A DNA stretch of 64,000 nt from Aquabacterium sp. (GTDB lineage: Bacteria > Pseudomonadota > Gammaproteobacteria > Burkholderiales > Burkholderiaceae_C): positions 1-64,000 of the forward strand of contig JAKLLB010000010.1 of assembly GCA_023150345.1 (NCBI GenBank), in the 5' to 3' direction. The notes under the pieces were generated by a model that was given only the letters and a program-made list of their open reading frames with translations, was not told the DNA's origin and made no database searches. A program made the translations under genes and the position numbers. Each line of letters starts with the position of its first letter. The first letter of the stretch is position 1. Below are positions 1 through 64,000 of this stretch, in pieces.

Positions 1-119
1 CACTCATCGGGGTCGATGGCCAGGAAATTCGGGCCCTCGCGGAAGCAATCGACCGGGCAGACATCGACGCAATCGGTGTACTTGCAGCGGATGCACGCTT
101 CGGTGACGACGTGGGTCAT
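1..119 (-). CDS. fdxA: 7Fe ferredoxin FdxA, N-terminal part
   Basis: Only the first 39 codons are inside the window; the gene runs off the left edge. The protein starts [20 protein letters not shown] and continues with [19 protein letters not shown], the N-terminal cluster-binding pattern (C-x2-C-x4-C-x3-C style) of the bacterial FdxA/[3Fe-4S][4Fe-4S] ferredoxins. The family carries low-potential electrons in the cytoplasm. The start is the ATG read from 119. A TAGAAT hexamer (plus-strand positions 160-165) lies upstream and could be its -10 element; there is no clear -35. The preceding gene on this strand is cobA, 64 nt away, so the ferredoxin may either have its own promoter or be the tail of the cys operon. 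The identity is firm, the regulation is not. Confidence 0.9.
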
Positions 120-183
120 GGCAGAACCAATGGGTAGTGATGGGAGGGCGACGCCGGAAATTCTAAGACCTGAGGGTATGCAC

Positions 184-942
184 TCAGTCGTCGGTGGCGG
201 CGGGCGAAGGGCTTTCGGGGAATTCAGGCGTATTGGTCGTGCGCGCGGGCACCACGCTGGCAGCGCCGGCGCCCACCGTCACCACGGCGGGGCGGCCGGC
301 ATGCACCGCGGCGGCTTGGGCCAGGTCGGCCAGCCGGTGCGTGGTGGCCTGCGCATCGGGCCAGCCGGCGCGCGAGACCACGCTGGCCGGTGCCTCGGCC
401 GGCCAGCCGGCTTCCAGCAGCCGCGCGGCCAGTTCAGGCAGTTGCTGGCCTGCCATGTAGAAGACTTCGGTGTCGGCGCTGCGGGTGGCGTGGAGCTGGC
501 CCAGGTGGGTCATGGCCGTGGTGAGGCTCACGCTGCGGCCGCTACCGCGCCGGGTGAGCGGCCGGGCGGTGTGGGCGGCGGCGGCCAATGCGGCGGTGAC
601 GCCGGGCACCACTTCGAACGCGATGCCGTGCGCCAGCAGCGAGGCGATCTCTTCTTCCAGCCGGCCGAAGACGCTGGGGTCGCCCCCCTTGAGGCGCACC
701 ACGCAGCCGTGGGCCAGCGCCTGCTCGACCAGCAGCGCATTGATGGCACCCTGGCCGGTGGCATGGCCGAAGCCACGCTTGCCCACATCCAGCCACTGCG
801 CCTGGGGCGCGGCCTCGCGCAGCGCGGGGTCGGTGAGGGCGTCGAACAGCACCACGTCGGCCTGGGCCAGGCGCTGGCGGCCGCGCACGGTGATCAGGTC
901 CGCCTCGCCAGGACCGGCACCGATGAACACCACGCGGCCCAA
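184..942 (-). CDS. cobA: uroporphyrinogen-III C-methyltransferase (SUMT)
   Basis: A 252-residue SAM-dependent methylase that makes precorrin-2 from uroporphyrinogen III, the first step towards siroheme, the prosthetic group of sulfite reductase. Visible family marks are the N-terminal [14 protein letters not shown] nucleotide-binding loop (from residue 8), [13 protein letters not shown], and the [11 protein letters not shown] segment. The length matches single-domain SUMT; the CysG oxidase/ferrochelatase part is absent, so those steps must be encoded elsewhere. It follows cysN by 6 nt on the same strand and is the last clear gene of the sulfate-assimilation operon, which fits a role in supplying siroheme to CysI. 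The C-terminal 20 residues are rich in Pro, Ser and Thr and look like a non-conserved tail. Confidence 0.93.
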
Positions 943-948
943 GGTGGC

Positions 949-2220
949 TCAGCCTCCTGCGAGCAGCGCGCCGCTGGTGCGGTTGCTGGCCGGATCGACC
1001 ATGATCATCGCGCCGCCGACCCGGTTGCTGCCGTAGGGCTCCACCGGCAGCGGCTGCTGCAGCTCGACCACGACACGGCCGATCTCGTTGACCGCGAGCT
1101 CGTGTGCTTCGGTGGGCAACAGCGTGTGGATGTCGAGCCGGTGGTCGATGGATGCCAGGCGGGCCTGCGCCCAGCGATTGCCGTGGCGCACCCAGTACTT
1201 GCGGCCCACCTGGGCGGCTTCGGGGTCGAGCCAGGCGAGCGTGGCCTCGAAGCGCTGCGTGGGGCGCAGGCTGTCGGGGCTGGCGATCCAGTCGCCGCGG
1301 GAGATGTCGATTTGTCGGTCCAGCACGATGCCGGCGGATTCTCCCGCAATTGCGTGGGGCACCACGTCGCCGGCGCGGCGCACCTCGGCCACCACGGCCG
1401 TCTGCCCGCCGGGAAAGATCTGCACCGGGTCTCCAGCGCGCACGCCGCCGTGGGCGATGCGGCCCCATGCCACGCGCGGCTGGTGGCCCGTGCCGCCGCC
1501 GGCATCGCCGGGCTCGCGGGCCACGTACTGCACCGGCTGCAGCAGCGCGCCGTCGGTGCGTTCCTGTGTGGTGGGCAAGGCTTCGAGCAGTTCGAGCAGG
1601 GTGGGGCCCTGGTACCAGGGGGCATCGAGTGGCCGTGCCACGTTGTCGCCGTTCAGCGCGCTCACCGGCAGCATGCCGGCCACGGCAATGCCGGCTTCCG
1701 TCGCAAAGGTCTGCAGGGCATCGCGGGTGGCTTCCCAGGCGGCTTGCGGGTCGTCCACGGCGTCGATCTTGTTCACCGCAAACACCACGCTGGGCACGCG
1801 CAGCAGGTGCGCCAGCAAGGCATGGCGGCGCGTTTGCGGCAGCAGCCGCACGGGGCGCGTGCGCCAGTCGAGCTTGGTCACGTCCACCAGCACCACGGCG
1901 GCATCACTGCCGGCGGCGGCGGTGACCATGTTGCGGGTGTACTGCTCGTGCCCGGGTGCATCGGCAATGATGAACTTGCGATGCGGCGTGGCGAAGTAGC
2001 GGTAGGCGACGTCGATGGTGATGCCCTGCTCGCGCTCGGCCTCCAGTCCATCGGTCAGCAGCGAAAGATCGGGCGCAGCACCTGCTGCGCGATTGTTCAG
2101 CGCATCCAGCTGGTCGGCAAGGATGGCGCGGCTGTCGTAGAGCAGGCGTCCGATGAGCGTGCTCTTGCCGTCGTCCACCGAACCGGCAGTGAGGAAACGC
2201 AGTGCGCGGTGATCAGACAT
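949..2220 (-). CDS. cysN: sulfate adenylyltransferase subunit 1 (GTPase)
   Basis: The GTP-hydrolysing regulatory subunit of ATP sulfurylase. With CysD it activates sulfate to adenosine 5'-phosphosulfate (APS). The 423-residue protein has an EF-Tu-like G domain: P-loop GSVDDGKS at residues 13-20, the DAPGHEQYTRNM switch segment and the NKID guanine-specificity motif, followed by beta-barrel domains 2 and 3. No CysC (APS kinase) extension is present, agreeing with the APS-reductase type of CysH in this operon. Its ATG overlaps the cysD stop by one base (TGATG), typical of translational coupling, and cobA follows after 6 nt. Confidence 0.95.
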   Translation of the reverse strand: MSDHRALRFLTAGSVDDGKSTLIGRLLYDSRAILADQLDALNNRAAGAAPDLSLLTDGLEAEREQGITIDVAYRYFATPHRKFIIADAPGHEQYTRNMVTAAAGSDAAVVLVDVTKLDWRTRPVRLLPQTRRHALLAHLLRVPSVVFAVNKIDAVDDPQAAWEATRDALQTFATEAGIAVAGMLPVSALNGDNVARPLDAPWYQGPTLLELLEALPTTQERTDGALLQPVQYVAREPGDAGGGTGHQPRVAWGRIAHGGVRAGDPVQIFPGGQTAVVAEVRRAGDVVPHAIAGESAGIVLDRQIDISRGDWIASPDSLRPTQRFEATLAWLDPEAAQVGRKYWVRHGNRWAQARLASIDHRLDIHTLLPTEAHELAVNEIGRVVVELQQPLPVEPYGSNRVGGAMIMVDPASNRTSGALLAGG

Positions 2221-3185
2221 CAGAAGTAGCCTTCCTTCTTGCGGCGCTCCATCGAAGCGTCGCTGGTGCGGTCGTCCATGCGCGTGGCGCCGCGTTCGCT
2301 GACGGTGACCGTGAGCGTCTCGGCCACGATGTCGGCGGCGGTTTGGGCGTCGCTGCGCACGGGGCAGGTGCAGGTCATGTCGCCCACGGTGCGAAAGCGC
2401 ACGGTCTCGTTGACGATTGCCTCGTCGGCCTGTGGCGGGGTGACATCGGTCACCGGAACCAGCAGGCCTTTGCGGTGCACCACGGGCCGCTCATGGGCGT
2501 AGTAGAGCCCCGGCAGCGGTATGCGCTCGCGGGCGATGTACAGCCACACGTCGAGCTCGGTCCAGTTGCTGATCGGGAACGACCGGAAGTGCTCGCCGGG
2601 GCGGTGGCGGGTGTTGAACAAGGTCCACAACTCGGGCCGCTGCTCCTTGGGCTGCCACTGGCCGAAGCCGTCGCGGTGGCTGAAGATGCGCTCCTTGGCG
2701 CGGGCCTTCTCTTCGTCGCGCCGTGCGCCGCCGATCAGGCAGTCGTAGCGGTGCTCCTCGATCGCTTCGAGCAGGGTCACCGTCTGGTGGCCATTGCGCG
2801 ACTCCAGCGGGTCGGCCAGCCGCACGGTGCCGCGGCGGATGCTGTCCTCGAGGTGGCCCACCACCAGGCGCTCGTTCATCTCAGCCACGCGCTGGTCGCG
2901 AAACGCCAGCACCTCGGGGAAGTTGTGGCCCGTGTCCACATGCAGCAGCGGGAACGGCAGGCGCCCTCGGAAGCCGCTGGGCTCGCGCTCGTCGCGCATC
3001 TTGAAGGCCTTCTCGGCCAGGCGCAGCACCACGCAAGAGTCCTTGCCGCCCGAAAACAGCAGGGCCGGACGCTCGAACGAGGCGGCCACCTCGCGCAGGA
3101 TGAAGATGGCCTCTTCTTCCAGCCAGTCGAGGTGACGGCGATCGAGTTCGGGCAGCAGTTGGTCGAGATCGACGCGGGCGTTCAT
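2220..3185 (-). CDS. cysD: sulfate adenylyltransferase subunit 2
   Basis: The catalytic subunit of ATP sulfurylase (ATP + sulfate to APS + PPi), working with CysN. From the ATG at 3185 it is 321 residues and begins MNARVDLDQLLPELDRRHLD. It carries the PP-loop SGGKDS at residues 45-50, the LHVDTGHNFPE segment and the conserved GGARRDEEKARAKERIFS stretch of the PAPS-reductase-like adenylyltransferase fold. The open frame runs on upstream, but this start is right because it overlaps the cysH stop (ATGA) and the protein then has family length. The stop overlaps the cysN start by one base. Confidence 0.95.
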   Translation of the reverse strand: MNARVDLDQLLPELDRRHLDWLEEEAIFILREVAASFERPALLFSGGKDSCVVLRLAEKAFKMRDEREPSGFRGRLPFPLLHVDTGHNFPEVLAFRDQRVAEMNERLVVGHLEDSIRRGTVRLADPLESRNGHQTVTLLEAIEEHRYDCLIGGARRDEEKARAKERIFSHRDGFGQWQPKEQRPELWTLFNTRHRPGEHFRSFPISNWTELDVWLYIARERIPLPGLYYAHERPVVHRKGLLVPVTDVTPPQADEAIVNETVRFRTVGDMTCTCPVRSDAQTAADIVAETLTVTVSERGATRMDDRTSDASMERRKKEGYF

Positions 3186-3973
3186 GCAGGGGCTTTCTCT
3201 GGGGTCGACGCGCTGACGTGCAGCCCGCATTCCTTGGCACTTTCGTCCTCCCACCACCAGCGGCCGGCGCGGAAGTCCTCGCCCAGCGTGATCGCGCGGG
3301 TGCAGGGCGCGCAGCCGATGCTGGGGTAGAACTGGTCGTGCAGCGGGTTGTAGTCGACCTGGTGCTCGGCGACGTAGTGCCAGACATCGCCCAGCGTCCA
3401 GTCGGCCAGCGGATTGAACTTGGTGCGGCCGGTGGCGGTCACCTCGCTGGTGTCGACGGCCGGCACATCGGCGCGGGCGTTCGACTGCTCGCGGCGCAAC
3501 CCGGTGATCCAGCCGTCGCGGCCCTTCAGGGCGCGCTCCAAGGGCTCCATCTTGCGGATGCCACAGCAGCGCTTGCGCAGCTCGATGCTGCGGTACATCG
3601 CATCCTGGCCTTGGGCGCGGATGAACTCGATCACCGCCTCCTGCCGCGGCCGGTACACCTCGACCGTGAGGCCAGGCAGGGCCTGCGTTCGTTCGAGCAG
3701 GGCCAGCGTTTCGGTGTGCAGCATGCCCGTATCGAGCACGAACACGGGGATGTCCAGCCGCAGGCGGCGGATGATGTCGGTGATCACCACGTCCTCGACG
3801 CCCAGGCTGCTGGCCTGCGCCACGCGCCCGCTGGCAGCGGCCTGCCGCAGCACCGCCTGCGCGGCGGCCAGCCGGGCGGAAAAGTCGGCCGAGGCGCGGG
3901 CGTGGCGCTGCACCGCGGTGTCGTGACGGCCTGCCGATCGCAGTGCCGAGCTGGTCATGCCGGTGCTGCTCAT
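3182..3973 (-). CDS. cysH: phosphoadenylyl/adenylyl-sulfate reductase, APS type
   Basis: Reduces activated sulfate to sulfite with thioredoxin. From the ATG at 3973 the protein is 263 residues. It has the paired cysteines Cys136-Cys137 (KRCCGIRK) and Cys221/Cys224 (SIGCAPC), the four 4Fe-4S ligands that mark APS-using enzymes, and the catalytic ECGLH motif near the end (Cys249). That means the pathway needs no APS kinase, and none is seen. A GGGAGG sequence 4-5 nt upstream supports the start at 3973; a second Met five codons in (3958) is less likely. The ATG overlaps the stop of the DUF934 gene and its own stop overlaps the cysD start, so the genes are translationally coupled. Confidence 0.94.
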   Translation of the reverse strand: MSSTGMTSSALRSAGRHDTAVQRHARASADFSARLAAAQAVLRQAAASGRVAQASSLGVEDVVITDIIRRLRLDIPVFVLDTGMLHTETLALLERTQALPGLTVEVYRPRQEAVIEFIRAQGQDAMYRSIELRKRCCGIRKMEPLERALKGRDGWITGLRREQSNARADVPAVDTSEVTATGRTKFNPLADWTLGDVWHYVAEHQVDYNPLHDQFYPSIGCAPCTRAITLGEDFRAGRWWWEDESAKECGLHVSASTPEKAPA

Positions 3974-4365
3974 GCGGCCTCCCGTGCAAACAAAGGGCGC
4001 GGCTCCAGCACGTCGCCCTGGTAGTAGGCGCTGTAGCGCGCGAACTGCCGTTCGGCCGCGGCCGGCTCGACGCCGGCCGCCAGCACGGCACTGGTGAAGC
4101 CGCTGCGGTGCATGTGCACCAGTTGGTCGATCAGCACGTCGCCGGTGGCCCTGATGTCGCCGGTGTAGCGATAGCGGCGGCGCAGCAGCACGGCCTGGCT
4201 GTAGGCGCGGCCATCGGTGAACTTCGGGAACTCGAGCTCGATGCGCGCAATTCCCTGCAACGCACCGCTCTGTGCCAGCTCTGCCAGTTCGGCGTCGTTG
4301 GCGATGCGCAGCGTCTGCTCGGGGGCAACGTCGGCGGGCACGGCGTGGGCGGAATGGATCTTCAT
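3970..4365 (-). CDS. DUF934 protein of the sulfite-reduction operon
   Basis: A 131-residue soluble protein starting MKIHSAHAVPADVAPEQTLR. The central part (FPKFTDGRAYSQAVLLRRRY, then a TGDVLIDQL segment) is the DUF934 signature. The family is found almost always next to the cysI-type sulfite/nitrite reductase gene in proteobacteria; its biochemical role is not settled, so I give none. It sits between the disrupted cysI (36 nt upstream) and cysH (4-nt overlap). A run of eight G (plus strand) lies in the 36-nt gap before its start. Confidence 0.88.
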   Translation of the reverse strand: MKIHSAHAVPADVAPEQTLRIANDAELAELAQSGALQGIARIELEFPKFTDGRAYSQAVLLRRRYRYTGDIRATGDVLIDQLVHMHRSGFTSAVLAAGVEPAAAERQFARYSAYYQGDVLEPRPLFAREAA

Positions 4366-4401
4366 CGTGGGCGGTTCGTGAGACGGATGCTTCGGGGGGG
4401 G

Positions 4402-6074
4402 TCACTCGGCCAGCGCCTCGGCCTCGCGCTTCTGGCGCGCGCCGTTGGCGGCAGTCTTGAAGGGGTCGTGGCCGACGCGGCGCAGCGCGTCGATGAACAG
4501 CTCGCCCGGCCGGCGCAGCGCGCGGAACGTGTCGAGGATGGCCTCGAGCACATCGGGCACCTCGGCCGCCGAGAACGATGGTCCCACCACTTTGCCACCG
4601 ATGGCCGGGCCCGACAGCGTCGAGCCGTCCGAGCCGCCCAGCGTGACCTGGTACCACTCCTTGCCGTCCTTGTCGACGCCGAGGATGCCGATGTGGCCGC
4701 TGTGGTGGTGGCCGCAGGAGTTGATGCAGCCGCTCATGTGCAGGTCGATCGGGCCGAGATCGAACAGCTCTTGGGCTGCGCCAGGCCGAGCGCGCGCGCG
4801 GCTTCGTACAGCGCCGGCAGGTCGGCCTCGTGCACCCAGGGCAGCATCAGGTTCTGCTCGTGCGTGATGCGGGCCTCGGCCGCGCTGAACTGCTCGGCCA
4901 GCCCGGCCAGTGCGTCGAGCGTGTCGGCGTCGGCGTCGCCCGGGGCGAAGCCCCGGCGCTTGAACGACAGCGTGACGGTTCTCAGGCCCGGGCGGCGGTG
5001 GCCGCGCACGCTTTGCCTGAGCCAGCGCTGGTAGAGCTGGCCGTTGGTGTCCACCTTCGAGGGCAGGTTGGCAGGCACGATCTCGGGCTCGACGAAGCGG
5101 CCGACCACGCGGTCGAGCTCGGCCTGCGTGATGGTGTGCGGCGCGCCGTCTTGCTCGACGATGGCGCGGTACTCGTCTTCCACGGCGTCGCTGAAGCCCT
5201 GGCCTTCGCTCTTGACGAGGATCTTGATGCGCGCCTTCCACTTGTTGTCGCGCCGGCCGTAGCGGTTGTAGACGCGGACGATCGCCTCGATGTAGTTGAG
5301 CAACTGGTCCCACGGCAGGAACTCGCGCACCACGGGCCCGATCAGCGGTGTGCGGCCCATGCCGCCGCCCACCTTGACTGTGAAGCCGACGCGCCCGGCA
5401 TCGTCGCGCTGCGCCTGCAGGCCGATGTCGTACCAGCCGATGGCGGCGCGGTCTTCGGCGGCGCCGTTGAAGGCGATCTTGAACTTGCGCGGCAGGAACG
5501 AGAACTCCGGGTGCAGCGAGCTCCACTGGCGTGTGATCTCGGCGAACGGCCGTGTGTCGACGATGCTGTCTTCGGCGATGCCTTCCCAGGCGTCGCAGGT
5601 GATGTTGCGGATGTCGTTGCCGCTGGTCTGGATGCCGTGCATGCACACGCTGGCCAGCAGGTCCATCACGTCGGCCGCGCGGTCCAGCGGGATCCAGTTG
5701 AACTGCACATTGGTGCGGGTGGTGAAGTGGCCATAGCCGTAACGCAACGGCGGTGCGGCCAGCGTGAGGCCGGGCTGCGCGGCCTGCAGCGCATCCTGGG
5801 TGGCCTGGGCGTGGGCCAGCAGCTCGGGGCTCGGTCGGTCGAACTCGCGGGCGATGCGCGCCAGCACCCGCAGCTGCTCGCTGCTGATCTCGCCGTAGGG
5901 CACGGCGATGCGGGCCATGGGCGCATAGCGCTGCAGGTACCAGCCGTTCTGCAGGCGCAGCGGCAGCAGCTGCTCATGCGTGAGCTCGCCGCGCTGCCAA
6001 CGTTCGAGCTGGTCGCGGAACTGCTGGGCACGCAGGCGTACGAACTGGCGATCGAAGTCGGTGTAGGCGTACAT
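4402..6074 (-). pseudogene. cysI: sulfite reductase hemoprotein, frameshifted and internally deleted
   Basis: The gene starts at 6074 (MYAYTDFDRQFVRLRAQQFR) and reads as a normal nitrite/sulfite reductase through FTTRTNVQFNWIPLD, NDIRNITCD, the GGGMGRTPLIGP region and MLPWVHEADLPALYEAARAL. At about 4766-4780 (reading LGLAQP) the frame is lost and would terminate at 4734. The C-terminal part continues in another frame as LFDLGPIDLHMSGC and HHHSGHIGILGVDKDGKEWY, ending at 4402. In the family these blocks are separated by roughly 44 residues containing the first Fe-S cysteine pair (a CPGGDFC-type motif). That segment is absent; only the second pair, GCINSCG, remains. The frame change implies a deletion of 3n+1 nt, about 130 nt. 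Seen: two frames and the missing block. Inferred: deletion or assembly error. As written, no active enzyme could be made. Confidence 0.88.
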
Positions 6075-6082
6075 GGCGTCGT

Positions 6083-6850
6083 TCAGTGGATGACTTTGAG
6101 ACCGGCGGTGACGAGGGACAGGCACAGCAGCGTGCGCACCAGCCGCTCGGGCATGGAACGGGTGAGGCGGGCGCCCAGCCAGATGCCGGGCAGCGAGCCC
6201 ACGAGCAGTGCCGCCAGCAGTGCCCAATCGACATGGCCCAGCGTGGCATGACCGATGCCGGCGACCAGCGTGAGCGGCACCGCGTGGGCGATGTCGGTGC
6301 CCACCAGCCGGTGGGCGGGCAGCCGGGGGTACAGCAGCAGGATCAGCGTGGCCCCGATGGCTCCCGCACCGATGGAGCTCAGCGACACCAGCACACCCAA
6401 CAGCGCGCCCGAGGCCACGGTGAGCACATTGCGGCGACGCTCGGGCAGCCAGCGCTCCAGCCGCAGGCCCAGCGCGTGCCAGAGCTGCTTGTAGGCGACC
6501 GTGACAGCCGTGAGCAGCAGCGCGATGCCCAGCGAAAAGGTCAGTGCGCTGGCCCACCCTTTGGTGATGCCGGTGAAGTGCATCAACGCGATCGTGGCCA
6601 GCGCCGCCGGCAGGCTGCCGGCGAGCAGCAGGCCGGTGATGCGGTAGTCGACGTGGCCGTGGCGGTGGTGCGCCACCGAGCCTCCCACCTTGGTGAGCGC
6701 GGCAAACCACAGGTCGGTGCCGATGGCGACGGCCGGGTTGAGCTTGAACACGCCGATGAGCAACGGCGTCATCAGGGAGCCGCCGCCCACGCCGGTCATG
6801 CCGACGATGGCGCCGATTCCGAAACCGCTGATGATGGCAATCCAGTCCAT
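6083..6850 (-). CDS. TauE/SafE-family membrane permease
   Basis: A multi-pass inner-membrane protein of the sulfite exporter TauE/SafE family, probably moving sulfite, sulfate or a sulfonate-derived anion. The chosen start (MDWIAIISGFGIGAIVG) gives 255 residues and puts the first membrane helix at the N terminus; an upstream Met at 6913 would add 21 polar residues. The two internal repeats are visible: GMTGVGGGSLMTPLL early and SLSSIGAGAIGATLILLLYP in the middle, each opening a bundle of helices. It is the first gene of the cys operon, 8 nt before cysI, so sulfur-regulated expression is likely. Neither start has a good Shine-Dalgarno sequence. Substrate direction cannot be told from sequence. 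Confidence 0.85.
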   Translation of the reverse strand: MDWIAIISGFGIGAIVGMTGVGGGSLMTPLLIGVFKLNPAVAIGTDLWFAALTKVGGSVAHHRHGHVDYRITGLLLAGSLPAALATIALMHFTGITKGWASALTFSLGIALLLTAVTVAYKQLWHALGLRLERWLPERRRNVLTVASGALLGVLVSLSSIGAGAIGATLILLLYPRLPAHRLVGTDIAHAVPLTLVAGIGHATLGHVDWALLAALLVGSLPGIWLGARLTRSMPERLVRTLLCLSLVTAGLKVIH

Positions 6851-6953
6851 GGCGAGGGTGTGGTTGTGCACCTGCGCGGCTGGCAGCGGATTGCGGCTGC
6901 CGGGCCTGTGCATGAGGCTCGCACTCTAGGAAACCCTCATATGAAATGGAACT

Positions 6954-6989
6954 ACATTATTGTTCTTCTGTTATTCCATTGAAGAATAA
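6954..6989 (-). promoter_or_regulatory. AT-rich cys-operon promoter with LysR-type dyad
   Basis: Within a very GC-rich genome, roughly 6940-6992 is AT-rich. On the minus strand a TTCAAT (plus 6978-6983) and a TAATGT (plus 6954-6959) are 18 nt apart and could serve as -35 and -10. An inverted repeat TTATTC (6971-6976) / GAATAA (6984-6989) with a 7-nt spacer overlaps the -35; this T-N11-A style dyad is typical of LysR-family activators such as CysB/Cbl, which control sulfate assimilation in proteobacteria. Transcription would start near 6948, about 98 nt before the permease start. Confidence 0.5.
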
Positions 6990-7008
6990 AGAAGGCGCCA
7001 AGCGTCTC

Positions 7009-7014
7009 TAGAAT
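7009..7014 (+). promoter_or_regulatory. -10-like TAGAAT next to patatin start codon
   Basis: TAGAAT lies 8 nt before the ATG at 7023, with no Shine-Dalgarno sequence between. If used, transcription would begin at or next to the start codon, giving a leaderless or nearly leaderless mRNA. No convincing -35 is seen at 16-18 nt. The same arrangement recurs upstream of several other genes in this window. Confidence 0.3.
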
Positions 7015-7022
7015 GCAGCACG

Positions 7023-7925
7023 ATGGACCGACGACTCGCGTTGCGCGCTGGCCTGGCAGCCTGTGGTGCCGCCGCCCTGGCTGGGTGTCAGACCCGGCCG
7101 GTCATGCCGCCAGAGCCGGCAGCGCCGCCGCCCGTGCCGAGTCCACTGCGGCCCCCGCGCTTCGGTCTGGCCCTGGGCGGCGGCGCGGCCCGCGGCTTCG
7201 CCCACATCGGGGTGATCCAGGTGCTGGAAGAGGTTGGGCTGCGGCCCGACATCGTGGTGGGCACCTCGGCGGGCAGCCTGGTCGCGGCGCTGTATGCCTC
7301 GGGTCGCAGCGGTACTGAACTGGCGCGGCTGGCGCTTGCCATGGACGAATCGGCGATCACCGATTGGTCGTTCCCGAGCCGCGGGGTGATCCGTGGCGAG
7401 GCCCTGGCGCGCTACGTGCGCGAACACACCGGCGGTCGGACGATCGAGCAATGCCCGCTGGCGCTGGGCATCGTGGCCACCGACCTGGACAGCGGGGAGC
7501 CGGTGCTGTTTCGCCGAGGCGACCTGGGCACCGCCGTGCGCGCGTCGAGTGCGGTGCCAGCCGTTTTCCAGCCGGTCCGCATCGGCCCACGCGAGTACGT
7601 GGACGGCGGGCTGACCTCACCGGTGCCGGTGCGCCATGCGCGCGACATGGGGGCGGAGCTGGTCATGGCGGTCGACATCTCGGCGGCGCCGCAAGGCAAT
7701 GGCACCGGCGACCCGCTGCGCATGCTGCTGCAGACCTTTGCGATCATGGGCCGCAGCATCAATCGCTACGAGTTGAAGGAAGCCGATGTCGTGGTGCGCC
7801 CGAACCTGGCGGGCATCTCGGGTGCTGACTTCACGGTGCGCCAGCAGACAATCGAGGCCGGACGCCAGGCGGCACATGCCGCCCTGGGCGCACTGCGCCA
7901 GCGCATGGCGGCGTTGGTGCATTAG
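7023..7925 (+). CDS. patatin-like phospholipase, predicted lipoprotein
   Basis: A 300-residue lipid acyl hydrolase of the patatin/RssA family. The N terminus has twin arginines and a hydrophobic run ending in a lipobox (LAGC, Cys22), so it is probably exported and lipid-anchored; the RR pair leaves Tat export possible. A Pro-rich linker follows. The catalytic features are intact: oxyanion loop LGGGAARGF (about residues 50-59), nucleophile GTSAG with Ser82, and the DGG dyad Asp194. It is divergent from the cys operon and 215 nt from the convergent phasin gene. The substrate is not evident; relatives act on membrane phospholipids or lysophospholipids. Confidence 0.88.
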   Translation: MDRRLALRAGLAACGAAALAGCQTRPVMPPEPAAPPPVPSPLRPPRFGLALGGGAARGFAHIGVIQVLEEVGLRPDIVVGTSAGSLVAALYASGRSGTELARLALAMDESAITDWSFPSRGVIRGEALARYVREHTGGRTIEQCPLALGIVATDLDSGEPVLFRRGDLGTAVRASSAVPAVFQPVRIGPREYVDGGLTSPVPVRHARDMGAELVMAVDISAAPQGNGTGDPLRMLLQTFAIMGRSINRYELKEADVVVRPNLAGISGADFTVRQQTIEAGRQAAHAALGALRQRMAALVH

Positions 7926-7960
7926 GTCAGCGCCGGTGGCCCGCTGCGGTCAGCGCACAC

Positions 7961-7992
7961 AAAAAAGCCCGCTCGCCGTGAGGCTCGCGGGC
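7961..7992 (-). terminator. rho-independent terminator downstream of the phasin gene
   Basis: On the minus strand GCCCGC (7992-7987) pairs with GCGGGC (7972-7967), with an inner AGCC/GGC pairing around a TCAC loop, followed directly by six T. The orientation serves the minus-strand phasin gene, whose stop is about 150 nt upstream. Confidence 0.75.
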
Positions 7993-8139
7993 CGAAGGTA
8001 CCCTGAAATCGTGGATCTCGAGAGGTACCGAGGAGACAACCTTGCACCCGGAACGCCCGGCCGCAGGTGCTGCCGGGATATCCGTGGCGTGGGATGACGC
8101 GCGCGGCGGAAAGTTCCGTCGGGTGCGTCGCCCCTGCGA

Positions 8140-8706
8140 TCAGGCCGCGGCGCGCTTGGTGGTCTTGGCGGCGGTGGACTGGGTCGCCTTGACGGCGGTG
8201 TTGGTCACAGCGTTGAAGTTCGCCTCGGCGATCTCGGCAGCCTGCTTGGCGGCCTTGTTCACGCTTTCGTAGGCGTTGTTCGCGGCAGTGATGGCCGACT
8301 TGACCAACGTGACGACATTCTCGGTGCCGGCCGGGGCGTTCTTGACGGCGTTGTCGACGGCGCCCAGGAAGTTCTTCTGGAAGTCGGCCAGTTGGGACTC
8401 GGCAGCCTTGTTGAACTCGGCGTTGGTGGCAACGGCGATGTCGTACAGGTGGCGGTTGTAGGCAGCGGCCTTCTCGGCGCTGGGCTGCAGCAGGCTGGTT
8501 TGCAGGGCCAGCAGTTCCTGGGCGTCCTTGACGGCCAGGGCGGCGCGGGTGTTGTCGGCGGTTTCCGACAGGGCGGCGCGGGCGACCTGCATGTTCAGCT
8601 CGACCAGCTTCTCAACGCCTTCGAAGGCCTTGTTGGTCAGGCCGAAGAGGGTTTCCATGTTGGCCTTCTGGGCGGCGGCGAATTGCTCGGGGGTCATGAA
8701 CGACAT
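8140..8706 (-). CDS. phaP: phasin family protein (PHB granule-associated)
   Basis: A 188-residue phasin: a small amphipathic, Ala-rich helical protein that coats polyhydroxybutyrate granules. It starts [20 protein letters not shown], the conserved phasin opening, continues with [20 protein letters not shown], and ends in a Lys/Thr/Ala-rich tail (TTKRAAA) like those that bind DNA or granule-bound partners. The start at 8706 is chosen over the upstream Met at 8718 because GGAG (plus-strand 8713-8716) is 6 nt away. A strong promoter, an operator-like palindrome and a terminator are all recognisable, so it is a single-gene unit. The phaCAB operon is 23 kb away, which is normal for phaP. Several phaP paralogues may exist, so the symbol is provisional. 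Confidence 0.92.
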
Positions 8707-8751
8707 GATGTGCTCCATGGTGAGTGATGCTTGGGATGGGCGATTCAGGCA

Positions 8752-8774
8752 GCCATGCTGCACTGCAACATGGC
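8752..8774. promoter_or_regulatory. imperfect palindrome at phasin transcription start
   Basis: A 23-bp imperfect palindrome: outer arms GCCATG (8752-8757) and CATGGC (8769-8774), inner TGCA (8759-8762) and TGCA (8764-8767). It sits immediately downstream of the phasin -10, over the expected start of transcription. PhaR, the PHB-responsive repressor of phasin genes, binds TGC-rich sites at such positions in other species; assigning it here is inference. Confidence 0.55.
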
Positions 8775-8778
8775 TAGA

Positions 8779-8806
8779 AGTATAGAGGCGCCACGCCCGA
8801 TTGCAA
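8779..8806 (-). promoter_or_regulatory. sigma70 promoter of the phasin gene
   Basis: On the minus strand TTGCAA (8806-8801) is followed after 16 nt by TATACT (8784-8779). This is the best -35/-10 pair I found in the window. The surrounding 8755-8830 segment is rich in TGCA and GCAA steps, which may extend the regulatory region upstream of the -35. Confidence 0.65.
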
Positions 8807-8891
8807 GCCATTTTTGTTGCAACGCAGCAAACTAGGGGGGTGCCACTAGCCGAGCCCCTTTCGGGCCGCTTTGTCACACGCTTGTCCAGCG

Positions 8892-9866
8892 ATGAAGATA
8901 TACGCCAACGACCGCCACGCCCTGCCGCTGCCCCAGGGGCATCGGTTCCCGTCGGCCAAGTACCGCCTGCTGCGCGAACGCGTGTGCCAGACGTGGCCGG
9001 ACTGGACCATCGACGAAGCCGAGCCGGCCAGCGACGGCGAACTGGCTCTGGCCCACGATCCGCCCTATATCCAGTCGGTGCTCGACGGCACCTTGTCCGA
9101 GGCCGCGCAGCGGGAGATCGGCTTTCCGTGGTCGCCGGCCATGGTCCAACGGGCGCGCCGTTCGGTGGGGGCCACCATCGCGGCAGCGCGCGCCGCGCTC
9201 GGCGACGGCGTTGCCGTGCACCTGGCGGGTGGTACCCACCATGCCAACCGCGACCGTGGCTCGGGGTACTGCGTGTTCAACGATGTGGCAGTGGCCGCCC
9301 GGCTGATGCAGGCCGAGGTGCACCGGCGCGAGCGGCGCCTGCTGCGCGTGTGGGTGATCGACCTGGATGTCCACCAGGGCAACGGTACGGCCGAGATCTT
9401 CCGCGATGACCCGACCGTCTACACGCTGTCGCTGCACGGTGCGCGCAATTTCCCGGCGCGCAAGGTGGCCGGTGATCTCGACATCGACCTGCCCGACGGC
9501 TGCGGCGATGCGCACTACCTGCAGGCGCTCGACGATGCGCTGGCGCTGGGCTGGTCGCGGCAACGCGACATGGGTGTGCCGGGGTTGGCGTTCTACCTGG
9601 CCGGCGCCGACCCCCACGAGGGCGATCGCCTCGGCCGGCTCAAGCTCAGCGCAGCGGGTCTGGCCGAGCGCGACCGGCGGGTGTTGGCGGCGCTGGGCCG
9701 CTGGCGGGTTCCGGTGGCGCTGACGATGGCTGGCGGCTATGGCCATGACATCGACGTGACCGTGGCCCTGCAACTCGAAACGGTGCGCCTGGCCAGGCAG
9801 GCCTGGCGGCACTGGCATGCGGGTGACAGCCCTGCGGCGGCGGGTGCGGAACAATCCCCCACTTGA
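8892..9866 (+). CDS. histone deacetylase superfamily amidohydrolase
   Basis: A zinc-dependent deacetylase of the arginase/HDAC fold, 324 residues from the ATG at 8892 ([20 protein letters not shown]). The active-site features are present: [19 protein letters not shown] (about residues 113-131) with the paired histidines, and [13 protein letters not shown] with metal ligands Asp159 and His161; the third ligand would be the Asp of FYLAGADP. Bacterial members act on acetylated polyamines, acetoin-related metabolites or proteins; no substrate can be read from this sequence. A start seven codons earlier is possible. The thioesterase gene follows closely on the same strand. Confidence 0.88.
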
Positions 9867-9928
9867 GCAGCATGACGCACCGGTGGTGGTGGCCCGCGCA
9901 CCCGCGGGCCGAATTCGCCGCCAGCTCC

Positions 9929-9933
9929 GAGGA
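9929..9933 (+). promoter_or_regulatory. ribosome binding site deciding a GTG start
   Basis: GAGGA six nt before GTG at 9940. It supports this GTG over the upstream in-frame ATG at 9817, which would overlap the preceding gene. Confidence 0.65.
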
Positions 9934-9939
9934 CCCGAT

Positions 9940-10398
9940 GTGAGCCACCGCCCCCAGCCCGACACCCGCGATCGTTACCGGCACCACACCACGCTGACCA
10001 CCCGCTGGATGGACAACGACATCTACGGGCATGTGAACAACGTGCAGTACTACAGCTACTTCGATACGGTGGTGAACCGCTACCTGATCGAGGCGGGCGC
10101 GCTGGACATCCACCTGGGTGAGGTGATCGGCCTGGTCGTGGAAACGCACTGCAACTACTTTGCGCCGCTGTCGTTTCCGCAGCCGGTGGAGGCCGGGCTG
10201 CGGGTGGCACAGGTCGGCCGCTCCAGCGTGCGCTACGAGATCGGCCTGTTCGCGCCAGGCGAGCCGCTGGCCGCCGCCTGTGGTCACTTCGTGCACGTCT
10301 ACGTGGATCGCGCGACCCGGCGGCCGGCCCACCTGCCGCAGGTGCTGGTGCAGGCGCTGAACGCGCTGCAGGTCGATCTCAGCCGCCCACGCCCTTAG
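9940..10398 (+). CDS. acyl-CoA thioesterase, 4HBT hotdog family
   Basis: A 152-residue single hotdog-fold protein from the GTG at 9940. The family signature [20 protein letters not shown] is clear, including the catalytic-type Asp of MDND and the GHVNN turn; the later part ([20 protein letters not shown]) also fits YbgC/4-hydroxybenzoyl-CoA thioesterase relatives. It would hydrolyse an acyl-CoA in the cytoplasm; the specific substrate is not evident. It follows the HDAC-like gene by about 70 nt and may be cotranscribed. Confidence 0.87.
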
Positions 10399-10541
10399 CG
10401 GCAGGCACCGAATACCGGCGGGCGATCGACTGCGCGGTTTCCCCAGGGTATCCGTTCAGGCTGCGCTCAGCGGACGCTGCCTAGAATCGGCGCCCGTTGC
10501 AGTCCAACCGCCCGGTGCATCGTCGGGCCTGCGAGAACACC

Positions 10542-11909
10542 ATGCCCCGAACCTTGCGCGCCGTTGTCGTCGCCCTCGTGTTGCCCATGTTGTGCCTGCT
10601 GGGGCTGCCGGCGTGGGCCGCCGCTGGTGCCGCCGCCGGCCCTGCAGTCGCCGGCATCCCGGTTGACTTCATGCTGTTCGCCTGCGTCCTGCTCGGCGTC
10701 GCGCTGTTTCATCACCACACCTTGAAGGTGGCGCTCGGTGGTGCCGTGGTCATCACGCTCTACCAACTGCTGGTCACCGGCTTCAAGGCCGGCGCGGGCC
10801 TCGCCGGGCTGGCGGCACACCTGGGTCATGAGTGGGTGACGCTGGCCAACCTGCTGGGCTTGCTGCTGGGCTTCGCGCTGCTGGCCGATCACTTCGAGAA
10901 GAGCCACGCCCCCGAAGTCCTGCCCCACCTGTTGCCCGACGACTGGAAGGGTGGCTTCATGCTGCTGGTCGGCGTGTTCGTGATGTCGGGCTTCCTGGAC
11001 AACATCGCTGCGGCCATGATCGGCGGCACCATGGCCAAGGTGCTGTTTCAGCGGCGGGTGCACATCGGCTACCTCGCCGCGATCGTTGCGGCCTCCAATG
11101 CCGGCGGTGCCGGCAGCGTGGTGGGTGATACCACGACGACGATGATGTGGATCGCCGGTGCGAGCCCGCTGTGGGTCGTCGAAGCCTACATCGGCGGCGC
11201 CGTTTCACTGATGTTCTTCGGCGTCGTGGCATCGCTCAAACAGCACGACTACCAGCCTATCCAGAAGGACGACACGCCCGGCGTGCATGTCGATGCCGGT
11301 CGCCTGGCCATCGTCGGAGTCATCCTGGTCGCAGCCATCGGGTCGAACGTGTGGTTCAACCTGAACAACCCGTCGGTGCTCGAGCACTTCCCGGTGATCG
11401 GCGTGGCCGTGATGCTGGCCATCGTCGTGTGCGCGCCGGTCCGGCGCCCGGAGTGGGGGCTGTTGCCGGGCGCATTCAAGGGCAGCGTGTTCCTGCTGGC
11501 GCTCGTGTGGTGCGCCTCGCTGATGCCCGTGGACAAGCTTCCCACGCCGGCCTGGCCCACGGCCTTGGGACTGGGCTTCGTATCGGCGGTGTTCGACAAC
11601 ATCCCGCTCACGGCACTGGCCATCCGGCAGGACGGCTACGACTGGGGCTTCCTGGCCTACGCCGTCGGATTCGGCGGCTCGATGATCTGGTTCGGCTCCT
11701 CGGCCGGCGTGGCGTTGTCGGGCATGTACCCGGAGGCGCGGTCCGTCGGCCGCTGGGTGGCGCAGGGCTGGCATGTGGCAGTGGGCTATGTGTTGGGGTT
11801 CATTGCCATGTTGCTCGTCCTGGGGTGGCACCCGCACCCGATCAAGGGCGACGCCCCTGTCGCATCGCCGACAGCGGCAGTGGCTGCGCCTGCGGCTGCC
11901 TCGCGCTGA
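10542..11909 (+). CDS. ArsB/NhaD-like ion transporter
   Basis: A 455-residue inner-membrane protein with about ten or more hydrophobic segments. It starts MPRTLRAVVVALVLPMLCLL, which may be a signal-like first helix. The motifs SGFLDNIAAAMIGG and, near the end, SAVFDNIPLTALAI are the two inverted-repeat re-entrant loops typical of the ion transporter superfamily (NhaD sodium/proton antiporters, ArsB, citrate carriers). NAGGAGSVVGDTTTTMMWIAG in the middle belongs to the NhaD/ArsB branch. Cation antiport is the likeliest role; an organic-acid substrate cannot be excluded. TAGAAT at 10482-10487 is a candidate -10. Confidence 0.78.
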   Translation: MPRTLRAVVVALVLPMLCLLGLPAWAAAGAAAGPAVAGIPVDFMLFACVLLGVALFHHHTLKVALGGAVVITLYQLLVTGFKAGAGLAGLAAHLGHEWVTLANLLGLLLGFALLADHFEKSHAPEVLPHLLPDDWKGGFMLLVGVFVMSGFLDNIAAAMIGGTMAKVLFQRRVHIGYLAAIVAASNAGGAGSVVGDTTTTMMWIAGASPLWVVEAYIGGAVSLMFFGVVASLKQHDYQPIQKDDTPGVHVDAGRLAIVGVILVAAIGSNVWFNLNNPSVLEHFPVIGVAVMLAIVVCAPVRRPEWGLLPGAFKGSVFLLALVWCASLMPVDKLPTPAWPTALGLGFVSAVFDNIPLTALAIRQDGYDWGFLAYAVGFGGSMIWFGSSAGVALSGMYPEARSVGRWVAQGWHVAVGYVLGFIAMLLVLGWHPHPIKGDAPVASPTAAVAAPAAASR

Positions 11910-11918
11910 TCATCCAAC

Positions 11919-12950
11919 ATGAGCGGCCAGGGCGCGACTCGGACTCTGCCGCGCCAGCGCGTGCTGGTGACGCTGCCGCTGTTCGACGAGGTGATCGACC
12001 GGTTGTCGGCATCATTCGATGTCGATGTGTCGCGCGAGGGCATCCTGGCCGAGCCTGAAGCGCTGGCACGGCGCGCCGCAGGCAGCGCTGGGTTGCTCGT
12101 TTCGGGCTCGCCGCGCATCGACGCCGCCTTGCTCGACGCCTGCCCGGGTCTGCGCGCGGTGTGCAGCATGGCCGTGGGCTTCAACAACATCGATGTCGAC
12201 GCGTGCACGGCTCGGGGTGTGTTGGTGAGCAATGCACCGGGCGTGCTCACCGAGACCACCGCCGACTTCGGCTTCGCACTCATGATGGCGGCCGCCCGCC
12301 GGTTGACCGAGAGCGAGCACTACCTGCGCGCGGGCCGGTGGAACACCTGGCGCTACGACATGTTCGCCGGACAGGACGTGCACGGCAGCACGTTGGGCAT
12401 ATTGGGCATGGGTCGCATCGGGCAGGCGATCGCGCGCCGAGGTGCACTGGGCTTCGGCATGCCGGTGATCTATCACAACCGCAGCCGCCTGGACCCTGCC
12501 GCGGAAGCCGTGGTGTCGGCACGGTGGGTCGACAAGCCGACGTTGTTCGCCGAGGCCGACCACATCGTGGTGGTGGTGCCTTACACGCCGCAGGCCCATC
12601 ACATGGTGGGCGAGGCCGAGTTGGGCCTCATGAAGCGCACGGCAACGCTGACCAACATCGCACGCGGTGGCGTGGTTGATGACGCCGCGCTGGCGCGTGC
12701 GCTGGGCGAAGGGCGCATTGCCGCTGCTGCGCTCGATGTGTTCGAGGGCGAACCGCAGGTGCATCCGGGCCTGCTGGCGGCCACCAACGTGGTGCTGACA
12801 CCGCACATCGCCAGCGCGAGCCTGCGCACGCGTCGTGCCATGGCCGACCTGGCTGCGTCCAACCTCGAAGCTGCGTTGGGTGTGGGACCGACGCCTGGAC
12901 GACCGCCCACGGCCCTGAACCCGCAGGTGCTTGCCGCACGGCCCTGTTGA
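11919..12950 (+). CDS. D-isomer-specific 2-hydroxyacid dehydrogenase (glyoxylate/2-ketogluconate reductase type)
   Basis: A 343-residue NAD(P)H-dependent oxidoreductase. The Rossmann loop GILGMGRIGQAIARRG is intact, and the catalytic set is present: Arg in NIARGGVVDD, Glu in DVFEGEPQVHP and His in TPHIASAS. The overall pattern is that of GhrB/TkrA-like enzymes, which reduce glyoxylate, hydroxypyruvate or 2-ketogluconate in the cytoplasm. It starts 9 nt after the permease gene, so the two are probably cotranscribed. Which 2-keto acid is used cannot be decided here. Confidence 0.87.
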   Translation: MSGQGATRTLPRQRVLVTLPLFDEVIDRLSASFDVDVSREGILAEPEALARRAAGSAGLLVSGSPRIDAALLDACPGLRAVCSMAVGFNNIDVDACTARGVLVSNAPGVLTETTADFGFALMMAAARRLTESEHYLRAGRWNTWRYDMFAGQDVHGSTLGILGMGRIGQAIARRGALGFGMPVIYHNRSRLDPAAEAVVSARWVDKPTLFAEADHIVVVVPYTPQAHHMVGEAELGLMKRTATLTNIARGGVVDDAALARALGEGRIAAAALDVFEGEPQVHPGLLAATNVVLTPHIASASLRTRRAMADLAASNLEAALGVGPTPGRPPTALNPQVLAARPC

Positions 12951-12998
12951 GTCACCCCGCACACGACGGCGCGGGCACGCTGCTGTCACAATGACGGC

Positions 12999-14486
12999 AT
13001 GAATGAATGGATCGTGCCGGCGCTGCTGGCACTGAACCTCGCAGTGCTGTTGTGGCTGGCGCTGCGGCGGCCAGACACCCGCGACGACGATCGCCAGGCG
13101 CAGGCGCAGCGGGAAGTGCGCCAGGAACTGCACGACAGCGCCCGGGCCACCCGGCAGGAGCTCAGTGCAACGCTGGCGCAATTCCAGCAGACCCTGCTGA
13201 CGCAAAGCGGCGACGTGGCGCGCACCCAGAACGAGCAGATCGACTCGTTTCGCACGCAGCTCGCCGCCATGCAACAGGTGGTGGCGCAGTCGCTGCAGTC
13301 CACGTCGGGTCAGCAGGCCGCGGCCTTGCAGGCGGTTGCAGCGCAGTTGTCGGAGTCGCTCCAGGCGTCCGCCGCGCAGACGGCAGCATCGTTGCAGGCC
13401 AGCGCGTCGCAGCTCACGGAGCAGTTGCGCCTGCTCAGCGAAGCCAACGAGCGACGCATGGCCGAGGTCCGCACCACGGTCGAGGGGCGGCTGGCCGCCC
13501 TGCAGGAGGGCAACGAGAAGAAGCTCGAGCAGATGCGGGCCACTGTCGACGAGAAGCTTCATGCCACGCTCGAGCAGCGGCTGGGCGAGAGTTTTCGCCA
13601 TGTCGCCGAGCGGCTGGAGCAGGTGCACAAGGGGCTGGGCGAGATGCAGACGCTGGCGCGCGATGTCGGCTCGCTCAATCGCGTGCTCACCAACGTGAAG
13701 ACACGCGGCATCTACGGCGAGGTGCAACTCGGCGCACTGCTCGAGCAGGTGCTGGCGCCGCAGCAGTACGCCGCCAATGTCGAAACCATTCCGGGCAGCG
13801 GCGCACGCGTGGAGTATGCGATCCGGCTGCCAGGGCGCAGCGACGACGGCGCGCCGCTGTGGCTGCCGATCGACGCCAAGTTCCCGCGCGAGGACTACGA
13901 CCGGCTGCTCGACGCGCAGGAGCGCGCCGATGCGGCGGGCGTGGAAGCCGCGTCACGCGCCATCGAAATGCGCATGCGATCGGAGGCCCGCACCATCCGC
14001 GAGAAGTACATCGCAGCGCCCCACACCACGGACTTCGGCATCCTGTTCGTGCCCACCGAGGGCCTGTATGCCGAAGTGCTGCGCCGACCGGGACTGGCCG
14101 AGGCCTTGCAGCGCGAACATCGCATCACCCTGGCGGGGCCGACCACGCTGCTGGCCACGCTGTCGAGCCTGCAGATGGGGTTTCGAACGCTGGCGCTGGA
14201 AAAGCGCAGCGCCGAGGTGTGGCAGGTGCTGGGCGCCGTCAAGACCGAGTTCTTGAAGTTCGGCGACGTGCTGGCCAAGGCGCGCGAGCGCATCGACTCC
14301 GTGGGCAAGTCGCTCGACGCAGCCGAGGTGCGCACGCGGGCAATGGCCCGCCAATTGCGCGGCGTGGAGGCATTGCCCCAGGCGCAGGCACGGCAGTTGC
14401 TGCCGGGGCTGGCGGGCGATGCCGGAGATGACGATGCCGCCCCGGACGAACTGGGCGATGCGGATCGCGGGAGGCCGTCTGCCTGA
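12999..14486 (+). CDS. rmuC: DNA recombination protein RmuC
   Basis: 495 residues: an N-terminal membrane helix (IVPALLALNLAVLLWLAL), a long Ala/Gln/Glu-rich coiled coil to about residue 210, then the RmuC domain with GIYGEVQLGALLEQVLAP, LWLPIDAKFPREDYDRL and FGILFVPTEGLYAEVLRRPG. RmuC limits some recombination events (inversions at short inverted repeats) in E. coli; the nuclease-like fold is predicted only. The start ATG has a CACAAT hexamer 6 nt upstream and no Shine-Dalgarno, so the message may be leaderless. The MFS gene starts 31 nt after the stop. Confidence 0.92.
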   Translation: MNEWIVPALLALNLAVLLWLALRRPDTRDDDRQAQAQREVRQELHDSARATRQELSATLAQFQQTLLTQSGDVARTQNEQIDSFRTQLAAMQQVVAQSLQSTSGQQAAALQAVAAQLSESLQASAAQTAASLQASASQLTEQLRLLSEANERRMAEVRTTVEGRLAALQEGNEKKLEQMRATVDEKLHATLEQRLGESFRHVAERLEQVHKGLGEMQTLARDVGSLNRVLTNVKTRGIYGEVQLGALLEQVLAPQQYAANVETIPGSGARVEYAIRLPGRSDDGAPLWLPIDAKFPREDYDRLLDAQERADAAGVEAASRAIEMRMRSEARTIREKYIAAPHTTDFGILFVPTEGLYAEVLRRPGLAEALQREHRITLAGPTTLLATLSSLQMGFRTLALEKRSAEVWQVLGAVKTEFLKFGDVLAKARERIDSVGKSLDAAEVRTRAMARQLRGVEALPQAQARQLLPGLAGDAGDDDAAPDELGDADRGRPSA

Positions 14487-14517
14487 ACCGAGTGCCACGG
14501 CCGGGGCGCCGCTGCCA

Positions 14518-15696
14518 ATGAACCGCCTGCTGCCGGCCCTGATCGGTGGCCAGATCGCGCTGCATGCCGCGATGGCGGGCCAGCGCATGGCGGCGCCGTT
14601 GCAGGCACTGCAGCAGGGTCACAGCGCCTGGAGCGTGGGGGTGCTGCTGGCGCTGTTTGCCGCGTTGCCGGTGGTCACGGCGCTGGCCTCCGGTCGCATG
14701 GCCGATCGCCATGGCTATCACCGTCCCGTGCGCGCTGCCGTGGCCTGCACGATGCTCGGCGCCGGTTTGGCTCTGGTTGCCTGTGCGCTGCCGGGTTGGT
14801 GGCAATTCGCGCTGCTGTGCGTGGGCGCAGCACTGAGCGGCGTGGGCACCAACATCGGGCTGATCGCCATCCAGCGTGCGGCGGGTCAGCTCGCCGGCGA
14901 CTCCACCGAGCGGCTGCGCGTCTTCAGCTGGCTGGGCATGGCGCCGTCGCTGGCCAATGTGGTCGGCCCGGTGGCGGCTGGTTTCATGATCGACGCCGCG
15001 GGCTTTGCCGCCGCCTACGGGCTGATGTTGGTGTTGCCGCTGCTGTCGCTCGTGGTTGCGCGCCGCGTGCCGCCTGTGGCTGTGCAGGCGCCGTCAGCGC
15101 ATGCCGAGCGCGGTGGCACCTGGGACCTGCTGGCCACCCCTGGTTTGAAGCGGTTGCTGTTCGTGAACTGGCTGCTGTCGGCAAGCTGGGACGTGCACAG
15201 CTTTGCCGTGCCGGTGCTGGGCCACAGCCGCGGCTACAGCGCCTCGGTCATCGGCATCGTGCTGGGCAGTTTCACGCTGGCGGTGACCATCGTGCGCTTC
15301 ATCATCCCGATGCTGGCCCATCGGCTGCGCGAGGTGACCGTGCTGCGCGTGGCGATGGTGCTCACCGGCACCGTGTTCGCGCTGTATCCGTTTGCGCATA
15401 CACCCTGGCTCATGGGCATCTGCGCCACGCTGCTGGGCGTGACCTTGGGCTCGGTACAGCCGATGATCATGTCGACGCTGCATCACCTGACACCGGCCCA
15501 CCGCCATGGCGAGGCGATTGCGTTTCGCTCGATGGCGATCAACGCCTCGAGCAGCGTGATGCCGCTGGCCTTCGGCGTTGTGGGCACGGCCCTCGGGCCG
15601 GGCATCATGTTCTGGTTGATGGGCGCAGCGGTCGGCGCCGGCAGCTGGGTTGCCCGCGGTTTGCAGCGCGCCTTTGCGCACGAGCCCGCGCACTGA
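14518..15696 (+). CDS. major facilitator superfamily transporter
   Basis: A 392-residue, twelve-helix MFS permease from the ATG at 14518 (MNRLLPALIGGQIALHAAMA). The loop 2-3 signature is visible as SGRMADRHGYHRPVR. An earlier in-frame ATG at 14419 would overlap rmuC and add 33 hydrophilic residues, so it is rejected. The proximity to rmuC suggests cotranscription but gives no clue to substrate; drug or metabolite export are both possible. Confidence 0.85.
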   Translation: MNRLLPALIGGQIALHAAMAGQRMAAPLQALQQGHSAWSVGVLLALFAALPVVTALASGRMADRHGYHRPVRAAVACTMLGAGLALVACALPGWWQFALLCVGAALSGVGTNIGLIAIQRAAGQLAGDSTERLRVFSWLGMAPSLANVVGPVAAGFMIDAAGFAAAYGLMLVLPLLSLVVARRVPPVAVQAPSAHAERGGTWDLLATPGLKRLLFVNWLLSASWDVHSFAVPVLGHSRGYSASVIGIVLGSFTLAVTIVRFIIPMLAHRLREVTVLRVAMVLTGTVFALYPFAHTPWLMGICATLLGVTLGSVQPMIMSTLHHLTPAHRHGEAIAFRSMAINASSSVMPLAFGVVGTALGPGIMFWLMGAAVGAGSWVARGLQRAFAHEPAH

Positions 15697-15727
15697 GGCA
15701 GCGGCCGGTCGCTCGGGTCTATCCAGA

Positions 15728-16360
15728 TCAGAAGCGGATGCCGGACGGCGGAGGCGGCTCGTCTGGCTGCGCAGGTGGCGCATCGGACGGCGCGCGACCC
15801 CGCGCAGCCGGTGCGGCATCGACCGGCTTGGGCGGGACCAGCGGCGCTGGCGCCGGGGCCTTGTAAGCGGCCGGAAGCCGCGACTGCGCCGGGTAGCCGG
15901 CGAGGTCGAGCAACTGGGTCCACTGGCCCTCCGCCCAGCCACTGGTGGCATGGGAACCCACGGTCATGGCCGGCAATGCGCGGTCGGACGTGCGCTGCTC
16001 GAGTGCCTGCAGGTCGTCGTTCGAGGTGACGATGCGCTCCGAGAACGGGATGCCCCGTTGACGCAGCACGCGCCGCGCGGCTTCGCACGGTGGGCAATCG
16101 GCGGTGGTGTAGAGCACCACCGGAAAGCGCTGCGCCACCTGGCGCAATTCCAGCGGCAGGCTGGCCAGCGCTGCAGAGGAGTCGGCCGCAGGCGCACCCG
16201 TGCTGCGCATGGGCGTGACCTTGTTGTCGGCTGCAACGGGGGGTCGGTCTGTGTAGGTGATCTTGCCGTCAGGGCCGACCACCTTGTACTGGGCGTAGGC
16301 AGCGCCGCTGGCGGCCATGGCGGCCAAGGCAAGGGCTGCGATGAGGGGGGGACGCGTCAT
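15728..16360 (-). CDS. periplasmic DUF4124-glutaredoxin fusion protein
   Basis: 210 residues. A cleavable signal peptide (ending near SGAAYA) leads into a DUF4124 module (QYKVVGPDGKITYTDRPP), then a glutaredoxin-like domain with a CPPC redox site (Cys89-Cys92; YTTADCPPCEAARRVL) and the conserved ALPAMTVG cis-Pro region. The last 50 residues are a Pro/Ala-rich tail. The layout indicates a periplasmic thiol oxidoreductase. It is 42 nt downstream of prlC, but TAGATT (plus-strand 16367-16372) 6 nt before its ATG could give its own leaderless transcript. Physiological partner unknown. Confidence 0.82.
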   Translation of the reverse strand: MTRPPLIAALALAAMAASGAAYAQYKVVGPDGKITYTDRPPVAADNKVTPMRSTGAPAADSSAALASLPLELRQVAQRFPVVLYTTADCPPCEAARRVLRQRGIPFSERIVTSNDDLQALEQRTSDRALPAMTVGSHATSGWAEGQWTQLLDLAGYPAQSRLPAAYKAPAPAPLVPPKPVDAAPAARGRAPSDAPPAQPDEPPPPSGIRF

Positions 16361-16402
16361 ATGTCGAATCTAGCCCAGCCGCGGCGGCGGCTCAAGCGCC
16401 CA

Positions 16403-18478
16403 TCACGCCGGTTCGGCCATCCCTTGGTGCCGCAGCAACGCATCGATGCTCGGCTCGCGTCCGCGGAAGGCCCGGAAGCTGTCGAGCGCAGGCCGGCTGC
16501 CGCCGGCCTCCAGGATTTCGCGCCGGTAGCGGCGCCCCGTCTCGGGGTCGAACAGGCCGGCTTCCTCGAACGCAGCGTAGGCGTCGGCCGACAGCACTTC
16601 GGCCCACTTGTAGCTGTAGTAACCGGCGCAGTAGCCGCCGCTGAAGATGTGAGAAAAGGTGTTCTGGAACCGGTTGAACGACGGCGGTTGTATGACGGCC
16701 ACCTCGGCCCGCACCTCGTCGATGACGCGCTGCACGGCCGGTGGCGCATCGAGCTCGGCATGCAGGCGCATGTCGAAGAGCGCGAACTCGATCTGTCGGA
16801 GAGTTTGCAGCCCCGACTGGAAGTTGCGCGCGGCCAGCATGCGATCGAACAGGGTGCGTGGCAGCGGCACGCCGGTGTCGGCATGCGCGGTGAGCCGGCT
16901 GAGCACGGCCCACTCCCAGCAGAAGTTTTCCATGAACTGGCTGGGCAGTTCCACCGCATCCCACTCGACGCCGGAAATGCCGGCGACTGCGAGTTCGTCG
17001 ACCTGGGTCAGCATGTGGTGCAGGCCGTGGCCGAACTCGTGGAACAGCGTGATCACGTCGTCGTGCGTGAGCAGGGCGGGGCGCGGGCGGCCGTCGGGTC
17101 CGGTGGCGGGCGCCGCGAAGTTGCATACGAGGTGTGCAACGGGCGTCTGCAGACGTGCGTCCGGTCGCAACCAGCGGCTGCGCACCTCGTCCATCCATGC
17201 GCCCGGGCGTTTGCCGGCACGCGCATAGGGGTCGAGGAAGAACTGCCCGACCACACGCGCCGGTTGCCCGTCCGCGCCGCCTCGCTCGATGCGATAGAAG
17301 CGAACGGTGTCGTGCCACACCGGTGCCGTGTCCGGCACGATCCGCACCTCGAACAGGGTTTCGACAATGTGGAACAAGCCCTGCAACACGCGCGGCTCGG
17401 TGAAGTATTGCTTGACCTCCTGCTCACTGAACGCGTAGCGGGCTTCCTTGAGGCGCTCGCTGGCGTAGTGCAGGTCCCAGACCTCCAGCGTGTCGATGCC
17501 CAGGTGATCGCGCGCATGATCGCGCAGCTCGGCCAGGTCGCGCTGGGCATGCGGGCGCGCTCGCCGCGCCAAGTCGCGCAGGAAGTGCATCACCTGCGAC
17601 GGTGACTGGGCCATCTTGGGCACCAGCGACAGATCGGCGTAGCTGGGATAGCCCAGAAGGGCCGCCTCTTCCTGGCGCAGTTGGAGCAGCTCACGCATCA
17701 AGCCGCTGTTGTCGCGCTCGGGCGGACCGAACTCGCTGGCCCGGGTGACATACGCCCGGTACAGTTCCTGGCGCAGTTCGCGGTCGTGCGCGTACTGCAT
17801 CAGCGGCATCCATACGGGTATGTGCAGCGTCAGCTTGTGGCCGTCGCGACCCTCGGCCTGGGCCGCCTCTCGGGTGGCCTGGCACACGTCGTCGGGTACG
17901 CCGGCCAATCGCGCGGCATCGACGTAAAGTGCAAAGCCGTCTGTGGCGTCGAGCACGTGCTCGGAGTAGGCTTGGCCGAGCTCGGCGCATCGCTCCTGGA
18001 TCGCCTGGAAGCGCTGCTTGGCCTCGCCTTGCAGTTCGGCACCCGAGAGCACGAAGTCGCGCATCGCGTTGTCCAGCGCACGCCGCTGAGCCGCGGGCAG
18101 TGCCGCTGCGGAAGGACCATGCGCGACGGCCTTGTACTTGGCATAGAGGCGCTCGTCCGAGCCCAGCCGGGTCTGGAACTCGGTGACCCGCCCCAGGTTG
18201 TTGTTATAGGTCGCGCGCAGCTCGGGCGTGTCGGCCACGGCACTGAGGTGGCCGACGGCGCCCCAGGCGCGCGACAGGCGCTCGAGCGGCACGTCGAGAA
18301 CGGCGGACAAGGCGTTGTAGTCAGCCGGCACCTGCGGTCCGACCGCGTGCTCGAGCGCGGACTGGGCATCGGCCAGCAACACGTCGAGGGCCGGCTTCAC
18401 GTGCTCGGGCCGGATGCGGTCGAATGGCGGCAGCGCCAGGTCGGCGCCGCCGATGGACAGCAGGGGGTTGTCGGTCAT
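16403..18478 (-). CDS. prlC: oligopeptidase A (M3 metallopeptidase)
   Basis: A 691-residue cytoplasmic zinc endopeptidase that degrades signal peptides and other short peptides. The zinc site FHEFGHGLHHM has HEFGH at residues 480-484, with the downstream Glu in the GVEWDAVELPSQFMENF segment, both characteristic of the M3 family. N-terminal LPPFDRIRPEHVKPALD and C-terminal GGYCAGYYSYKWAEVLSADA match PrlC. It follows folD by 3 nt, so the two are cotranscribed. Confidence 0.95.
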   Translation of the reverse strand: MTDNPLLSIGGADLALPPFDRIRPEHVKPALDVLLADAQSALEHAVGPQVPADYNALSAVLDVPLERLSRAWGAVGHLSAVADTPELRATYNNNLGRVTEFQTRLGSDERLYAKYKAVAHGPSAAALPAAQRRALDNAMRDFVLSGAELQGEAKQRFQAIQERCAELGQAYSEHVLDATDGFALYVDAARLAGVPDDVCQATREAAQAEGRDGHKLTLHIPVWMPLMQYAHDRELRQELYRAYVTRASEFGPPERDNSGLMRELLQLRQEEAALLGYPSYADLSLVPKMAQSPSQVMHFLRDLARRARPHAQRDLAELRDHARDHLGIDTLEVWDLHYASERLKEARYAFSEQEVKQYFTEPRVLQGLFHIVETLFEVRIVPDTAPVWHDTVRFYRIERGGADGQPARVVGQFFLDPYARAGKRPGAWMDEVRSRWLRPDARLQTPVAHLVCNFAAPATGPDGRPRPALLTHDDVITLFHEFGHGLHHMLTQVDELAVAGISGVEWDAVELPSQFMENFCWEWAVLSRLTAHADTGVPLPRTLFDRMLAARNFQSGLQTLRQIEFALFDMRLHAELDAPPAVQRVIDEVRAEVAVIQPPSFNRFQNTFSHIFSGGYCAGYYSYKWAEVLSADAYAAFEEAGLFDPETGRRYRREILEAGGSRPALDSFRAFRGREPSIDALLRHQGMAEPA

Positions 18479-18481
18479 CGA

Positions 18482-19336
18482 TCAGGTTTCCAGTGTGCGC
18501 CCGGCAGCGTCGACCGTGTTGGACAGCAGCATCGTGATGGTCATGGGGCCCACGCCGCCCGGCACCGGCGTGATCCAGCCGGCCACGGCCTGGACGCCGG
18601 CGTAGTCGACGTCACCGCACAGCTTGCCGTGCTCGTCTCGGTTGATTCCGACGTCGATGATCACTGCCCCGGGCTTGACCATGTCGGCGGTGAGCACATT
18701 GCGCCGGCCCACGGCGGCCACCACGATGTCGGCCTGCCGCGTGTGGTGGCCGATGTCCGCTGTTGCGCTGTGGCAGACCGTCACGGTGGCGTTGGCCTGC
18801 AACAGCATCAGGGCCATGGGCTTGCCCACGGTGTTGCTGCGACCGATGACCACTGCATGCTTGCCCTTGAGCGGCACACCGGTGCTCTCGATGAGTTTCA
18901 TGCAACCCCATGGGGTGCACGGGCGCAGGCCCGGCAGTCCGGCAACCAACTCGCCGGCGCTGCGCACCGAGTAGCCGTCGACATCCTTGGCAGTGTCGAT
19001 GGCCTCGATCACGCGCTGCGGGTTGATGTGCCGCGGCAGCGGCATCTGCACCAGGATGCCGTGGATGGCCGGATCGCGGTTGAGGCTGTCGATGCGCTTG
19101 AGCAGTTCCGCTTCGGCCAGCGTGGCGTCGTAGGTTTCGAGCACCGAGCGCACGCCATGCTCCTGGCAGGCCTTGACCTTGTTGCGCACGTAAACGGCCG
19201 AGGCGGGGTCGTCGCCCACGAGGATGACCGCCAGACCTGGGGTCACGCCGCGCGCGGCGAGCGCGGCGGCCCGTTGGGCCACTTCGGCGCGGATCTGCCT
19301 GGAAAGGGCCAGGCCGTCGATGATCTGTGCAGGCAT
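18482..19336 (-). CDS. folD: bifunctional methylene-THF dehydrogenase/cyclohydrolase
   Basis: 284 residues of standard FolD length. It interconverts 5,10-methylene-, methenyl- and 10-formyl-tetrahydrofolate in one-carbon metabolism. Visible signatures are [13 protein letters not shown] with the catalytic Lys, [13 protein letters not shown], the [10 protein letters not shown] segment and the NADP loop [19 protein letters not shown] about 8 nt before the ATG is a plausible ribosome binding site. A hairpin terminator separates it from the upstream response regulator gene. Confidence 0.96.
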
Positions 19337-19356
19337 GCGATGCTCCAGAAACGCAA

Positions 19357-19380
19357 GAGGCCGCTGGAATCAGCGGCCTC
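19357..19380 (-). terminator. hairpin between response regulator gene and folD
   Basis: Perfect 10-bp inverted repeat GAGGCCGCTG / CAGCGGCCTC with a 4-nt loop, followed on the minus strand by a T-rich but interrupted TTGCGTTTCT. It lies 17 nt after the response regulator stop, so it probably ends that transcript. Confidence 0.65.
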
Positions 19381-19396
19381 GGTTGGGGTGTGGGTA

Positions 19397-20023
19397 TCAG
19401 GCCTTGGCCGTGTTGGCACCCAGCGCAATCTTGAGCAGATCGGCCACGGTGTTGGCGTTGAGCTTTTCCATGATGTTGGCGCGATGCGCCTCGACCGTCT
19501 TGATGCTGATGCCCAGGTCGTCGGCGATCTGCTTGTTCAACCGGCCGGCCACGATGCGCTCGAGCACCTGGGCCTCGCGGGTGGTCAGGCGCGACAGCAG
19601 TGCGTCGCGGCTGGCCTGCTCCTGGTGCTGGCTGAATGCGCTGCGAGCCTGGTCGAGCATGCGCTCGACCAGGCCCAGGAGGTCGTCTTCCTTGAAGGGC
19701 TTCTCGATGAAGTCCATCGCACCCTTCTTCATGGTGTTCACGGCCATGGGCACGTCGCCATGTCCGGTGATGAACACGATGGGCAGCGGGCTCTTGCGCT
19801 CGAGCAGTCGATCCTGCAACTCGAGGCCGCTCATGCCCTCCATGCGGATGTCGGCGATCAGGCAGGCCACCTCGCGCGGGTCGAAGCGCGACAGGAAGCT
19901 CTCGGCGGAATCGAAGCACTTGACGCGGTAGTCCTTGCCTTCGAGCAGCCACTGCAGTGAATCGCGCACGGCCTCGTCGTCATCGACGACATACACGGTG
20001 CCTTTTTTCGGGATCAGGCTCAT
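19397..20023 (-). CDS. FixJ/NarL-type response regulator
   Basis: 208 residues from MSLIPKKGTVYVVDDDEAVR. The receiver domain has the acidic pair in VDDDEA, phosphoacceptor Asp58 (IADIRMEGMSG), Thr of FITGHGD and Lys of IEKPFKEDD. The C-terminal LuxR-type helix-turn-helix is LTTREAQVLERIVAGRLNKQ followed by IADDLGISIKTVEAHR. It would be phosphorylated by the adjacent PAS kinase, whose stop overlaps its ATG (ATGA). The divergent pyruvate dehydrogenase gene beyond the kinase is an obvious candidate target, but no binding evidence exists here. Confidence 0.92.
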   Translation of the reverse strand: MSLIPKKGTVYVVDDDEAVRDSLQWLLEGKDYRVKCFDSAESFLSRFDPREVACLIADIRMEGMSGLELQDRLLERKSPLPIVFITGHGDVPMAVNTMKKGAMDFIEKPFKEDDLLGLVERMLDQARSAFSQHQEQASRDALLSRLTTREAQVLERIVAGRLNKQIADDLGISIKTVEAHRANIMEKLNANTVADLLKIALGANTAKA

Positions 20024-22623
20024 GGGTGGGTTCGGGCGGCGGGTGGGGTGGGAGGGGTCGCGCCGGGCTCGGGTGTCGTCGTGCGCGAATCCGGCGCCGT
20101 CGTCGACGGCAGGGTGTCTTCGTGACGATGGGTGACTTCCACCGGCAGCGTGAACGCGAACCGGCAACCCGAAACCGCTGAACCATTGTAGAGGTTCTGC
20201 GCCCGGATCCGGCCGCGGTGCGACTCGACGATCGAGCGGCACAGCGACAGTCCGATGCCCATGCCCTCGGCCTTGGTCGAGAAGAACGCCTCGTAGAGCC
20301 GGTTGATCACCTCCTCGGGCAACCCGGGGCCCATGTCGGTGACCGCGAATTCGACGACGCCACCCTCCTCGGGTGTGTGGCGTGGCACCACACGCAGTTC
20401 GATGTGGCGGCGCGCCGGCGGCATCTGCGCGGTGTCGATGGCTTCGGCTGCGTTCTTCAGCAGGTTGAGCAGCACCTGCTCGATGAGGATGGGGTCGCAG
20501 CGCAGCGCAGGCAGCCGTTGCGCGACGTAGTGGTGGATCGACACGTTGCGCCGGCGCAGCTCGATGCTGGCAAGTTCGACGGCGTCTTCGACGATCTCCC
20601 TGGCCTGGGCCGGCTGCCGCTGGGGCTCGCTCTTCTTCACGAAGGCACGGATGCGGTGGATGATCTGGCCGGCCCGCTCGGCCTGCCGTGCGGTCTTGAC
20701 GAGGGCTGCGATGAGATCGTCGCGGTTGATGGTTTCCGCCCGCACACGCGAGACCATGCCGTTGCAGTAGTTGGTGATGGCCGTCAGCGGCTGGTTCAGC
20801 TCGTGTGCGACCGACGATGCCATTTCACCCATCGTGATCAGGCGGCTCGAGACCTGGGCCTTCTCGGCCTGCGCCGATGCCTGCTCCTCTGCTCGGCGCC
20901 GGGAAGTCACGTCGGTGGCGATCAGCATCTGCGCCAGCCGTCCATCGGTCCATTGAAGGTAGCGCGAGCGCACGTCGAACCACTTGCCCAACCCATGGGC
21001 GAAGACTTCGCGCGGGTTGGCGCCGATGCCGGCCAGCTCCTGCGTGGGCAGGCCCGACAGGCTGTCGACCGACTCGTCGGGCTCGGCCACGAAGGGCACC
21101 GCAGGGCCTGCGCCGCTGGCCAGCAGGGCGTGACCGCGAGCATCGGCGCCGAACCACAGCCTGTACGAGCGGTTGGCGAACAACAGCTCGCCCTGCTGCA
21201 CCGAGACCACGGACACCGCGGCGTCCAGGCCCTCCAGCACGGTGGTGAAGCGCTCGTGCGAGGCCGAGAGCTGGTCGCGGATGCGCTTGGCCTCGGTGAT
21301 GTTGGTCATCGAGGTCATCCAGCCCGTCTGGTGACCGCGGGCATCGACCAGCGGCGAGACATACATGCGCGCGTCGAACTGGGTGCCGTTCTTGCGCATC
21401 ACCTTGACCTCGATGCCGCCGGCCGGGCTGCGGCCCTGCAGCTCTTGTTGCAGCAGGCGGTTGTTCTCGTCGATGCGGTCCAGCGGCCAGTACGGATAGG
21501 GCGGCATGCGCCCGATCAGCTCGGACTCGGCGAAGCCCGTCATCGCGCAGAAGGCCGGGTTGACATAGGTGCATCGCCCGGCGAGATCCATGGCCCGCAT
21601 GCCGGTGAGCATCGAGTTCTCCATCGCGCGACGGAAGTTCGTCTCCTGCACCAGGGCCGACTGGATCTGGCTGCGCCGGCGCATGTGGCGCCACGTGCCC
21701 AGCAGCATCCACACCGTGAGCACGGACAGCGCCACCACCATCCAGAACAGCGTGTTGCCGATGAGGCCGACGGAAGTTCGGTAACCGGTGCCGCGCAGTG
21801 CGAGGCCATTGGCAGCAGGCGCCAGGGGAACGTCGTGCATGATGGCCGCGCGAGTGCCCGTCGTCCCGGCTGCCTTCGGTGCGGAGCCGGCCATCACGCG
21901 TTCGTGCTCGTCGATCACGGCGATGGCATGCCGGCGGGTGACCTCTGCGGGGATGTGGTGGCGATGCAGGACATCGACCGAGTAATCGACCACCAGGGCC
22001 CCGGCAAAGCTGCCGCGGTCCAGCAGCGGCACGAACAGCAGGAACACGGCGTTACCCGTGCTGTCCTTGAACGAACGCGAGTAGACGGGTTGGCGCAGGT
22101 CACGGGCTGCGGTGAAGGCTTGTGCGGCCTCGTCAGGTCCGCTCAGGCGCAGCGCGGCGCCGGTCTTGGGCTGCGGCCCTTCCTCGCGCTCGTCGGTTAC
22201 CGACTGGCGTGCTCGAAGCCGGCGGTCCGCCCCGACCCAGCTCATTTGCTGGATCTCCGGCCGATCGGCCGTGAATCGTGCCGACTGAGCGAGGAAACCC
22301 GGCGCCTCCAGTTCGCGCGTGACGATCTCGCGCGCGATGCGCACCAGTTGTTCTTGGTTTTCGATCAGTCGCAGGCGGATCTGCTGCTGGGCGATCTCGG
22401 TGTCGCGCTTGACGGCTTCTGCCTCGCGCTCGATTTCCTCGTTGCGCAGGTACCAGAAGGCCGAAATGATGGCTGCCAGGAATAGCAACACCGACGCGAG
22501 CGGTGCCAGCGTGGCATAGCGGTCCTGGCGCGCTGGCGATTGCCGGCGCCACCATCGGCCGAGCAGGCGGCGACCCAGGCCGCCGCCTGCGGCATCGGTC
22601 AAGGCGGTGTCGCTGCTTTCCAT
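20020..22623 (-). CDS. membrane PAS-domain sensor histidine kinase
   Basis: 867 residues. A membrane helix at about 42-63, a periplasmic sensor segment of some 230 residues, and a second helix (FWMVVALSVLTVWMLLGTW) anchor it in the inner membrane. Two PAS regions follow: one around YVNPAFCAMTGFAESELIG with MYVSPLVDARG, the second around the GLDAAVSVVSV segment. The kinase core has MASSVAHELNQPLTAITNY with phosphoacceptor His607, and ATP-binding boxes LLNLLKNAAEAID, DMGPGLPEEV and GMGIGLSLCRSIVE. The core resembles FixL/DctB-type kinases. It is the first gene of the pair with the FixJ-like regulator and is divergent from aceE. The signal is unknown; a carbon or redox cue is a guess from context. 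Confidence 0.9.
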   Translation of the reverse strand: MESSDTALTDAAGGGLGRRLLGRWWRRQSPARQDRYATLAPLASVLLFLAAIISAFWYLRNEEIEREAEAVKRDTEIAQQQIRLRLIENQEQLVRIAREIVTRELEAPGFLAQSARFTADRPEIQQMSWVGADRRLRARQSVTDEREEGPQPKTGAALRLSGPDEAAQAFTAARDLRQPVYSRSFKDSTGNAVFLLFVPLLDRGSFAGALVVDYSVDVLHRHHIPAEVTRRHAIAVIDEHERVMAGSAPKAAGTTGTRAAIMHDVPLAPAANGLALRGTGYRTSVGLIGNTLFWMVVALSVLTVWMLLGTWRHMRRRSQIQSALVQETNFRRAMENSMLTGMRAMDLAGRCTYVNPAFCAMTGFAESELIGRMPPYPYWPLDRIDENNRLLQQELQGRSPAGGIEVKVMRKNGTQFDARMYVSPLVDARGHQTGWMTSMTNITEAKRIRDQLSASHERFTTVLEGLDAAVSVVSVQQGELLFANRSYRLWFGADARGHALLASGAGPAVPFVAEPDESVDSLSGLPTQELAGIGANPREVFAHGLGKWFDVRSRYLQWTDGRLAQMLIATDVTSRRRAEEQASAQAEKAQVSSRLITMGEMASSVAHELNQPLTAITNYCNGMVSRVRAETINRDDLIAALVKTARQAERAGQIIHRIRAFVKKSEPQRQPAQAREIVEDAVELASIELRRRNVSIHHYVAQRLPALRCDPILIEQVLLNLLKNAAEAIDTAQMPPARRHIELRVVPRHTPEEGGVVEFAVTDMGPGLPEEVINRLYEAFFSTKAEGMGIGLSLCRSIVESHRGRIRAQNLYNGSAVSGCRFAFTLPVEVTHRHEDTLPSTTAPDSRTTTPEPGATPPTPPAARTHP

Positions 22624-22674
22624 GGGCTTGATTATCCCGGGGTGTCAGGGCGCAGCTTGTCAGCCGATTGTCTT

Positions 22675-22693
22675 GATTTCACAAAGTGAAATC
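22675..22693. promoter_or_regulatory. perfect palindrome in the kinase-aceE intergenic region
   Basis: GATTTCAC (22675-22682), three A, GTGAAATC (22686-22693): perfect 8-bp arms with a 3-nt spacer, in an AT-rich patch of the divergent promoter region. It lies 83 nt before the aceE start and 51 nt before the kinase start. The geometry suits a dimeric repressor. The regulator is not identified; it does not match the E. coli PdhR site pattern I know. Confidence 0.6.
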
Positions 22694-22776
22694 GACTCGC
22701 ATCATTTGAAAATTTCGAGCGCTTGTGCCAAACTCCGGCCCCAGTTCGCCCACTGACCATCCACAGGAGACCGATC

Positions 22777-25365
22777 ATGTCCGAGCTGCCCTCGGCCCCA
22801 GCCGCCCCCGATCATGACCTCGACGCGCAGGAAACCCGCGAATGGCTGCAGGCGCTCGAAGGCGTCGTTGCCGCCGAAGGCAAGGAACGGGCCCACTACC
22901 TGCTCGAGCAGCTGCTGGAGCAGGCCCGCCAGAACGGCATCGACATGCCGTTCTCTGCCACCACCGGCTACGTCAACACGATCGAGCCCGAGGACGAGGA
23001 ACGCAGCCCGGGCAACCTCGAACTCGAGGGTCGGCTGCGCGCCTACATGCGCTGGAACGCGATGGCCATGGTGGTCAAGGCCAACCGCACCGAATCGCCT
23101 GACGGCAGCGAACTGGGCGGTCACATCAGCTCGTTCCAGTCGCTGGCACACATGCTGGCTGCCGGCTTCAACCACTTCTGGCATGCCGAAAGCCCTGGCC
23201 ATGGCGGCGACCTGCTGTACCTGCAAGGGCACAGCGCGCCGGGCATCTATGCACGCGCGTTCCTCGAGGGACGCGTCAGCGAGGATCAACTGCTGAACTT
23301 CCGCCAGGAGGTCGGCGGCAAGGGGCTGTCGAGCTACCCGCACCCGAAGCTGATGCCCGGGTTCTGGCAGTTCCCCACGGTGTCCATGGGTCTGGGCCCG
23401 TTGATGGCGATCTACCAGGCGCGGTTCCTCAAGTACCTGCACGCCCGCGGCATCGCCGATACCTCCAACCGCAAGGTGTGGGTGTTCTGCGGCGACGGCG
23501 AGATGGACGAGCCTGAGAGCATGGGTGCCATCGGCCTGGCCACGCGCGAGAAGCTCGACAACCTGATTTTCGTTGTCAACTGCAATCTGCAGCGGCTCGA
23601 CGGACCTGTGCGCGGCAACGGAAAGGTGATCCAGGAACTCGAGGGTGACTTCCGCGGCGCCGGCTGGAACGTCATCAAGCTGATCTGGGGCCGCAACTGG
23701 GATGCCTTGCTGGCGCGCGACAAGGATGGCGCGCTGCGCAAGATCATGATGGACACGCTCGATGGCGACTACCAGGGCTTCAAGGCCAACGATGGTGCCT
23801 TCGTGCGCAAGCACTTCTTCGGCCGCGACCCCCGCACGCTCGAGCTGGTGGCGAAGATGAGCGACGACGACGTATGGAACCTGCGTCGCGGCGGCCATGA
23901 CGCGGGCAAGGTCTACGCAGCGTTCCACCAGGCCAACGCCCATACCGGCCAGCCCACCGTCATTCTGGTCAAGACGGTCAAGGGCTATGGCATGGGCAAG
24001 GCCGGCGAGGGCAAGAACACGGCGCACCAGACCAAGAAGCTGTCGGACGACGACATCCGCTACTTCCGCGACCGCTTCAACATCCCCATCCCCGACAGCG
24101 AGCAGTTCACGGTGCCGTCGCTCGAGACCTTCAAGGCCGTCCTCGAGCCCACGGCGCCGGGGCGCGAGATCTCGACGACGCAGGCCTATGTGCGGTTCCT
24201 GACCCAATTGCTGCGCGACCAGGCGCTGGGCCCGCGTGTCGTGCCCATCCTGGTGGACGAGGCACGCACCTTCGGCATGGAGGGGTTGTTCCGCCAGATC
24301 GGCATCTACAACCCCGAAGGCCAGAAATACACGCCGGTCGACAAGGACCAGGTGATGTACTACCGCGAGGACAAGGCGGGGCAGATCCTGCAGGAAGGCA
24401 TCAACGAGGCCGGCGGCATGAGCAGCTGGATCGCCGCGGCGACGTCGTACTCGACGAACAACCGCATCATGGTGCCGTTCTTCATCTACTACTCCATGTT
24501 CGGCTTCCAGCGCTTCGGCGACCTGGCCTGGGCCGCCGGCGACATGCAGGCGCGCGGCTTCATCCTGGGTGGGACCTCGGGGCGTACCACCCTCAACGGC
24601 GAAGGATTGCAGCACGAGGACGGGCACAGCCAGGTTCAGGCCGGCCTGATCCCGAACTGTGTGACCTACGACCCGAGCTTCGCGCACGAGGTGGCGGTGA
24701 TCCTGCACCATGGTCTCAAGCGCATGGTCGAGAAGCAGGACAACGTCTTCTTCTACATCACGCTGCTCAACGAGAACTACGCGATGCCCGGGCTGGCTGC
24801 TGGCACCGAGGAGCAGATCATTCGCGGCATGTACCTGCTCGACGCCGCGCCGACCGATGCCAAGTTGCGGGTCAACCTGCTGGGCAGCGGTTCCATACTG
24901 CGCGAGAGCATGGAGGCCAAGAAGCTGCTGGCGGCCGACTGGGGCGTGGCAGCCGACGTGTGGAGCTGCCCGAGCTTCAACGAGTTGGCCCGAGACGGTC
25001 AGGACTGCGAGCGCTGGAACATGCTGCACCCGACGGACGAACCCCGGCTGGCCTTCATTGCGCAGCAGTTGGCGCAAACCAGCGGGCCGGTCATCGCCTC
25101 GACCGACTACGTCAAGAACTATGCCGAGCAGGTCCGCGCTTTCGTGCCCAGGGGCCGTGCCTATCGCGTGCTGGGAACCGACGGCTTCGGCCGCAGCGAC
25201 TTCCGCTACCGCCTGCGTGAACACTTCGAGATCGACAGCCGCTACATCGCGGTGGCTGCATTGAAGGCGCTGGCTGACGAAGGGTCGATACCCGCGGCCC
25301 GTGTCGCCGAGGCGATCGCCAAGTACGGCATCGATGCCGAGCGCGTGAACCCCCTGCAGGCCTGA
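22777..25365 (+). CDS. aceE: pyruvate dehydrogenase E1 component, homodimeric type
   Basis: 862 residues from the ATG at 22777, supported by AGGAGA 7 nt upstream; an in-frame Met at 22723 has no such site. It decarboxylates pyruvate with thiamine diphosphate and reductively acetylates the lipoyl group of E2. Family marks include GGDLLYLQGHSAPGIYARAF, the ThDP/Mg site FCGDGEMDEPESMG continuing to NCNLQRLDGPVRGNGK, and C-terminal ASTDYVKNYAEQVRAFVPRG. Length and both ends are normal for AceE. The next gene, 33 nt on, is the E3 gene, not the E2 gene as is usual. Confidence 0.96.
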   Translation: MSELPSAPAAPDHDLDAQETREWLQALEGVVAAEGKERAHYLLEQLLEQARQNGIDMPFSATTGYVNTIEPEDEERSPGNLELEGRLRAYMRWNAMAMVVKANRTESPDGSELGGHISSFQSLAHMLAAGFNHFWHAESPGHGGDLLYLQGHSAPGIYARAFLEGRVSEDQLLNFRQEVGGKGLSSYPHPKLMPGFWQFPTVSMGLGPLMAIYQARFLKYLHARGIADTSNRKVWVFCGDGEMDEPESMGAIGLATREKLDNLIFVVNCNLQRLDGPVRGNGKVIQELEGDFRGAGWNVIKLIWGRNWDALLARDKDGALRKIMMDTLDGDYQGFKANDGAFVRKHFFGRDPRTLELVAKMSDDDVWNLRRGGHDAGKVYAAFHQANAHTGQPTVILVKTVKGYGMGKAGEGKNTAHQTKKLSDDDIRYFRDRFNIPIPDSEQFTVPSLETFKAVLEPTAPGREISTTQAYVRFLTQLLRDQALGPRVVPILVDEARTFGMEGLFRQIGIYNPEGQKYTPVDKDQVMYYREDKAGQILQEGINEAGGMSSWIAAATSYSTNNRIMVPFFIYYSMFGFQRFGDLAWAAGDMQARGFILGGTSGRTTLNGEGLQHEDGHSQVQAGLIPNCVTYDPSFAHEVAVILHHGLKRMVEKQDNVFFYITLLNENYAMPGLAAGTEEQIIRGMYLLDAAPTDAKLRVNLLGSGSILRESMEAKKLLAADWGVAADVWSCPSFNELARDGQDCERWNMLHPTDEPRLAFIAQQLAQTSGPVIASTDYVKNYAEQVRAFVPRGRAYRVLGTDGFGRSDFRYRLREHFEIDSRYIAVAALKALADEGSIPAARVAEAIAKYGIDAERVNPLQA

Positions 25366-25398
25366 GGCCCCACTGAACCCGAATCGGAGACGACACAC

Positions 25399-27225
25399 AT
25401 GGCGCTCATCGAAGTGAAGGTGCCGGACATCGGCGATTTCAAGGAAGTGGCGGTGATCGAGCTGCTGGTCAAGCCGGGAGACACGATCAAGGCCGAGCAG
25501 AGTCTGGTAACGGTGGAAAGCGACAAGGCATCGATGGAGATTCCATCGAGCCATGCTGGCGTGGTGAAGTCGCTGCGCGTGGCCCTGGGCGACAAGGTCA
25601 GCGAAGGCACGGTGCTGCTGGAGCTCGAAGCCGCGGGGGCCGCGGCACAAGGTCCGGCTGTTGCGCCTGTCGCGGCGCCCGCTGCTGCGGTGGCCGCTGC
25701 ACCTGCTGCTGCGCCAGCCGCGGCGGCATCTGCCGCAGCCTGGAGCGGCACGGTCGACCACAGCTGCGACCTGCTGGTGCTCGGCGGCGGGCCGGGCGGC
25801 TACTCGGCCGCCTTCCGCGCTGCTGACCTGGGGCTGAAGGTGGTGCTGGTGGAGCGCTATGCCACGCTGGGCGGCGTCTGCCTGAACGTGGGTTGCATCC
25901 CGTCCAAGGCGCTGCTGCATGTGGCATCTGTCATCGACGAAGTGCGTCACTTCGGTGATCTGGGCGTCGACTTTGGCGCGCCCCGCATCGACCGCGAGAA
26001 GCTGCTGGCGCACAAGAACAAGGTTGTGGGCAAGCTCACCGGCGGCCTCGCGGCGATGGCCAAGATGCGCAAGGTCAGCGTTGTCCGCGGCTACGGCACT
26101 TTCGCGGGAGCGAACCACCTGACGGTCGAGATGACCGAGGGCGATGCCCAGGGCAAGACCGGTCAGCAGCAGGTGATCCAGTTCGCCCGCTGCATCATTG
26201 CGGCCGGCTCCTCCGCCGTGCGGCTGCCGTTCCTGCAGGCCAACGGACTCGACCGCGATCCGCGCATCGTCGATTCCACCGGCGCGCTGCAGTTGCGCCA
26301 GACGCCCCAGCGCATGCTGATCATCGGCGGGGGGATCATCGGCCTGGAGATGGGTACGGTGTATTCGACGCTCGGCGCGCGGCTGGACGTGGTGGAAATG
26401 CTCGACGGCCTGATGCAAGGCGCCGACCGCGATCTTGTGCGGGTGTGGCAGAAGATGAATGCCTCGCGCTTCGACCAGATCCTGCTCAAGACGCGCACCG
26501 TGGGAGCTGAGGCAACCGCCGCGGGCATCCGGGTGCAGTTCGAGGACGCTGCCGGCAAGACCAGTCACGCCGAGTACGACCTGGTGCTGCAGGCGGTGGG
26601 GCGACGCCCCAACGGCGGCAAGCTCGGCGCCGATCGCGCTGGCGTGCGCGTCGACGAGCGCGGCTTCATACCGGTGGACGTGCAGATGCGCACCAACGTG
26701 CCGCACATCCACGCCATCGGTGACATCGTCGGCCAGCCCATGCTGGCCCACAAGGCGGTGCACGAGGCGCATGTGGCAGCCGAGGTGGTGGCCGGCGAAC
26801 TGCGCGGCGACGAGGCGCTGGCCCGCGCCCGCTTCGATGCGCGCGTGATCCCGGGCGTGGCCTATACCGACCCCGAGGTCGCCTGGGTGGGCCTGACGGA
26901 AGACGACGCCAAGGCGCGCGGCGTGGCCGTGAAGAAGGGCTTGTTCCCCTGGAGCGCGTCGGGGCGGGCCATCGCCAACGGGCGCGACGAGGGCTTCACC
27001 AAGCTCTTGTTCGATGCCCAGACGCATCGCGTGCTCGGCGGCGGCATCGTCGGAACGCACGCGGGCGACATGATCGGCGAGATCGCGCTGGCCATCGAGA
27101 TGGGCGCCGACGAAGTGGACATCGGCAAGACCATCCATCCGCACCCGACGCTGGGTGAGAGCATCGGCATGGCTGCCGAGGCGGCCCATGGCAGCTGCAC
27201 CGATCTGCCGCCCGCGCGGCGTTGA
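25399..27225 (+). CDS. lpdA: dihydrolipoamide dehydrogenase with N-terminal lipoyl domain
   Basis: 608 residues. A lipoyl domain (1 to about 80) with lipoylation site ESDKASME, Lys43, is joined by an Ala/Pro-rich linker (about 80-113) to a complete E3 flavoprotein: FAD loop [11 protein letters not shown], redox pair Cys161/Cys166 ([15 protein letters not shown]), NAD loop [12 protein letters not shown], and the HPHPTLGE dimer-interface His-Glu motif. E3 with its own lipoyl domain is known in Burkholderiales. What is odd is the position directly after aceE, with no aceF. The lipoyl domain also looks very E2-like, so deletion by recombination between aceF and lpdA lipoyl sequences is possible. 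Confidence 0.93.
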
Positions 27226-27352
27226 ATCCGCCGCGGCCGTCGATTTCCACACGAAGTTGAAGGCGGCGACTGGCGCCGCGTTCTTCAGTGGCGTTCAGCG
27301 CTGCCGAGTATGACGAGATGGCGCGTTCCATGCGCGCTGTCTCCCCCTGCTC

Positions 27353-29014
27353 ATGCCTGTCGCCCAAAACCTCCCTACGGGCCCGCCCACTCGCACGGCG
27401 GCGACCGACACTGGCGACTTCGATCATCCTCCGACAGCGGCGGGGTCGGGCCCGCGCGCGTCAGTCGGCTTGCCGCCCGCGCCGGCGTTGCACCGGGCCG
27501 GTCGCTGGCGGCTGGCGGCCGCGGCTGTCTGGCTCGCGCTGATGGCCTGGCTGGGGTTCGCGGGTTACATCGCATTGCCTTCGGGCCAGCTGGGGTCCGA
27601 CGCCATGCTGGGGTTTGCGGTGTTCGGAACCGGCGCCGCCGTTCTGTTGGCAGCGGCGGTTGCGGCGCACGAGCGGGCGCAGGCCCGCCTGGCGGCGGAA
27701 GTCGAGCACGCCTGGGTCCAGACCCGGCACCAGTTGCAGGCACTGTTCACCTCCCAGACGGAGCAGCTCGAGGCCCTTCGACGCGACGCCCACGTCGACG
27801 CACTCACCGGGCTGGCCACGAGACGTCACTTCCTGACGCAGCTCGATCGGGTCCTGGCCAGCGGCCTGCCTCGCCTGGGCCTCGTGATCCTGCGTGTGTG
27901 CGACGTGCAAGGCATGAACCGACGCATCGGTCGCGAAGCGGCCGACCACGTGCTGCAAACCCTGGCGCAGACCATGATGCAGTATCCCCATCGCCATGAC
28001 GGCTGCCTGGCCGGTCGGCTCAATGGGACCGACTTTGCGCTTGTACTGCCGGTGCCGGGCGTGGCCCGCGAGACAGCGCACGCGTTGGTCAGCGCGATGC
28101 GGGTGCCGATGGTGTCGGTCGACGGCGCGGCTGGGGTGTGCGGTGGCGTGGTGGAGCTGGCGGCTCCGGTGGCGGTGGCGATGGCGCTGTCGCTGGCCGA
28201 TGAGGCCCTCGCACGAGCTGAGGCCGCGGGGGCGTTCCGGGTCGTGCAGGCCGACCATGCGCCGCCGGACCCGCCCTTGGGCGAAGCCACCTGGCAGCAG
28301 CATCTGGCTGACGCGCTGCAGCAGGCGCGCACCTCCCTGGGCGCCTACCCGGTGTGTGCGGCCGATGGCCGCGTGCTTTACCTCGACTGCCCCTTGCGAA
28401 TCCAGCTGGGCGCGTCGCAGGATCGGCGGGTGGCAGCGCACTGGCTGCCCATGGCCGCCCGTGCGCGGCTGTGTGCACAGGTCGACGCCCATGTGCTCGG
28501 CCTGGCCCTGCAGGCAATAGCGGCGGACGGGCGGGGGCGTTGCATCAACTTCGCTGCGCAATCGCTCGGTTTCAGTTCGTTCGTGGCACATGCCACCCAG
28601 ATGATCGAGTTGGCGCAACCGCACGCCGGGCGACTGTGGATCGACCTGCCGGAGTCGCTCGCGCTGGAGCGACCGGAGCTCGTGCGTGATGTGGCACTGC
28701 GCTGGGGCGCTGCTGGCGTGCAGGTGGGGCTGGAGCATGTGGGCGAGGCGCTCGCCCGTGTGCCGGGGTTGCCGGACATGGGGCTGAAGGTCGTGCGGGT
28801 CGACAGCTGCTTCATCGATGGCGCGGCTGTGCCAGGTGCGGCGGATCTGCGCCGGCACCTGCGCGCGCTGGTACAGGTGGCCCACGGCCTGGGCATGTCG
28901 ATCACGGCTGAAGGCGTGCGCGATGCGGCCGACCTGCAACAGGTCTGGTCACTGGGCTTCGACGCGGCGACAGGGCCTGCGGTTCAGCCGATGTCCCCGC
29001 AGTACAGCGGATAG
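27353..29014 (+). CDS. degenerate GGDEF-EAL domain protein
   Basis: 553 residues. Two hydrophobic segments (about 53-77 and 84-105) precede a coiled linker and a GGDEF domain entered through DALTGLATRRHFLTQLDRV. The cyclase signature is degenerate: residues 224-228 read NGTDF instead of GGDEF. The EAL domain opens with DCPLR (345-349) where active enzymes have EALLR, and later keeps only family-like segments (SITAEGVRDAADLQ). It is therefore probably not a cyclase or phosphodiesterase but a c-di-GMP-sensing or purely structural protein at the inner membrane. Its 3' end overlaps the convergent NUDIX gene by 31 bp. Confidence 0.82.
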   Translation: MPVAQNLPTGPPTRTAATDTGDFDHPPTAAGSGPRASVGLPPAPALHRAGRWRLAAAAVWLALMAWLGFAGYIALPSGQLGSDAMLGFAVFGTGAAVLLAAAVAAHERAQARLAAEVEHAWVQTRHQLQALFTSQTEQLEALRRDAHVDALTGLATRRHFLTQLDRVLASGLPRLGLVILRVCDVQGMNRRIGREAADHVLQTLAQTMMQYPHRHDGCLAGRLNGTDFALVLPVPGVARETAHALVSAMRVPMVSVDGAAGVCGGVVELAAPVAVAMALSLADEALARAEAAGAFRVVQADHAPPDPPLGEATWQQHLADALQQARTSLGAYPVCAADGRVLYLDCPLRIQLGASQDRRVAAHWLPMAARARLCAQVDAHVLGLALQAIAADGRGRCINFAAQSLGFSSFVAHATQMIELAQPHAGRLWIDLPESLALERPELVRDVALRWGAAGVQVGLEHVGEALARVPGLPDMGLKVVRVDSCFIDGAAVPGAADLRRHLRALVQVAHGLGMSITAEGVRDAADLQQVWSLGFDAATGPAVQPMSPQYSG

Positions 29015-29529
29015 TCGTCACGGGCCCGGCAGGCGTAGTAGTGCCGCAACGTCTCGCGCACGGTGCGAAAGGCGATTTCGTCCCATGGCACCTCATGTTC
29101 GTGAAACAGGCGCGCTTCGAGCGTCTCAGGACCCGGATCGAGTGTGGCATCGAGCATGCGGGCGCGATAGAACAGATGCACCTGTCCCACGCGAACCACG
29201 CTCAACACCGTGAACAGCCCCTCCAGTTCCACGCGTGCGCCGGACTCCTCGACGGTCTCACGAACCGCGCCCTCGGCCACGGTTTCGCCCAGTTCCATGA
29301 AGCCTGCGGGAAGCGTCCACAGGCCACGGCGCGGCTCGATCGCCCGGCGGCACAACAGCACTTGATCGTTCCAGATGGGCACCGTGCCGACCACGTTCAG
29401 CGGGTTTTCGTAGTGGATCGTGCCGCAGCGGGGGCAGGTGGCACGCTCGCGATTGTCGTCGGCGGGGACGCGGTATTCGACGGTGTGTCCACAGTCGCGG
29501 CAGTGTCGGATCGCGTGCGAGCCCAGCAT
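28984..29529 (-). CDS. NUDIX hydrolase with zinc ribbon
   Basis: 181 residues. The N terminus carries a zinc ribbon (HCRDCGH and CPRCGTIHYENP) followed by the Nudix box GFMELGETVAEGAVRETVEE, in which the G-x5-E-x7-RE-x2-EE-x-G spacing is intact. The combination resembles NudC/ADP-ribose pyrophosphatase relatives that cleave nucleoside diphosphates linked to another group. TACACT lies 6 nt before the ATG with no Shine-Dalgarno sequence, so the mRNA may be leaderless. Tail-to-tail overlap of 31 bp with the GGDEF/EAL gene. Confidence 0.88.
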   Translation of the reverse strand: MLGSHAIRHCRDCGHTVEYRVPADDNRERATCPRCGTIHYENPLNVVGTVPIWNDQVLLCRRAIEPRRGLWTLPAGFMELGETVAEGAVRETVEESGARVELEGLFTVLSVVRVGQVHLFYRARMLDATLDPGPETLEARLFHEHEVPWDEIAFRTVRETLRHYYACRARDDYPLYCGDIG

Positions 29530-29647
29530 CGCGGCAGTGTAGCCGGCGCTTGCGTGGCATCATCGATGGCGCCTGTGCGCACGTGGCCGTGGATCGGCCG
29601 GCGCAGGCCACTCCGACACCGATCTGCCGACTTTCGGAACCCCTGCC

Positions 29648-30340
29648 ATGACCTTTGTGATCAGCGCGCCGCGCGTGCCCACCGTGCCGGTGACCACCGG
29701 CGGCGAGTTTCCCGTGCATCGCATCTACTGCGTGGGTCGCAATTACGCCGAGCATGCCCGCGAGATGGGCCACTCCGATCGCGAGCCGCCGTTCTTCTTC
29801 ATGAAACCGGCCGACGCCGTGCTGCCTGTGGCCCAAGGGCAGACCGGCGCGATGGTCTACCCTGCACTGACCTCCAATCTGCACCATGAGGTGGAACTGG
29901 TGGTGGCCATTGGTCGCGGGGGGCGCGATATCGCAGTGGCCGATGCCCCGGGTCATGTCTGGGGCTACGCGGTGGGGCTGGACATGACCCGGCGCGACTT
30001 GCAGGGCGAAATGAAGAAGCAGGGCCGCCCCTGGTGCATCGGCAAGGCATTCGAGCAATCGGCACCGATCGGGCCGCTGCATCCGGTGGCCGGCACCGGG
30101 TGGCTCGAGCGTGGCGGGATCACACTGGCCGTCAATGGAGAGTTGCGCCAGCGCGGCGATCTGTCGGAGCTGATCTGGAACGTGGCCGAGGTGATCGCCG
30201 AGCTGTCTCGAGCCTGGGGACTGCAGCCGGGTGACCTGATCTACACCGGTACGCCGGCCGGGGTGGGCGCGGTGGCGCGCGGTGACGTGATGGAGGCGGC
30301 GATCGAAGGCCTGGGCACGTTGCGGGTTGCGGTTGCCTGA
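29648..30340 (+). CDS. fumarylacetoacetate hydrolase family protein
   Basis: 230 residues of the FAH fold: HRIYCVGRNYAEHAREMG, FFFMKPADAV, the metal-binding HHEVELVVAIG, GYAVGLDMTRRDLQ and the GDLIYTGTPAGVGAV end motif. Size and motif set match the fumarylpyruvate hydrolase (NagK) branch more than full-length fumarylacetoacetase. The next gene is a zeta-class GST isomerase, so the pair could complete the gentisate pathway (maleylpyruvate to fumarate plus pyruvate) or act in tyrosine breakdown; no ring-cleavage dioxygenase is in the window. Confidence 0.87.
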   Translation: MTFVISAPRVPTVPVTTGGEFPVHRIYCVGRNYAEHAREMGHSDREPPFFFMKPADAVLPVAQGQTGAMVYPALTSNLHHEVELVVAIGRGGRDIAVADAPGHVWGYAVGLDMTRRDLQGEMKKQGRPWCIGKAFEQSAPIGPLHPVAGTGWLERGGITLAVNGELRQRGDLSELIWNVAEVIAELSRAWGLQPGDLIYTGTPAGVGAVARGDVMEAAIEGLGTLRVAVA

Positions 30341-30398
30341 ACAGCCCGTGGCGACGCACCCCGACCGCGCATCCACCGACCCCATACATCGAGTGCAC

Positions 30399-31034
30399 AT
30401 GAAGCTATACAACTACTTCCGCTCCTCCGCCTCGTACCGCGTGCGCATCGCGCTGGCGCTCAAGGGTTTGTCGTACGAGTACCTGCCCGTGCATCTGGTG
30501 CGCAACGAGCAGTTCAACGAGTCCTATGCGGCCGTGTCCGCATCGCGACTGGTGCCGCTGCTGGTGGACGGCGATGCGATGCTGACGCAGTCGCTGGCCA
30601 TCATCGAGTACCTCGAGGAGACCCATCCGCAGCCGCCCCTGTTGCCGTCCGATCCCCTGGGCCGGGCGCGCGTGAGGGCGCTGGCGCTGGACATCGCCTG
30701 CGAGATCCACCCGCTGAACAACCTGCGCGTGCTGCGCTACCTCACCGGCGCACTCAAGGTCGCGGAGGACGACAAGAATCGGTGGTATCGCCATTGGGTC
30801 GAGACGGGGCTGGAGTCCGTGGAGCGTCAACTGACGCGCGCACCCGCGCCGTTCTGTCATGGTGACGCCCCTGGCCTGGCCGATTGCGTGCTGGTGCCGC
30901 AGATCTTCAACGCACAGCGCTTCGATTGCCGGCTCGACCACGTGCCGCAGGTCATGCGTGTCTTCGAGCGCTGCATGGCACTCGAGGCATTCAGCGCCAC
31001 CCAACCATCGGCCTGCCCTGACGCCCAGGAATGA
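30399..31034 (+). CDS. maiA: maleylacetoacetate/maleylpyruvate isomerase (zeta-class GST)
   Basis: 211 residues from the ATG at 30399 (MKLYNYFRSSASYRVRIALA). The SSASYRVRIAL motif holds the zeta-class catalytic Ser; SRLVPLLVDGD and LTQSLAIIEYLEE are the glutathione-binding N-terminal thioredoxin-fold parts. It uses glutathione to isomerise the cis ring-fission product to the fumaryl form. Located 58 nt after the FAH-family gene, its functional partner. An upstream in-frame Met at 30327 would overlap that gene and is rejected. Confidence 0.9.
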   Translation: MKLYNYFRSSASYRVRIALALKGLSYEYLPVHLVRNEQFNESYAAVSASRLVPLLVDGDAMLTQSLAIIEYLEETHPQPPLLPSDPLGRARVRALALDIACEIHPLNNLRVLRYLTGALKVAEDDKNRWYRHWVETGLESVERQLTRAPAPFCHGDAPGLADCVLVPQIFNAQRFDCRLDHVPQVMRVFERCMALEAFSATQPSACPDAQE

Positions 31035-31071
31035 GCACATCGTTCCCGGCGCTTGCAGGGGCGCTGCGTCG

Positions 31072-31887
31072 ATGAGTCAGGGGCCCGTGCCGACGGAGTG
31101 GCTCGCGCCGGGCTGGAGCGGCGAGCACGGCGTTCGGGCACTGATGACGACGCGCCACGGGGGCTTGAGTGCCGGGCCCTATGCAAGCCTGAACCTGCGC
31201 GCCGGGACCACTCAAGACCTGCCGGGCGACGTGCCCTCCGCCGTCGAGGAGAACCGTCGGCGGCTGGCACAGGCGTTGGGCGCACGACCGGTTTATCTTG
31301 ACCAGGTGCATGGCGCCGACGTCGTGCGGCTGACGCCCGCGTTTCTTCACGCTGCGCGCCCCGTGGTGCGCGCCGATGCCGCAATCACGACCGAGGCTGG
31401 AGTCGGCTGCACCGTCCTGGTCGCCGACTGTCTGCCGGTGCTGATGTGTGCGCCGGGGGGCGCAGCCGTCGGGGCGGCTCACGCAGGCTGGCGCGGTCTG
31501 GCAGCGGGGGTGTTGGAGCGCACCCTCGAGGCGCTGTGCGTCGCCGCCGGCTGTCAGCCGCATCAGGTGCGTGTCTGGCTGGGCGCATGCATTGGGCCGC
31601 AGGCGTTCGAGGTTGGAGCCGACGTGCTCGAGGCCTTCGGCGTCGGCCGGACCGACGGTGGCACCGAAGTCGCGCGGCGGCACTTCCAGCCACGGCCGCG
31701 ACCGGATGGCCAGATGCGCTGGCGGGCGGACCTGGCCGGACTGGCGCGAGATCGGCTGCGCTCGGCCGGCGTGGTCGAGGCCAGCGGCGGTGACTGGTGC
31801 ACGGTGTCGGACCCCACACGCTTCTTCTCGTACCGGCGCGATCGGGTCACAGGGCGCATGGCCGCAGCCATCGCGAGGGTCGGGTGA
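31072..31887 (+). CDS. pgeF: purine nucleoside phosphorylase/polyphenol oxidase family (YfiH/LACC1)
   Basis: 271 residues from the ATG at 31072. The family motifs are present: TTRHGGLSAGPYASLNL, QVHGADVV with the zinc-ligand His, VADCLPVLM with the conserved Cys, and AAHAGWRGLAAGVLE with the second His. Members have been described as peptidoglycan-editing (PgeF) and as multifunctional purine nucleoside enzymes. In many betaproteobacteria the gene lies upstream of phaC, as here. Confidence 0.9.
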   Translation: MSQGPVPTEWLAPGWSGEHGVRALMTTRHGGLSAGPYASLNLRAGTTQDLPGDVPSAVEENRRRLAQALGARPVYLDQVHGADVVRLTPAFLHAARPVVRADAAITTEAGVGCTVLVADCLPVLMCAPGGAAVGAAHAGWRGLAAGVLERTLEALCVAAGCQPHQVRVWLGACIGPQAFEVGADVLEAFGVGRTDGGTEVARRHFQPRPRPDGQMRWRADLAGLARDRLRSAGVVEASGGDWCTVSDPTRFFSYRRDRVTGRMAAAIARVG

Positions 31888-31897
31888 TGTCGCGTGC

Positions 31898-32128
31898 TCA
31901 CTCGCTGCGATCGCGGCGCGGCTGCTCGTCGGCGCCGTCTGAGGCGGCTTGACGCTGCCTACGCTTTCGGGCCGGCGTGTTCAACACGTAGAGCACGATG
32001 GACAGCGGCAGAACGCCCCAGCCCAGCAAGGTGAACAGGGCACCCAGTACCGTTCCCTGGGGCGCAGTCGCCTCGGCCAAGGCAACGAGCACGACCACGA
32101 AGATCCACGCAACGGCGACGATGTGCAT
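31898..32128 (-). CDS. small two-helix membrane protein, unknown function
   Basis: 76 residues: a first membrane helix (IVAVAWIFVVVLVALAEA), a Gly/Thr turn, a second helix (FTLLGWGVLPLSIVLYVL), then a strongly basic cytoplasmic tail (ARKRRQRQ) ending in acidic/basic residues. I recognise no named family. It sits tail-to-tail with pgeF and head-to-head with phaC; its start codon is 9 nt from an inverted repeat shared with the phaC upstream region. Confidence 0.7.
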   Translation of the reverse strand: MHIVAVAWIFVVVLVALAEATAPQGTVLGALFTLLGWGVLPLSIVLYVLNTPARKRRQRQAASDGADEQPRRDRSE

Positions 32129-32137
32129 TTTCAGATG

Positions 32138-32154
32138 GTGATACGCGATATCAC
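32138..32154. promoter_or_regulatory. inverted repeat upstream of phaC
   Basis: GTGATA (32138-32143) and TATCAC (32149-32154) with a 5-nt spacer, in an AT-rich patch between the small membrane protein gene and phaC. Operator-like; the binding protein is unknown. An octamer TGCTGCAC at 32208-32215 is also found inside the phasin palindrome (8756-8763), which might hint at shared PhaR-type control. Confidence 0.45.
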
Positions 32155-32269
32155 TTAATGGTAATTGGGGTCATCATGCGGTAAGCTAGAAACGATACAA
32201 CGTGAACTGCTGCACGGTGACCGACGACACCGCGGCCCTGCGCAGGGTCGGGTCAGCCAGGAGACAGGC

Positions 32270-33955
32270 ATGAGCAAGCGACGCAGCCCCAACACGCCCG
32301 AAGGCGAAGCTGCCCAGGCGTTTGGCAACGCGGTGGGACAGGCGTTCAAGTCCCTTTCGGGGTTGAATGTCCCGGCGCAGGCCCTGCAGCGGCTGCAGTC
32401 CGAGTACGTGACCCAGGCCGCCGCGATCTGGAATCAGGCGTTGCCCGGAGCAGCAGGCGGCTCGGCGCCGGCTCTGACCGACAAGCGCTTCGCCGCCGAT
32501 CCCTGGGCGACCCATCCGGCCGCTGCGCTGTCGGCGCAGTGGTACCTGCTGAATGCGCGCACGCTGATGCAACTGGCAGACAGCGTCGAAGGGGATGCCA
32601 AGACCCGCGCCCGCATCCGGTTCGCGGTACAGCAGTGGGTGGACGCGGCCAGCCCGGCCAACTACCTGGCGCTGAACCCAGAGGCACTGCAAAAGGCCAT
32701 CGACACCCGCGGTCAGAGCATCGCGCAGGGGCTGCAGCACCTGTGGCAGGACGTGGCCAAGGGCCACATGTCGCAGACCGACGAGAGCGTGTTCGAGGTC
32801 GGCCGCAACGTCGCCACCAGCGAAGGCGCGGTGGTGTTCGAGAACGAGCTCCTGCAGCTCATCGAGTACAAGCCGCTCACGGCCAAGGTGCATGAGCGTC
32901 CGATGCTTTTCGTACCGCCGTGCATCAACAAGTACTACATCCTCGACCTGCAGCCGGAGAACTCGGTGATCCGCTACACGGTGGAGCAGGGGCACCGGGT
33001 CTTCGTCGTGAGCTGGCGCAACCCCGACGAGTCGCTCGCCGACAAGACCTGGGACGACTACATCGACCAGGGACCGATCCGCGCCATCGAGGTGGTGCGC
33101 GAAATCACCGGCGCACGGCAGATCAACACCCTCGGGTTCTGCGTGGGCGGCACCATCCTGGCCACCGCGCTGGCGGTGCTGGCTGCAGGAGGCGAGCATC
33201 CGGCGGCGTCGATGACGTTGCTGACGACGCTGCTCGACTTCACCGATACCGGCATCCTCGACGTCTTCGTCGACGAGGCTTCGGTTCAGTTGCGCGAGGC
33301 CACCCTGGGCGAGCATGCCCCCAAAGGGCCAGGGCTGCTGCGCGGCAAGGAACTGGCCACGACGTTCAGCTTCCTGCGCCCCAACGACCTGGTCTGGAAC
33401 TACGTGGTGGGCAACTACCTCAAGGGCGAGGCACCGCCCCCATTCGACCTGCTGTACTGGAACGGTGACTCCACCAACCTGCCCGGCCCGATGTATTGCT
33501 GGTACCTCCGGCACACCTACCTCCAGAACGAACTCAAGGAGCCCGGGCGACTCACCGTCTGCGGCGAAAAGCTCGATCTCGGTGCGATCCAGGCGCCCGC
33601 ATTCATCTACGCGTCGCGCGAGGACCACATCGTGCCCTGGCCAGCGGCCTACGCATCGACGCGCGTCCTGCGCGGTTCTCGCACCTTCGTGCTGGGCGCG
33701 TCCGGCCACATCGCTGGCGTCATCAACCCGGCATCGAAGAACAAGCGCAGCCACTGGGTGAACGCGAAGCTGCCCGCCGATCACGAACAATGGTTCGCCG
33801 GCGCCACGGAGGTACCGGGCAGCTGGTGGCCGGCGTGGTCGAAGTGGCTGGGTGAATTTGGTGGCCGCCAGGTCGCTGCACCGCGCTCCTTCGGCAGCGC
33901 CCGCCATCGTGTGATCGAGCCGGCGCCGGGCCGCTATGTCAGGCAGAAGGCCTGA
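32270..33955 (+). CDS. phaC: class I poly(3-hydroxyalkanoate) synthase
   Basis: 561 residues from the ATG at 32270, supported by AGGAGA upstream. It polymerises (R)-3-hydroxybutyryl-CoA into PHB at the granule surface. The alpha/beta-hydrolase core has the lipase-like box GFCVGG with nucleophile Cys291, Asp452 in SREDHIVPW and general-base His480 in [31 protein letters not shown] is the class I N-terminal core signature. It leads the phaC-phaA-phaB operon; the phaA start is 96 nt on, past a GC hairpin. Confidence 0.96.
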
Positions 33956-33995
33956 TGCCCATGCCGGCCCGATTCCCTATCCATCCCGACCCTTG

Positions 33996-34015
33996 CGCCG
34001 TGCATGGGCACGGCG
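33996..34015 (+). repeat. perfect hairpin between phaC and phaA
   Basis: CGCCGTGC (33996-34003), loop ATGG, GCACGGCG (34008-34015). It is followed by TTGCCCCG rather than a T run, so it is not a classic terminator. In the mRNA it could stabilise the phaC segment, tune read-through to phaA or be a processing site. Confidence 0.55.
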
Positions 34016-34051
34016 TTGCCCCGAACACCTGACCCATCATCTGGAGACCTC

Positions 34052-35236
34052 ATGAGCACCCAAGACATCGTCATCGTCGCCGCCGCCCGCACAGCCGTGG
34101 GCAAGTTCGGCGGTTCCCTCGCGCGCACCAGTGCCCCTGAACTCGGCGCCACGGTCATTCGGGCTCTGCTCGAGCGCAGCGGTGTGGCAGCCGAGCAGGT
34201 GGGCGAGGTGATCCTCGGCCAGGTGCTGGCTGCAGGCTCGGGACAGAACCCGGCACGACAGACCTTGATCAAGTCGGGCCTTCCGCACGCGGTGCCTGCA
34301 ATGACCATCAACAAGGTCTGCGGTTCCGGCCTCAAGGCGGTGATGTTGGCCGCCCAGGCCATCCGCGACGGTGACAGCGACATCGTCATCGCGGGGGGGC
34401 AAGAGAACATGAGCCTCGCGCCACACGTGGTGCCCGGGTCGCGTGACGGCCAGCGCATGGGCAACTGGACGATGGTCGACTCGATGATCGTCGACGGCCT
34501 GTGGGATGTGTACAACCAGTACCACATGGGCATCACCGCCGAGAACGTGGCACGCCAGTACGGCATCACGCGGCAGATGCAGGACGAACTGGCGCTGGCT
34601 TCGCAGCAGAAGGCGGCGGCTGCCCAGGACGCCGGACGCTTCAAGGACGAGATCGTGCCGGTCGTCATTCCGCAGAAGAAGGGCGACCCGCTGGTGTTCG
34701 ACGCTGACGAGTACGTCAACCGGAAGACCAATGCCGACGCGCTGGCCGGCCTGAAGCCGGCGTTCGACAAGGCCGGTTCGGTGACTGCCGGCAACGCCTC
34801 TGGCATCAACGACGGCGCGGCTGCGGTGATGGTGATGAGCGCTGCGCGGGCCGCCGCCCTGGGGCTGAAGCCACTTGCGCGCATTGCCAGCTATGCCAGC
34901 GCGGGCCTCGACCCGGCGGTGATGGGGATGGGTCCGGTTCCGGCAGCGCGCAAGGCGCTGGATCGCGCCGGTTGGAAGCCCGCCGACCTGGATCTGCTGG
35001 AGATCAACGAAGCGTTCGCTGCCCAGGCCTGTGCCGTGCACCAACAGATGGGCTGGGACACCAGCAAGGTGAACGTCAACGGCGGCGCGATCGCCATCGG
35101 GCACCCGATCGGCGCCTCGGGCTGCCGCATCCTGGTGACGCTGCTGCACGAAATGCAGCGCCGCGATGCACGACGGGGCATTGCTTCGCTGTGCATCGGC
35201 GGCGGCATGGGTGTGGCCTTGACCGTCGAGCGCTGA
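34052..35236 (+). CDS. phaA: acetyl-CoA acetyltransferase (beta-ketothiolase)
   Basis: 394 residues, typical thiolase length, from the ATG at 34052 preceded by TGGAGA. It condenses two acetyl-CoA to acetoacetyl-CoA, the first step of PHB synthesis. Active-site residues are Cys90 ([11 protein letters not shown]), His351 (GHPIGASGC) and Cys381 ([10 protein letters not shown]). Middle gene of the PHB operon; phaB follows after 127 nt. Confidence 0.96.
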
Positions 35237-35363
35237 ACTACTGCGCGGCGGCCTTGCGGCAGCGCGGCGCGGGCATGGGGCGAACCCGATTGACCCCCAG
35301 TCGCGTTGCGGTCACGCTGGTGCCGCGGCCACCTCTTATCCAATCGCAATCAAGGAGCACGAC

Positions 35364-36101
35364 ATGACTCAGAAAGTGGCGTATGTGACCGGCGGCATGG
35401 GCGGGATCGGAACGGCCATCTGCCACCGCCTGGCCAAGAGCGGCTTCAAGGTGATCGCCGGCTGCGGCCCGAGCCGCGACTTCAAGAAGTGGCTCGACGA
35501 GCAGCAGGCGCTGGGCTTCACGTTCTACGCTTCGGTGGGCAACGTGGCGGACTGGGACTCCACCGTCGCTGCGTTCAGCGCGGCCGTTGCAGAGCATGGC
35601 CCCATCGATGTGCTGGTCAACAATGCCGGCATCACACGCGACCGCATGTTCCTGAAGATGACGCCCGATGACTGGAAGGCGGTGATAGACACGAACCTCA
35701 ACAGCATGTTCAACGTCACCAAGCAGGTGGTGCCGGGCATGGTCGAGAAGGGCTGGGGCCGCATCATCCAGATCAGCTCGGTCAACGGCGAGAAGGGCCA
35801 GGCGGGCCAGACCAACTACTCGGCCGCAAAGGCCGGGATGCACGGTTTCACGATGGCGCTGGCCCAGGAACTGGCCAGCAAGGGTGTGACGGTCAACACC
35901 GTCAGCCCCGGCTACATTGGAACCGACATGGTGCGGGCGATCAAACCCGAGGTGCTCGACAAGATCGTCGCGACAATACCGGTCAAACGCCTGGGTGAAC
36001 CGGAGGAGATCGGATCCATCGTTGCCTGGTTGGCCAGCGAGGACTCCGGGTTCACGACCGGTGCCGATTTCAGCTGCAACGGTGGTTTGCACATGGGGTG
36101 A
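35364..36101 (+). CDS. phaB: acetoacetyl-CoA reductase
   Basis: A 245-residue short-chain dehydrogenase that reduces acetoacetyl-CoA to (R)-3-hydroxybutyryl-CoA with NADPH. It has the cofactor loop TGGMGGIGTAI, NNAG at about 86-89, and the catalytic Ser139, Tyr152, Lys156 (NYSAAKAG). The segment QISSVNGEKGQAGQTNYSAA is the PhaB hallmark. AAGGAG 7 nt upstream gives a strong ribosome binding site. Last gene of the biosynthetic operon. Confidence 0.96.
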   Translation: MTQKVAYVTGGMGGIGTAICHRLAKSGFKVIAGCGPSRDFKKWLDEQQALGFTFYASVGNVADWDSTVAAFSAAVAEHGPIDVLVNNAGITRDRMFLKMTPDDWKAVIDTNLNSMFNVTKQVVPGMVEKGWGRIIQISSVNGEKGQAGQTNYSAAKAGMHGFTMALAQELASKGVTVNTVSPGYIGTDMVRAIKPEVLDKIVATIPVKRLGEPEEIGSIVAWLASEDSGFTTGADFSCNGGLHMG

Positions 36102-36190
36102 TGGTCGCCCCGCGTGCGAGGGTGTAACGATCCTGCGCGGTCCACGATCCGGAAACGTTGCTGGCGCACAATCTGCGCGTCGTGACGTTT

Positions 36191-36195
36191 GGAGG
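36191..36195 (+). promoter_or_regulatory. GGAGG ribosome binding site deciding a GTG start
   Basis: GGAGG six nt before GTG at 36202. It fixes the start of the exported esterase and gives a proper signal peptide; the longer reading frame to 35917 would overlap phaB. Confidence 0.75.
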
Positions 36196-36201
36196 CTTGT
36201 T

Positions 36202-37407
36202 GTGCTGCGCGGGCTCGTTTGTGTCTGGACCATCGCGCTTGGGGTTGTGCTGTCTGCACCCTCGGTGCGGGCACAGTCGGTGGATGCCACCGACTCGGCG
36301 ATTCAACTGCTCGACTTCGGCGAGTCGCGGTTCCCTGAGTACTTCCCCCGGCGCCGCTCGAACCTGAGCTTCGCGCCCTTCCTCTATCGCTACTACCCTG
36401 AGTCAGGTGTCTACCTTGGCGTAGTCGTGGCACCGGACCCGGCCTACATCCAACAGGGGGTGTACGTTCTCGGCGGCCTGTTCGGCGACACGCCGATGTT
36501 CGTGGGCCTGCTGTCCGACTACATCACCCCCGTGGTCAGCTCTGGCGCTGTCCAGACCCGAACCATTGCCGGGTTTCCGAACTCGATCGACTTCTTCGTT
36601 CCCGATGGATCACCCACTCGGGCGCTGATCTATCTGCACGGTGGCGCGGGCACCAACTACAACATCGCCAACGCGATGGGCTACAACACGCGCAACGATC
36701 CGGCTACCACGGCCTTGGCCAACTGGCCCTGGATCAAGTCCAACCGGGTGATCGGCGTGTTCCCGCAGGGCCAGGCCATCGACGCGGAGCCCAACGCACG
36801 CACCTGGTCCAACCACGCCATGACGTCCGGCCAGGATGATGTCGCGTTCCTGCAGGCCCTGGCAGCGCATGTGCGGGCCACCTACGGCGTCACACGATTG
36901 GCCATTGCCGGGCACTCGATGGGCGGTGCCATGGTGCAACGCATGTGGTGCGAGTCACCCGACACGTTCGACGCCTACATCTCGATGGCCGGCCCTGCAT
37001 CACGCCGCTACCTCGATGCCGCTACGCCCTGCAACCCGGGCACCCACCCGCCGCCATACCTGGGGCTGTTTGCCGGTAGTGACAGCGTGCTCCAGAACAC
37101 CGGGAAGTGGGAAGCCCAGACCTGGCAAGTGGCGCCGTTGGTCGTGGCGGGATCGGCGCGGGCGTGGCTGGACTCCGTGCTCGCCGGAGAGTGGCAGATG
37201 TACCGTCGCCGCGCCGCCATGACGTGTGGTGCCGACCCGCAGGCGGCAGAGGGTGTTGTCCAGGGTGACGTTGTCACCTGGAGTCACTGCAACGGGCGTG
37301 TGAAGCTGCTGAACGTGCGCAGCGCCAACCACCCGATGTCATCCATCGAGGAGTATGCCGGCCTGCCGCTGGCGGACCTGATCAACCAGTTCGTCGACGG
37401 CTACTGA
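36202..37407 (+). CDS. exported PHB-depolymerase/LpqC-like esterase with N-terminal repeat module
   Basis: 401 residues from the GTG at 36202. A signal peptide ends near APSVRA (24). Residues about 28-112 form a module (DFGESRFPEYFPRR, FLYRYYPESGVYLGV, VYVLGGLFGDTP, VGLLSDYI) that I recognise from many exported Burkholderiales proteins but cannot name. The rest is an alpha/beta hydrolase like LpqC/PHB depolymerase or feruloyl esterase: oxyanion loop YLHGGAGTN, nucleophile Ser239 (AGHSMGG), Asp294 (AGSD) and His377 (SANHP). It starts 100 nt after phaB, suggesting a link to polymer turnover outside the cytoplasm, though acyl-ester substrates of another kind are equally possible. Confidence 0.78.
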   Translation: MLRGLVCVWTIALGVVLSAPSVRAQSVDATDSAIQLLDFGESRFPEYFPRRRSNLSFAPFLYRYYPESGVYLGVVVAPDPAYIQQGVYVLGGLFGDTPMFVGLLSDYITPVVSSGAVQTRTIAGFPNSIDFFVPDGSPTRALIYLHGGAGTNYNIANAMGYNTRNDPATTALANWPWIKSNRVIGVFPQGQAIDAEPNARTWSNHAMTSGQDDVAFLQALAAHVRATYGVTRLAIAGHSMGGAMVQRMWCESPDTFDAYISMAGPASRRYLDAATPCNPGTHPPPYLGLFAGSDSVLQNTGKWEAQTWQVAPLVVAGSARAWLDSVLAGEWQMYRRRAAMTCGADPQAAEGVVQGDVVTWSHCNGRVKLLNVRSANHPMSSIEEYAGLPLADLINQFVDGY

Positions 37408-37440
37408 AGCAGCGGGCCCGATCCACCCCGGCGGCGCTGT

Positions 37441-38457
37441 CTAATGCGCGGTGCCGCTCATCCAGGCCGTGCGTATGAGGCGGCCACAGCTCACGGACGG
37501 GAAGTACCCGAACTCCGCCTCGCGCGCCACCAGTCCATAGAACTGCTTGCCCGCATCGATCCACGGATAGAAGCCCTTCGACCCGGGGCTGCTGTAGGCA
37601 CCGTCGCCGACCACCGGGTCGTCCTCGATCCAGTGCCCGACCGAGTAGTGCCAGCTTTCGCTGTCCGGGTTCGGTGACCGCACAGCCTGGTCGGGACACA
37701 CGTTCGGATTGGTGCAAATGGGATGCGATCCCAGCCAGCTGCCCATCACGAGCTCGTCACGCATCATGCGGCGCAGGAATTCCGCATACCCGCGGGGTGT
37801 GCCATAGCCCCCGCCCGCGAGCGCCGGTACACCATACTGCAGCGGCAGTCCCGGCCCGATCTGCGCCATTACCTCGTCGGTCAGTTCCTTGCGGTCCTTT
37901 GTGCCCAGCCCGGCCATCACAGCATGCTTTTGCATGTGGCCGCCGTCGTACACGAACAACCCGTCATGAGCGGGCTCGTACAGGCTGTTGTCGGCGTAGT
38001 TGAGGCATCCTCGCACCGTCTGGTAGGGATAGCACACCCCGAAGTGCGTGTATCCGCTGCGCAACTGCAGGTGTTTCAGGTCGGCTTCTGAAAGCGCGCC
38101 CGCTTGTCGCTGCAGGGTGTATGCGCTGTAGATCCACTTCGAGGCGGATGCGAGGTTCATGCCGGAGCCTGCGGTGTAAGCAGCCCCGGGCCCGGTGCGC
38201 GAGCCACTGGCCAGGGCGCCGTTGCGCCCACCCACCTCCCAGTAGAACGGCGCGATGTTGGCGCAGGCATTGGTTGTGCTGTTGGCCGTTCGGGTGGCGG
38301 CGGCCTTGCGCACGGACAGCGGCACATCCGCCTGCGCCACGGGGCGCTGCGCGGCAAGGTCGGCGGCTCCATCGCTGCCACCGCCCCCGCATCCAACGAC
38401 CAGTACGGTCACGCCAACCGCCAGCGCGGCGCCACCGCATCGACTCAAGCCCTTCAT
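37441..38457 (-). CDS. lipoprotein with beta-lactamase/PBP-like SxxK motif
   Basis: 338 residues from the ATG at 38457 with GGGAG about 7 nt upstream. The signal peptide ends in a lipobox (VVGC, Cys23), followed by a Gly-rich tether, so it is lipid-anchored. NLASASKWIYSAYTL has S-x-x-K at Ser104-Lys107, the nucleophile motif of class C beta-lactamases and related serine hydrolases, and NYADNSLYE / HYSVGHWIED could hold the other motifs, but I cannot assign Y-x-N or the KTG triad with confidence. Several cysteines (NAC, GVC, RGC, PIC, NVC, VSC) suggest disulfides. Calling it a serine hydrolase is an inference; the substrate is unknown. Confidence 0.68.
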   Translation of the reverse strand: MKGLSRCGGAALAVGVTVLVVGCGGGGSDGAADLAAQRPVAQADVPLSVRKAAATRTANSTTNACANIAPFYWEVGGRNGALASGSRTGPGAAYTAGSGMNLASASKWIYSAYTLQRQAGALSEADLKHLQLRSGYTHFGVCYPYQTVRGCLNYADNSLYEPAHDGLFVYDGGHMQKHAVMAGLGTKDRKELTDEVMAQIGPGLPLQYGVPALAGGGYGTPRGYAEFLRRMMRDELVMGSWLGSHPICTNPNVCPDQAVRSPNPDSESWHYSVGHWIEDDPVVGDGAYSSPGSKGFYPWIDAGKQFYGLVAREAEFGYFPSVSCGRLIRTAWMSGTAH

Positions 38458-38718
38458 TGCATGCTCCCTGCAGTGGCAATGGCTGCCCGGCATCCGGGAT
38501 GCCTGTACGATGCCCATTGCCGACACATCGCGCCGAGTGTAGAAACGGCGCCCCGGGTTCGGTACACAGTCAGGCCATGGACCCCCGCAAACCAGGGGGC
38601 AGGCCACCGTACCCGCCGCGCGAGAACCTGCGAACGGGTGGATCCCCACAAGACACGACAAGGGTACAGTCTCTTGCAGGGAGTTTCGGGGTGTACCGTG
38701 CCCCTAACCAGCGCCACC
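38458..38718. other. divergent intergenic region between exported-protein genes
   Basis: 261 bp between the SxxK lipoprotein gene (minus) and the Asp-box gene (plus), so it should hold both promoters. No strong -35/-10 pair stands out. GGTACA at 38663-38668 and TGTACC at 38692-38697 form a widely spaced inverted repeat, and a GGTACA-C-AGTC sequence near 38559 resembles the copy at 38663. These may be regulator half-sites; nothing else is recognised. Confidence 0.35.
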
Positions 38719-39951
38719 ATGATGAAGTCCAAGCACCGATTCCAAAGTATTGGCCGTTCGCTCGGCGCCATCGCATTGATGGTCGCGATGGCTGGGCCTG
38801 CGTTGGGGGCGGTCGAGTCCATCCCGGCCGCGCCGACCACGCTGACCAGCACGTCGACCCGGATGATTTCGTACCGGCATCAGCAGCACATGTGGCAGAC
38901 GCCGGATGGCGCGACCCACCTGCTGATCAACCGGGGGGTCCAGGTGCCCGGCGGTGCGCTTCAGTTGCAGTCGACGTTCGATGGAGGCGCGACCTGGAGC
39001 AGCGGGCCATCGCTGCCGCAGACGAATGGGCTGAATGTCTCGGATGGTCAGCTCAGCGGCAACGACCTGTATGTGGCGTATGCGAACGCCAACAATCAGA
39101 TCATGATGGGATTGCTGCGCTACGACCCTGCCCTGAAGACCTGGTCGTTGCTGCGCAACCAGAGCGTCGCTGTCCAATCTGGCGTGGTCTACAGCAACCC
39201 TGCCATCGGTTTCGATCGCGCGGGCAATCTGTATGTCACCTATGTCGCGCAGGACAGTGCCACGCTGGTCTATTCGCTGCGCATGTCGGTGCGTGCGGCT
39301 GGGCAACTGGCCTGGACCGAACTGCCCCAGGTATTTGGCTCATCCGATGCCGAATCGGCGCAGCGCAGTGGCCGACCTGTACTCACGCCTGATGGCATCG
39401 GGATGGTCTTCACTGTGCACGACGGGATGTACTGGGCGCAGCGGCAAGACGGTTGGAGCCTCGATACGCCTTGGAGCCTGTCGACGATCTACATGACCCC
39501 GCCGCCGTCCGATCCAGACCCCTACGCCAGCCACTTCAGTGTTGTCCGCGATACCGCCGGCAACGTCCACATGGCGACCGTCGACAAGGGGCGGGTCTTG
39601 TATGCGCGCTACCTGGCGGCCACGCAGGCGTGGGAGACGCCGCGCCAGGTGGCTCCGCCGATGGGCGCCGGGTGGGTGCAACTCACGATCGCGGGCGACA
39701 ACCTCGTGCTCATGGCCAACATGCTGAGCATGGTGAGGGTCTACCAAAGCGGCAATGCCGGCAACAGCTTCATCGCGACACACATGCTGACCCATCCCCT
39801 GGCCCCGGACGGCAGCGGCCTCGACTACGGCGCACCGCGGATGGAGACACCATCGGTCTCCACCAGTCCGATCCCCACTGTGCAGCAATACATCGAGGGC
39901 CAGACCCAGAAGTTGATGTTCTTCGCAGTGCCGGTGGTGCCGGTACAGTGA
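38719..39951 (+). CDS. exported Asp-box (sialidase-like fold) protein
   Basis: 410 residues from the ATG at 38719. A signal peptide ends near GPALGA (about residue 31). TFDGGATW (residues 86-93) is an Asp-box of the type found in sialidase-like beta-propellers, and repeats such as GFDRAGNLYVTYV and RDTAGNVHMATV look like further propeller blades. Catalytic residues of true sialidases are not evident, so no enzymatic role is claimed. The next gene begins 1 nt after its stop, hence cotranscribed and probably cotranslated with the alpha/beta hydrolase. Confidence 0.72.
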   Translation: MMKSKHRFQSIGRSLGAIALMVAMAGPALGAVESIPAAPTTLTSTSTRMISYRHQQHMWQTPDGATHLLINRGVQVPGGALQLQSTFDGGATWSSGPSLPQTNGLNVSDGQLSGNDLYVAYANANNQIMMGLLRYDPALKTWSLLRNQSVAVQSGVVYSNPAIGFDRAGNLYVTYVAQDSATLVYSLRMSVRAAGQLAWTELPQVFGSSDAESAQRSGRPVLTPDGIGMVFTVHDGMYWAQRQDGWSLDTPWSLSTIYMTPPPSDPDPYASHFSVVRDTAGNVHMATVDKGRVLYARYLAATQAWETPRQVAPPMGAGWVQLTIAGDNLVLMANMLSMVRVYQSGNAGNSFIATHMLTHPLAPDGSGLDYGAPRMETPSVSTSPIPTVQQYIEGQTQKLMFFAVPVVPVQ

Positions 39952-39952
39952 G

Positions 39953-40918
39953 ATGAACCGGCGACGTCGCGGACTCTTTCTCGGACTCATGGCCGGCGCC
40001 GGCGTGGCGCAGGCAGGACCCCTGCGCGAAGCACTGCGCGAGCGTATCGAACAGCGTCGCCAGGAGCGCGAGAGCACCGGTGTCGACGCAGAAGAGGAGG
40101 CGCTGCAGGGACGTGCGTCGGGCGGCCGAACCGCGCAGGTGTCGTTGCCTGCGGGTGCGCGCGTGTTGCGTGATCTGAGCTACGGCCCGGATGCGCAGCA
40201 GCGACTCGATGTCTACATCCCTGCCGGCGCGCGCAGTGCGCCCGTGCTGTTCATGGTGCACGGCGGTGCATGGATGGTGGGCGACAAGAGCTATGCGCCG
40301 GTGGTCAACCAGAAGGTGACCCGCTGGCTGCCACTGGGCTACGTGCTCGTGTCGATCAACTACCGCATGTCGCGTACGGCGCCGGACGTGCTGGCGCAGG
40401 CCGACGACGTGGCCCGTGCATTGGCGCATGTGCAAGCGCAGGCGGGCAGCTGGGGTGCCGATCCGGCGCGGGTGTTGCTGATGGGGCACTCGGCGGGGGC
40501 GCATCTGGTGGCATTGCTCGCGGCTGATGCCGAACTCGCCGCACGGCACGGTTGCAGGCCGTGGTTGGGCATGGTGTCCTTGGACAGTGCTGCGCTCGAC
40601 GTGGTGGCGACGATGGAGTCGCGGCACTACCGCTTCTACGACAAGGTGTTCGGTCGGGATCGTGCGCTGTGGCTGGCTGCTTCGCCTTACCATCGTCTGC
40701 ACTCAAAGCCCGCTCCCATGTTGCTGGTGTGTTCGACCCGGCGTGGCGATTCGTGCCCGCAGGCCGAGTCGTTCGCCGCCAAGGCGCGACAGCTTGGTGG
40801 ACGAGCCTCCGTTTTGCCCGTCGACATGAAGCACGGCGAGACCAACACCGACCTGGGCAAGGCGTCGGCCTATACCGACGCCGTGCATGCGTTCATGCGC
40901 GGACTTGGGATGCCCTGA
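39953..40918 (+). CDS. exported alpha/beta hydrolase (HSL/BD-FAE type)
   Basis: 321 residues. Twin arginines and a hydrophobic run ending at GVAQA suggest export, possibly by Tat. A charged helix (residues about 20-50) precedes the catalytic domain: HGGAWMVGDKS is the oxyanion HGGxW motif, GHSAGAHLV contains the nucleophile Ser, and DMKHGETN probably carries the His. The fold matches carboxylesterase/arylformamidase-like enzymes acting on short acyl esters. Its start lies 1 nt after the Asp-box gene, pointing to joint function. Confidence 0.8.
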   Translation: MNRRRRGLFLGLMAGAGVAQAGPLREALRERIEQRRQERESTGVDAEEEALQGRASGGRTAQVSLPAGARVLRDLSYGPDAQQRLDVYIPAGARSAPVLFMVHGGAWMVGDKSYAPVVNQKVTRWLPLGYVLVSINYRMSRTAPDVLAQADDVARALAHVQAQAGSWGADPARVLLMGHSAGAHLVALLAADAELAARHGCRPWLGMVSLDSAALDVVATMESRHYRFYDKVFGRDRALWLAASPYHRLHSKPAPMLLVCSTRRGDSCPQAESFAAKARQLGGRASVLPVDMKHGETNTDLGKASAYTDAVHAFMRGLGMP

Positions 40919-41062
40919 ACTCCCCAGGGGTTCAAGCGGACAGTGGGCGTTCGAGTCGGGTCGGCTCCACAATGCTGTGGATGCGACTCCCGCGGCTGCG
41001 GGATTGCTCATGCTCTCAGCGGAATCTAATGTCCACCGCTGATCACAGCGTACCGTGGACCG

Positions 41063-42217
41063 ATGCCATCACAGCAGTGCCACCTCAAGGTTCTTCGTGT
41101 CGCGCTCGGGGCGTTGATGTTTGCGCAGGCGGGTGCGACACATGCGCAGTTCACTCCTCAGGATGAGGAAGTCTGTCCTGCCGCCGCCGGCGTGGTGGAT
41201 CCCGAGTTCTACAGCGCAGGGCGGCGCATGGTGTTCATGGACCGCAGCAACCGCTTGAAGGTGACGACGCTGCGCAGCGATGGGTCGCTCGGGCCCGGCG
41301 GTTGCCGGGGAACTGTGATCGACGAACGCGCCACGCTGTCGGTGCCTGGCTTCCCGCTGATCAACGGTGGTGAGTGGGCGTTGAGCCAGCGGGGTAGCGA
41401 GATCTACTACACCCGGCTCGATGATTCGGGCCGGGTCGAGATGGCCGTAGCGAAGGAAAATGGCGGCACCTGGGATGTGCATGCGGTCGAAGCATCCAGC
41501 GACCGCGGCCTTCCGATACCGAGCATGGATGGCAGTGATCCGCAGGCGCGCATCCTGTATGCACGTGTACGTGAGAGTGGCTATGAGCTCATGTGGCGCG
41601 AGTCGACCGACCCGACCACCGAGCGAACGTTCGGGGCCCATATTGTTCAGGCCAGTGGCGGCGCTCCGAGATGGGTGCGAGGCGAGCGTGCGATCACGAC
41701 GACCCAACTGGATTCCAATGGCGTTGCCCAGGCGGTGCGCATCGACATCGACACCTCCGTGGTGGATGTGCTGACGCAGGACACCGATCCCAAGGACGAA
41801 GTCTGGATGTGGCGTGCGCCCGAGTTCGGCTCGGCGCGCGTATTCATCGCCGTTGCGGGCGGTTCGCAGTTGCGTGTCTACCGCGAGGAAGGCGCGTCAT
41901 GGAACCTGATCAACGCGCTCGACGCGACTGCATTTTCGGCGCGCAGTGGGATCTACTCGCCAGAGCCGACCATCATCGACGGCCGCTCATACGTGGTGAT
42001 GCAGCTGTCCAACCAGAAAGTCGGGCCTTCCGAGATCTGGGTCGCATCCATCGATCCGGCGCTGCCATTGCTGCGTCAGGTTAGCGACCCGGCAGCTGCC
42101 GGGAGGGTGCGCACCGAGCCGGAGTGGGTTCACACATCCAGCGGAGCGTTCATCTACTACACACAGAACGAGGGCCGCGGCCGGGCGGGCTTGCGCCGGG
42201 CTTCTACGGGCCTGTAA
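41063..42217 (+). CDS. exported propeller-like protein, paralogue A, unknown function
   Basis: 384 residues with a signal peptide (ending near GATHAQ). No named family is recognised. Short repeated elements (GSEIYYTRLDDSGRVEMA, ARILYARVRESGYELMWRES, VWMWRAPEFGSARVFIAV, SPEPTIIDGRSYVVMQ) look like blades of a TolB/WD-like propeller. Compared with the following gene it shares the order RESTDP ... RWV ... MWRAPEFG ... SPEP, so the two arose by duplication. The gene is 145 nt after the alpha/beta hydrolase and 45 nt before its paralogue. Confidence 0.7.
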   Translation: MPSQQCHLKVLRVALGALMFAQAGATHAQFTPQDEEVCPAAAGVVDPEFYSAGRRMVFMDRSNRLKVTTLRSDGSLGPGGCRGTVIDERATLSVPGFPLINGGEWALSQRGSEIYYTRLDDSGRVEMAVAKENGGTWDVHAVEASSDRGLPIPSMDGSDPQARILYARVRESGYELMWRESTDPTTERTFGAHIVQASGGAPRWVRGERAITTTQLDSNGVAQAVRIDIDTSVVDVLTQDTDPKDEVWMWRAPEFGSARVFIAVAGGSQLRVYREEGASWNLINALDATAFSARSGIYSPEPTIIDGRSYVVMQLSNQKVGPSEIWVASIDPALPLLRQVSDPAAAGRVRTEPEWVHTSSGAFIYYTQNEGRGRAGLRRASTGL

Positions 42218-42262
42218 CGAAACCCGAGTCACCCGGCGGTGACTTCGATCCAGGGAGTTGAT

Positions 42263-43558
42263 ATGCCGGTTTGTTCACCAGTCGGATCCGCATTGCGAGG
42301 TCGAGTTGCCGCAGGGCTGGCCTGCGGCGTGGTATTGCATGTGTGGTTGGGATCCTCGATCGCCGCGCCGCCTGTCATCCCCGAGTACCAGGTGACGGCA
42401 GCCAAGATCGTCGACTTCGAGTTCGACTGGGGGCGCGACGGGGCCTGGTGCCCGACCTGCAATCACGGTGATGGCAACGCACGTTTTGTGTGGTCGGATC
42501 GCGACTACAGCTTGTGGCTCGGCTACGTCGACTACCAGACGGGCGCGTTCTACCCGCCCGATGGCAAGGCGGTGCAGCTGGATACGCGCGCCGCGTTCTC
42601 TACCGACTGGGGCAATGGCCCGGAGTGGATGTTTTCGACCGGCCCATCGCAGGTGGTCTATACGCGGTATGCCGATGGAGCGACTCCGGGTGCGCTGAGT
42701 GCTGGCGTGGCTGTCGCTACGCAGCGTGCGGACCTGAGCTGGAATGGGCACCACATCAAGAGTGCGATGCAGCGCCAGTCCCCGGCTGCCACGCTCGACC
42801 TGGACGATCCGGCGCCGCGCATGAACTATCAGGACGCGCGCAAGGCCAAGCTCTACTGGCGCGAGGCGAGCGACCCACGCTCCGAGCAGTTGCTGCCGAT
42901 CAGCGACCAGACGGGTGGGGGCTCGCGGCGCTGGGTCCCGGGCACGCGCAAGATCATCTTCAGCGGCAAGGCAACCGACGGCAGCCTGCAAGTGTTTCTC
43001 TACGACACCGATACAGGGGAGCAGGAACAACTGACGAACGATCCATCGCGCAAGTTCGGGGCGTTCATGTGGCGCGCCCCGGAGTTCGGCAATGAGTTTG
43101 TCTTCTTCACGACCAACGATCGGACAAATCTGACGATCCATCGCAAGATTGCCGGCACAGACGGTGTGTTCCGCTGGACGGAGGTCAAGCGGGTGGCCAT
43201 GCCCGACCCGATTCCGTACATCTGGTCGCCCGAGCCGTTCGTGCACAACGGCAAGTCGTGGGTGTTCTTCACGCTGAGCTCGAGTCAGTGGGCGAACGAT
43301 CTCACCGTGCCCACCCAGTTGGCCATGACCGGTATCGTGCCCGATGAGCAGAGTTTTCGCATGCTCACCAACGACACCACGAAGTACCGGGTTCGCCAGG
43401 ATCCGGAGCACTTCATCACGGCACAGGGCCCGTACATCTATTACAACCGCTACATCCCGAAGACCGACGGCAATCCGTTGATTTCTGAGGGCGTATGGCG
43501 TGTCGACACCAAACTGGGGCCGCCTGCATCGACCGCGCCGATCACGCGCGACGAGTGA
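42263..43558 (+). CDS. exported propeller-like protein, paralogue B, unknown function
   Basis: 431 residues from the ATG at 42263, chosen because GGGAG is 6 nt upstream; a GTG at 42239 is possible. The N terminus has a signal-like hydrophobic stretch ending near GSSIAAP. It shares with the preceding protein the blocks REASDP, RRWVPGTRKI, FMWRAPEFGNEFVFF and WSPEPFVHNGKSWVFF. NDPSRKFGAFMWRAPEF and TDTGEQEQLTND resemble TolB propeller repeats. CPTCNHGDGNARF near residue 64 has a Cys pair not seen in paralogue A. Function unknown. Confidence 0.7.
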   Translation: MPVCSPVGSALRGRVAAGLACGVVLHVWLGSSIAAPPVIPEYQVTAAKIVDFEFDWGRDGAWCPTCNHGDGNARFVWSDRDYSLWLGYVDYQTGAFYPPDGKAVQLDTRAAFSTDWGNGPEWMFSTGPSQVVYTRYADGATPGALSAGVAVATQRADLSWNGHHIKSAMQRQSPAATLDLDDPAPRMNYQDARKAKLYWREASDPRSEQLLPISDQTGGGSRRWVPGTRKIIFSGKATDGSLQVFLYDTDTGEQEQLTNDPSRKFGAFMWRAPEFGNEFVFFTTNDRTNLTIHRKIAGTDGVFRWTEVKRVAMPDPIPYIWSPEPFVHNGKSWVFFTLSSSQWANDLTVPTQLAMTGIVPDEQSFRMLTNDTTKYRVRQDPEHFITAQGPYIYYNRYIPKTDGNPLISEGVWRVDTKLGPPASTAPITRDE

Positions 43559-43567
43559 CGCACCGGG

Positions 43568-43786
43568 TCAGTCAGCGGTTACACCCAGAAAGAACTTGAT
43601 CACGCCCTTGGCGGCAAAGCCGACCAAGCCGAATCCGAGCGCCAGGAACAGAACGAACGTGCCCAGCTTGCCCGCGCGCGACTCGCGAGCCAACTGGAAG
43701 ATGATGAACACCATGTAGAGCATGAAGGCCGACACGCCGAACGTCAGCCCGAACCATGCCACCTGTTCCTCGGTGTAGCCGAACAT
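43568..43786 (-). CDS. DUF2788 small membrane protein
   Basis: 72 residues with two membrane helices (FGLTFGVSAFMLYMVFII and VLFLALGFGLVGFAAKGVI) joined by a basic loop (ARESRAGK). The sequence matches the DUF2788 pattern seen across beta- and gammaproteobacteria. Role unknown. It is the last gene of the minus-strand run from map, 15 nt after the DUF2189 gene. Confidence 0.82.
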   Translation of the reverse strand: MFGYTEEQVAWFGLTFGVSAFMLYMVFIIFQLARESRAGKLGTFVLFLALGFGLVGFAAKGVIKFFLGVTAD

Positions 43787-43801
43787 GCCGCTGTCCTGCG
43801 C

Positions 43802-44587
43802 TCAGGGGCGTGCCTCTAGACCGGTGGTGTCCACCAGGTCGCGATAGGCATGCCAGCTGGCGTGGGCGAGCCAGGGCGCGACGACCACAAGTCCCAGCAA
43901 CGCTGTGGCCATGCCCATTGCGGTCAGGCCGAACAGGAGCGCGGCCCACAGGGCCAGGGGCAGTGGATGCGCCTGCACCACACGCCAGCTCGTGAGCACG
44001 GCCACCATCACGCCCACCTGGCGGTCCAGCAGCATCGGCAGGGCCACGACGCTGCTGGCGTAAACCGGCGCGGCCAGCAGACCGCCCAGCAGCAACCAAG
44101 TCTCGAACACGTGGCCTTGCTCGGCAAGCACGACGCCGCGCATGAAGTCGATCGGGCGTTCAACCGGCATCGGGGCGAAGCCGGTGATGAACGACGCGGA
44201 CGTCACCACCCATCCGGTTCCGGCCAGCGCCAGGAGTAGGCCAAAGCGTACCAGCCGCGGCTCGGGCCGCCAGGCACTGGTGACGGTGCGCCAGCCCGGA
44301 TGCTCGCCGCGCTCCAGCGCTCGGCTGACGGCATACAGCCCTGTCGCAGACAACGGCGCGACCAGCAGAAAGCCGGAGAACGCGCCGGCCAGCAGCCAGA
44401 ACCGATCGTGCGCCAATGCGATCAGCACCGCACCGAAGGCCGCCAGCGCCAACCCGTGCACCAGCCCCACCAGTGGGCAGCGGCGCAGGTCGCGCCAGCC
44501 GAGCACGAGCCAGCCCAGCGGGCGCAGGGGCGGTATCGGACGCACGCCAAACCGGCGTGATTCGATCAGCGCTGGGCTGTCACGCAT
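43802..44587 (-). CDS. DUF2189 integral membrane protein
   Basis: 261 residues. The N-terminal RPIPPLRPLGWLVLGWRDLR is the DUF2189 opening, followed by about six membrane helices including VGLVHGLALAAFGAVLIALA and FSGFLLVAPLSATGLYAVSR. Some relatives lie near cytochrome oxidase genes, but no function is assigned. Its start overlaps the mnmH stop by 22 nt. Confidence 0.8.
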   Translation of the reverse strand: MRDSPALIESRRFGVRPIPPLRPLGWLVLGWRDLRRCPLVGLVHGLALAAFGAVLIALAHDRFWLLAGAFSGFLLVAPLSATGLYAVSRALERGEHPGWRTVTSAWRPEPRLVRFGLLLALAGTGWVVTSASFITGFAPMPVERPIDFMRGVVLAEQGHVFETWLLLGGLLAAPVYASSVVALPMLLDRQVGVMVAVLTSWRVVQAHPLPLALWAALLFGLTAMGMATALLGLVVVAPWLAHASWHAYRDLVDTTGLEARP

Positions 44588-45660
44588 GAACCATGGCCCT
44601 CGAATCGCTCCAACACTTCACGGGCCGCCAGTTGCAGGGCATGGGGGCCACCGTCTGCCAGCGTGATGGACGGCGCATGGGCGTAGCCCGCGTAGTGGCG
44701 GTCGATCGAGCGCAGGTACAGCGGATCGTAGTGTTCGATCATCATCTGCGCGTAGACCTCGGCCCAGCGCCCGGCACGCGCGTGCTCTTGCCAGCGGTTC
44801 ACGGTCTGTCGGCCGCGCATTTCGACCAGGGGCTCCAGCAACTCGCAGAAGCGCTCGGGCTGGTGGGCGAAGTGGGCGTAGTCCTGCAGCAGCAAGTTCA
44901 CACGCGCCGCGTCGTCCATTTCGACGCGCACGCAGAACCCATGCTCATGCATCTGCGCCACCAGCGCATCGGGCAACTGCAGGCGGCCGATCTTGCGGCT
45001 TTCGCTCTCCACGTAGACCGGGCGCCGCGGGTCGAGCGCGCGCAGCGCGCTCCACAGCTGGGTGTCGAGAGCCTTCTGCGAGGGCTGCGGCACGTCAGGC
45101 AGTCCGCCCAGGACGGAGCCGCGGTGTCGCGCCAGCCCTTCCAGGTCCAGCACCTGCGCACCGACGGCCGACAACGCGTGCAGAAGTCGTGTCTTGCCAC
45201 TGCCGGTGCGGCCGGTGACGACACCGAACCGGAACCGCTGCGGCAGGCTGCACAGATCGTCGCGGACGACGGCGCGAAAACCCTTGTATCCGCCTTGCAG
45301 CTTGTGCGTGCGAAAACCGATCTGATCGAGGAACCACGCGAGCGAGCCTGAGCGCTGGCCGCCGCGCCAGCAGTAGACGAGCGGGCGCCATGTCCGGGGT
45401 TGGGCAGTCACCCAACGTTCGATGTGGGCGGCAATGTTGCGAGCGGCCATCGCTGCACCCAACTTGCGTGCGGCCAGCGGTGAATCCTGCACATAGAGCG
45501 TGCCGACGATGCGTCGTTCGTCGTCGTCGAGCACAGGCCAGTTCACCGCCCCGGGCAGGTGGTCCTCGGCGAACTCCGCCGGGGAGCGCGCGTCGATCAC
45601 GGTGTCGAACTGGTCCAGGTCGGCAGCGGCAACGCTGGCGTCGATCGTATGCAGGGTCAT
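44566..45660 (-). CDS. mnmH: tRNA 2-selenouridine synthase
   Basis: 364 residues: an N-terminal rhodanese domain (VIDARSPAEFAEDHLPGAVN, active Cys97 in YCWRGGQRSGS) joined to a P-loop domain (GRTGSGKT, about 150-157). The enzyme geranylates and then selenates 2-thiouridine at the tRNA wobble position, using selenophosphate. No selD is in the window. It begins 32 nt after glnD and overlaps DUF2189, in an operon with map and glnD. Confidence 0.93.
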   Translation of the reverse strand: MTLHTIDASVAAADLDQFDTVIDARSPAEFAEDHLPGAVNWPVLDDDERRIVGTLYVQDSPLAARKLGAAMAARNIAAHIERWVTAQPRTWRPLVYCWRGGQRSGSLAWFLDQIGFRTHKLQGGYKGFRAVVRDDLCSLPQRFRFGVVTGRTGSGKTRLLHALSAVGAQVLDLEGLARHRGSVLGGLPDVPQPSQKALDTQLWSALRALDPRRPVYVESESRKIGRLQLPDALVAQMHEHGFCVRVEMDDAARVNLLLQDYAHFAHQPERFCELLEPLVEMRGRQTVNRWQEHARAGRWAEVYAQMMIEHYDPLYLRSIDRHYAGYAHAPSITLADGGPHALQLAAREVLERFEGHGSCVTAQR

Positions 45661-45692
45661 GTCGCGGTCGTGCCGGTCTCGATGGGCGCGCC

Positions 45693-48338
45693 TCAGGCGC
45701 GGGCCGTGGCCGAACCCGCTGCCAGTGGCTGCGGCGCGATGGCGTCGAGCAGTTCACTCTCGATCTGCAACTGCGCGCGCGTTTGCTGAAGGATCGGGCC
45801 GTCGATCAGGAACGTATCTTCGACACGCTCGCCGAGCGTGGAGACCTTGGCCAGTTGCAGGTTGACGTGATGCTGGGCCAGCACCCGGGCGATGGCGTAG
45901 AGCAGCCCCGAGCGGTCGCTGGTGCTGACCGAAAGGATCCAGTGCTGGGCGCGTTCATCGGGCCGCAGTGTCACGCGCGGCGCGACCGGGAAGGACTTCA
46001 CCCGCCTCGACACACGGCCCTGCGCGGGCGTGGGCAAGGGACCGGTGCTGGACAGCGCCTGCGTCGCCTGAGTCTCGATCAAGGAGATCAGGTCGCGGTA
46101 GCCGGCCTGGTCGTTCTCGTAGCCTGGCTTGACGATTTGGAAGGTGTCCAGCGCATAGCCGCTGCGACTGGTGTGGATCTTGGCGTCCTGGATGGAGAAC
46201 CCGGCGCCATCGAAGTAGCCGCAGATGCGTGCGAACAGGTCCGGCCTGTCGGGCGAATACACCAGCACCTGCAGTCCGTCGCCCACTGGCGACGGACGCG
46301 CACGCACGATGGGAGCTTCGGTCTCGATGTAGCGCCACAGCGAGCGTGCATGCCAGGCGATTTCAGTGGCGTCGTGGCGTGCGAAGTAGCTCAGCTCGAG
46401 CGTCTTCCACAACGGCTGTTCGGTGCCCGGCAGGGCCGAGTGCAAGGCCAGGATCTGGCGCGCCTCCTGCTTGCGTGCCTCGATGTCGGCGTCGACGTTC
46501 GGCCGTGCGCCACCCAGCGCCCGCAATGTGATGCGGTACAGGTCCTCGAGCAACTTGCCCTTCCAGGCGTTCCAGACCTTCGGGCTGGTGCCGCGGATGT
46601 CGGCGACCGTCAGCAGGTACAGCGCGGTGAGGCGCCGAGCCGTGCCCACCTTCTGCGCGAACGCGCGGATCACATCGGCATCGGACAGATCCTCCTTCTG
46701 CGCGACGGTGCTCAGCGTCAGGTGGTGGCGAACCAGGAACTCGATGAGCGAGGCGTTCTCGCGGTCGATGCCGTGATCACGGCAGAAGCGGCGCACCTCG
46801 ATGGCACCGAGCTCGGAATGGTCGCCGCCGCGGCCCTTGGCCACGTCGTGAAAGAGGGCTGCCACGTACAGCACCCAGGGCTGATCGAATTCGGCGGCGA
46901 GTTGTGAACAGAACGGGTATTCGTGGGCGTGCTCGGGGATGAAGAAGCGCCGCACGTTGCGCAGCACCATCAGGATGTGCTGATCCACCGTGTAGACATG
47001 GAACAGGTCGTGCTGCATGCGCCCGACGATGCGCCGGAACACCCACAGGTAACGCCCCAGGACGGAAGTCTGGTTGAGCAGCCTGAACGCATGCGTGATG
47101 CCCTGTGGTTGCTGAACCATTTGCACGAACAGCGCCCGGTTCACCGGGTCACGCCGGAAGCGCCCGTCCATCACCTGGCGGGCGTTGTACAGCGCGCGCA
47201 ACGTACGCGCCGACAGGCCCTTGATGCCGGGCGTTTGCTGAAACAGCAGGAAGGTTTCGAGGATGGCGCTGGGATGCTGCAAGTAGAGCTCGTCGTGTGC
47301 CACCTCGATCATGCTGCCGCGGTCGAAGAACCGCTCGTTGATGGCGCGCATCGGCGCAGACTCGCGCGCATTGATGCGCTCCTCGATGTTCAGCATCAGG
47401 ATCTGGTTGAGCTGCGTCACCGCTTTGGCAGCCCAGTAGTAGCGATGCATCAGCACTTCCGATGATCGCTGCGAGCGTGTGGCGGAGTAACCGAAGCTCT
47501 CCGCCACGGCGGTCTGAAGGTCGAAGATCAGCCGGTCCTCGCGCCTGCCGGCAACTGCATGCAGGCGCGCCCGGATGACGCGCAGGATGCCCTCGTTGCG
47601 CTGCAGTTGCTTGACCTCGAATGGCGTGATCAACCCATGGGCCGCGAGTTCGCCCCACGTGCGGCCCAGGCCCGCGGCGCGCGCCACCCACATCACCACC
47701 TGCAGGTCGCGCAGGCCCCCCGGACTCTCCTTGCAGTTGGGTTCAAGCGCGTACGGCGTGTCCTCGTACTTGACATGGCGCTGGCGCATCTCCAGCGTCT
47801 TCGCGCGCAGGAAGGCGGCTGGATCCATCACCGCCGCCGTTGCGTGGCGGAAGTGCTGGAACAAGCGCTTGGAGCCGATGATCGGCCGCGCCTCCATCAG
47901 GGCAGTCTGCACCGTGACGTCGGCGCGCGCCTCCGCGACGCATTCGTCTGCGGTCCGCACCGACGAGCCGACTTCGAGCCCGATGTCCCAGCAGGCGGTG
48001 ATGAAACCCTCGACCGCCGCACGCAAGGCTTCGGTGGGCTCGCCCTCGGGCAGCAGCACCAGCACGTCCACGTCGGAGTACGGGTAGAGCTCGCCGCGGC
48101 CGTAACCCCCAACCGCTGCCAAGGTCGCGCCTGCGGGCATGCCGGCGCCCCGCCACAGGTCGGCGAGAGTGGCATCGACATGCCGCGCGAGCGCCCGGAT
48201 CATCCGGGTGGCGGCTGGTGCCGATGCCCTCGACTGACGGAAGTGCTCGATCAGCTCGCGCTTGCCATCACGGAACCGTGCCCGCAGCGCAGCCACGCCA
48301 TGGGCGGCGGGTGGCGACTCACGCAACGCGAGCGACAT
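45693..48338 (-). CDS. glnD: [protein-PII] uridylyltransferase/uridylyl-removing enzyme
   Basis: 881 residues from the ATG at 48338. It senses glutamine and reversibly uridylylates PII proteins, controlling nitrogen assimilation. Domains in order: nucleotidyltransferase (GGYGRGELYPYSDVDVLVLL), the GlnD linker (NCKESPGGLRDLQ), HD phosphohydrolase (VAALFHDVAKGRGGDHSELG), then two C-terminal ACT domains (VLVYSPDRPDLFARICGYFD and ILSVSTSDRSGLLYAIARVL). 40 nt downstream of map on the same strand. Confidence 0.96.
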   Translation of the reverse strand: MSLALRESPPAAHGVAALRARFRDGKRELIEHFRQSRASAPAATRMIRALARHVDATLADLWRGAGMPAGATLAAVGGYGRGELYPYSDVDVLVLLPEGEPTEALRAAVEGFITACWDIGLEVGSSVRTADECVAEARADVTVQTALMEARPIIGSKRLFQHFRHATAAVMDPAAFLRAKTLEMRQRHVKYEDTPYALEPNCKESPGGLRDLQVVMWVARAAGLGRTWGELAAHGLITPFEVKQLQRNEGILRVIRARLHAVAGRREDRLIFDLQTAVAESFGYSATRSQRSSEVLMHRYYWAAKAVTQLNQILMLNIEERINARESAPMRAINERFFDRGSMIEVAHDELYLQHPSAILETFLLFQQTPGIKGLSARTLRALYNARQVMDGRFRRDPVNRALFVQMVQQPQGITHAFRLLNQTSVLGRYLWVFRRIVGRMQHDLFHVYTVDQHILMVLRNVRRFFIPEHAHEYPFCSQLAAEFDQPWVLYVAALFHDVAKGRGGDHSELGAIEVRRFCRDHGIDRENASLIEFLVRHHLTLSTVAQKEDLSDADVIRAFAQKVGTARRLTALYLLTVADIRGTSPKVWNAWKGKLLEDLYRITLRALGGARPNVDADIEARKQEARQILALHSALPGTEQPLWKTLELSYFARHDATEIAWHARSLWRYIETEAPIVRARPSPVGDGLQVLVYSPDRPDLFARICGYFDGAGFSIQDAKIHTSRSGYALDTFQIVKPGYENDQAGYRDLISLIETQATQALSSTGPLPTPAQGRVSRRVKSFPVAPRVTLRPDERAQHWILSVSTSDRSGLLYAIARVLAQHHVNLQLAKVSTLGERVEDTFLIDGPILQQTRAQLQIESELLDAIAPQPLAAGSATARA

Positions 48339-48378
48339 GGTGGGCGAAGCGGCCGCGGCCGTGCAGGTCGGGCGCGGC

Positions 48379-49185
48379 TCAGGTGGCGTTGACGAACGCG
48401 GGCGGCGGCGGCGAGCCGGCCGACAGCGTGAGCACTTCGTAGCCGCTCTCGGTGACGGCGACCGTGTGTTCCCATTGCGCTGAGAGCGAACGATCCTTGG
48501 TGACGATGGTCCAGCCATCGCCCAGCTCGCGGATCTCGCGGCCACCGGCGTTGATCATCGGCTCGATGGTGAACACCATCCCGGGCACCAGTTCGTCCAG
48601 TGTGCCGGGGCGTCCATAGTGCAGCACCTGCGGGTCCTCGTGGAACTTGCGGCCGATGCCGTGGCCGCAGAACTCGCGCACCACCGCCAGTCCCTGGGCC
48701 TCGGCAAAGGTCTGGATGGCATGGCCGATGTCGCCCAATCGGGCACCGGGCCGCACCTTGGCGATGCCCCGCCACATGGCCTCGTAGGTGAGGGTGCACA
48801 GGCGGCGCGCGGCGATCGAGCCGGCGCCCACCACGAACATGCGCGAGGTATCGCCGTGCCAACCGTCCTTGATGACCGTGATGTCGATGTTGACGATGTC
48901 GCCGTCCTTGAGCGGACGGTCGTTGGGGATGCCGTGGCAGACCTGATGATTGATAGAGGTGCAGATCGACTTCGGGTAGGGCGCGTATCCCGGCGGTGCG
49001 TAGTTCAGTGGCGCCGGAATCGCGCCCTGCACCTGGACCATGTGGTCATGGGCCAATCGGTCGAGCTGATCGGTCGTCACGCCGGCCTTGACATGCGCGA
49101 CCAGCATGTCCAGAACCTCGGCCGCCAGGCGTCCGGCCACGCGCATGCCTTCGAGATCGGCAGCAGTCTTCAGGGTGATCGACAT
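48379..49185 (-). CDS. map: methionine aminopeptidase, type I
   Basis: 268 residues; removes the N-terminal Met from new proteins. The five metal ligands can be placed in [19 protein letters not shown] (two Asp), [14 protein letters not shown] (His), FTIEPMI (Glu) and [10 protein letters not shown] (Glu). The start is the ATG read from 49185, with GATAAT (plus-strand 49194-49199) only 8 nt upstream and no Shine-Dalgarno sequence. It is head-to-head with purL and not next to rpsB, unlike many betaproteobacteria. Confidence 0.95.
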
Positions 49186-49193
49186 GGGCCGGA

Positions 49194-49216
49194 ATTATCC
49201 CACCGCAACGTAAAAT
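49194..49216. promoter_or_regulatory. closely spaced divergent -10 elements for map and purL
   Basis: On the minus strand GATAAT (49199-49194) lies 8 nt before the map ATG. On the plus strand TAAAAT (49211-49216) lies 31 nt before the purL ATG at 49248. The two would share a 60-bp divergent promoter region. Neither has a good -35. Confidence 0.4.
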
Positions 49217-49247
49217 GCCTGGTTTACCCCGGCATTGCCCCACTTTC

Positions 49248-52200
49248 ATGCCGTCCATCGATCCGAACGTTGTGCACTTCGAGGGCGGCAATGCGCTGTC
49301 CGACTTCCGGGCCAGGGCGCTGCTGACGCGGCTTCAGGCTGTCAACTCGCGCGTGTGCGCCGTCACCGCGCGCCACGTGCACTGGGCAGCCTGCGCACCG
49401 GGCTTCAATGTCGGGCGCCTGTCCGCCCTGCTGGACTACGGCGAACCCCACTCCGGTGGCGACGACGGCATGCTGGTGGTGGTGATGCCGCGCCTGGGCA
49501 CGGTTTCGCCCTGGGCCAGCAAGGCCACCGACATCGCCCGCAACTGCCTGGAAGGCGCCGCGGGTGGCGGCCTGGTGCGCGTCGAGCGGGTCACCGAATA
49601 CCGACTGCGGCTGGAGCGCGGCCTGTTCGGCGTGGCTGGCAAGACGCTCGCCGCCGATGAACTGGCCGCTTGCGCCGCCGTGCTGCACGATCGCATGACC
49701 GAGAGCGTGGCCTTCGAGCGCCAGGCCGCGCGGCACCTGTTCGACGAGCGCGCAGGCGAGCCCCTGGCTCATGTGCCGGTGCTGGGCGCCGGGGCGCAGG
49801 CCGGCCGCGCGGCGCTGCAGCAGGCCAACCAGACACTGGGGCTGGCGCTCAGCGATGACGAGATCGACTACCTGGTGCAGGCCTTCACCCGCATGGGGCG
49901 CGACCCCAGCGATGTCGAGCTCATGATGTTCGCCCAGGCCAACAGCGAGCACTGCCGCCACAAGATCTTCAACGCCGACTTCACCATCGACGGCCAGCGC
50001 CAGCCCTTGTCGATGTTCGCCATGATCCGCCACACCGAGCGCGTGTCGCCGCAGCACAGCGTGGTGACGTACTCCGACAATGCCGCGGTGATGACCGGTG
50101 GCCCGGTGCAGCGCTGGCTGCCCGCAGCCCATGCCGATGCACCGCGGTACGTGGCGCGCGACGAGATCGCCCATGTGCTGATGAAGGTGGAAACGCACAA
50201 CCACCCCACCGCGATCTCGCCGTTCCCGGGGGCGTCCACCGGCGCCGGTGGCGAGATCCGCGACGAAGGAGCCACCGGGCGCGGTGCGAGGCCCAAGGCC
50301 GGGTTGACCGGATTCTCGGTGTCGAACCTGCAGTTGCCCGACCGCGTCGAGCCGTGGGAGGCGGCCTCTATCGGCCGTCCCGCCCACATCGCCAGCGCGC
50401 TGCAGATCATGATCGAAGGCCCGCTGGGCGGCGCAGCGTTCAACAACGAGTTCGGTCGGCCCAACCTCGGTGGCTACTTCCGCGTGTTCGAGCAGACCGT
50501 GGCTGGTGTCTGCCGCGGCTATCACAAGCCCATCATGATTGCCGGCGGACTGGGCACCATCAGCGACACCCAGACGCACAAGCTGCCCTTCGCGGCGGGC
50601 ACGCTGCTGGTGCAGCTGGGCGGGCCGGGCATGCGCATCGGCATGGGCGGCGGCGCGGCCAGTTCGATGGCCGCCGGCACCAACACCGCGGCCCTGGACT
50701 TCGACAGCGTGCAGCGCGGCAACCCCGAGATCCAGCGGCGTGCACAGGAGGTCATCAACCACTGCTGGGCCCTGGGCGAGGGCAATCCCATCCTCGCCAT
50801 TCACGACGTGGGCGCCGGTGGCATCAGCAATGCCTTCCCGGAACTGGTCGACGGCGCCGGGCGCGGCGCGGTGTTCGACCTGCGCCAGGTGCCGCTGGAG
50901 GAATCCGGCCTGGCGCCCAAGGAAATCTGGTGCAACGAGAGCCAGGAGCGCTATGTGCTCGCGCTCGACCCGCAGCGCTTGGAGCTGTTCCGGCAGATGT
51001 GCGAGCGCGAGCGTTGCCCGTGGGCCGTCGTCGGTGTGGCCACCGACGAGCGCCAATTGGTGCTCGAGGACGGACCCGGCGGTGCGCGGGCGATCGACAT
51101 GCCCATGGATGTGCTGTTGGGCAAGCCCCCGCGCATGCACCGCGAGGTGCAGCGCGTGCCGCGTGGCGAGCCGGTGCTCGACCTCACGGGCGTGGCGCTG
51201 CCGCAGGTGGCATTCGACGTGTTGCGCCATCCCACCGTGGCGAGCAAGCGCTTTCTCGTCACCATCGGCGACCGCACCGTGGGCGGGCTCAGCCACCGCG
51301 ACCCGATGGTCGGCCCGTGGCAGGTGCCGGTGGCCGATTGCGCCGTGACCCTGGCTGATTTCGCCGGCTTGCGCGGCGAGGCCATGAGCATGGGTGAACG
51401 CACGCCGCTGGCGGCACTGGACGCCCCTGCCTCGGGGCGCATGGCGGTGGGCGAGGCCATCACCAACCTGCTGGCCGCACCGATCGAGCTGTCGCGGGTG
51501 AAGCTCAGCGCCAATTGGATGGCCGCCTGTGGCGAACCGGGCGAAGATGCCGCGCTGTACGACACCGTGCGCGCCGTGGCGATGGAGCTGTGCCCGGCGC
51601 TGGGGATCGGCATCCCGGTGGGCAAGGACAGCCTGTCGATGCGTACGCGCTGGGCGGATGCCGGGCAGACGCGCCAGGTCACGGCACCGGTCAGCCTGAT
51701 CGTCTCGGCGTTTGCCACCCTGGACGATGTGCGGGGCACGCTCACGCCGCAGTTGCAGGCGCCTGACGACGCCGAATCCTGCCTGATCCTGGTCGACCTG
51801 GGCGGCGGGCGCCAGCGCATGGGCGGCTCCATGCTGGCGCAGGTGCTCGGTCGCTTCGGCGATGACGTCCCCGACCTCGACGACCCGCAGGTGCTCAAGG
51901 CGCTGGCTGCGGCCATGCAGGAGCTTCGGCGTGAGGGGCGGCTGCTGGCGTATCACGACCGCAGCGACGGCGGGCTGTGGGCCGCGGTGTGCGAGATGGC
52001 GTTCGCGGGACAGACGGGCGTGAGCATGAACGTCGACCTCCTCGTCACCGAGGGTGACGGCATCGCCGACAGCCGCGCCGATCATGGCGACACCAAGAAC
52101 TGGGCCATCCAGGTCAGTGAGCGGCGCAACGAGCTCACGCTGCGCGCGCTGTTCAACGAGGAGCTCGGTGCCGTGATGCAGGTGCGGCGCGGCGATCGCG

Positions 52201-53264
52201 ACGCCGTGCTGGGTGTGCTGCGCGCGCACGGGCTCGGCCGCCACAGCCACGTGATCGGCACGCCCAATTCCCGCCGCGCAATGGAAGTCTGGCGCGACGC
52301 GCGCTGCCAGTTCAGCGCACCGCTGCGCGAGCTGCAGCAGGCCTGGGACGAGGTGAGCTGGCGCATCGCCCGCCTGCGCGACCATCCGCAGTGCGCGGAT
52401 GCCGAACACGAGGCGGCCGGCGCCGAAGGCGATCCTGGACTGCACCAGCACCTCACTTTCGACGCGGCCGAGGACGTGGCGGCACCGTTCGTCGGCGGTG
52501 CGCGTCCGCGCGTGGCCATCCTGCGCGAGCAGGGCGTGAATTCGCATGTCGAGATGAGCTACGCCATGGCGCAGGCGGGTTTCGACACCTTCGATGTCCA
52601 CATGACCGACCTGCAGCGCGGCGCGGTGGGTCTCGACCAGTTCCAGGGTTTGGTCGCCTGTGGCGGCTTCAGCTACGGCGACACCCTGGGAGCGGGTGAA
52701 GGCTGGGCCCGGTCGGTGTTGTTCAACACCCGGCTTGCCGATCAATTTGCCGCCTACTTCGGGCGTGCCCAGACCTTCGCGCTGGGGGTGTGCAATGGCT
52801 GCCAGATGATGGCGGCGCTCGCGCCCATCATCCCCGGTGCGCAGCACTGGCCGAAGTTCACGCGCAACCGCAGCGAGCAGTTCGAGGCCCGCTACAGCCT
52901 GGTCGAGGTGCTCGACAGCCCGTCGATCTTCTTCGCTGGCATGGCGGGCAGCCGCTTGCCGATCGCGGTGGCCCATGGTGAGGGCTACGCCGACTTCTCG
53001 CAGCGCGGCGACGCCGCCCAGGTGCACCGCGCCATGCGCTTCGTCGACCACCACGGCCAACCGACCGAGCGCTATCCGTTCAATCCGAATGGCAGCCCCG
53101 ATGGCCTGACCGCGGTCACCACCGCCGATGGCCGCTACACGGTGCTCATGCCCCACCCGGAGCGGGTGCACCGCCATGCGCAAATGAGCTGGACCATGGG
53201 CGACATGGCCACACCCAGCCCCTGGATGCGCATGTTCCGCAATGCCCGCCGCTGGATCGGGTAG
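49248..53264 (+). CDS. purL: phosphoribosylformylglycinamidine synthase, large form
   Basis: 1338 residues, the single-chain gammaproteobacterial/betaproteobacterial form that converts FGAR to FGAM in purine synthesis using glutamine and ATP. Parts seen in order: N-terminal PurS-like region ([20 protein letters not shown]), linker ([20 protein letters not shown]), synthetase halves ([20 protein letters not shown], then [20 protein letters not shown]), and a C-terminal glutaminase with nucleophile Cys in [12 protein letters not shown] and His in GEGYADFS / PHPERVHR. The start at 49248 is preferred over an ATG at 49215, which would overlap the probable -10 TAAAAT. Confidence 0.96.
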
Positions 53265-53301
53265 GCTGCTTCGTCCTTGACCTGACTCGGGAGATCACGC
53301 A

Positions 53302-53589
53302 ATGCGACCCACCACCTGGAACCACCGCAGCCGCGCCGCCGCAGCGGCACTGGCCATCGGACTGGGCGCTGCCTTGCCGGCGATGGCCGACGGCAGCAGC
53401 AAGGCCATCGAGCAGGCGCTGGCTGCTGCGCAGGAAGCCCGCAAGGGCGTCACGCTCTACGTGGCCGGCCAGGCCATCGGCGGCGGCGTGGTCAAGATCG
53501 AGTCCGGCCAGTGGGTAGAGCTGCGCAGCCAGCAGTACGGGCGCATCGTCGTGCGCATGGAGCGCATCGACGGCATTGCGATGCCCTGA
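53302..53589 (+). CDS. small exported protein, unknown function
   Basis: 95 residues with a signal peptide (cut near LPAMADG) and a ribosome binding site GGGAG about 8 nt upstream. The mature part, about 65 residues, is a short helix followed by strands (VTLYVAGQAIGGGVVKIESG). No family recognised. Convergent with the U32 gene, 39 nt away. Confidence 0.68.
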   Translation: MRPTTWNHRSRAAAAALAIGLGAALPAMADGSSKAIEQALAAAQEARKGVTLYVAGQAIGGGVVKIESGQWVELRSQQYGRIVVRMERIDGIAMP

Positions 53590-53628
53590 CCACAGGCGAC
53601 GGGCGGCTCGTCCGGCCCCGGTCCGAAG

Positions 53629-55608
53629 TCAAGCCGAGCGAGCGGTGCTGCGGTAGAAGCGCAGCGGCGCTTCGTGCGCCTGCTGCAGCACGTTCGGCCG
53701 GATGCGGCCAACCACGTGCATCTCGCAGGCCTTGCAGTCGAAGCGCAACGTCATTGTTTCGTCGCCGCTTTGCAGCACCAGCGGGTCTGCTCTCAGCGTG
53801 CCTTGCACACCGGTGACACCCTTGGCCTGCTTCGGGCACAGGCTCAACGAGTAGCGCACGCAGTGCCGCGTGATCATCAGACTGGCCTCGCCGGTGACCT
53901 CGTGGCTTTCGTATGCGGGCTCGATCACCCGCACGCCGTGGCGGGCGTAGAAGTCGCGTGCCCGGTGGTTGTACACATTGGCCAGGTAGCTCAGGTGGTC
54001 GTCGGGGTAGGGCACCGGGGGGTCGATCGCCTCGCCCCTGGGCGGCCGCTGGCGAGAGGCCTCGCGTGACGTCTCCAGCGATTGAACCGCCTCACGCCGC
54101 AGGCCATTGAGTGCGGCACTGGGCACGAACCACGGTTCGCTCAGCGCGAGCTCGACCTCTCGCGGCGCAAAAATCGTGTTGCCCAGCCTGCTCAGCCCTT
54201 CGCGCCAGCTGGCCTGCGAGCGTTCGGGTTGGCGCGCGGCCTCGTGCGGGTGCGCGAGCTCGGCCTGGGCCTGGTGCCCCTCGTCGTCGGTGATCGTGAG
54301 CAGAAAGCCGTCGGGCAGTTCGTCCAGGCGCAGGTCGACCGGGATGCGGCGATGGGCCGAGGGGCGCTCGAGTTGCCGATCCCAGGCCACGTCACGGTTG
54401 CGATAGAGCGCCACACCGCGCCGCAGGTCTTTGAGGTGCGCAACCGCTTCGTTGGGGAACAGGCGCCACTGGCCCGCCCCGGCATCCAGGGGTCGCGCGA
54501 CGTTGATCTGCACGCCCTGAAGTTCGTGCTGCAGGTCCCACCACGTCAGGCCGTCGCCGTTCGCAGGTGGCTGGGCGCTGGCGTCCAACTGCAGGTCCAG
54601 GTGATCGGCACCCACCCGCAACACCTCGCCGAGCGGCAGGCCGGCATGCTTGGGCGTGTCGAAGGCGCCGATGTCCTGCTGCCGGCCGTGGACGAAGTAG
54701 TCGGTGGCGCTGCGGTTGAAATTGCGAGCGGGGTCCGGTGCGAACAGGAACTCGCAGCGCCCGCTCGAGGCCCGCTGCCAGCGGCTGCCGGGCGCGTCGA
54801 TCAGGGCGTCGAGCAGTTGGCGGTAATGGGCGGTCACGTTCTTGACGTAGCCGACGTCCTTGTAGCGGCCCTCGATCTTGAAGCTGCGGATGCCGGCATC
54901 GGCCAGCGCACGCAGGTTGGCGCTCTGGTCGTTGTCCTTCAGCGACAGCACGTGCTTGTCGTGGGCGACGATGCGACCTTGCGCGTCCTTCACGGTATAG
55001 GGCAGGCGGCACTCTTGCGAACAGCTGCCGCGGTTGGCGCTGCGGCTCGTGTGGGCGTGGCTGATGTAGCACTGGCCCGAGTAGGCCACGCACAGCGCGC
55101 CGTGAATGAAGAACTCCAGCGTGGCCCGGTCGATCTGCGCCGCCACCTCGCGGACTTGATCGAGCGTGAGCTCGCGCGCCAGCACCATCTGCGAAAAGCC
55201 CACGTCCTGCAGGAATCGCGCCTTGGACGGCGTACGGATGTCGGTCTGCGTGCTCGCATGCAGTTGCATCGGCGGCAGGTCCAGCTCGAGCAGCCCCATG
55301 TCCTGCACGATCAAGGCGTCGACCCCCGCGTCGTGAAGCTGCCAGGTGAGCTTGCGCGCGGGCTCGAGTTCGTCGTCGCCAAGAATGGTGTTGAGCGTCA
55401 CGAATACCCGCGCGTGGTAGCGGTGCGCATGACGCGCCAGCCGCTCGATGTCGGCCACGCTGTTGCCGGCATGCAGGCGTGCGCCGAACGCCGGGCCGCC
55501 AATGTACACCGCATCGGCACCGTGATCGATGGCGGCGATGCCGATATCGGCATCGCGGGCTGGGGCAAGCAGTTCCAGCGTCGATCGGGTGGCGGTGTGG
55601 CGTGGCAT
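53629..55608 (-). CDS. rlhA: U32 family protein, RlhA-like (23S rRNA C2501 hydroxylation)
   Basis: 659 residues from the ATG at 55608. It has the long architecture of E. coli RlhA/YdcP (about 650 residues) rather than TrhP/YegQ (about 450). The U32 core is shown by LELLAPARDADIGIAAIDHG and GADAVYIGGPAFGARLHAGN, the ELEFF-like TLEFFIHGALCVAYSGQCYI followed by NRGSCSQECRLPY with its cluster cysteines, and a C-terminal DUF3656-like part with DCKACEMHVVG. RlhA incorporates hydroxyl at C2501 of 23S rRNA; U32 proteins were earlier called collagenases. RlhA is my best match, but assigning a U32 paralogue from memory is not certain. Confidence 0.8.
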   Translation of the reverse strand: MPRHTATRSTLELLAPARDADIGIAAIDHGADAVYIGGPAFGARLHAGNSVADIERLARHAHRYHARVFVTLNTILGDDELEPARKLTWQLHDAGVDALIVQDMGLLELDLPPMQLHASTQTDIRTPSKARFLQDVGFSQMVLARELTLDQVREVAAQIDRATLEFFIHGALCVAYSGQCYISHAHTSRSANRGSCSQECRLPYTVKDAQGRIVAHDKHVLSLKDNDQSANLRALADAGIRSFKIEGRYKDVGYVKNVTAHYRQLLDALIDAPGSRWQRASSGRCEFLFAPDPARNFNRSATDYFVHGRQQDIGAFDTPKHAGLPLGEVLRVGADHLDLQLDASAQPPANGDGLTWWDLQHELQGVQINVARPLDAGAGQWRLFPNEAVAHLKDLRRGVALYRNRDVAWDRQLERPSAHRRIPVDLRLDELPDGFLLTITDDEGHQAQAELAHPHEAARQPERSQASWREGLSRLGNTIFAPREVELALSEPWFVPSAALNGLRREAVQSLETSREASRQRPPRGEAIDPPVPYPDDHLSYLANVYNHRARDFYARHGVRVIEPAYESHEVTGEASLMITRHCVRYSLSLCPKQAKGVTGVQGTLRADPLVLQSGDETMTLRFDCKACEMHVVGRIRPNVLQQAHEAPLRFYRSTARSA

Positions 55609-55803
55609 GGGACGGGATTCGGGCGCTGCGCAACGAGGCGACAAGAAGGCACACTACGTGCTGGTATAGAGCGTCGGTCGAGGTGCAGGCCGCCGCCTTG
55701 GGCGCCATCTGAGCAGCTGGCCCGGTGGCAACGGGATGCCGATGGCTGGCATGGAGCCCGCACCCGCACATTCTAGGAACGAACACGAGCCGGAGGGCTG
55801 AGG

Positions 55804-57417
55804 GTGGGCATAGGCTGCATGGAGTGGCTGCGAAGGGTCGTGACCTGCGCGGGAGGGGTCCTCTTGGGTGCCGTGGTTGTCGGGCCCGTTCAGGCGGGCG
55901 CTGCCGGCGCGACGCTGATCTTGTTCAATCGGCCGATCGCAGAACTTCGTGCGCCACTGGGCGGACTGAGCCCGACCGAGCGCGCCGAGCGCGCCCGGCG
56001 GCGATTCAGCGATCTTGTGACGGCCGAACTGACCCAGCCTGTGACGGCCGTGCCTGTCCCTGCAGGGTCTGAGGAGGCGGGATGGGTGTTGCATGTCGGC
56101 CAACGGCCGATGTTCACACTGCTGCCAGCCGACCTGGATCCGGACGAACGCTTGCCCGTTCGCGAGGCCGCCGAGTTGGCGCGACGCTCGCTGAGCGAAG
56201 CCATCAAGGCGCGGACCGAGCAGCGCAGCGGCAAGGTCTGGCTCCGGTTCGTGGGCGTGCTTTGCGCCGCTGTGGCTATCGCATGGGTCGCCATCGCGTT
56301 GACGGTGCGGTTGCAGCAACGGCTGGACGCTGTGGCCCAGAGCACTGCTGGACTGGATGCGGCCAGCTACCTGAGACGCGTCGGTGCCCGCCTGGGGAAG
56401 GTCGCTTGCTGGATCGTGGCGCTTGTGGTGTTGTATGGCGGCACTGTCATCACGCTCGAGGCACTGCCATGGTCGAAGCCCTGGGGCGAGCGCCTGGCCG
56501 GTTTCTTGCTCGACCTGGGGGCGTGGTTGCTGCACGGCGTGGCCGATGCCGTTCCCGGGCTGGCCACTGTGGCCGTCGTCATCGTCGTCGCTCGCGCAGT
56601 CCAGGACACGATGGCAGTCTTCTTCGAGCACGTGCAGGCGGGCCGGATCAAGGTCGCTTTCCTGCACGCCGAAACGGTTCGGGCGACGCAACGCCTGCTC
56701 GGGCTTCTGGTCTGGGGTCTCGCGCTGGCGGCCGCATACCCGTACTTGCCGGGCTCCAGCAGCGAGGCCTTCAAGGGGCTTTCGGTGTTGTTCGGGCTGA
56801 TGATCACGCTGGGCTCGACCAATCTGGTCGCACAGCTGATGAGCGGGCTCGTACTGGTGTACTCGCGCGCGCTGCGCAGGGGTGACTTCGTTGCCGTCAA
56901 TGGCATCGAGGGAGTCGTCAGCGAGGTCGGTGCGCTGGCCGTGAAGATCAAGACGATGCGCAACGAGGAGGTGACCTTGCCCAACGGGGTCATCACCTCC
57001 AGCCCGATCCACAACTACTCCAAGCTCGGCGTCGAGCACGGGGCGCTGGTGTCCACCCGCGTGACCATCGGGTACGACACCGCGTGGCGCCTGGTTCACG
57101 CCATGCTGGGTACAGCGGCCCGTTCGACGCCCGGCGTGCGCCACGAGCCAGCGCCGGTGGTCTACCAACGCGCGCTGAGCGACTTCTATGTCGAGTACGA
57201 GCTGTTTGCGCACATTGACCGACCGCTGGAGCGGGTGGCCATCTTGTCTGCGCTACATGCGGCGATACAGGATGAGTTCAACCGCAACGGCGTGCAGATC
57301 ATGTCGCCGCACTTCTATGAGCAGCCGCCGCAACCGGTGATCGTGCCGCCGCAGCACTGGCATGATTCACAGCCAGCCGCCAGCGCCGGCCGGCAGACTG
57401 ACCCGCCCAAGGGATAA
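55804..57417 (+). CDS. mechanosensitive ion channel of the MscS family
   Basis: 537 residues from a GTG at 55804 (GGAGG 8 nt upstream; an ATG at 55819 is possible). A signal-like first segment (residues 8-30) and a periplasmic domain of about 130 residues precede four or five membrane helices. The pore-lining helix and beta domain are the MscS hallmark: GLMITLGSTNLVAQLMSGLV, RRGDFVAVNGIEGVVSEVGA, and EEVTLPNGVITSSPIHNYSK. Osmotic safety-valve function is expected. It is longer than MscS (286) but similar to the medium MscS-like channels with an N-terminal periplasmic region. Confidence 0.88.
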   Translation: MGIGCMEWLRRVVTCAGGVLLGAVVVGPVQAGAAGATLILFNRPIAELRAPLGGLSPTERAERARRRFSDLVTAELTQPVTAVPVPAGSEEAGWVLHVGQRPMFTLLPADLDPDERLPVREAAELARRSLSEAIKARTEQRSGKVWLRFVGVLCAAVAIAWVAIALTVRLQQRLDAVAQSTAGLDAASYLRRVGARLGKVACWIVALVVLYGGTVITLEALPWSKPWGERLAGFLLDLGAWLLHGVADAVPGLATVAVVIVVARAVQDTMAVFFEHVQAGRIKVAFLHAETVRATQRLLGLLVWGLALAAAYPYLPGSSSEAFKGLSVLFGLMITLGSTNLVAQLMSGLVLVYSRALRRGDFVAVNGIEGVVSEVGALAVKIKTMRNEEVTLPNGVITSSPIHNYSKLGVEHGALVSTRVTIGYDTAWRLVHAMLGTAARSTPGVRHEPAPVVYQRALSDFYVEYELFAHIDRPLERVAILSALHAAIQDEFNRNGVQIMSPHFYEQPPQPVIVPPQHWHDSQPAASAGRQTDPPKG

Positions 57418-57470
57418 GCGCGCCTGACCGCACCGGGCCGCCACTCCCGCAGCCCTCGGCTCGCGGGGTC

Positions 57471-57507
57471 GACCGGTCTGCCCGGGTACCTCCGGGAGGC
57501 ATCGGTC
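57471..57507. terminator. imperfect hairpin between convergent mscS and thrH genes
   Basis: GACCG (57471-57475) pairs with CGGTC (57503-57507); inside, TGCC pairs with GGCA and CCCGG with CCGGG around a GTACCT loop, with small bulges. There is no T run on either strand, so a role as bidirectional terminator is tentative. Confidence 0.4.
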
Positions 57508-57534
57508 AGTCGCAGCCGCTGGGCGCCGAACGGT

Positions 57535-58146
57535 TCACCCGACCGTGGCGGCCGCCGCGTCGATGCTCGCGCGCAGGCTGGCGTAGTCGTGGTGCACGGG
57601 GAACTGCGGGAACTGCGCAGCAATGGACGCGGGCGGGTGAATGAAGTAGCCCGCATGGGCCGCGCTGAGCATGCCCGTGTCGTTGTAGCTGTCACCCACC
57701 GCATGCACCCGGAAGTTCAGCAGCCGCAGCGCATGCACCGCCTGGCGCTTCTGGTCGGCCTGGCGCAGCTTGTAGCCGGCGATGTAGCCATCCGCGTCGA
57801 TGTCGAGGTTGTGGCAGAACAGCGTCGGGCGATCGAGTTGTCGCATGAGGGGACCGGCAAATTCGTAGAAGGTGTCCGACAGGATGATCACCTGGTACTG
57901 CGCGCGCAGGTCATCAAGGAAGGCCTTCGCGCCGGGCAGCGGAGCCATGGCGCCGATCACAGCCTGGACATCTGCCAGCTTCAGCCCGCGCTCGCGCAGC
58001 AGCGCGATGCGAAAACGCATCAGCTTGTCGTAGTCGGGTTCATCGCGGGTGGTGCGCCGAAGCTCGGGGATGCCGGTTCGCTCGGAAAACGCGATCCAGA
58101 TTTCGGGGACGAGCACACCTTCGAGATCGAGACAGACGACTTGCAT
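57535..58146 (-). CDS. thrH: bifunctional phosphoserine phosphatase/homoserine phosphotransferase
   Basis: 203 residues of the HAD superfamily, ThrH branch. It starts MQVVCLDLEGVLVPEIWIAF with the nucleophile Asp7 in DLEGV; LSDTFYEFAGPLMRQL carries the second motif and AVGDSYNDTGMLSAAHAG the terminal metal-binding Asp pair. ThrH can dephosphorylate phosphoserine and transfer the phosphate to homoserine. Full family length. Upstream (minus strand) lies an unknown exported protein gene, 86 nt away. Confidence 0.92.
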   Translation of the reverse strand: MQVVCLDLEGVLVPEIWIAFSERTGIPELRRTTRDEPDYDKLMRFRIALLRERGLKLADVQAVIGAMAPLPGAKAFLDDLRAQYQVIILSDTFYEFAGPLMRQLDRPTLFCHNLDIDADGYIAGYKLRQADQKRQAVHALRLLNFRVHAVGDSYNDTGMLSAAHAGYFIHPPASIAAQFPQFPVHHDYASLRASIDAAAATVG

Positions 58147-58232
58147 GGCGGGGGCCGGAAACGGCGTTGCAGGCGGGAGCAGCCGCGAATGCTATCTCAC
58201 TGTGCTGCGCCCAACCGAGTATCCACCCGTGC

Positions 58233-59030
58233 CTAAGGCGTTGCATACAGTGCTGGCAAGTGCTCCTGCAACTGCTCCTGCACGAGGTCGAGCAAGACCA
58301 CAAGTTTCTGGTCGTCGGGGATGTTCTTCCAGGGACCTGTGTCTCCCTCGGTGCGTTTGTCGCCGACGAGGTAGGCGGCCTTGACTCGACGCTGGGCCAT
58401 GACACGGCCATCGGCCAGGTTGAGCCGCACCAATCGCAAGTAGGCGTAGGGGGCGATCCAGCCACGGCCGTCGGCAACGGCATCACCCTTGTACTCGCTC
58501 TTGTCAGTTTGGTTCATGTAATAGCCCAGGCCTTCCAGCTGGCCGGTGCCAAACGACCCGTTGGCGGCTTGAATCGCGGCGTCTGCGCGGTGCTTGAGAA
58601 GGAGCAATGCCTCACCGGCACCGGTGCCTCGCAGGTCGGCCACGATCTCCCCGGCGGCATGCGTACCAGCCAGATCGAACCAGCTGTCGTGGCCTTTGTA
58701 CAGCGCAGGGTCGGGGGTGTTGATCACCGTGCTTTGCACCTGGGGCAACGCCCGGGCCAACTCGGCCTTCATCAGCTTGCCGATCGCGGCATCGACCACC
58801 CCCGCACTCAACGGCATGGCGGTGCGCAAGTTCTGATTGAGGTTGGAACCGACGCTCGGCCGCTCACCGACCATCACCAGTTCGTCGGCGACCAGTGACA
58901 ACAGCACGGTCGGGCGGGACCCACCCGCTGTACCTTGCGCGAAGGCGTCGCGACCAAGCGTGCCCATCATGGCGGTTGCGGCGAATCCGAGCTTCAGCCA
59001 GGTTCGGCGCGCATCGTTGACGTATTTCAT
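58233..59030 (-). CDS. exported protein, unknown function
   Basis: 265 residues. The N terminus (RRTWLKLGFAATAMMG ... RDAFAQG) is a Tat-like or Sec signal peptide with twin arginines. The rest has no family I recognise; segments such as VLLSLVADELVMVGERPSVG and YLRLVRLNLADGRVMAQRRV suggest a mixed alpha/beta fold. It contains no obvious catalytic motif. Followed on the same strand by thrH; preceded by the thioesterase gene only 10 nt upstream, so it may be cotranscribed with it. Confidence 0.62.
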   Translation of the reverse strand: MKYVNDARRTWLKLGFAATAMMGTLGRDAFAQGTAGGSRPTVLLSLVADELVMVGERPSVGSNLNQNLRTAMPLSAGVVDAAIGKLMKAELARALPQVQSTVINTPDPALYKGHDSWFDLAGTHAAGEIVADLRGTGAGEALLLLKHRADAAIQAANGSFGTGQLEGLGYYMNQTDKSEYKGDAVADGRGWIAPYAYLRLVRLNLADGRVMAQRRVKAAYLVGDKRTEGDTGPWKNIPDDQKLVVLLDLVQEQLQEHLPALYATP

Positions 59031-59040
59031 CTAGACCTCT

Positions 59041-59523
59041 TTAGCTGACGATATAGGCGGCCGCGGCCGTGGCGATGAGGGTGCCTTCGTCGTTGACCAG
59101 CCGCATCTGCGTGGTACCGACGCGACCGCCCAGGCGCAGCACCTCGGCGCTGGCGACGAAGTGCGCGCCCATGCCTTGGCGCAGGAAGTCGACCCGAAGG
59201 TCGATCGTGCCCATTTTCACGAATCGATGCATCACCTGCTCGGCGGACTCCGCCACGTGCTTGTCGGCCAGGGCCAGCATCAGTGCGCACCCGCCCATCG
59301 CGTCGAGTGCGGCAGAAATCACGCCGCCATGCAGGCGGCCGTAGAAGTAGTGCCCCACCAGCTCCGGGCGCATGTCGAACCGGACCTGGAACTGGGGCCG
59401 CAACTGCTGAACCTTCAGGCCCAAGGTCTGGTTGAACGTGATCTTGTGCTCGACGAGGTCGACCAGCGCTGCGTCGAGGCGGGCCTGCTCGGCGACACTG
59501 CGAGGGGTGGCTGCGGTGCTCAT
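59041..59523 (-). CDS. PaaI-like thioesterase, hotdog fold
   Basis: 160 residues from the ATG at 59523. HYFYGRLHGGVISAALDAMG is the PaaI/YiiD-type HGG motif of the hotdog thioesterases, followed by MGTIDLRVDFLRQGMGAHFV and the C-terminal QMRLVNDEGTLIATAAAAYI strand. It would hydrolyse an acyl-CoA in the cytoplasm; the substrate is unknown. Divergent from the three-gene unknown operon. Confidence 0.86.
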   Translation of the reverse strand: MSTAATPRSVAEQARLDAALVDLVEHKITFNQTLGLKVQQLRPQFQVRFDMRPELVGHYFYGRLHGGVISAALDAMGGCALMLALADKHVAESAEQVMHRFVKMGTIDLRVDFLRQGMGAHFVASAEVLRLGGRVGTTQMRLVNDEGTLIATAAAAYIVS

Positions 59524-59594
59524 GAGCGCCAAGCATAACGTTGGTGGCTGGGGCCACCGTTCAAGGCCGGCGCGTGAAGGCCGAAACCCTGACG

Positions 59595-59930
59595 ATGGCA
59601 CGAATCGACTCTTCCACCGGACTCGTGATGCTGGCTGGCCTGGGCTGGGCATGTGCATTTGCCGCTGTGGCAATGGCATGGCCGGGCACGGGCGACGATG
59701 CGATGGTTCGATCCGCTGTATTCGCTGGCTTCGGCGGGCTCGGTGGTGCCGTGAGCACCTGGCTGCGCCTGCGGTTCGATCCGCCCCGGCCGGCTTCGCA
59801 GGGCATGCATGCGAGCGTGCCGATGCACGCCGCATCGACTGCTGCACGAGTGCAAACGGATCTCGATGTCGGCGAGCTCGAGCACATGGAACCCTCGCTG
59901 GCCACTGATACGGCGCCGATGGCCCATTGA
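59595..59930 (+). CDS. small membrane protein 1 of an unknown three-gene unit
   Basis: 111 residues from the ATG at 59595, or 129 from a GTG at 59541; neither has a convincing ribosome binding site. Two hydrophobic segments (GLVMLAGLGWACAFAAVAMAW and the AVFAGFGGLGGAVSTWL region) predict a membrane hairpin, followed by a polar, Met/His-rich tail. No family recognised. The next gene starts 25 nt later. Confidence 0.5.
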   Translation: MARIDSSTGLVMLAGLGWACAFAAVAMAWPGTGDDAMVRSAVFAGFGGLGGAVSTWLRLRFDPPRPASQGMHASVPMHAASTAARVQTDLDVGELEHMEPSLATDTAPMAH

Positions 59931-59955
59931 ACTACGCCGCGCGAGTCACTGCCCC

Positions 59956-60258
59956 ATGATCCAGGTCCAGATCGCCACGCGCTTGACGCAAACCGGTGTA
60001 TCCGATGTGCGTTGGGTGCTGGTCGACCCATCCGAACTGCCAGGCGGACAGGAACTGGCCATGGCGCTGGCGCCCACTGGCCCGGCGCCGCTGCAGCCCT
60101 GGGAGGCAGAAGCCACGCGGGAATCCCGTTGGTGGGTGCGTCCGTTGCAGGTGGCCGTCATCGCCGCTGCCTTTGGCGGTGCATGGTGGGTGGCCGACCA
60201 CATGGTCGGCTCCACGCAGTCAGGTGCAGCACCGGCAGTCGGGCGATCGGCCGGTTGA
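59956..60258 (+). CDS. small membrane protein 2 of an unknown three-gene unit
   Basis: 100 residues. A soluble N-terminal part (TRLTQTGVSDVRWVLVDPSE, then LPGGQELAMALAP) and one C-terminal membrane helix (PLQVAVIAAAFGGAWWVADH). No family recognised. It follows the first small protein by 25 nt and precedes the third gene by 13 nt, so the three are likely one operon. Confidence 0.5.
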   Translation: MIQVQIATRLTQTGVSDVRWVLVDPSELPGGQELAMALAPTGPAPLQPWEAEATRESRWWVRPLQVAVIAAAFGGAWWVADHMVGSTQSGAAPAVGRSAG

Positions 60259-60271
60259 CCTGGGGCGCGCC

Positions 60272-60919
60272 ATGGTTGCAGACACGAGCACAGAATCCGA
60301 CGAGCTTGCATGGCACGTGCATGCCGAGATCCTCGGTGTGCACATCCGCGCTCACTTCGAGACGAGTGCGCTGGCAGATGCAGCCGGAACCGGGCCAGAC
60401 GCAAGGGGGCCGATCGCCATACTCCCCGGTGCCGTGCTGAAGACCCTTTCCGAGCCTGGATCGTGCGGCTATGTGGTCGGTGACCTGCAGGCATATCCGG
60501 ACGCCGTTTTCGAGCACGGCGCCGGGCTCATCAGCCTGACTCAGCGCACTGGCGATCGGGAGTCACACGACGAGCAGAACTGGCGCAAGCGTCTGCGTGT
60601 CGACGCCATGTTCCAGTGCATCGTGACGGCAATGGCGGTTTCGGGTTACACGCAACGCCCGACCGTACCGCTGATGCGGGTGGCCAACGCCCTGTACCAG
60701 TTCGCGCCATCGCCGGCCGTGCTGGAGTGCCTCGCAAGCCACATTGCCGCAGCGCGCCACTACGCCGGTGAGCCCGGCCGCATCGGGCCGCAGCAACTCG
60801 CGGCATTCTGCGAGCCGCGGCTGCGAGCGTTGCCGGTGGCCGGAGGCGATGGACCGGTGTCACCCGCGGCTGACTTTGCGGATACCGTGCCGTCCGCGAC
60901 CGCTGTGTTGACCCGCTGA
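60272..60919 (+). CDS. unknown soluble protein of a three-gene unit
   Basis: 215 residues from the ATG at 60272. No signal peptide or membrane helix. Features are an acidic start (DTSTESDELAWHVHAEILG) and a helical C-terminal half (RVDAMFQCIVTAMAVSGYTQ, CLASHIAAARHYAG). I recognise no domain. The last of the three genes; convergent with the HNH-like unknown gene. Confidence 0.52.
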   Translation: MVADTSTESDELAWHVHAEILGVHIRAHFETSALADAAGTGPDARGPIAILPGAVLKTLSEPGSCGYVVGDLQAYPDAVFEHGAGLISLTQRTGDRESHDEQNWRKRLRVDAMFQCIVTAMAVSGYTQRPTVPLMRVANALYQFAPSPAVLECLASHIAAARHYAGEPGRIGPQQLAAFCEPRLRALPVAGGDGPVSPAADFADTVPSATAVLTR

Positions 60920-61003
60920 AGCGCGCCCTCCGGCGTGGCGCCACGCGACGTCCAAGCAAAACGCAGGCGGTCCGCCACGCACGAGCTGAGATCGGCAGGG
61001 GCT

Positions 61004-62143
61004 TCAGTGCATGGCGAGCAGATCTTCTGCGCGTTCTCCAGACAGGCACGGCGCGGGTGCGTCGAGAGCCCAGCCCTGCGTGGCCAGTTCGGGGTCGAGC
61101 CACGTGCAGCCGGCCAGACTGTCGCCCGACCTCAGGGTGCGCTGCACCAGCTGCCCGGCCATCGCCCGGTCCAGAACCCCTGCCAGCGCCCGCCAACGCT
61201 GACACACCAGCGGGTGCGTCCAGGCCCGCAGCATCGCCACGCGGGCATCGGCCCGAGTCAATACGGCGCCCTCGGACAGGCGCCTGGCCAGCAGCGTGTG
61301 CATGAAGACCTGGAACGCGCGACGGCTGGCCCCGGCAGGCAGCCGCGCGGCGAGGTCGCACAGTGTGCGCGCATATCCGTTCTGGCAGAACAGCAGCGTC
61401 AGCACCACTTGCAGCGCCTGCAGCGGCTGCAGTACCCGCACCCGATTGGGCGGAAGCACCGACAACGGCAACTCCGCCAACATCGAGTCCGGTACGGCGG
61501 TGGTGTAGCTGCACATTGCTGCCAGGCGCTGCCACTGCGATGCACTCAGCTCCTGGCCGCGACCGTCCACCGTCGGCACGTCGGCCTGTGCGGCGCGGCC
61601 GAGCGCCTCCTGCACGACCTGAGCGCCCGACGCATGCTGGCGCAACCGAGCCAGTTCCCGAGCTGCGCGCAGGCTCAGCACGGCCAGGTTCCCGGCAGCG
61701 AACGCGGCCTCGTCGTTGAGGCGGACGATGGTCGCCTGATCGTCTGCGCCGGCGGTGCGGGTGAGCGCTTTGCCGGTGACCGGGCAATGGGTGGCCGCGA
61801 TCTGCGCCAGGAAGTGCGGCGTCACCTGGACATCTTCGAACGCGACCCCGAGGCGCCAGGCTTGCAGTCGCAGGTCCAGCCAGTCGTGTACCACTGGCGT
61901 GGCAGCGCGCCGGCGACCGGCAAACGCCGACCGGCCGGCGCTCCAGCCCTGCCGCACCGGGTTTGCCTGGTGCAGCAGCGTTGCCGGGGGCGTGATGCCG
62001 TAGCGCGCGTGATCCCAGCCGATCGCGAATGCGATGGGATCTGGCGCGGCTGTCGCGGCCGGCCGCGGCGGTTCGGGACGGGAGGTGGCGATGCGCGCCG
62101 ACAGGCGGGCGGGCGGGTCGAACGCGAAGACGGTTTGTGACAT
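61004..62143 (-). CDS. unknown protein with a degenerate HNH-like segment
   Basis: 379 residues from the ATG at 62143. Residues about 120-163 read CPVTGKALTR ... TIVRLNDEAAFAAGNLAVLS, which follows the layout of HNH/endonuclease-VII-like modules (CPxTG ... WSVDRLNN ... GNLAVMS) known in betaproteobacterial hypothetical proteins, but the histidines needed for nuclease activity are missing. The rest is Ala/Leu/Arg-rich and helical (LQPLQALQVVLTLLFCQNGY). It may be a non-catalytic descendant or unrelated. No operon partner; 85 nt from the convergent unknown gene. Confidence 0.6.
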   Translation of the reverse strand: MSQTVFAFDPPARLSARIATSRPEPPRPAATAAPDPIAFAIGWDHARYGITPPATLLHQANPVRQGWSAGRSAFAGRRRAATPVVHDWLDLRLQAWRLGVAFEDVQVTPHFLAQIAATHCPVTGKALTRTAGADDQATIVRLNDEAAFAAGNLAVLSLRAARELARLRQHASGAQVVQEALGRAAQADVPTVDGRGQELSASQWQRLAAMCSYTTAVPDSMLAELPLSVLPPNRVRVLQPLQALQVVLTLLFCQNGYARTLCDLAARLPAGASRRAFQVFMHTLLARRLSEGAVLTRADARVAMLRAWTHPLVCQRWRALAGVLDRAMAGQLVQRTLRSGDSLAGCTWLDPELATQGWALDAPAPCLSGERAEDLLAMH

Positions 62144-62215
62144 GGCTGGCTCCACTGGGGCGCCGAGTCATCCTCGGCAGTTCCAGTCTGGAGCCTGGGT
62201 GGCTCATGGAGTGAG

Positions 62216-63487
62216 CTAGTTCACGTCGGGCTTGGCGACCGAGCCGGACCCCGGCGCGGACAGCAGCGTCTCCAGGCAGTGTTCCTTCACGCCGTAGTAC
62301 GCCTTGAGCGCCGCCACCTGCTGCAATGCCTGCGCTTCGTTCCCCGCCTGTGGCCGGCGCACGCCCAGAATCATCTTGTTCTTGTTGGTGTGTTCCAGGG
62401 ACACGAACTCGAACACCTGAGCCTCGTACCCGCGCGACTCGAGCAACAGCGCGCGCAGGCTGTCGGTCAGCATCTCGGCCTCCTGGCCCAGGTGCACGCC
62501 ATGGCGCAGGACCGGCCGCATTGGATGCGGCTGCAGCAGCTGGGGCCGGATCTGCTTGTGACAGCACGGCGAGCACAGGACGATGGCTGCGCCGCCGCGC
62601 ACGCCCAGGTCGATTGCGTGGTCGGTGGCGGTGTCGCACGCATGCAGCGCGATCATCACGTCCAGCTGCCGGGGCTGCCAGTGCCTCACATCGCCCTGGA
62701 TAAAGTGCAGCCCGTGCAGACCCAGGCGGTCGACCGCTGCGTTGCACAGGGCGACCAGGTCGGCACGCAGCTCGACACCGGTGACCACCGCATCGATGCC
62801 GCAGGTGTGGCGCAGCCAGTCGTGGATGGCGAAGGTCAGGTAGCCCTTGCCGCAGCCGAAGTCGACGATTTCCAGGTGCGTGGCGCTCGCCAACGTCGAT
62901 GTCTTCAGAGCGTGTGCGAAGACCTCGATGAACTTGTTGATCTGCTTCCACTTGCGTGCCATCGACGGCACCAGCGCATGCTCGGCAGTGGTGACCCCGA
63001 GTTCGACCAAAAAGGGTCGGTCGATCGACAGGTAGCGATGCTTGGCCCGGTTGTGAGCGGCTTTCGCCGACGATGGCGCCTCGCCGCCGGGATGCGGTTG
63101 CTGCGCCGGGCTCAACTGGGGGGGGGCGGCGCTCACCGTACGTGCGTGCACCTGGCCCCGCTCGGTCACCATCCACTCGGTGCGCGCCGTGCCATGGTGC
63201 AGCACGGCGTGCCGGAATGCCCCGGAGCCCAGCCATGGGCGCAGTGCTGCGGCTGCCTGCTCTGCCGGGTGGTTCTTGGTCACGTCGCGGGTCGCGTGGC
63301 GGAACACGATCTGCAGGTGAGGTCGTCCCTTGATCTGAACCGGGCGCAGGTTCATGCGCTGCAAGCTGGGCTCGTCGCCGCGGTACTTCGAGAAGCTGCC
63401 ACGCTGGAACTGGCCCTCGAGGAGCCAGCGTTGGAAGTTGGCGAGCAACCGCTCGATGCCTGGGCCGGCCTGGGAGTCCGATGTCAT
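62216..63487 (-). CDS. SAM-dependent methyltransferase (Methyltransf_32/GSTCD-like)
   Basis: 423 residues. The N-terminal 150 residues are an unknown helper region; the Rossmann methyltransferase domain has the SAM loop VDFGCGKGYLTFA at 208-220, ELRADLVALCNAA, the ALHACDTATDHAID segment and CSPCCHKQI. This set resembles the GSTCD-type methyltransferases that act on RNA or unknown substrates. A G9 tract (plus-strand 63118-63126) lies inside the gene near codon 120; slippage there would truncate the protein. Confidence 0.8.
   Translation of the reverse strand: MTSDSQAGPGIERLLANFQRWLLEGQFQRGSFSKYRGDEPSLQRMNLRPVQIKGRPHLQIVFRHATRDVTKNHPAEQAAAALRPWLGSGAFRHAVLHHGTARTEWMVTERGQVHARTVSAAPPQLSPAQQPHPGGEAPSSAKAAHNRAKHRYLSIDRPFLVELGVTTAEHALVPSMARKWKQINKFIEVFAHALKTSTLASATHLEIVDFGCGKGYLTFAIHDWLRHTCGIDAVVTGVELRADLVALCNAAVDRLGLHGLHFIQGDVRHWQPRQLDVMIALHACDTATDHAIDLGVRGGAAIVLCSPCCHKQIRPQLLQPHPMRPVLRHGVHLGQEAEMLTDSLRALLLESRGYEAQVFEFVSLEHTNKNKMILGVRRPQAGNEAQALQQVAALKAYYGVKEHCLETLLSAPGSGSVAKPDVN
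63118..63126. repeat. nine-G homopolymer within the methyltransferase gene
   Basis: Nine consecutive G on the plus strand (CCCCCCCCC in the gene), coding around residues 121-124 (APPQ). It is the longest homopolymer I noticed in the window. Confidence 0.8.
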
Positions 63488-63585
63488 GGCTCGATTGTCG
63501 CGTCCGCACGATCACGGCCGGGCCCACGGCGCGCCAACCGCTGCGGCATGCTCTACGATCGCCCCGTCGCAACCCGGGGTGCCCG

Positions 63586-64000
63586 ATGAGTTCGCCGCTG
63601 CCAGCGCAACGATACGACCGGCTGGATGTCCTGCGCGGCGTCGCCATCGTCTGGATGGCCGCGTTTCACTTCGCGTTCGATCTGAACCACTTCGGTTTGG
63701 TTGCACGACAGGACTTCTACCGCGACCCGCTCTGGACCTGGCAGCGCACGGCCATCGTGACGCTGTTCCTGTGCTGCGCGGGTATTGGCCAGTTGGTGGC
63801 CTGGCGGCAGGGGCAGACGCGCCGGCGCTTCGTGCTGCGCTGGTTGCAGATCGTGGATTGCGCGCTGCTCGTGTCCGTGGCCTCCGCCGTGATGTTCCCG
63901 CGCAGCTGGATCAGCTTCGGCGTGCTGCATGCGATCGCCGTGATGGTGCTGCTGCTGCGCTGGATGGCGCCCCTGATGGAGCACAGGCCCTGGGTGCCCT
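63586..64000 (+). CDS. DUF1624/heparan N-acetyltransferase-like membrane protein, N-terminal part
   Basis: The first 138 codons are inside the window; the gene runs off the right edge. It starts MSSPLPAQRYDRLDVLRGVA and continues with a helix, then AFHFAFDLNHFG. The RLDVLRGVAIVWM opening and following helix pattern mark the heparan-alpha-glucosaminide N-acetyltransferase catalytic family (DUF1624), multi-pass inner-membrane proteins. Function in bacteria is not settled. The start is 98 nt from the divergent methyltransferase start. Confidence 0.82.
   Translation, partial: MSSPLPAQRYDRLDVLRGVAIVWMAAFHFAFDLNHFGLVARQDFYRDPLWTWQRTAIVTLFLCCAGIGQLVAWRQGQTRRRFVLRWLQIVDCALLVSVASAVMFPRSWISFGVLHAIAVMVLLLRWMAPLMEHRPWVP

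Follow-up and report, generated by a model that had tools for sequence, protein, structure and literature searches.

A clean 115-nt gap in cysI of an Aquabacterium draft genome is very probably one of a recurring class of assembly defects

The sulfite reductase gene cysI of Aquabacterium sp. is interrupted in the draft assembly by the clean absence of 115 nt, and we consider it very probable that this gap is a local assembly defect and that the living organism has an intact cysI. The window, the whole stretch of DNA analysed here with a length of 64,000 nt, corresponds to positions 1-64000 of contig C11 in a draft with 251 contigs (4.58 Mb, 94.4% complete). In such a defect two true flanks would have been joined directly and the 115 nt between them omitted, and the same fault, with a loss of 115-151 nt, would recur in other genes of the assembly; we infer that the reads would contain the missing cysI stretch. 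The initial annotation had offered three options; assembly error is the best supported of them, because a 117-nt gap was found in aceE of the same window and four more gaps of 117-151 nt on two other contigs, and a deletion causing auxotrophy is unlikely.

The minus strand carries, in this order, a TauE/SafE gene, cysI, a DUF934 gene, cysH, cysD, cysN and cobA (Table 1). As had been proposed from the sequence, the rest of the operon looks intact: cysH, cysD, cysN and cobA each matched a family along most of the protein, with scores above the curated cut-off. According to the ORF translation, cysI (6074..4402) starts at 6074 with MYAYTDFD. Its 5' frame encodes a NIR_SIR protein up to ARALGLAQPK, beyond which translation is out of frame and meets a stop at 4734; the frame breaks between 4770 and 4771, and the C-terminal part resumes in another frame at ELFDLGPIDLHMSGCINSCGHHH (ELFDLGP) and ends at 4402. 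The NIR_SIR match of this 3' piece begins only at profile position 52.

Table 1 Genes of the cys operon and clean gaps of the assembly relative to the sister genome. Coordinates refer to the window.
Feature	Coordinates	Strand	Remarks
TauE/SafE-family gene, upstream of cysI	6083..6913	-	PF01925
cysI 5' part, NirA-type siroheme sulfite/nitrite reductase	4773..6074	-	434 aa in frame to junction; label from best NCBIfam matches, all below cut-offs
cysI junction, clean gap, 115 nt of sister species absent	4770..4771	-	alignment to sister; zero microhomology; frame shifted
cysI 3' part, other frame	4402..4761	-	second Cys pair SGCINSCG
DUF934 gene of cys operon	3970..4365	-	PF06073, family positions 2-107 of 107 matched
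cysH, adenylyl-/phosphoadenylyl-sulfate reductase	3182..3973	-	family match
cysD, sulfate adenylyltransferase small subunit	2220..3185	-	family match
cysN, sulfate adenylyltransferase large subunit	949..2220	-	family match
cobA, uroporphyrinogen-III C-methyltransferase	184..942	-	family match
aceE, clean gap, 117 nt (39 codons)	24098..24103	+	in the window; 5-nt microhomology; frame kept
Ends of converging uppP and trmB, clean gap, 117 nt			
korB-like gene, clean gap, 147 nt			frame kept
GNAT-like ORF, clean gap, 148 nt			frame shifted
XrtA/PEP-CTERM amidotransferase, clean gap, 151 nt			frame shifted

The nearest relative among 40 examined was MAG_31 (G019, Burkholderiaceae, JABWBN010000023.1), here called the sister, which is 96% identical over the 5' part of cysI; around the junction identity was 96% on the 5' side and 94% on the 3' side (locus L005, which sits inside L034). 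Compared with this copy, exactly 115 nt (38 codons plus 1 nt, 3 × 38 + 1) are missing. The frameshift and the 3n+1 deletion read from the sequence alone were thereby confirmed, and the size given at that time, about 44 residues or 130 nt, proved somewhat too large. The absent 115 nt encode NIGLLTDLIACPGGDFCSLANARSLPIAAAITERYQDID, which holds the first Cys pair of the siroheme/4Fe-4S site; the heptad CPGGDFC falls within the 38 residues plus one base of the sister's extra stretch, so that the loss of this pair, also noticed initially, was substantiated. Siroheme/4Fe-4S sulfite/nitrite reductases are marked by ferredoxin-like half domains and two NIR_SIR domains in one chain, and by four cysteines in the arrangement C-x5-C ... 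C-x3-C, whose role as ligands of the cluster is established for the family. In the sister protein, two NIR_SIR stretches lie within one chain and C-x5-C is present. In the assembled cysI the second domain lies in the other frame and C-x5-C is absent, which leaves the gene without the complete set of four ligands. Like the ferredoxin-type siroheme nitrite/sulfite reductases, the window cysI has the PF03460 and PF01077 domains and the second Cys pair; unlike them, it is divided between two frames and is missing 38 residues, the first Cys pair among them. The sister copy aligns to the nitrite reductase chain 3b0l, with CPGGDFC placed on CTGNQFC of that chain.

An insertion in the sister instead of a loss here was ruled out for cysI by the related loci. 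The named genome collection yielded 354 relatives, and the loci of the best 80 were inspected: in 78 the two Cys pairs share a frame and are spaced identically, whereas two loci are cut off by contig ends. Thirty loci came from whole genomes (L004-L033), one of which is the window's own; the search pattern caught both pairs in 28 of the 29 others, and the one it missed, L032, contains CPGAEFC and CMNAC within a single frame.

CysI residues 81-112 (window 5739-5834), about 32 residues, are missing in 19 of 20 same-genus genomes, with the sister as the exception, and those genomes match CysI only as residues 1-80 and from 113/114 onward. Over residues 113-434, identity to 17 of the 20 amounts to 60-65%, and CysI is 76-87% identical to many proteins of Acidovorax, Comamonas, Ottowia and similar organisms. 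This pattern suggests that cysI was acquired by horizontal transfer.

For the search for similar gaps, 743,873 nt of the draft were set against 655,493 nt from the relative, giving 277,706 aligned columns; search hits guided part of the selection, so the regions do not represent a random sample. Alignments of up to 250 columns or with up to 80% identity were excluded before counting. Not scored as clean were a 66-nt gap in this assembly (flank identity 235/305), one of 79 nt in the sister (157/247) and replacements in which both genomes have unmatched sequence. Six clean deletions were found in this assembly, with lengths of 115, 117, 117, 147, 148 and 151 nt, and none at 46-2,658 nt outside this class in the 277,706 columns. 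The largest clean deletion below the class was 45 nt and the next above it 2,659 nt, at a site with an additional element in the sister. The six absent stretches are mutually unrelated in sequence, their joints share 0-5 nt, and there was no N at the junctions (0 N in 743,873 bases). The same type of break therefore recurs in unrelated genes of one assembly, as expected of an artefact. So narrow a size class is not expected for independent natural deletions but would be produced by a systematic assembly defect; the support for this reading is a pattern of few events, six, in the compared regions. The name GNAT-like, as well as the names reverse-transcriptase-like and group II intron used below, is presumptive and was given from the look of the translations.

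The six gaps affect seven genes in the aligned columns, as could be expected if the genome were truly decaying through a mutational process with losses of about 115-150 nt at a time. We regard this explanation as scarcely credible: this assembly has no clean deletion of 46-2,658 nt outside the class, the ends of the gaps share no repeat beyond 5 nt, dN/dS is low in both hit genes tested (cysI and aceE), and neither genome has a marked excess of indels of 1-30 nt (150 deletions vs 142 insertions). Counting all indels of up to 60 nt within alignments gave 151 deletions and 142 insertions. There was no sign of selection for keeping the frame in the large gaps: three of the five single-gene gaps shift it (cysI, GNAT-like ORF, XrtA amidotransferase) and two keep it (aceE, korB-like gene), and three of the six lengths are divisible by three, one of them across two gene ends. 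Small indels differ in this regard, with multiples of three making up 42 of 62 at 3-8 nt and 9 of 15 at 9-30 nt.

Loss here, as opposed to insertion in the sister, is settled for cysI, aceE, trmB and the XrtA amidotransferase, not for the korB-like gene or the GNAT-like ORF. An insertion in the sister was ruled out for aceE, since profile positions 429-465 are absent from the window copy, for trmB, whose profile match ends at 155 of 194 here vs 193 in the sister, and for the amidotransferase, where the match reaches 573 of 628 here vs 627 in the sister. The loss in uppP is small and comprises about the last six profile positions. The shorter KorB protein scores as well as the longer one (203.5 vs 201.1 bits), and its absent 49 residues are not shown to be conserved by the profile. 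A second, full-length aceE is located on contig C54, and because of this copy a loss of the window aceE could be survivable; the essentiality of aceE was therefore dropped as an argument.

The sister draft is itself an imperfect reference. In the reverse direction a single clean gap of comparable size (100 nt) was found; it lies at L191 18942-18943 (G019:C90), close to the 3' end of an ORF of 371 residues whose counterpart in the window's genome is open. The sister draft also lacks 642 and 1,040 nt that are present here, with poorer flank identity (167/249 and 216/242). The extra 2,659 nt of the sister (L172 14954-17611, G019:C272) are located inside a tRNA-Gly(ccc) gene that is intact here (L137 1892-1965), and they contain a complete tRNA-Gly(ccc) (L172 16743-16816) as well as a reverse-transcriptase-like ORF; this stretch may be an element of the presumed group II intron type or a misjoin at a repeat. 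Within the window, positions 10356-11956 span 1.6 kb vs 7.7 kb in the sister, with matching flanks, and positions 55579-57550 about 1.97 kb vs 160 nt. Window 44900-55578 is 99% identical to the sister, vs 93% for 25400-45000 and 90% for 57551-61921, hinting at a recent exchange or a mixed origin.

Comparison with the sister gave dN/dS values of 0.11 and 0.06 for the 5' and 3' halves of cysI (dS 0.16 and 0.20) and of 0.03 and 0.05 for the halves of aceE. Relaxed constraint, the mark of a true pseudogene, was not seen in cysI. Normal constraint thus acted on both genes up to the present or almost so, as would be the case with an artefact but equally with an event of very recent date. A repeat-mediated deletion was rejected, as the cysI joint has neither microhomology nor a direct repeat of at least 8 nt pairing both ends. 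Loss driven by a hairpin was rejected likewise for cysI and aceE, the two gaps whose absent stretches were folded: they are no more stable (-42.7 and -45.7) than 300 random 117-mers of the sister (mean -47.9, sd 7.1).

Searches of the whole 94.4%-complete draft with PF01077 and PF03460 revealed no second sulfite reductase besides the cysI pieces. The sole further NIR_SIR protein, on contig C183, was rejected as a candidate because it was identified as NirB, a nitrite reductase (755 bits vs a cut-off of 578). The absence of another sulfite reductase is thus supported within this draft; that sulfite would be made yet not reduced hinges on the deletion being real and is unlikely. The absent 115 nt were not found elsewhere in the draft either, the best match being 21 nt at 95% (E 0.02) with 40 of 81 candidates scored. 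These two results, together with the clean junction and the broken frame, are what a genuine, very recent 115-nt deletion would leave, by which cysI was inactivated and the organism came to rely on reduced sulfur from its community (cysteine, sulfide, thiosulfate). Such a deletion is nevertheless improbable in view of the five further gaps of like size in unrelated genes, the constraint on both halves of cysI and the apparently intact remainder of the cys operon. The deletion might also be present in part of the population only, with the assembler having taken that path; a graph assembler normally requires reads that cross a junction, and drafts of this type represent the consensus of a population. 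This version is highly improbable, as it calls for six minor variants that arose independently, are of like size and were each preferred over the intact form. The full alternative, in which the only sulfite reductase was lost by a very recent clean deletion while the operon was kept, the organism is a sulfur auxotroph fed by its neighbours and the genome sheds pieces of about 115-150 nt, is in our judgement quite improbable, and an assembly defect remains the preferred reading.

According to Cooley and Wright (2024, PMC11017572), many apparent pseudogenes in public genomes trace to assembly errors, and the assembler, the sequencing platform and the coverage are named as causes of spurious ones. 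The cysI gap resembles the spurious pseudogenes described there in that a conserved gene seems broken in an assembly and is intact in relatives; unlike the frameshifts and internal stops treated there, the breaks found here are clean gaps that fall into a single size class, 115-151 nt. Draft genomes of uncultured bacteria serve to infer which pathways are missing and where an organism depends on its neighbours, and in this case sulfur auxotrophy could be claimed wrongly on account of one clean 115-nt gap. An easy check follows from the recurring size class: a draft is compared with its nearest relative and clean gaps of the same size are sought in unrelated genes.
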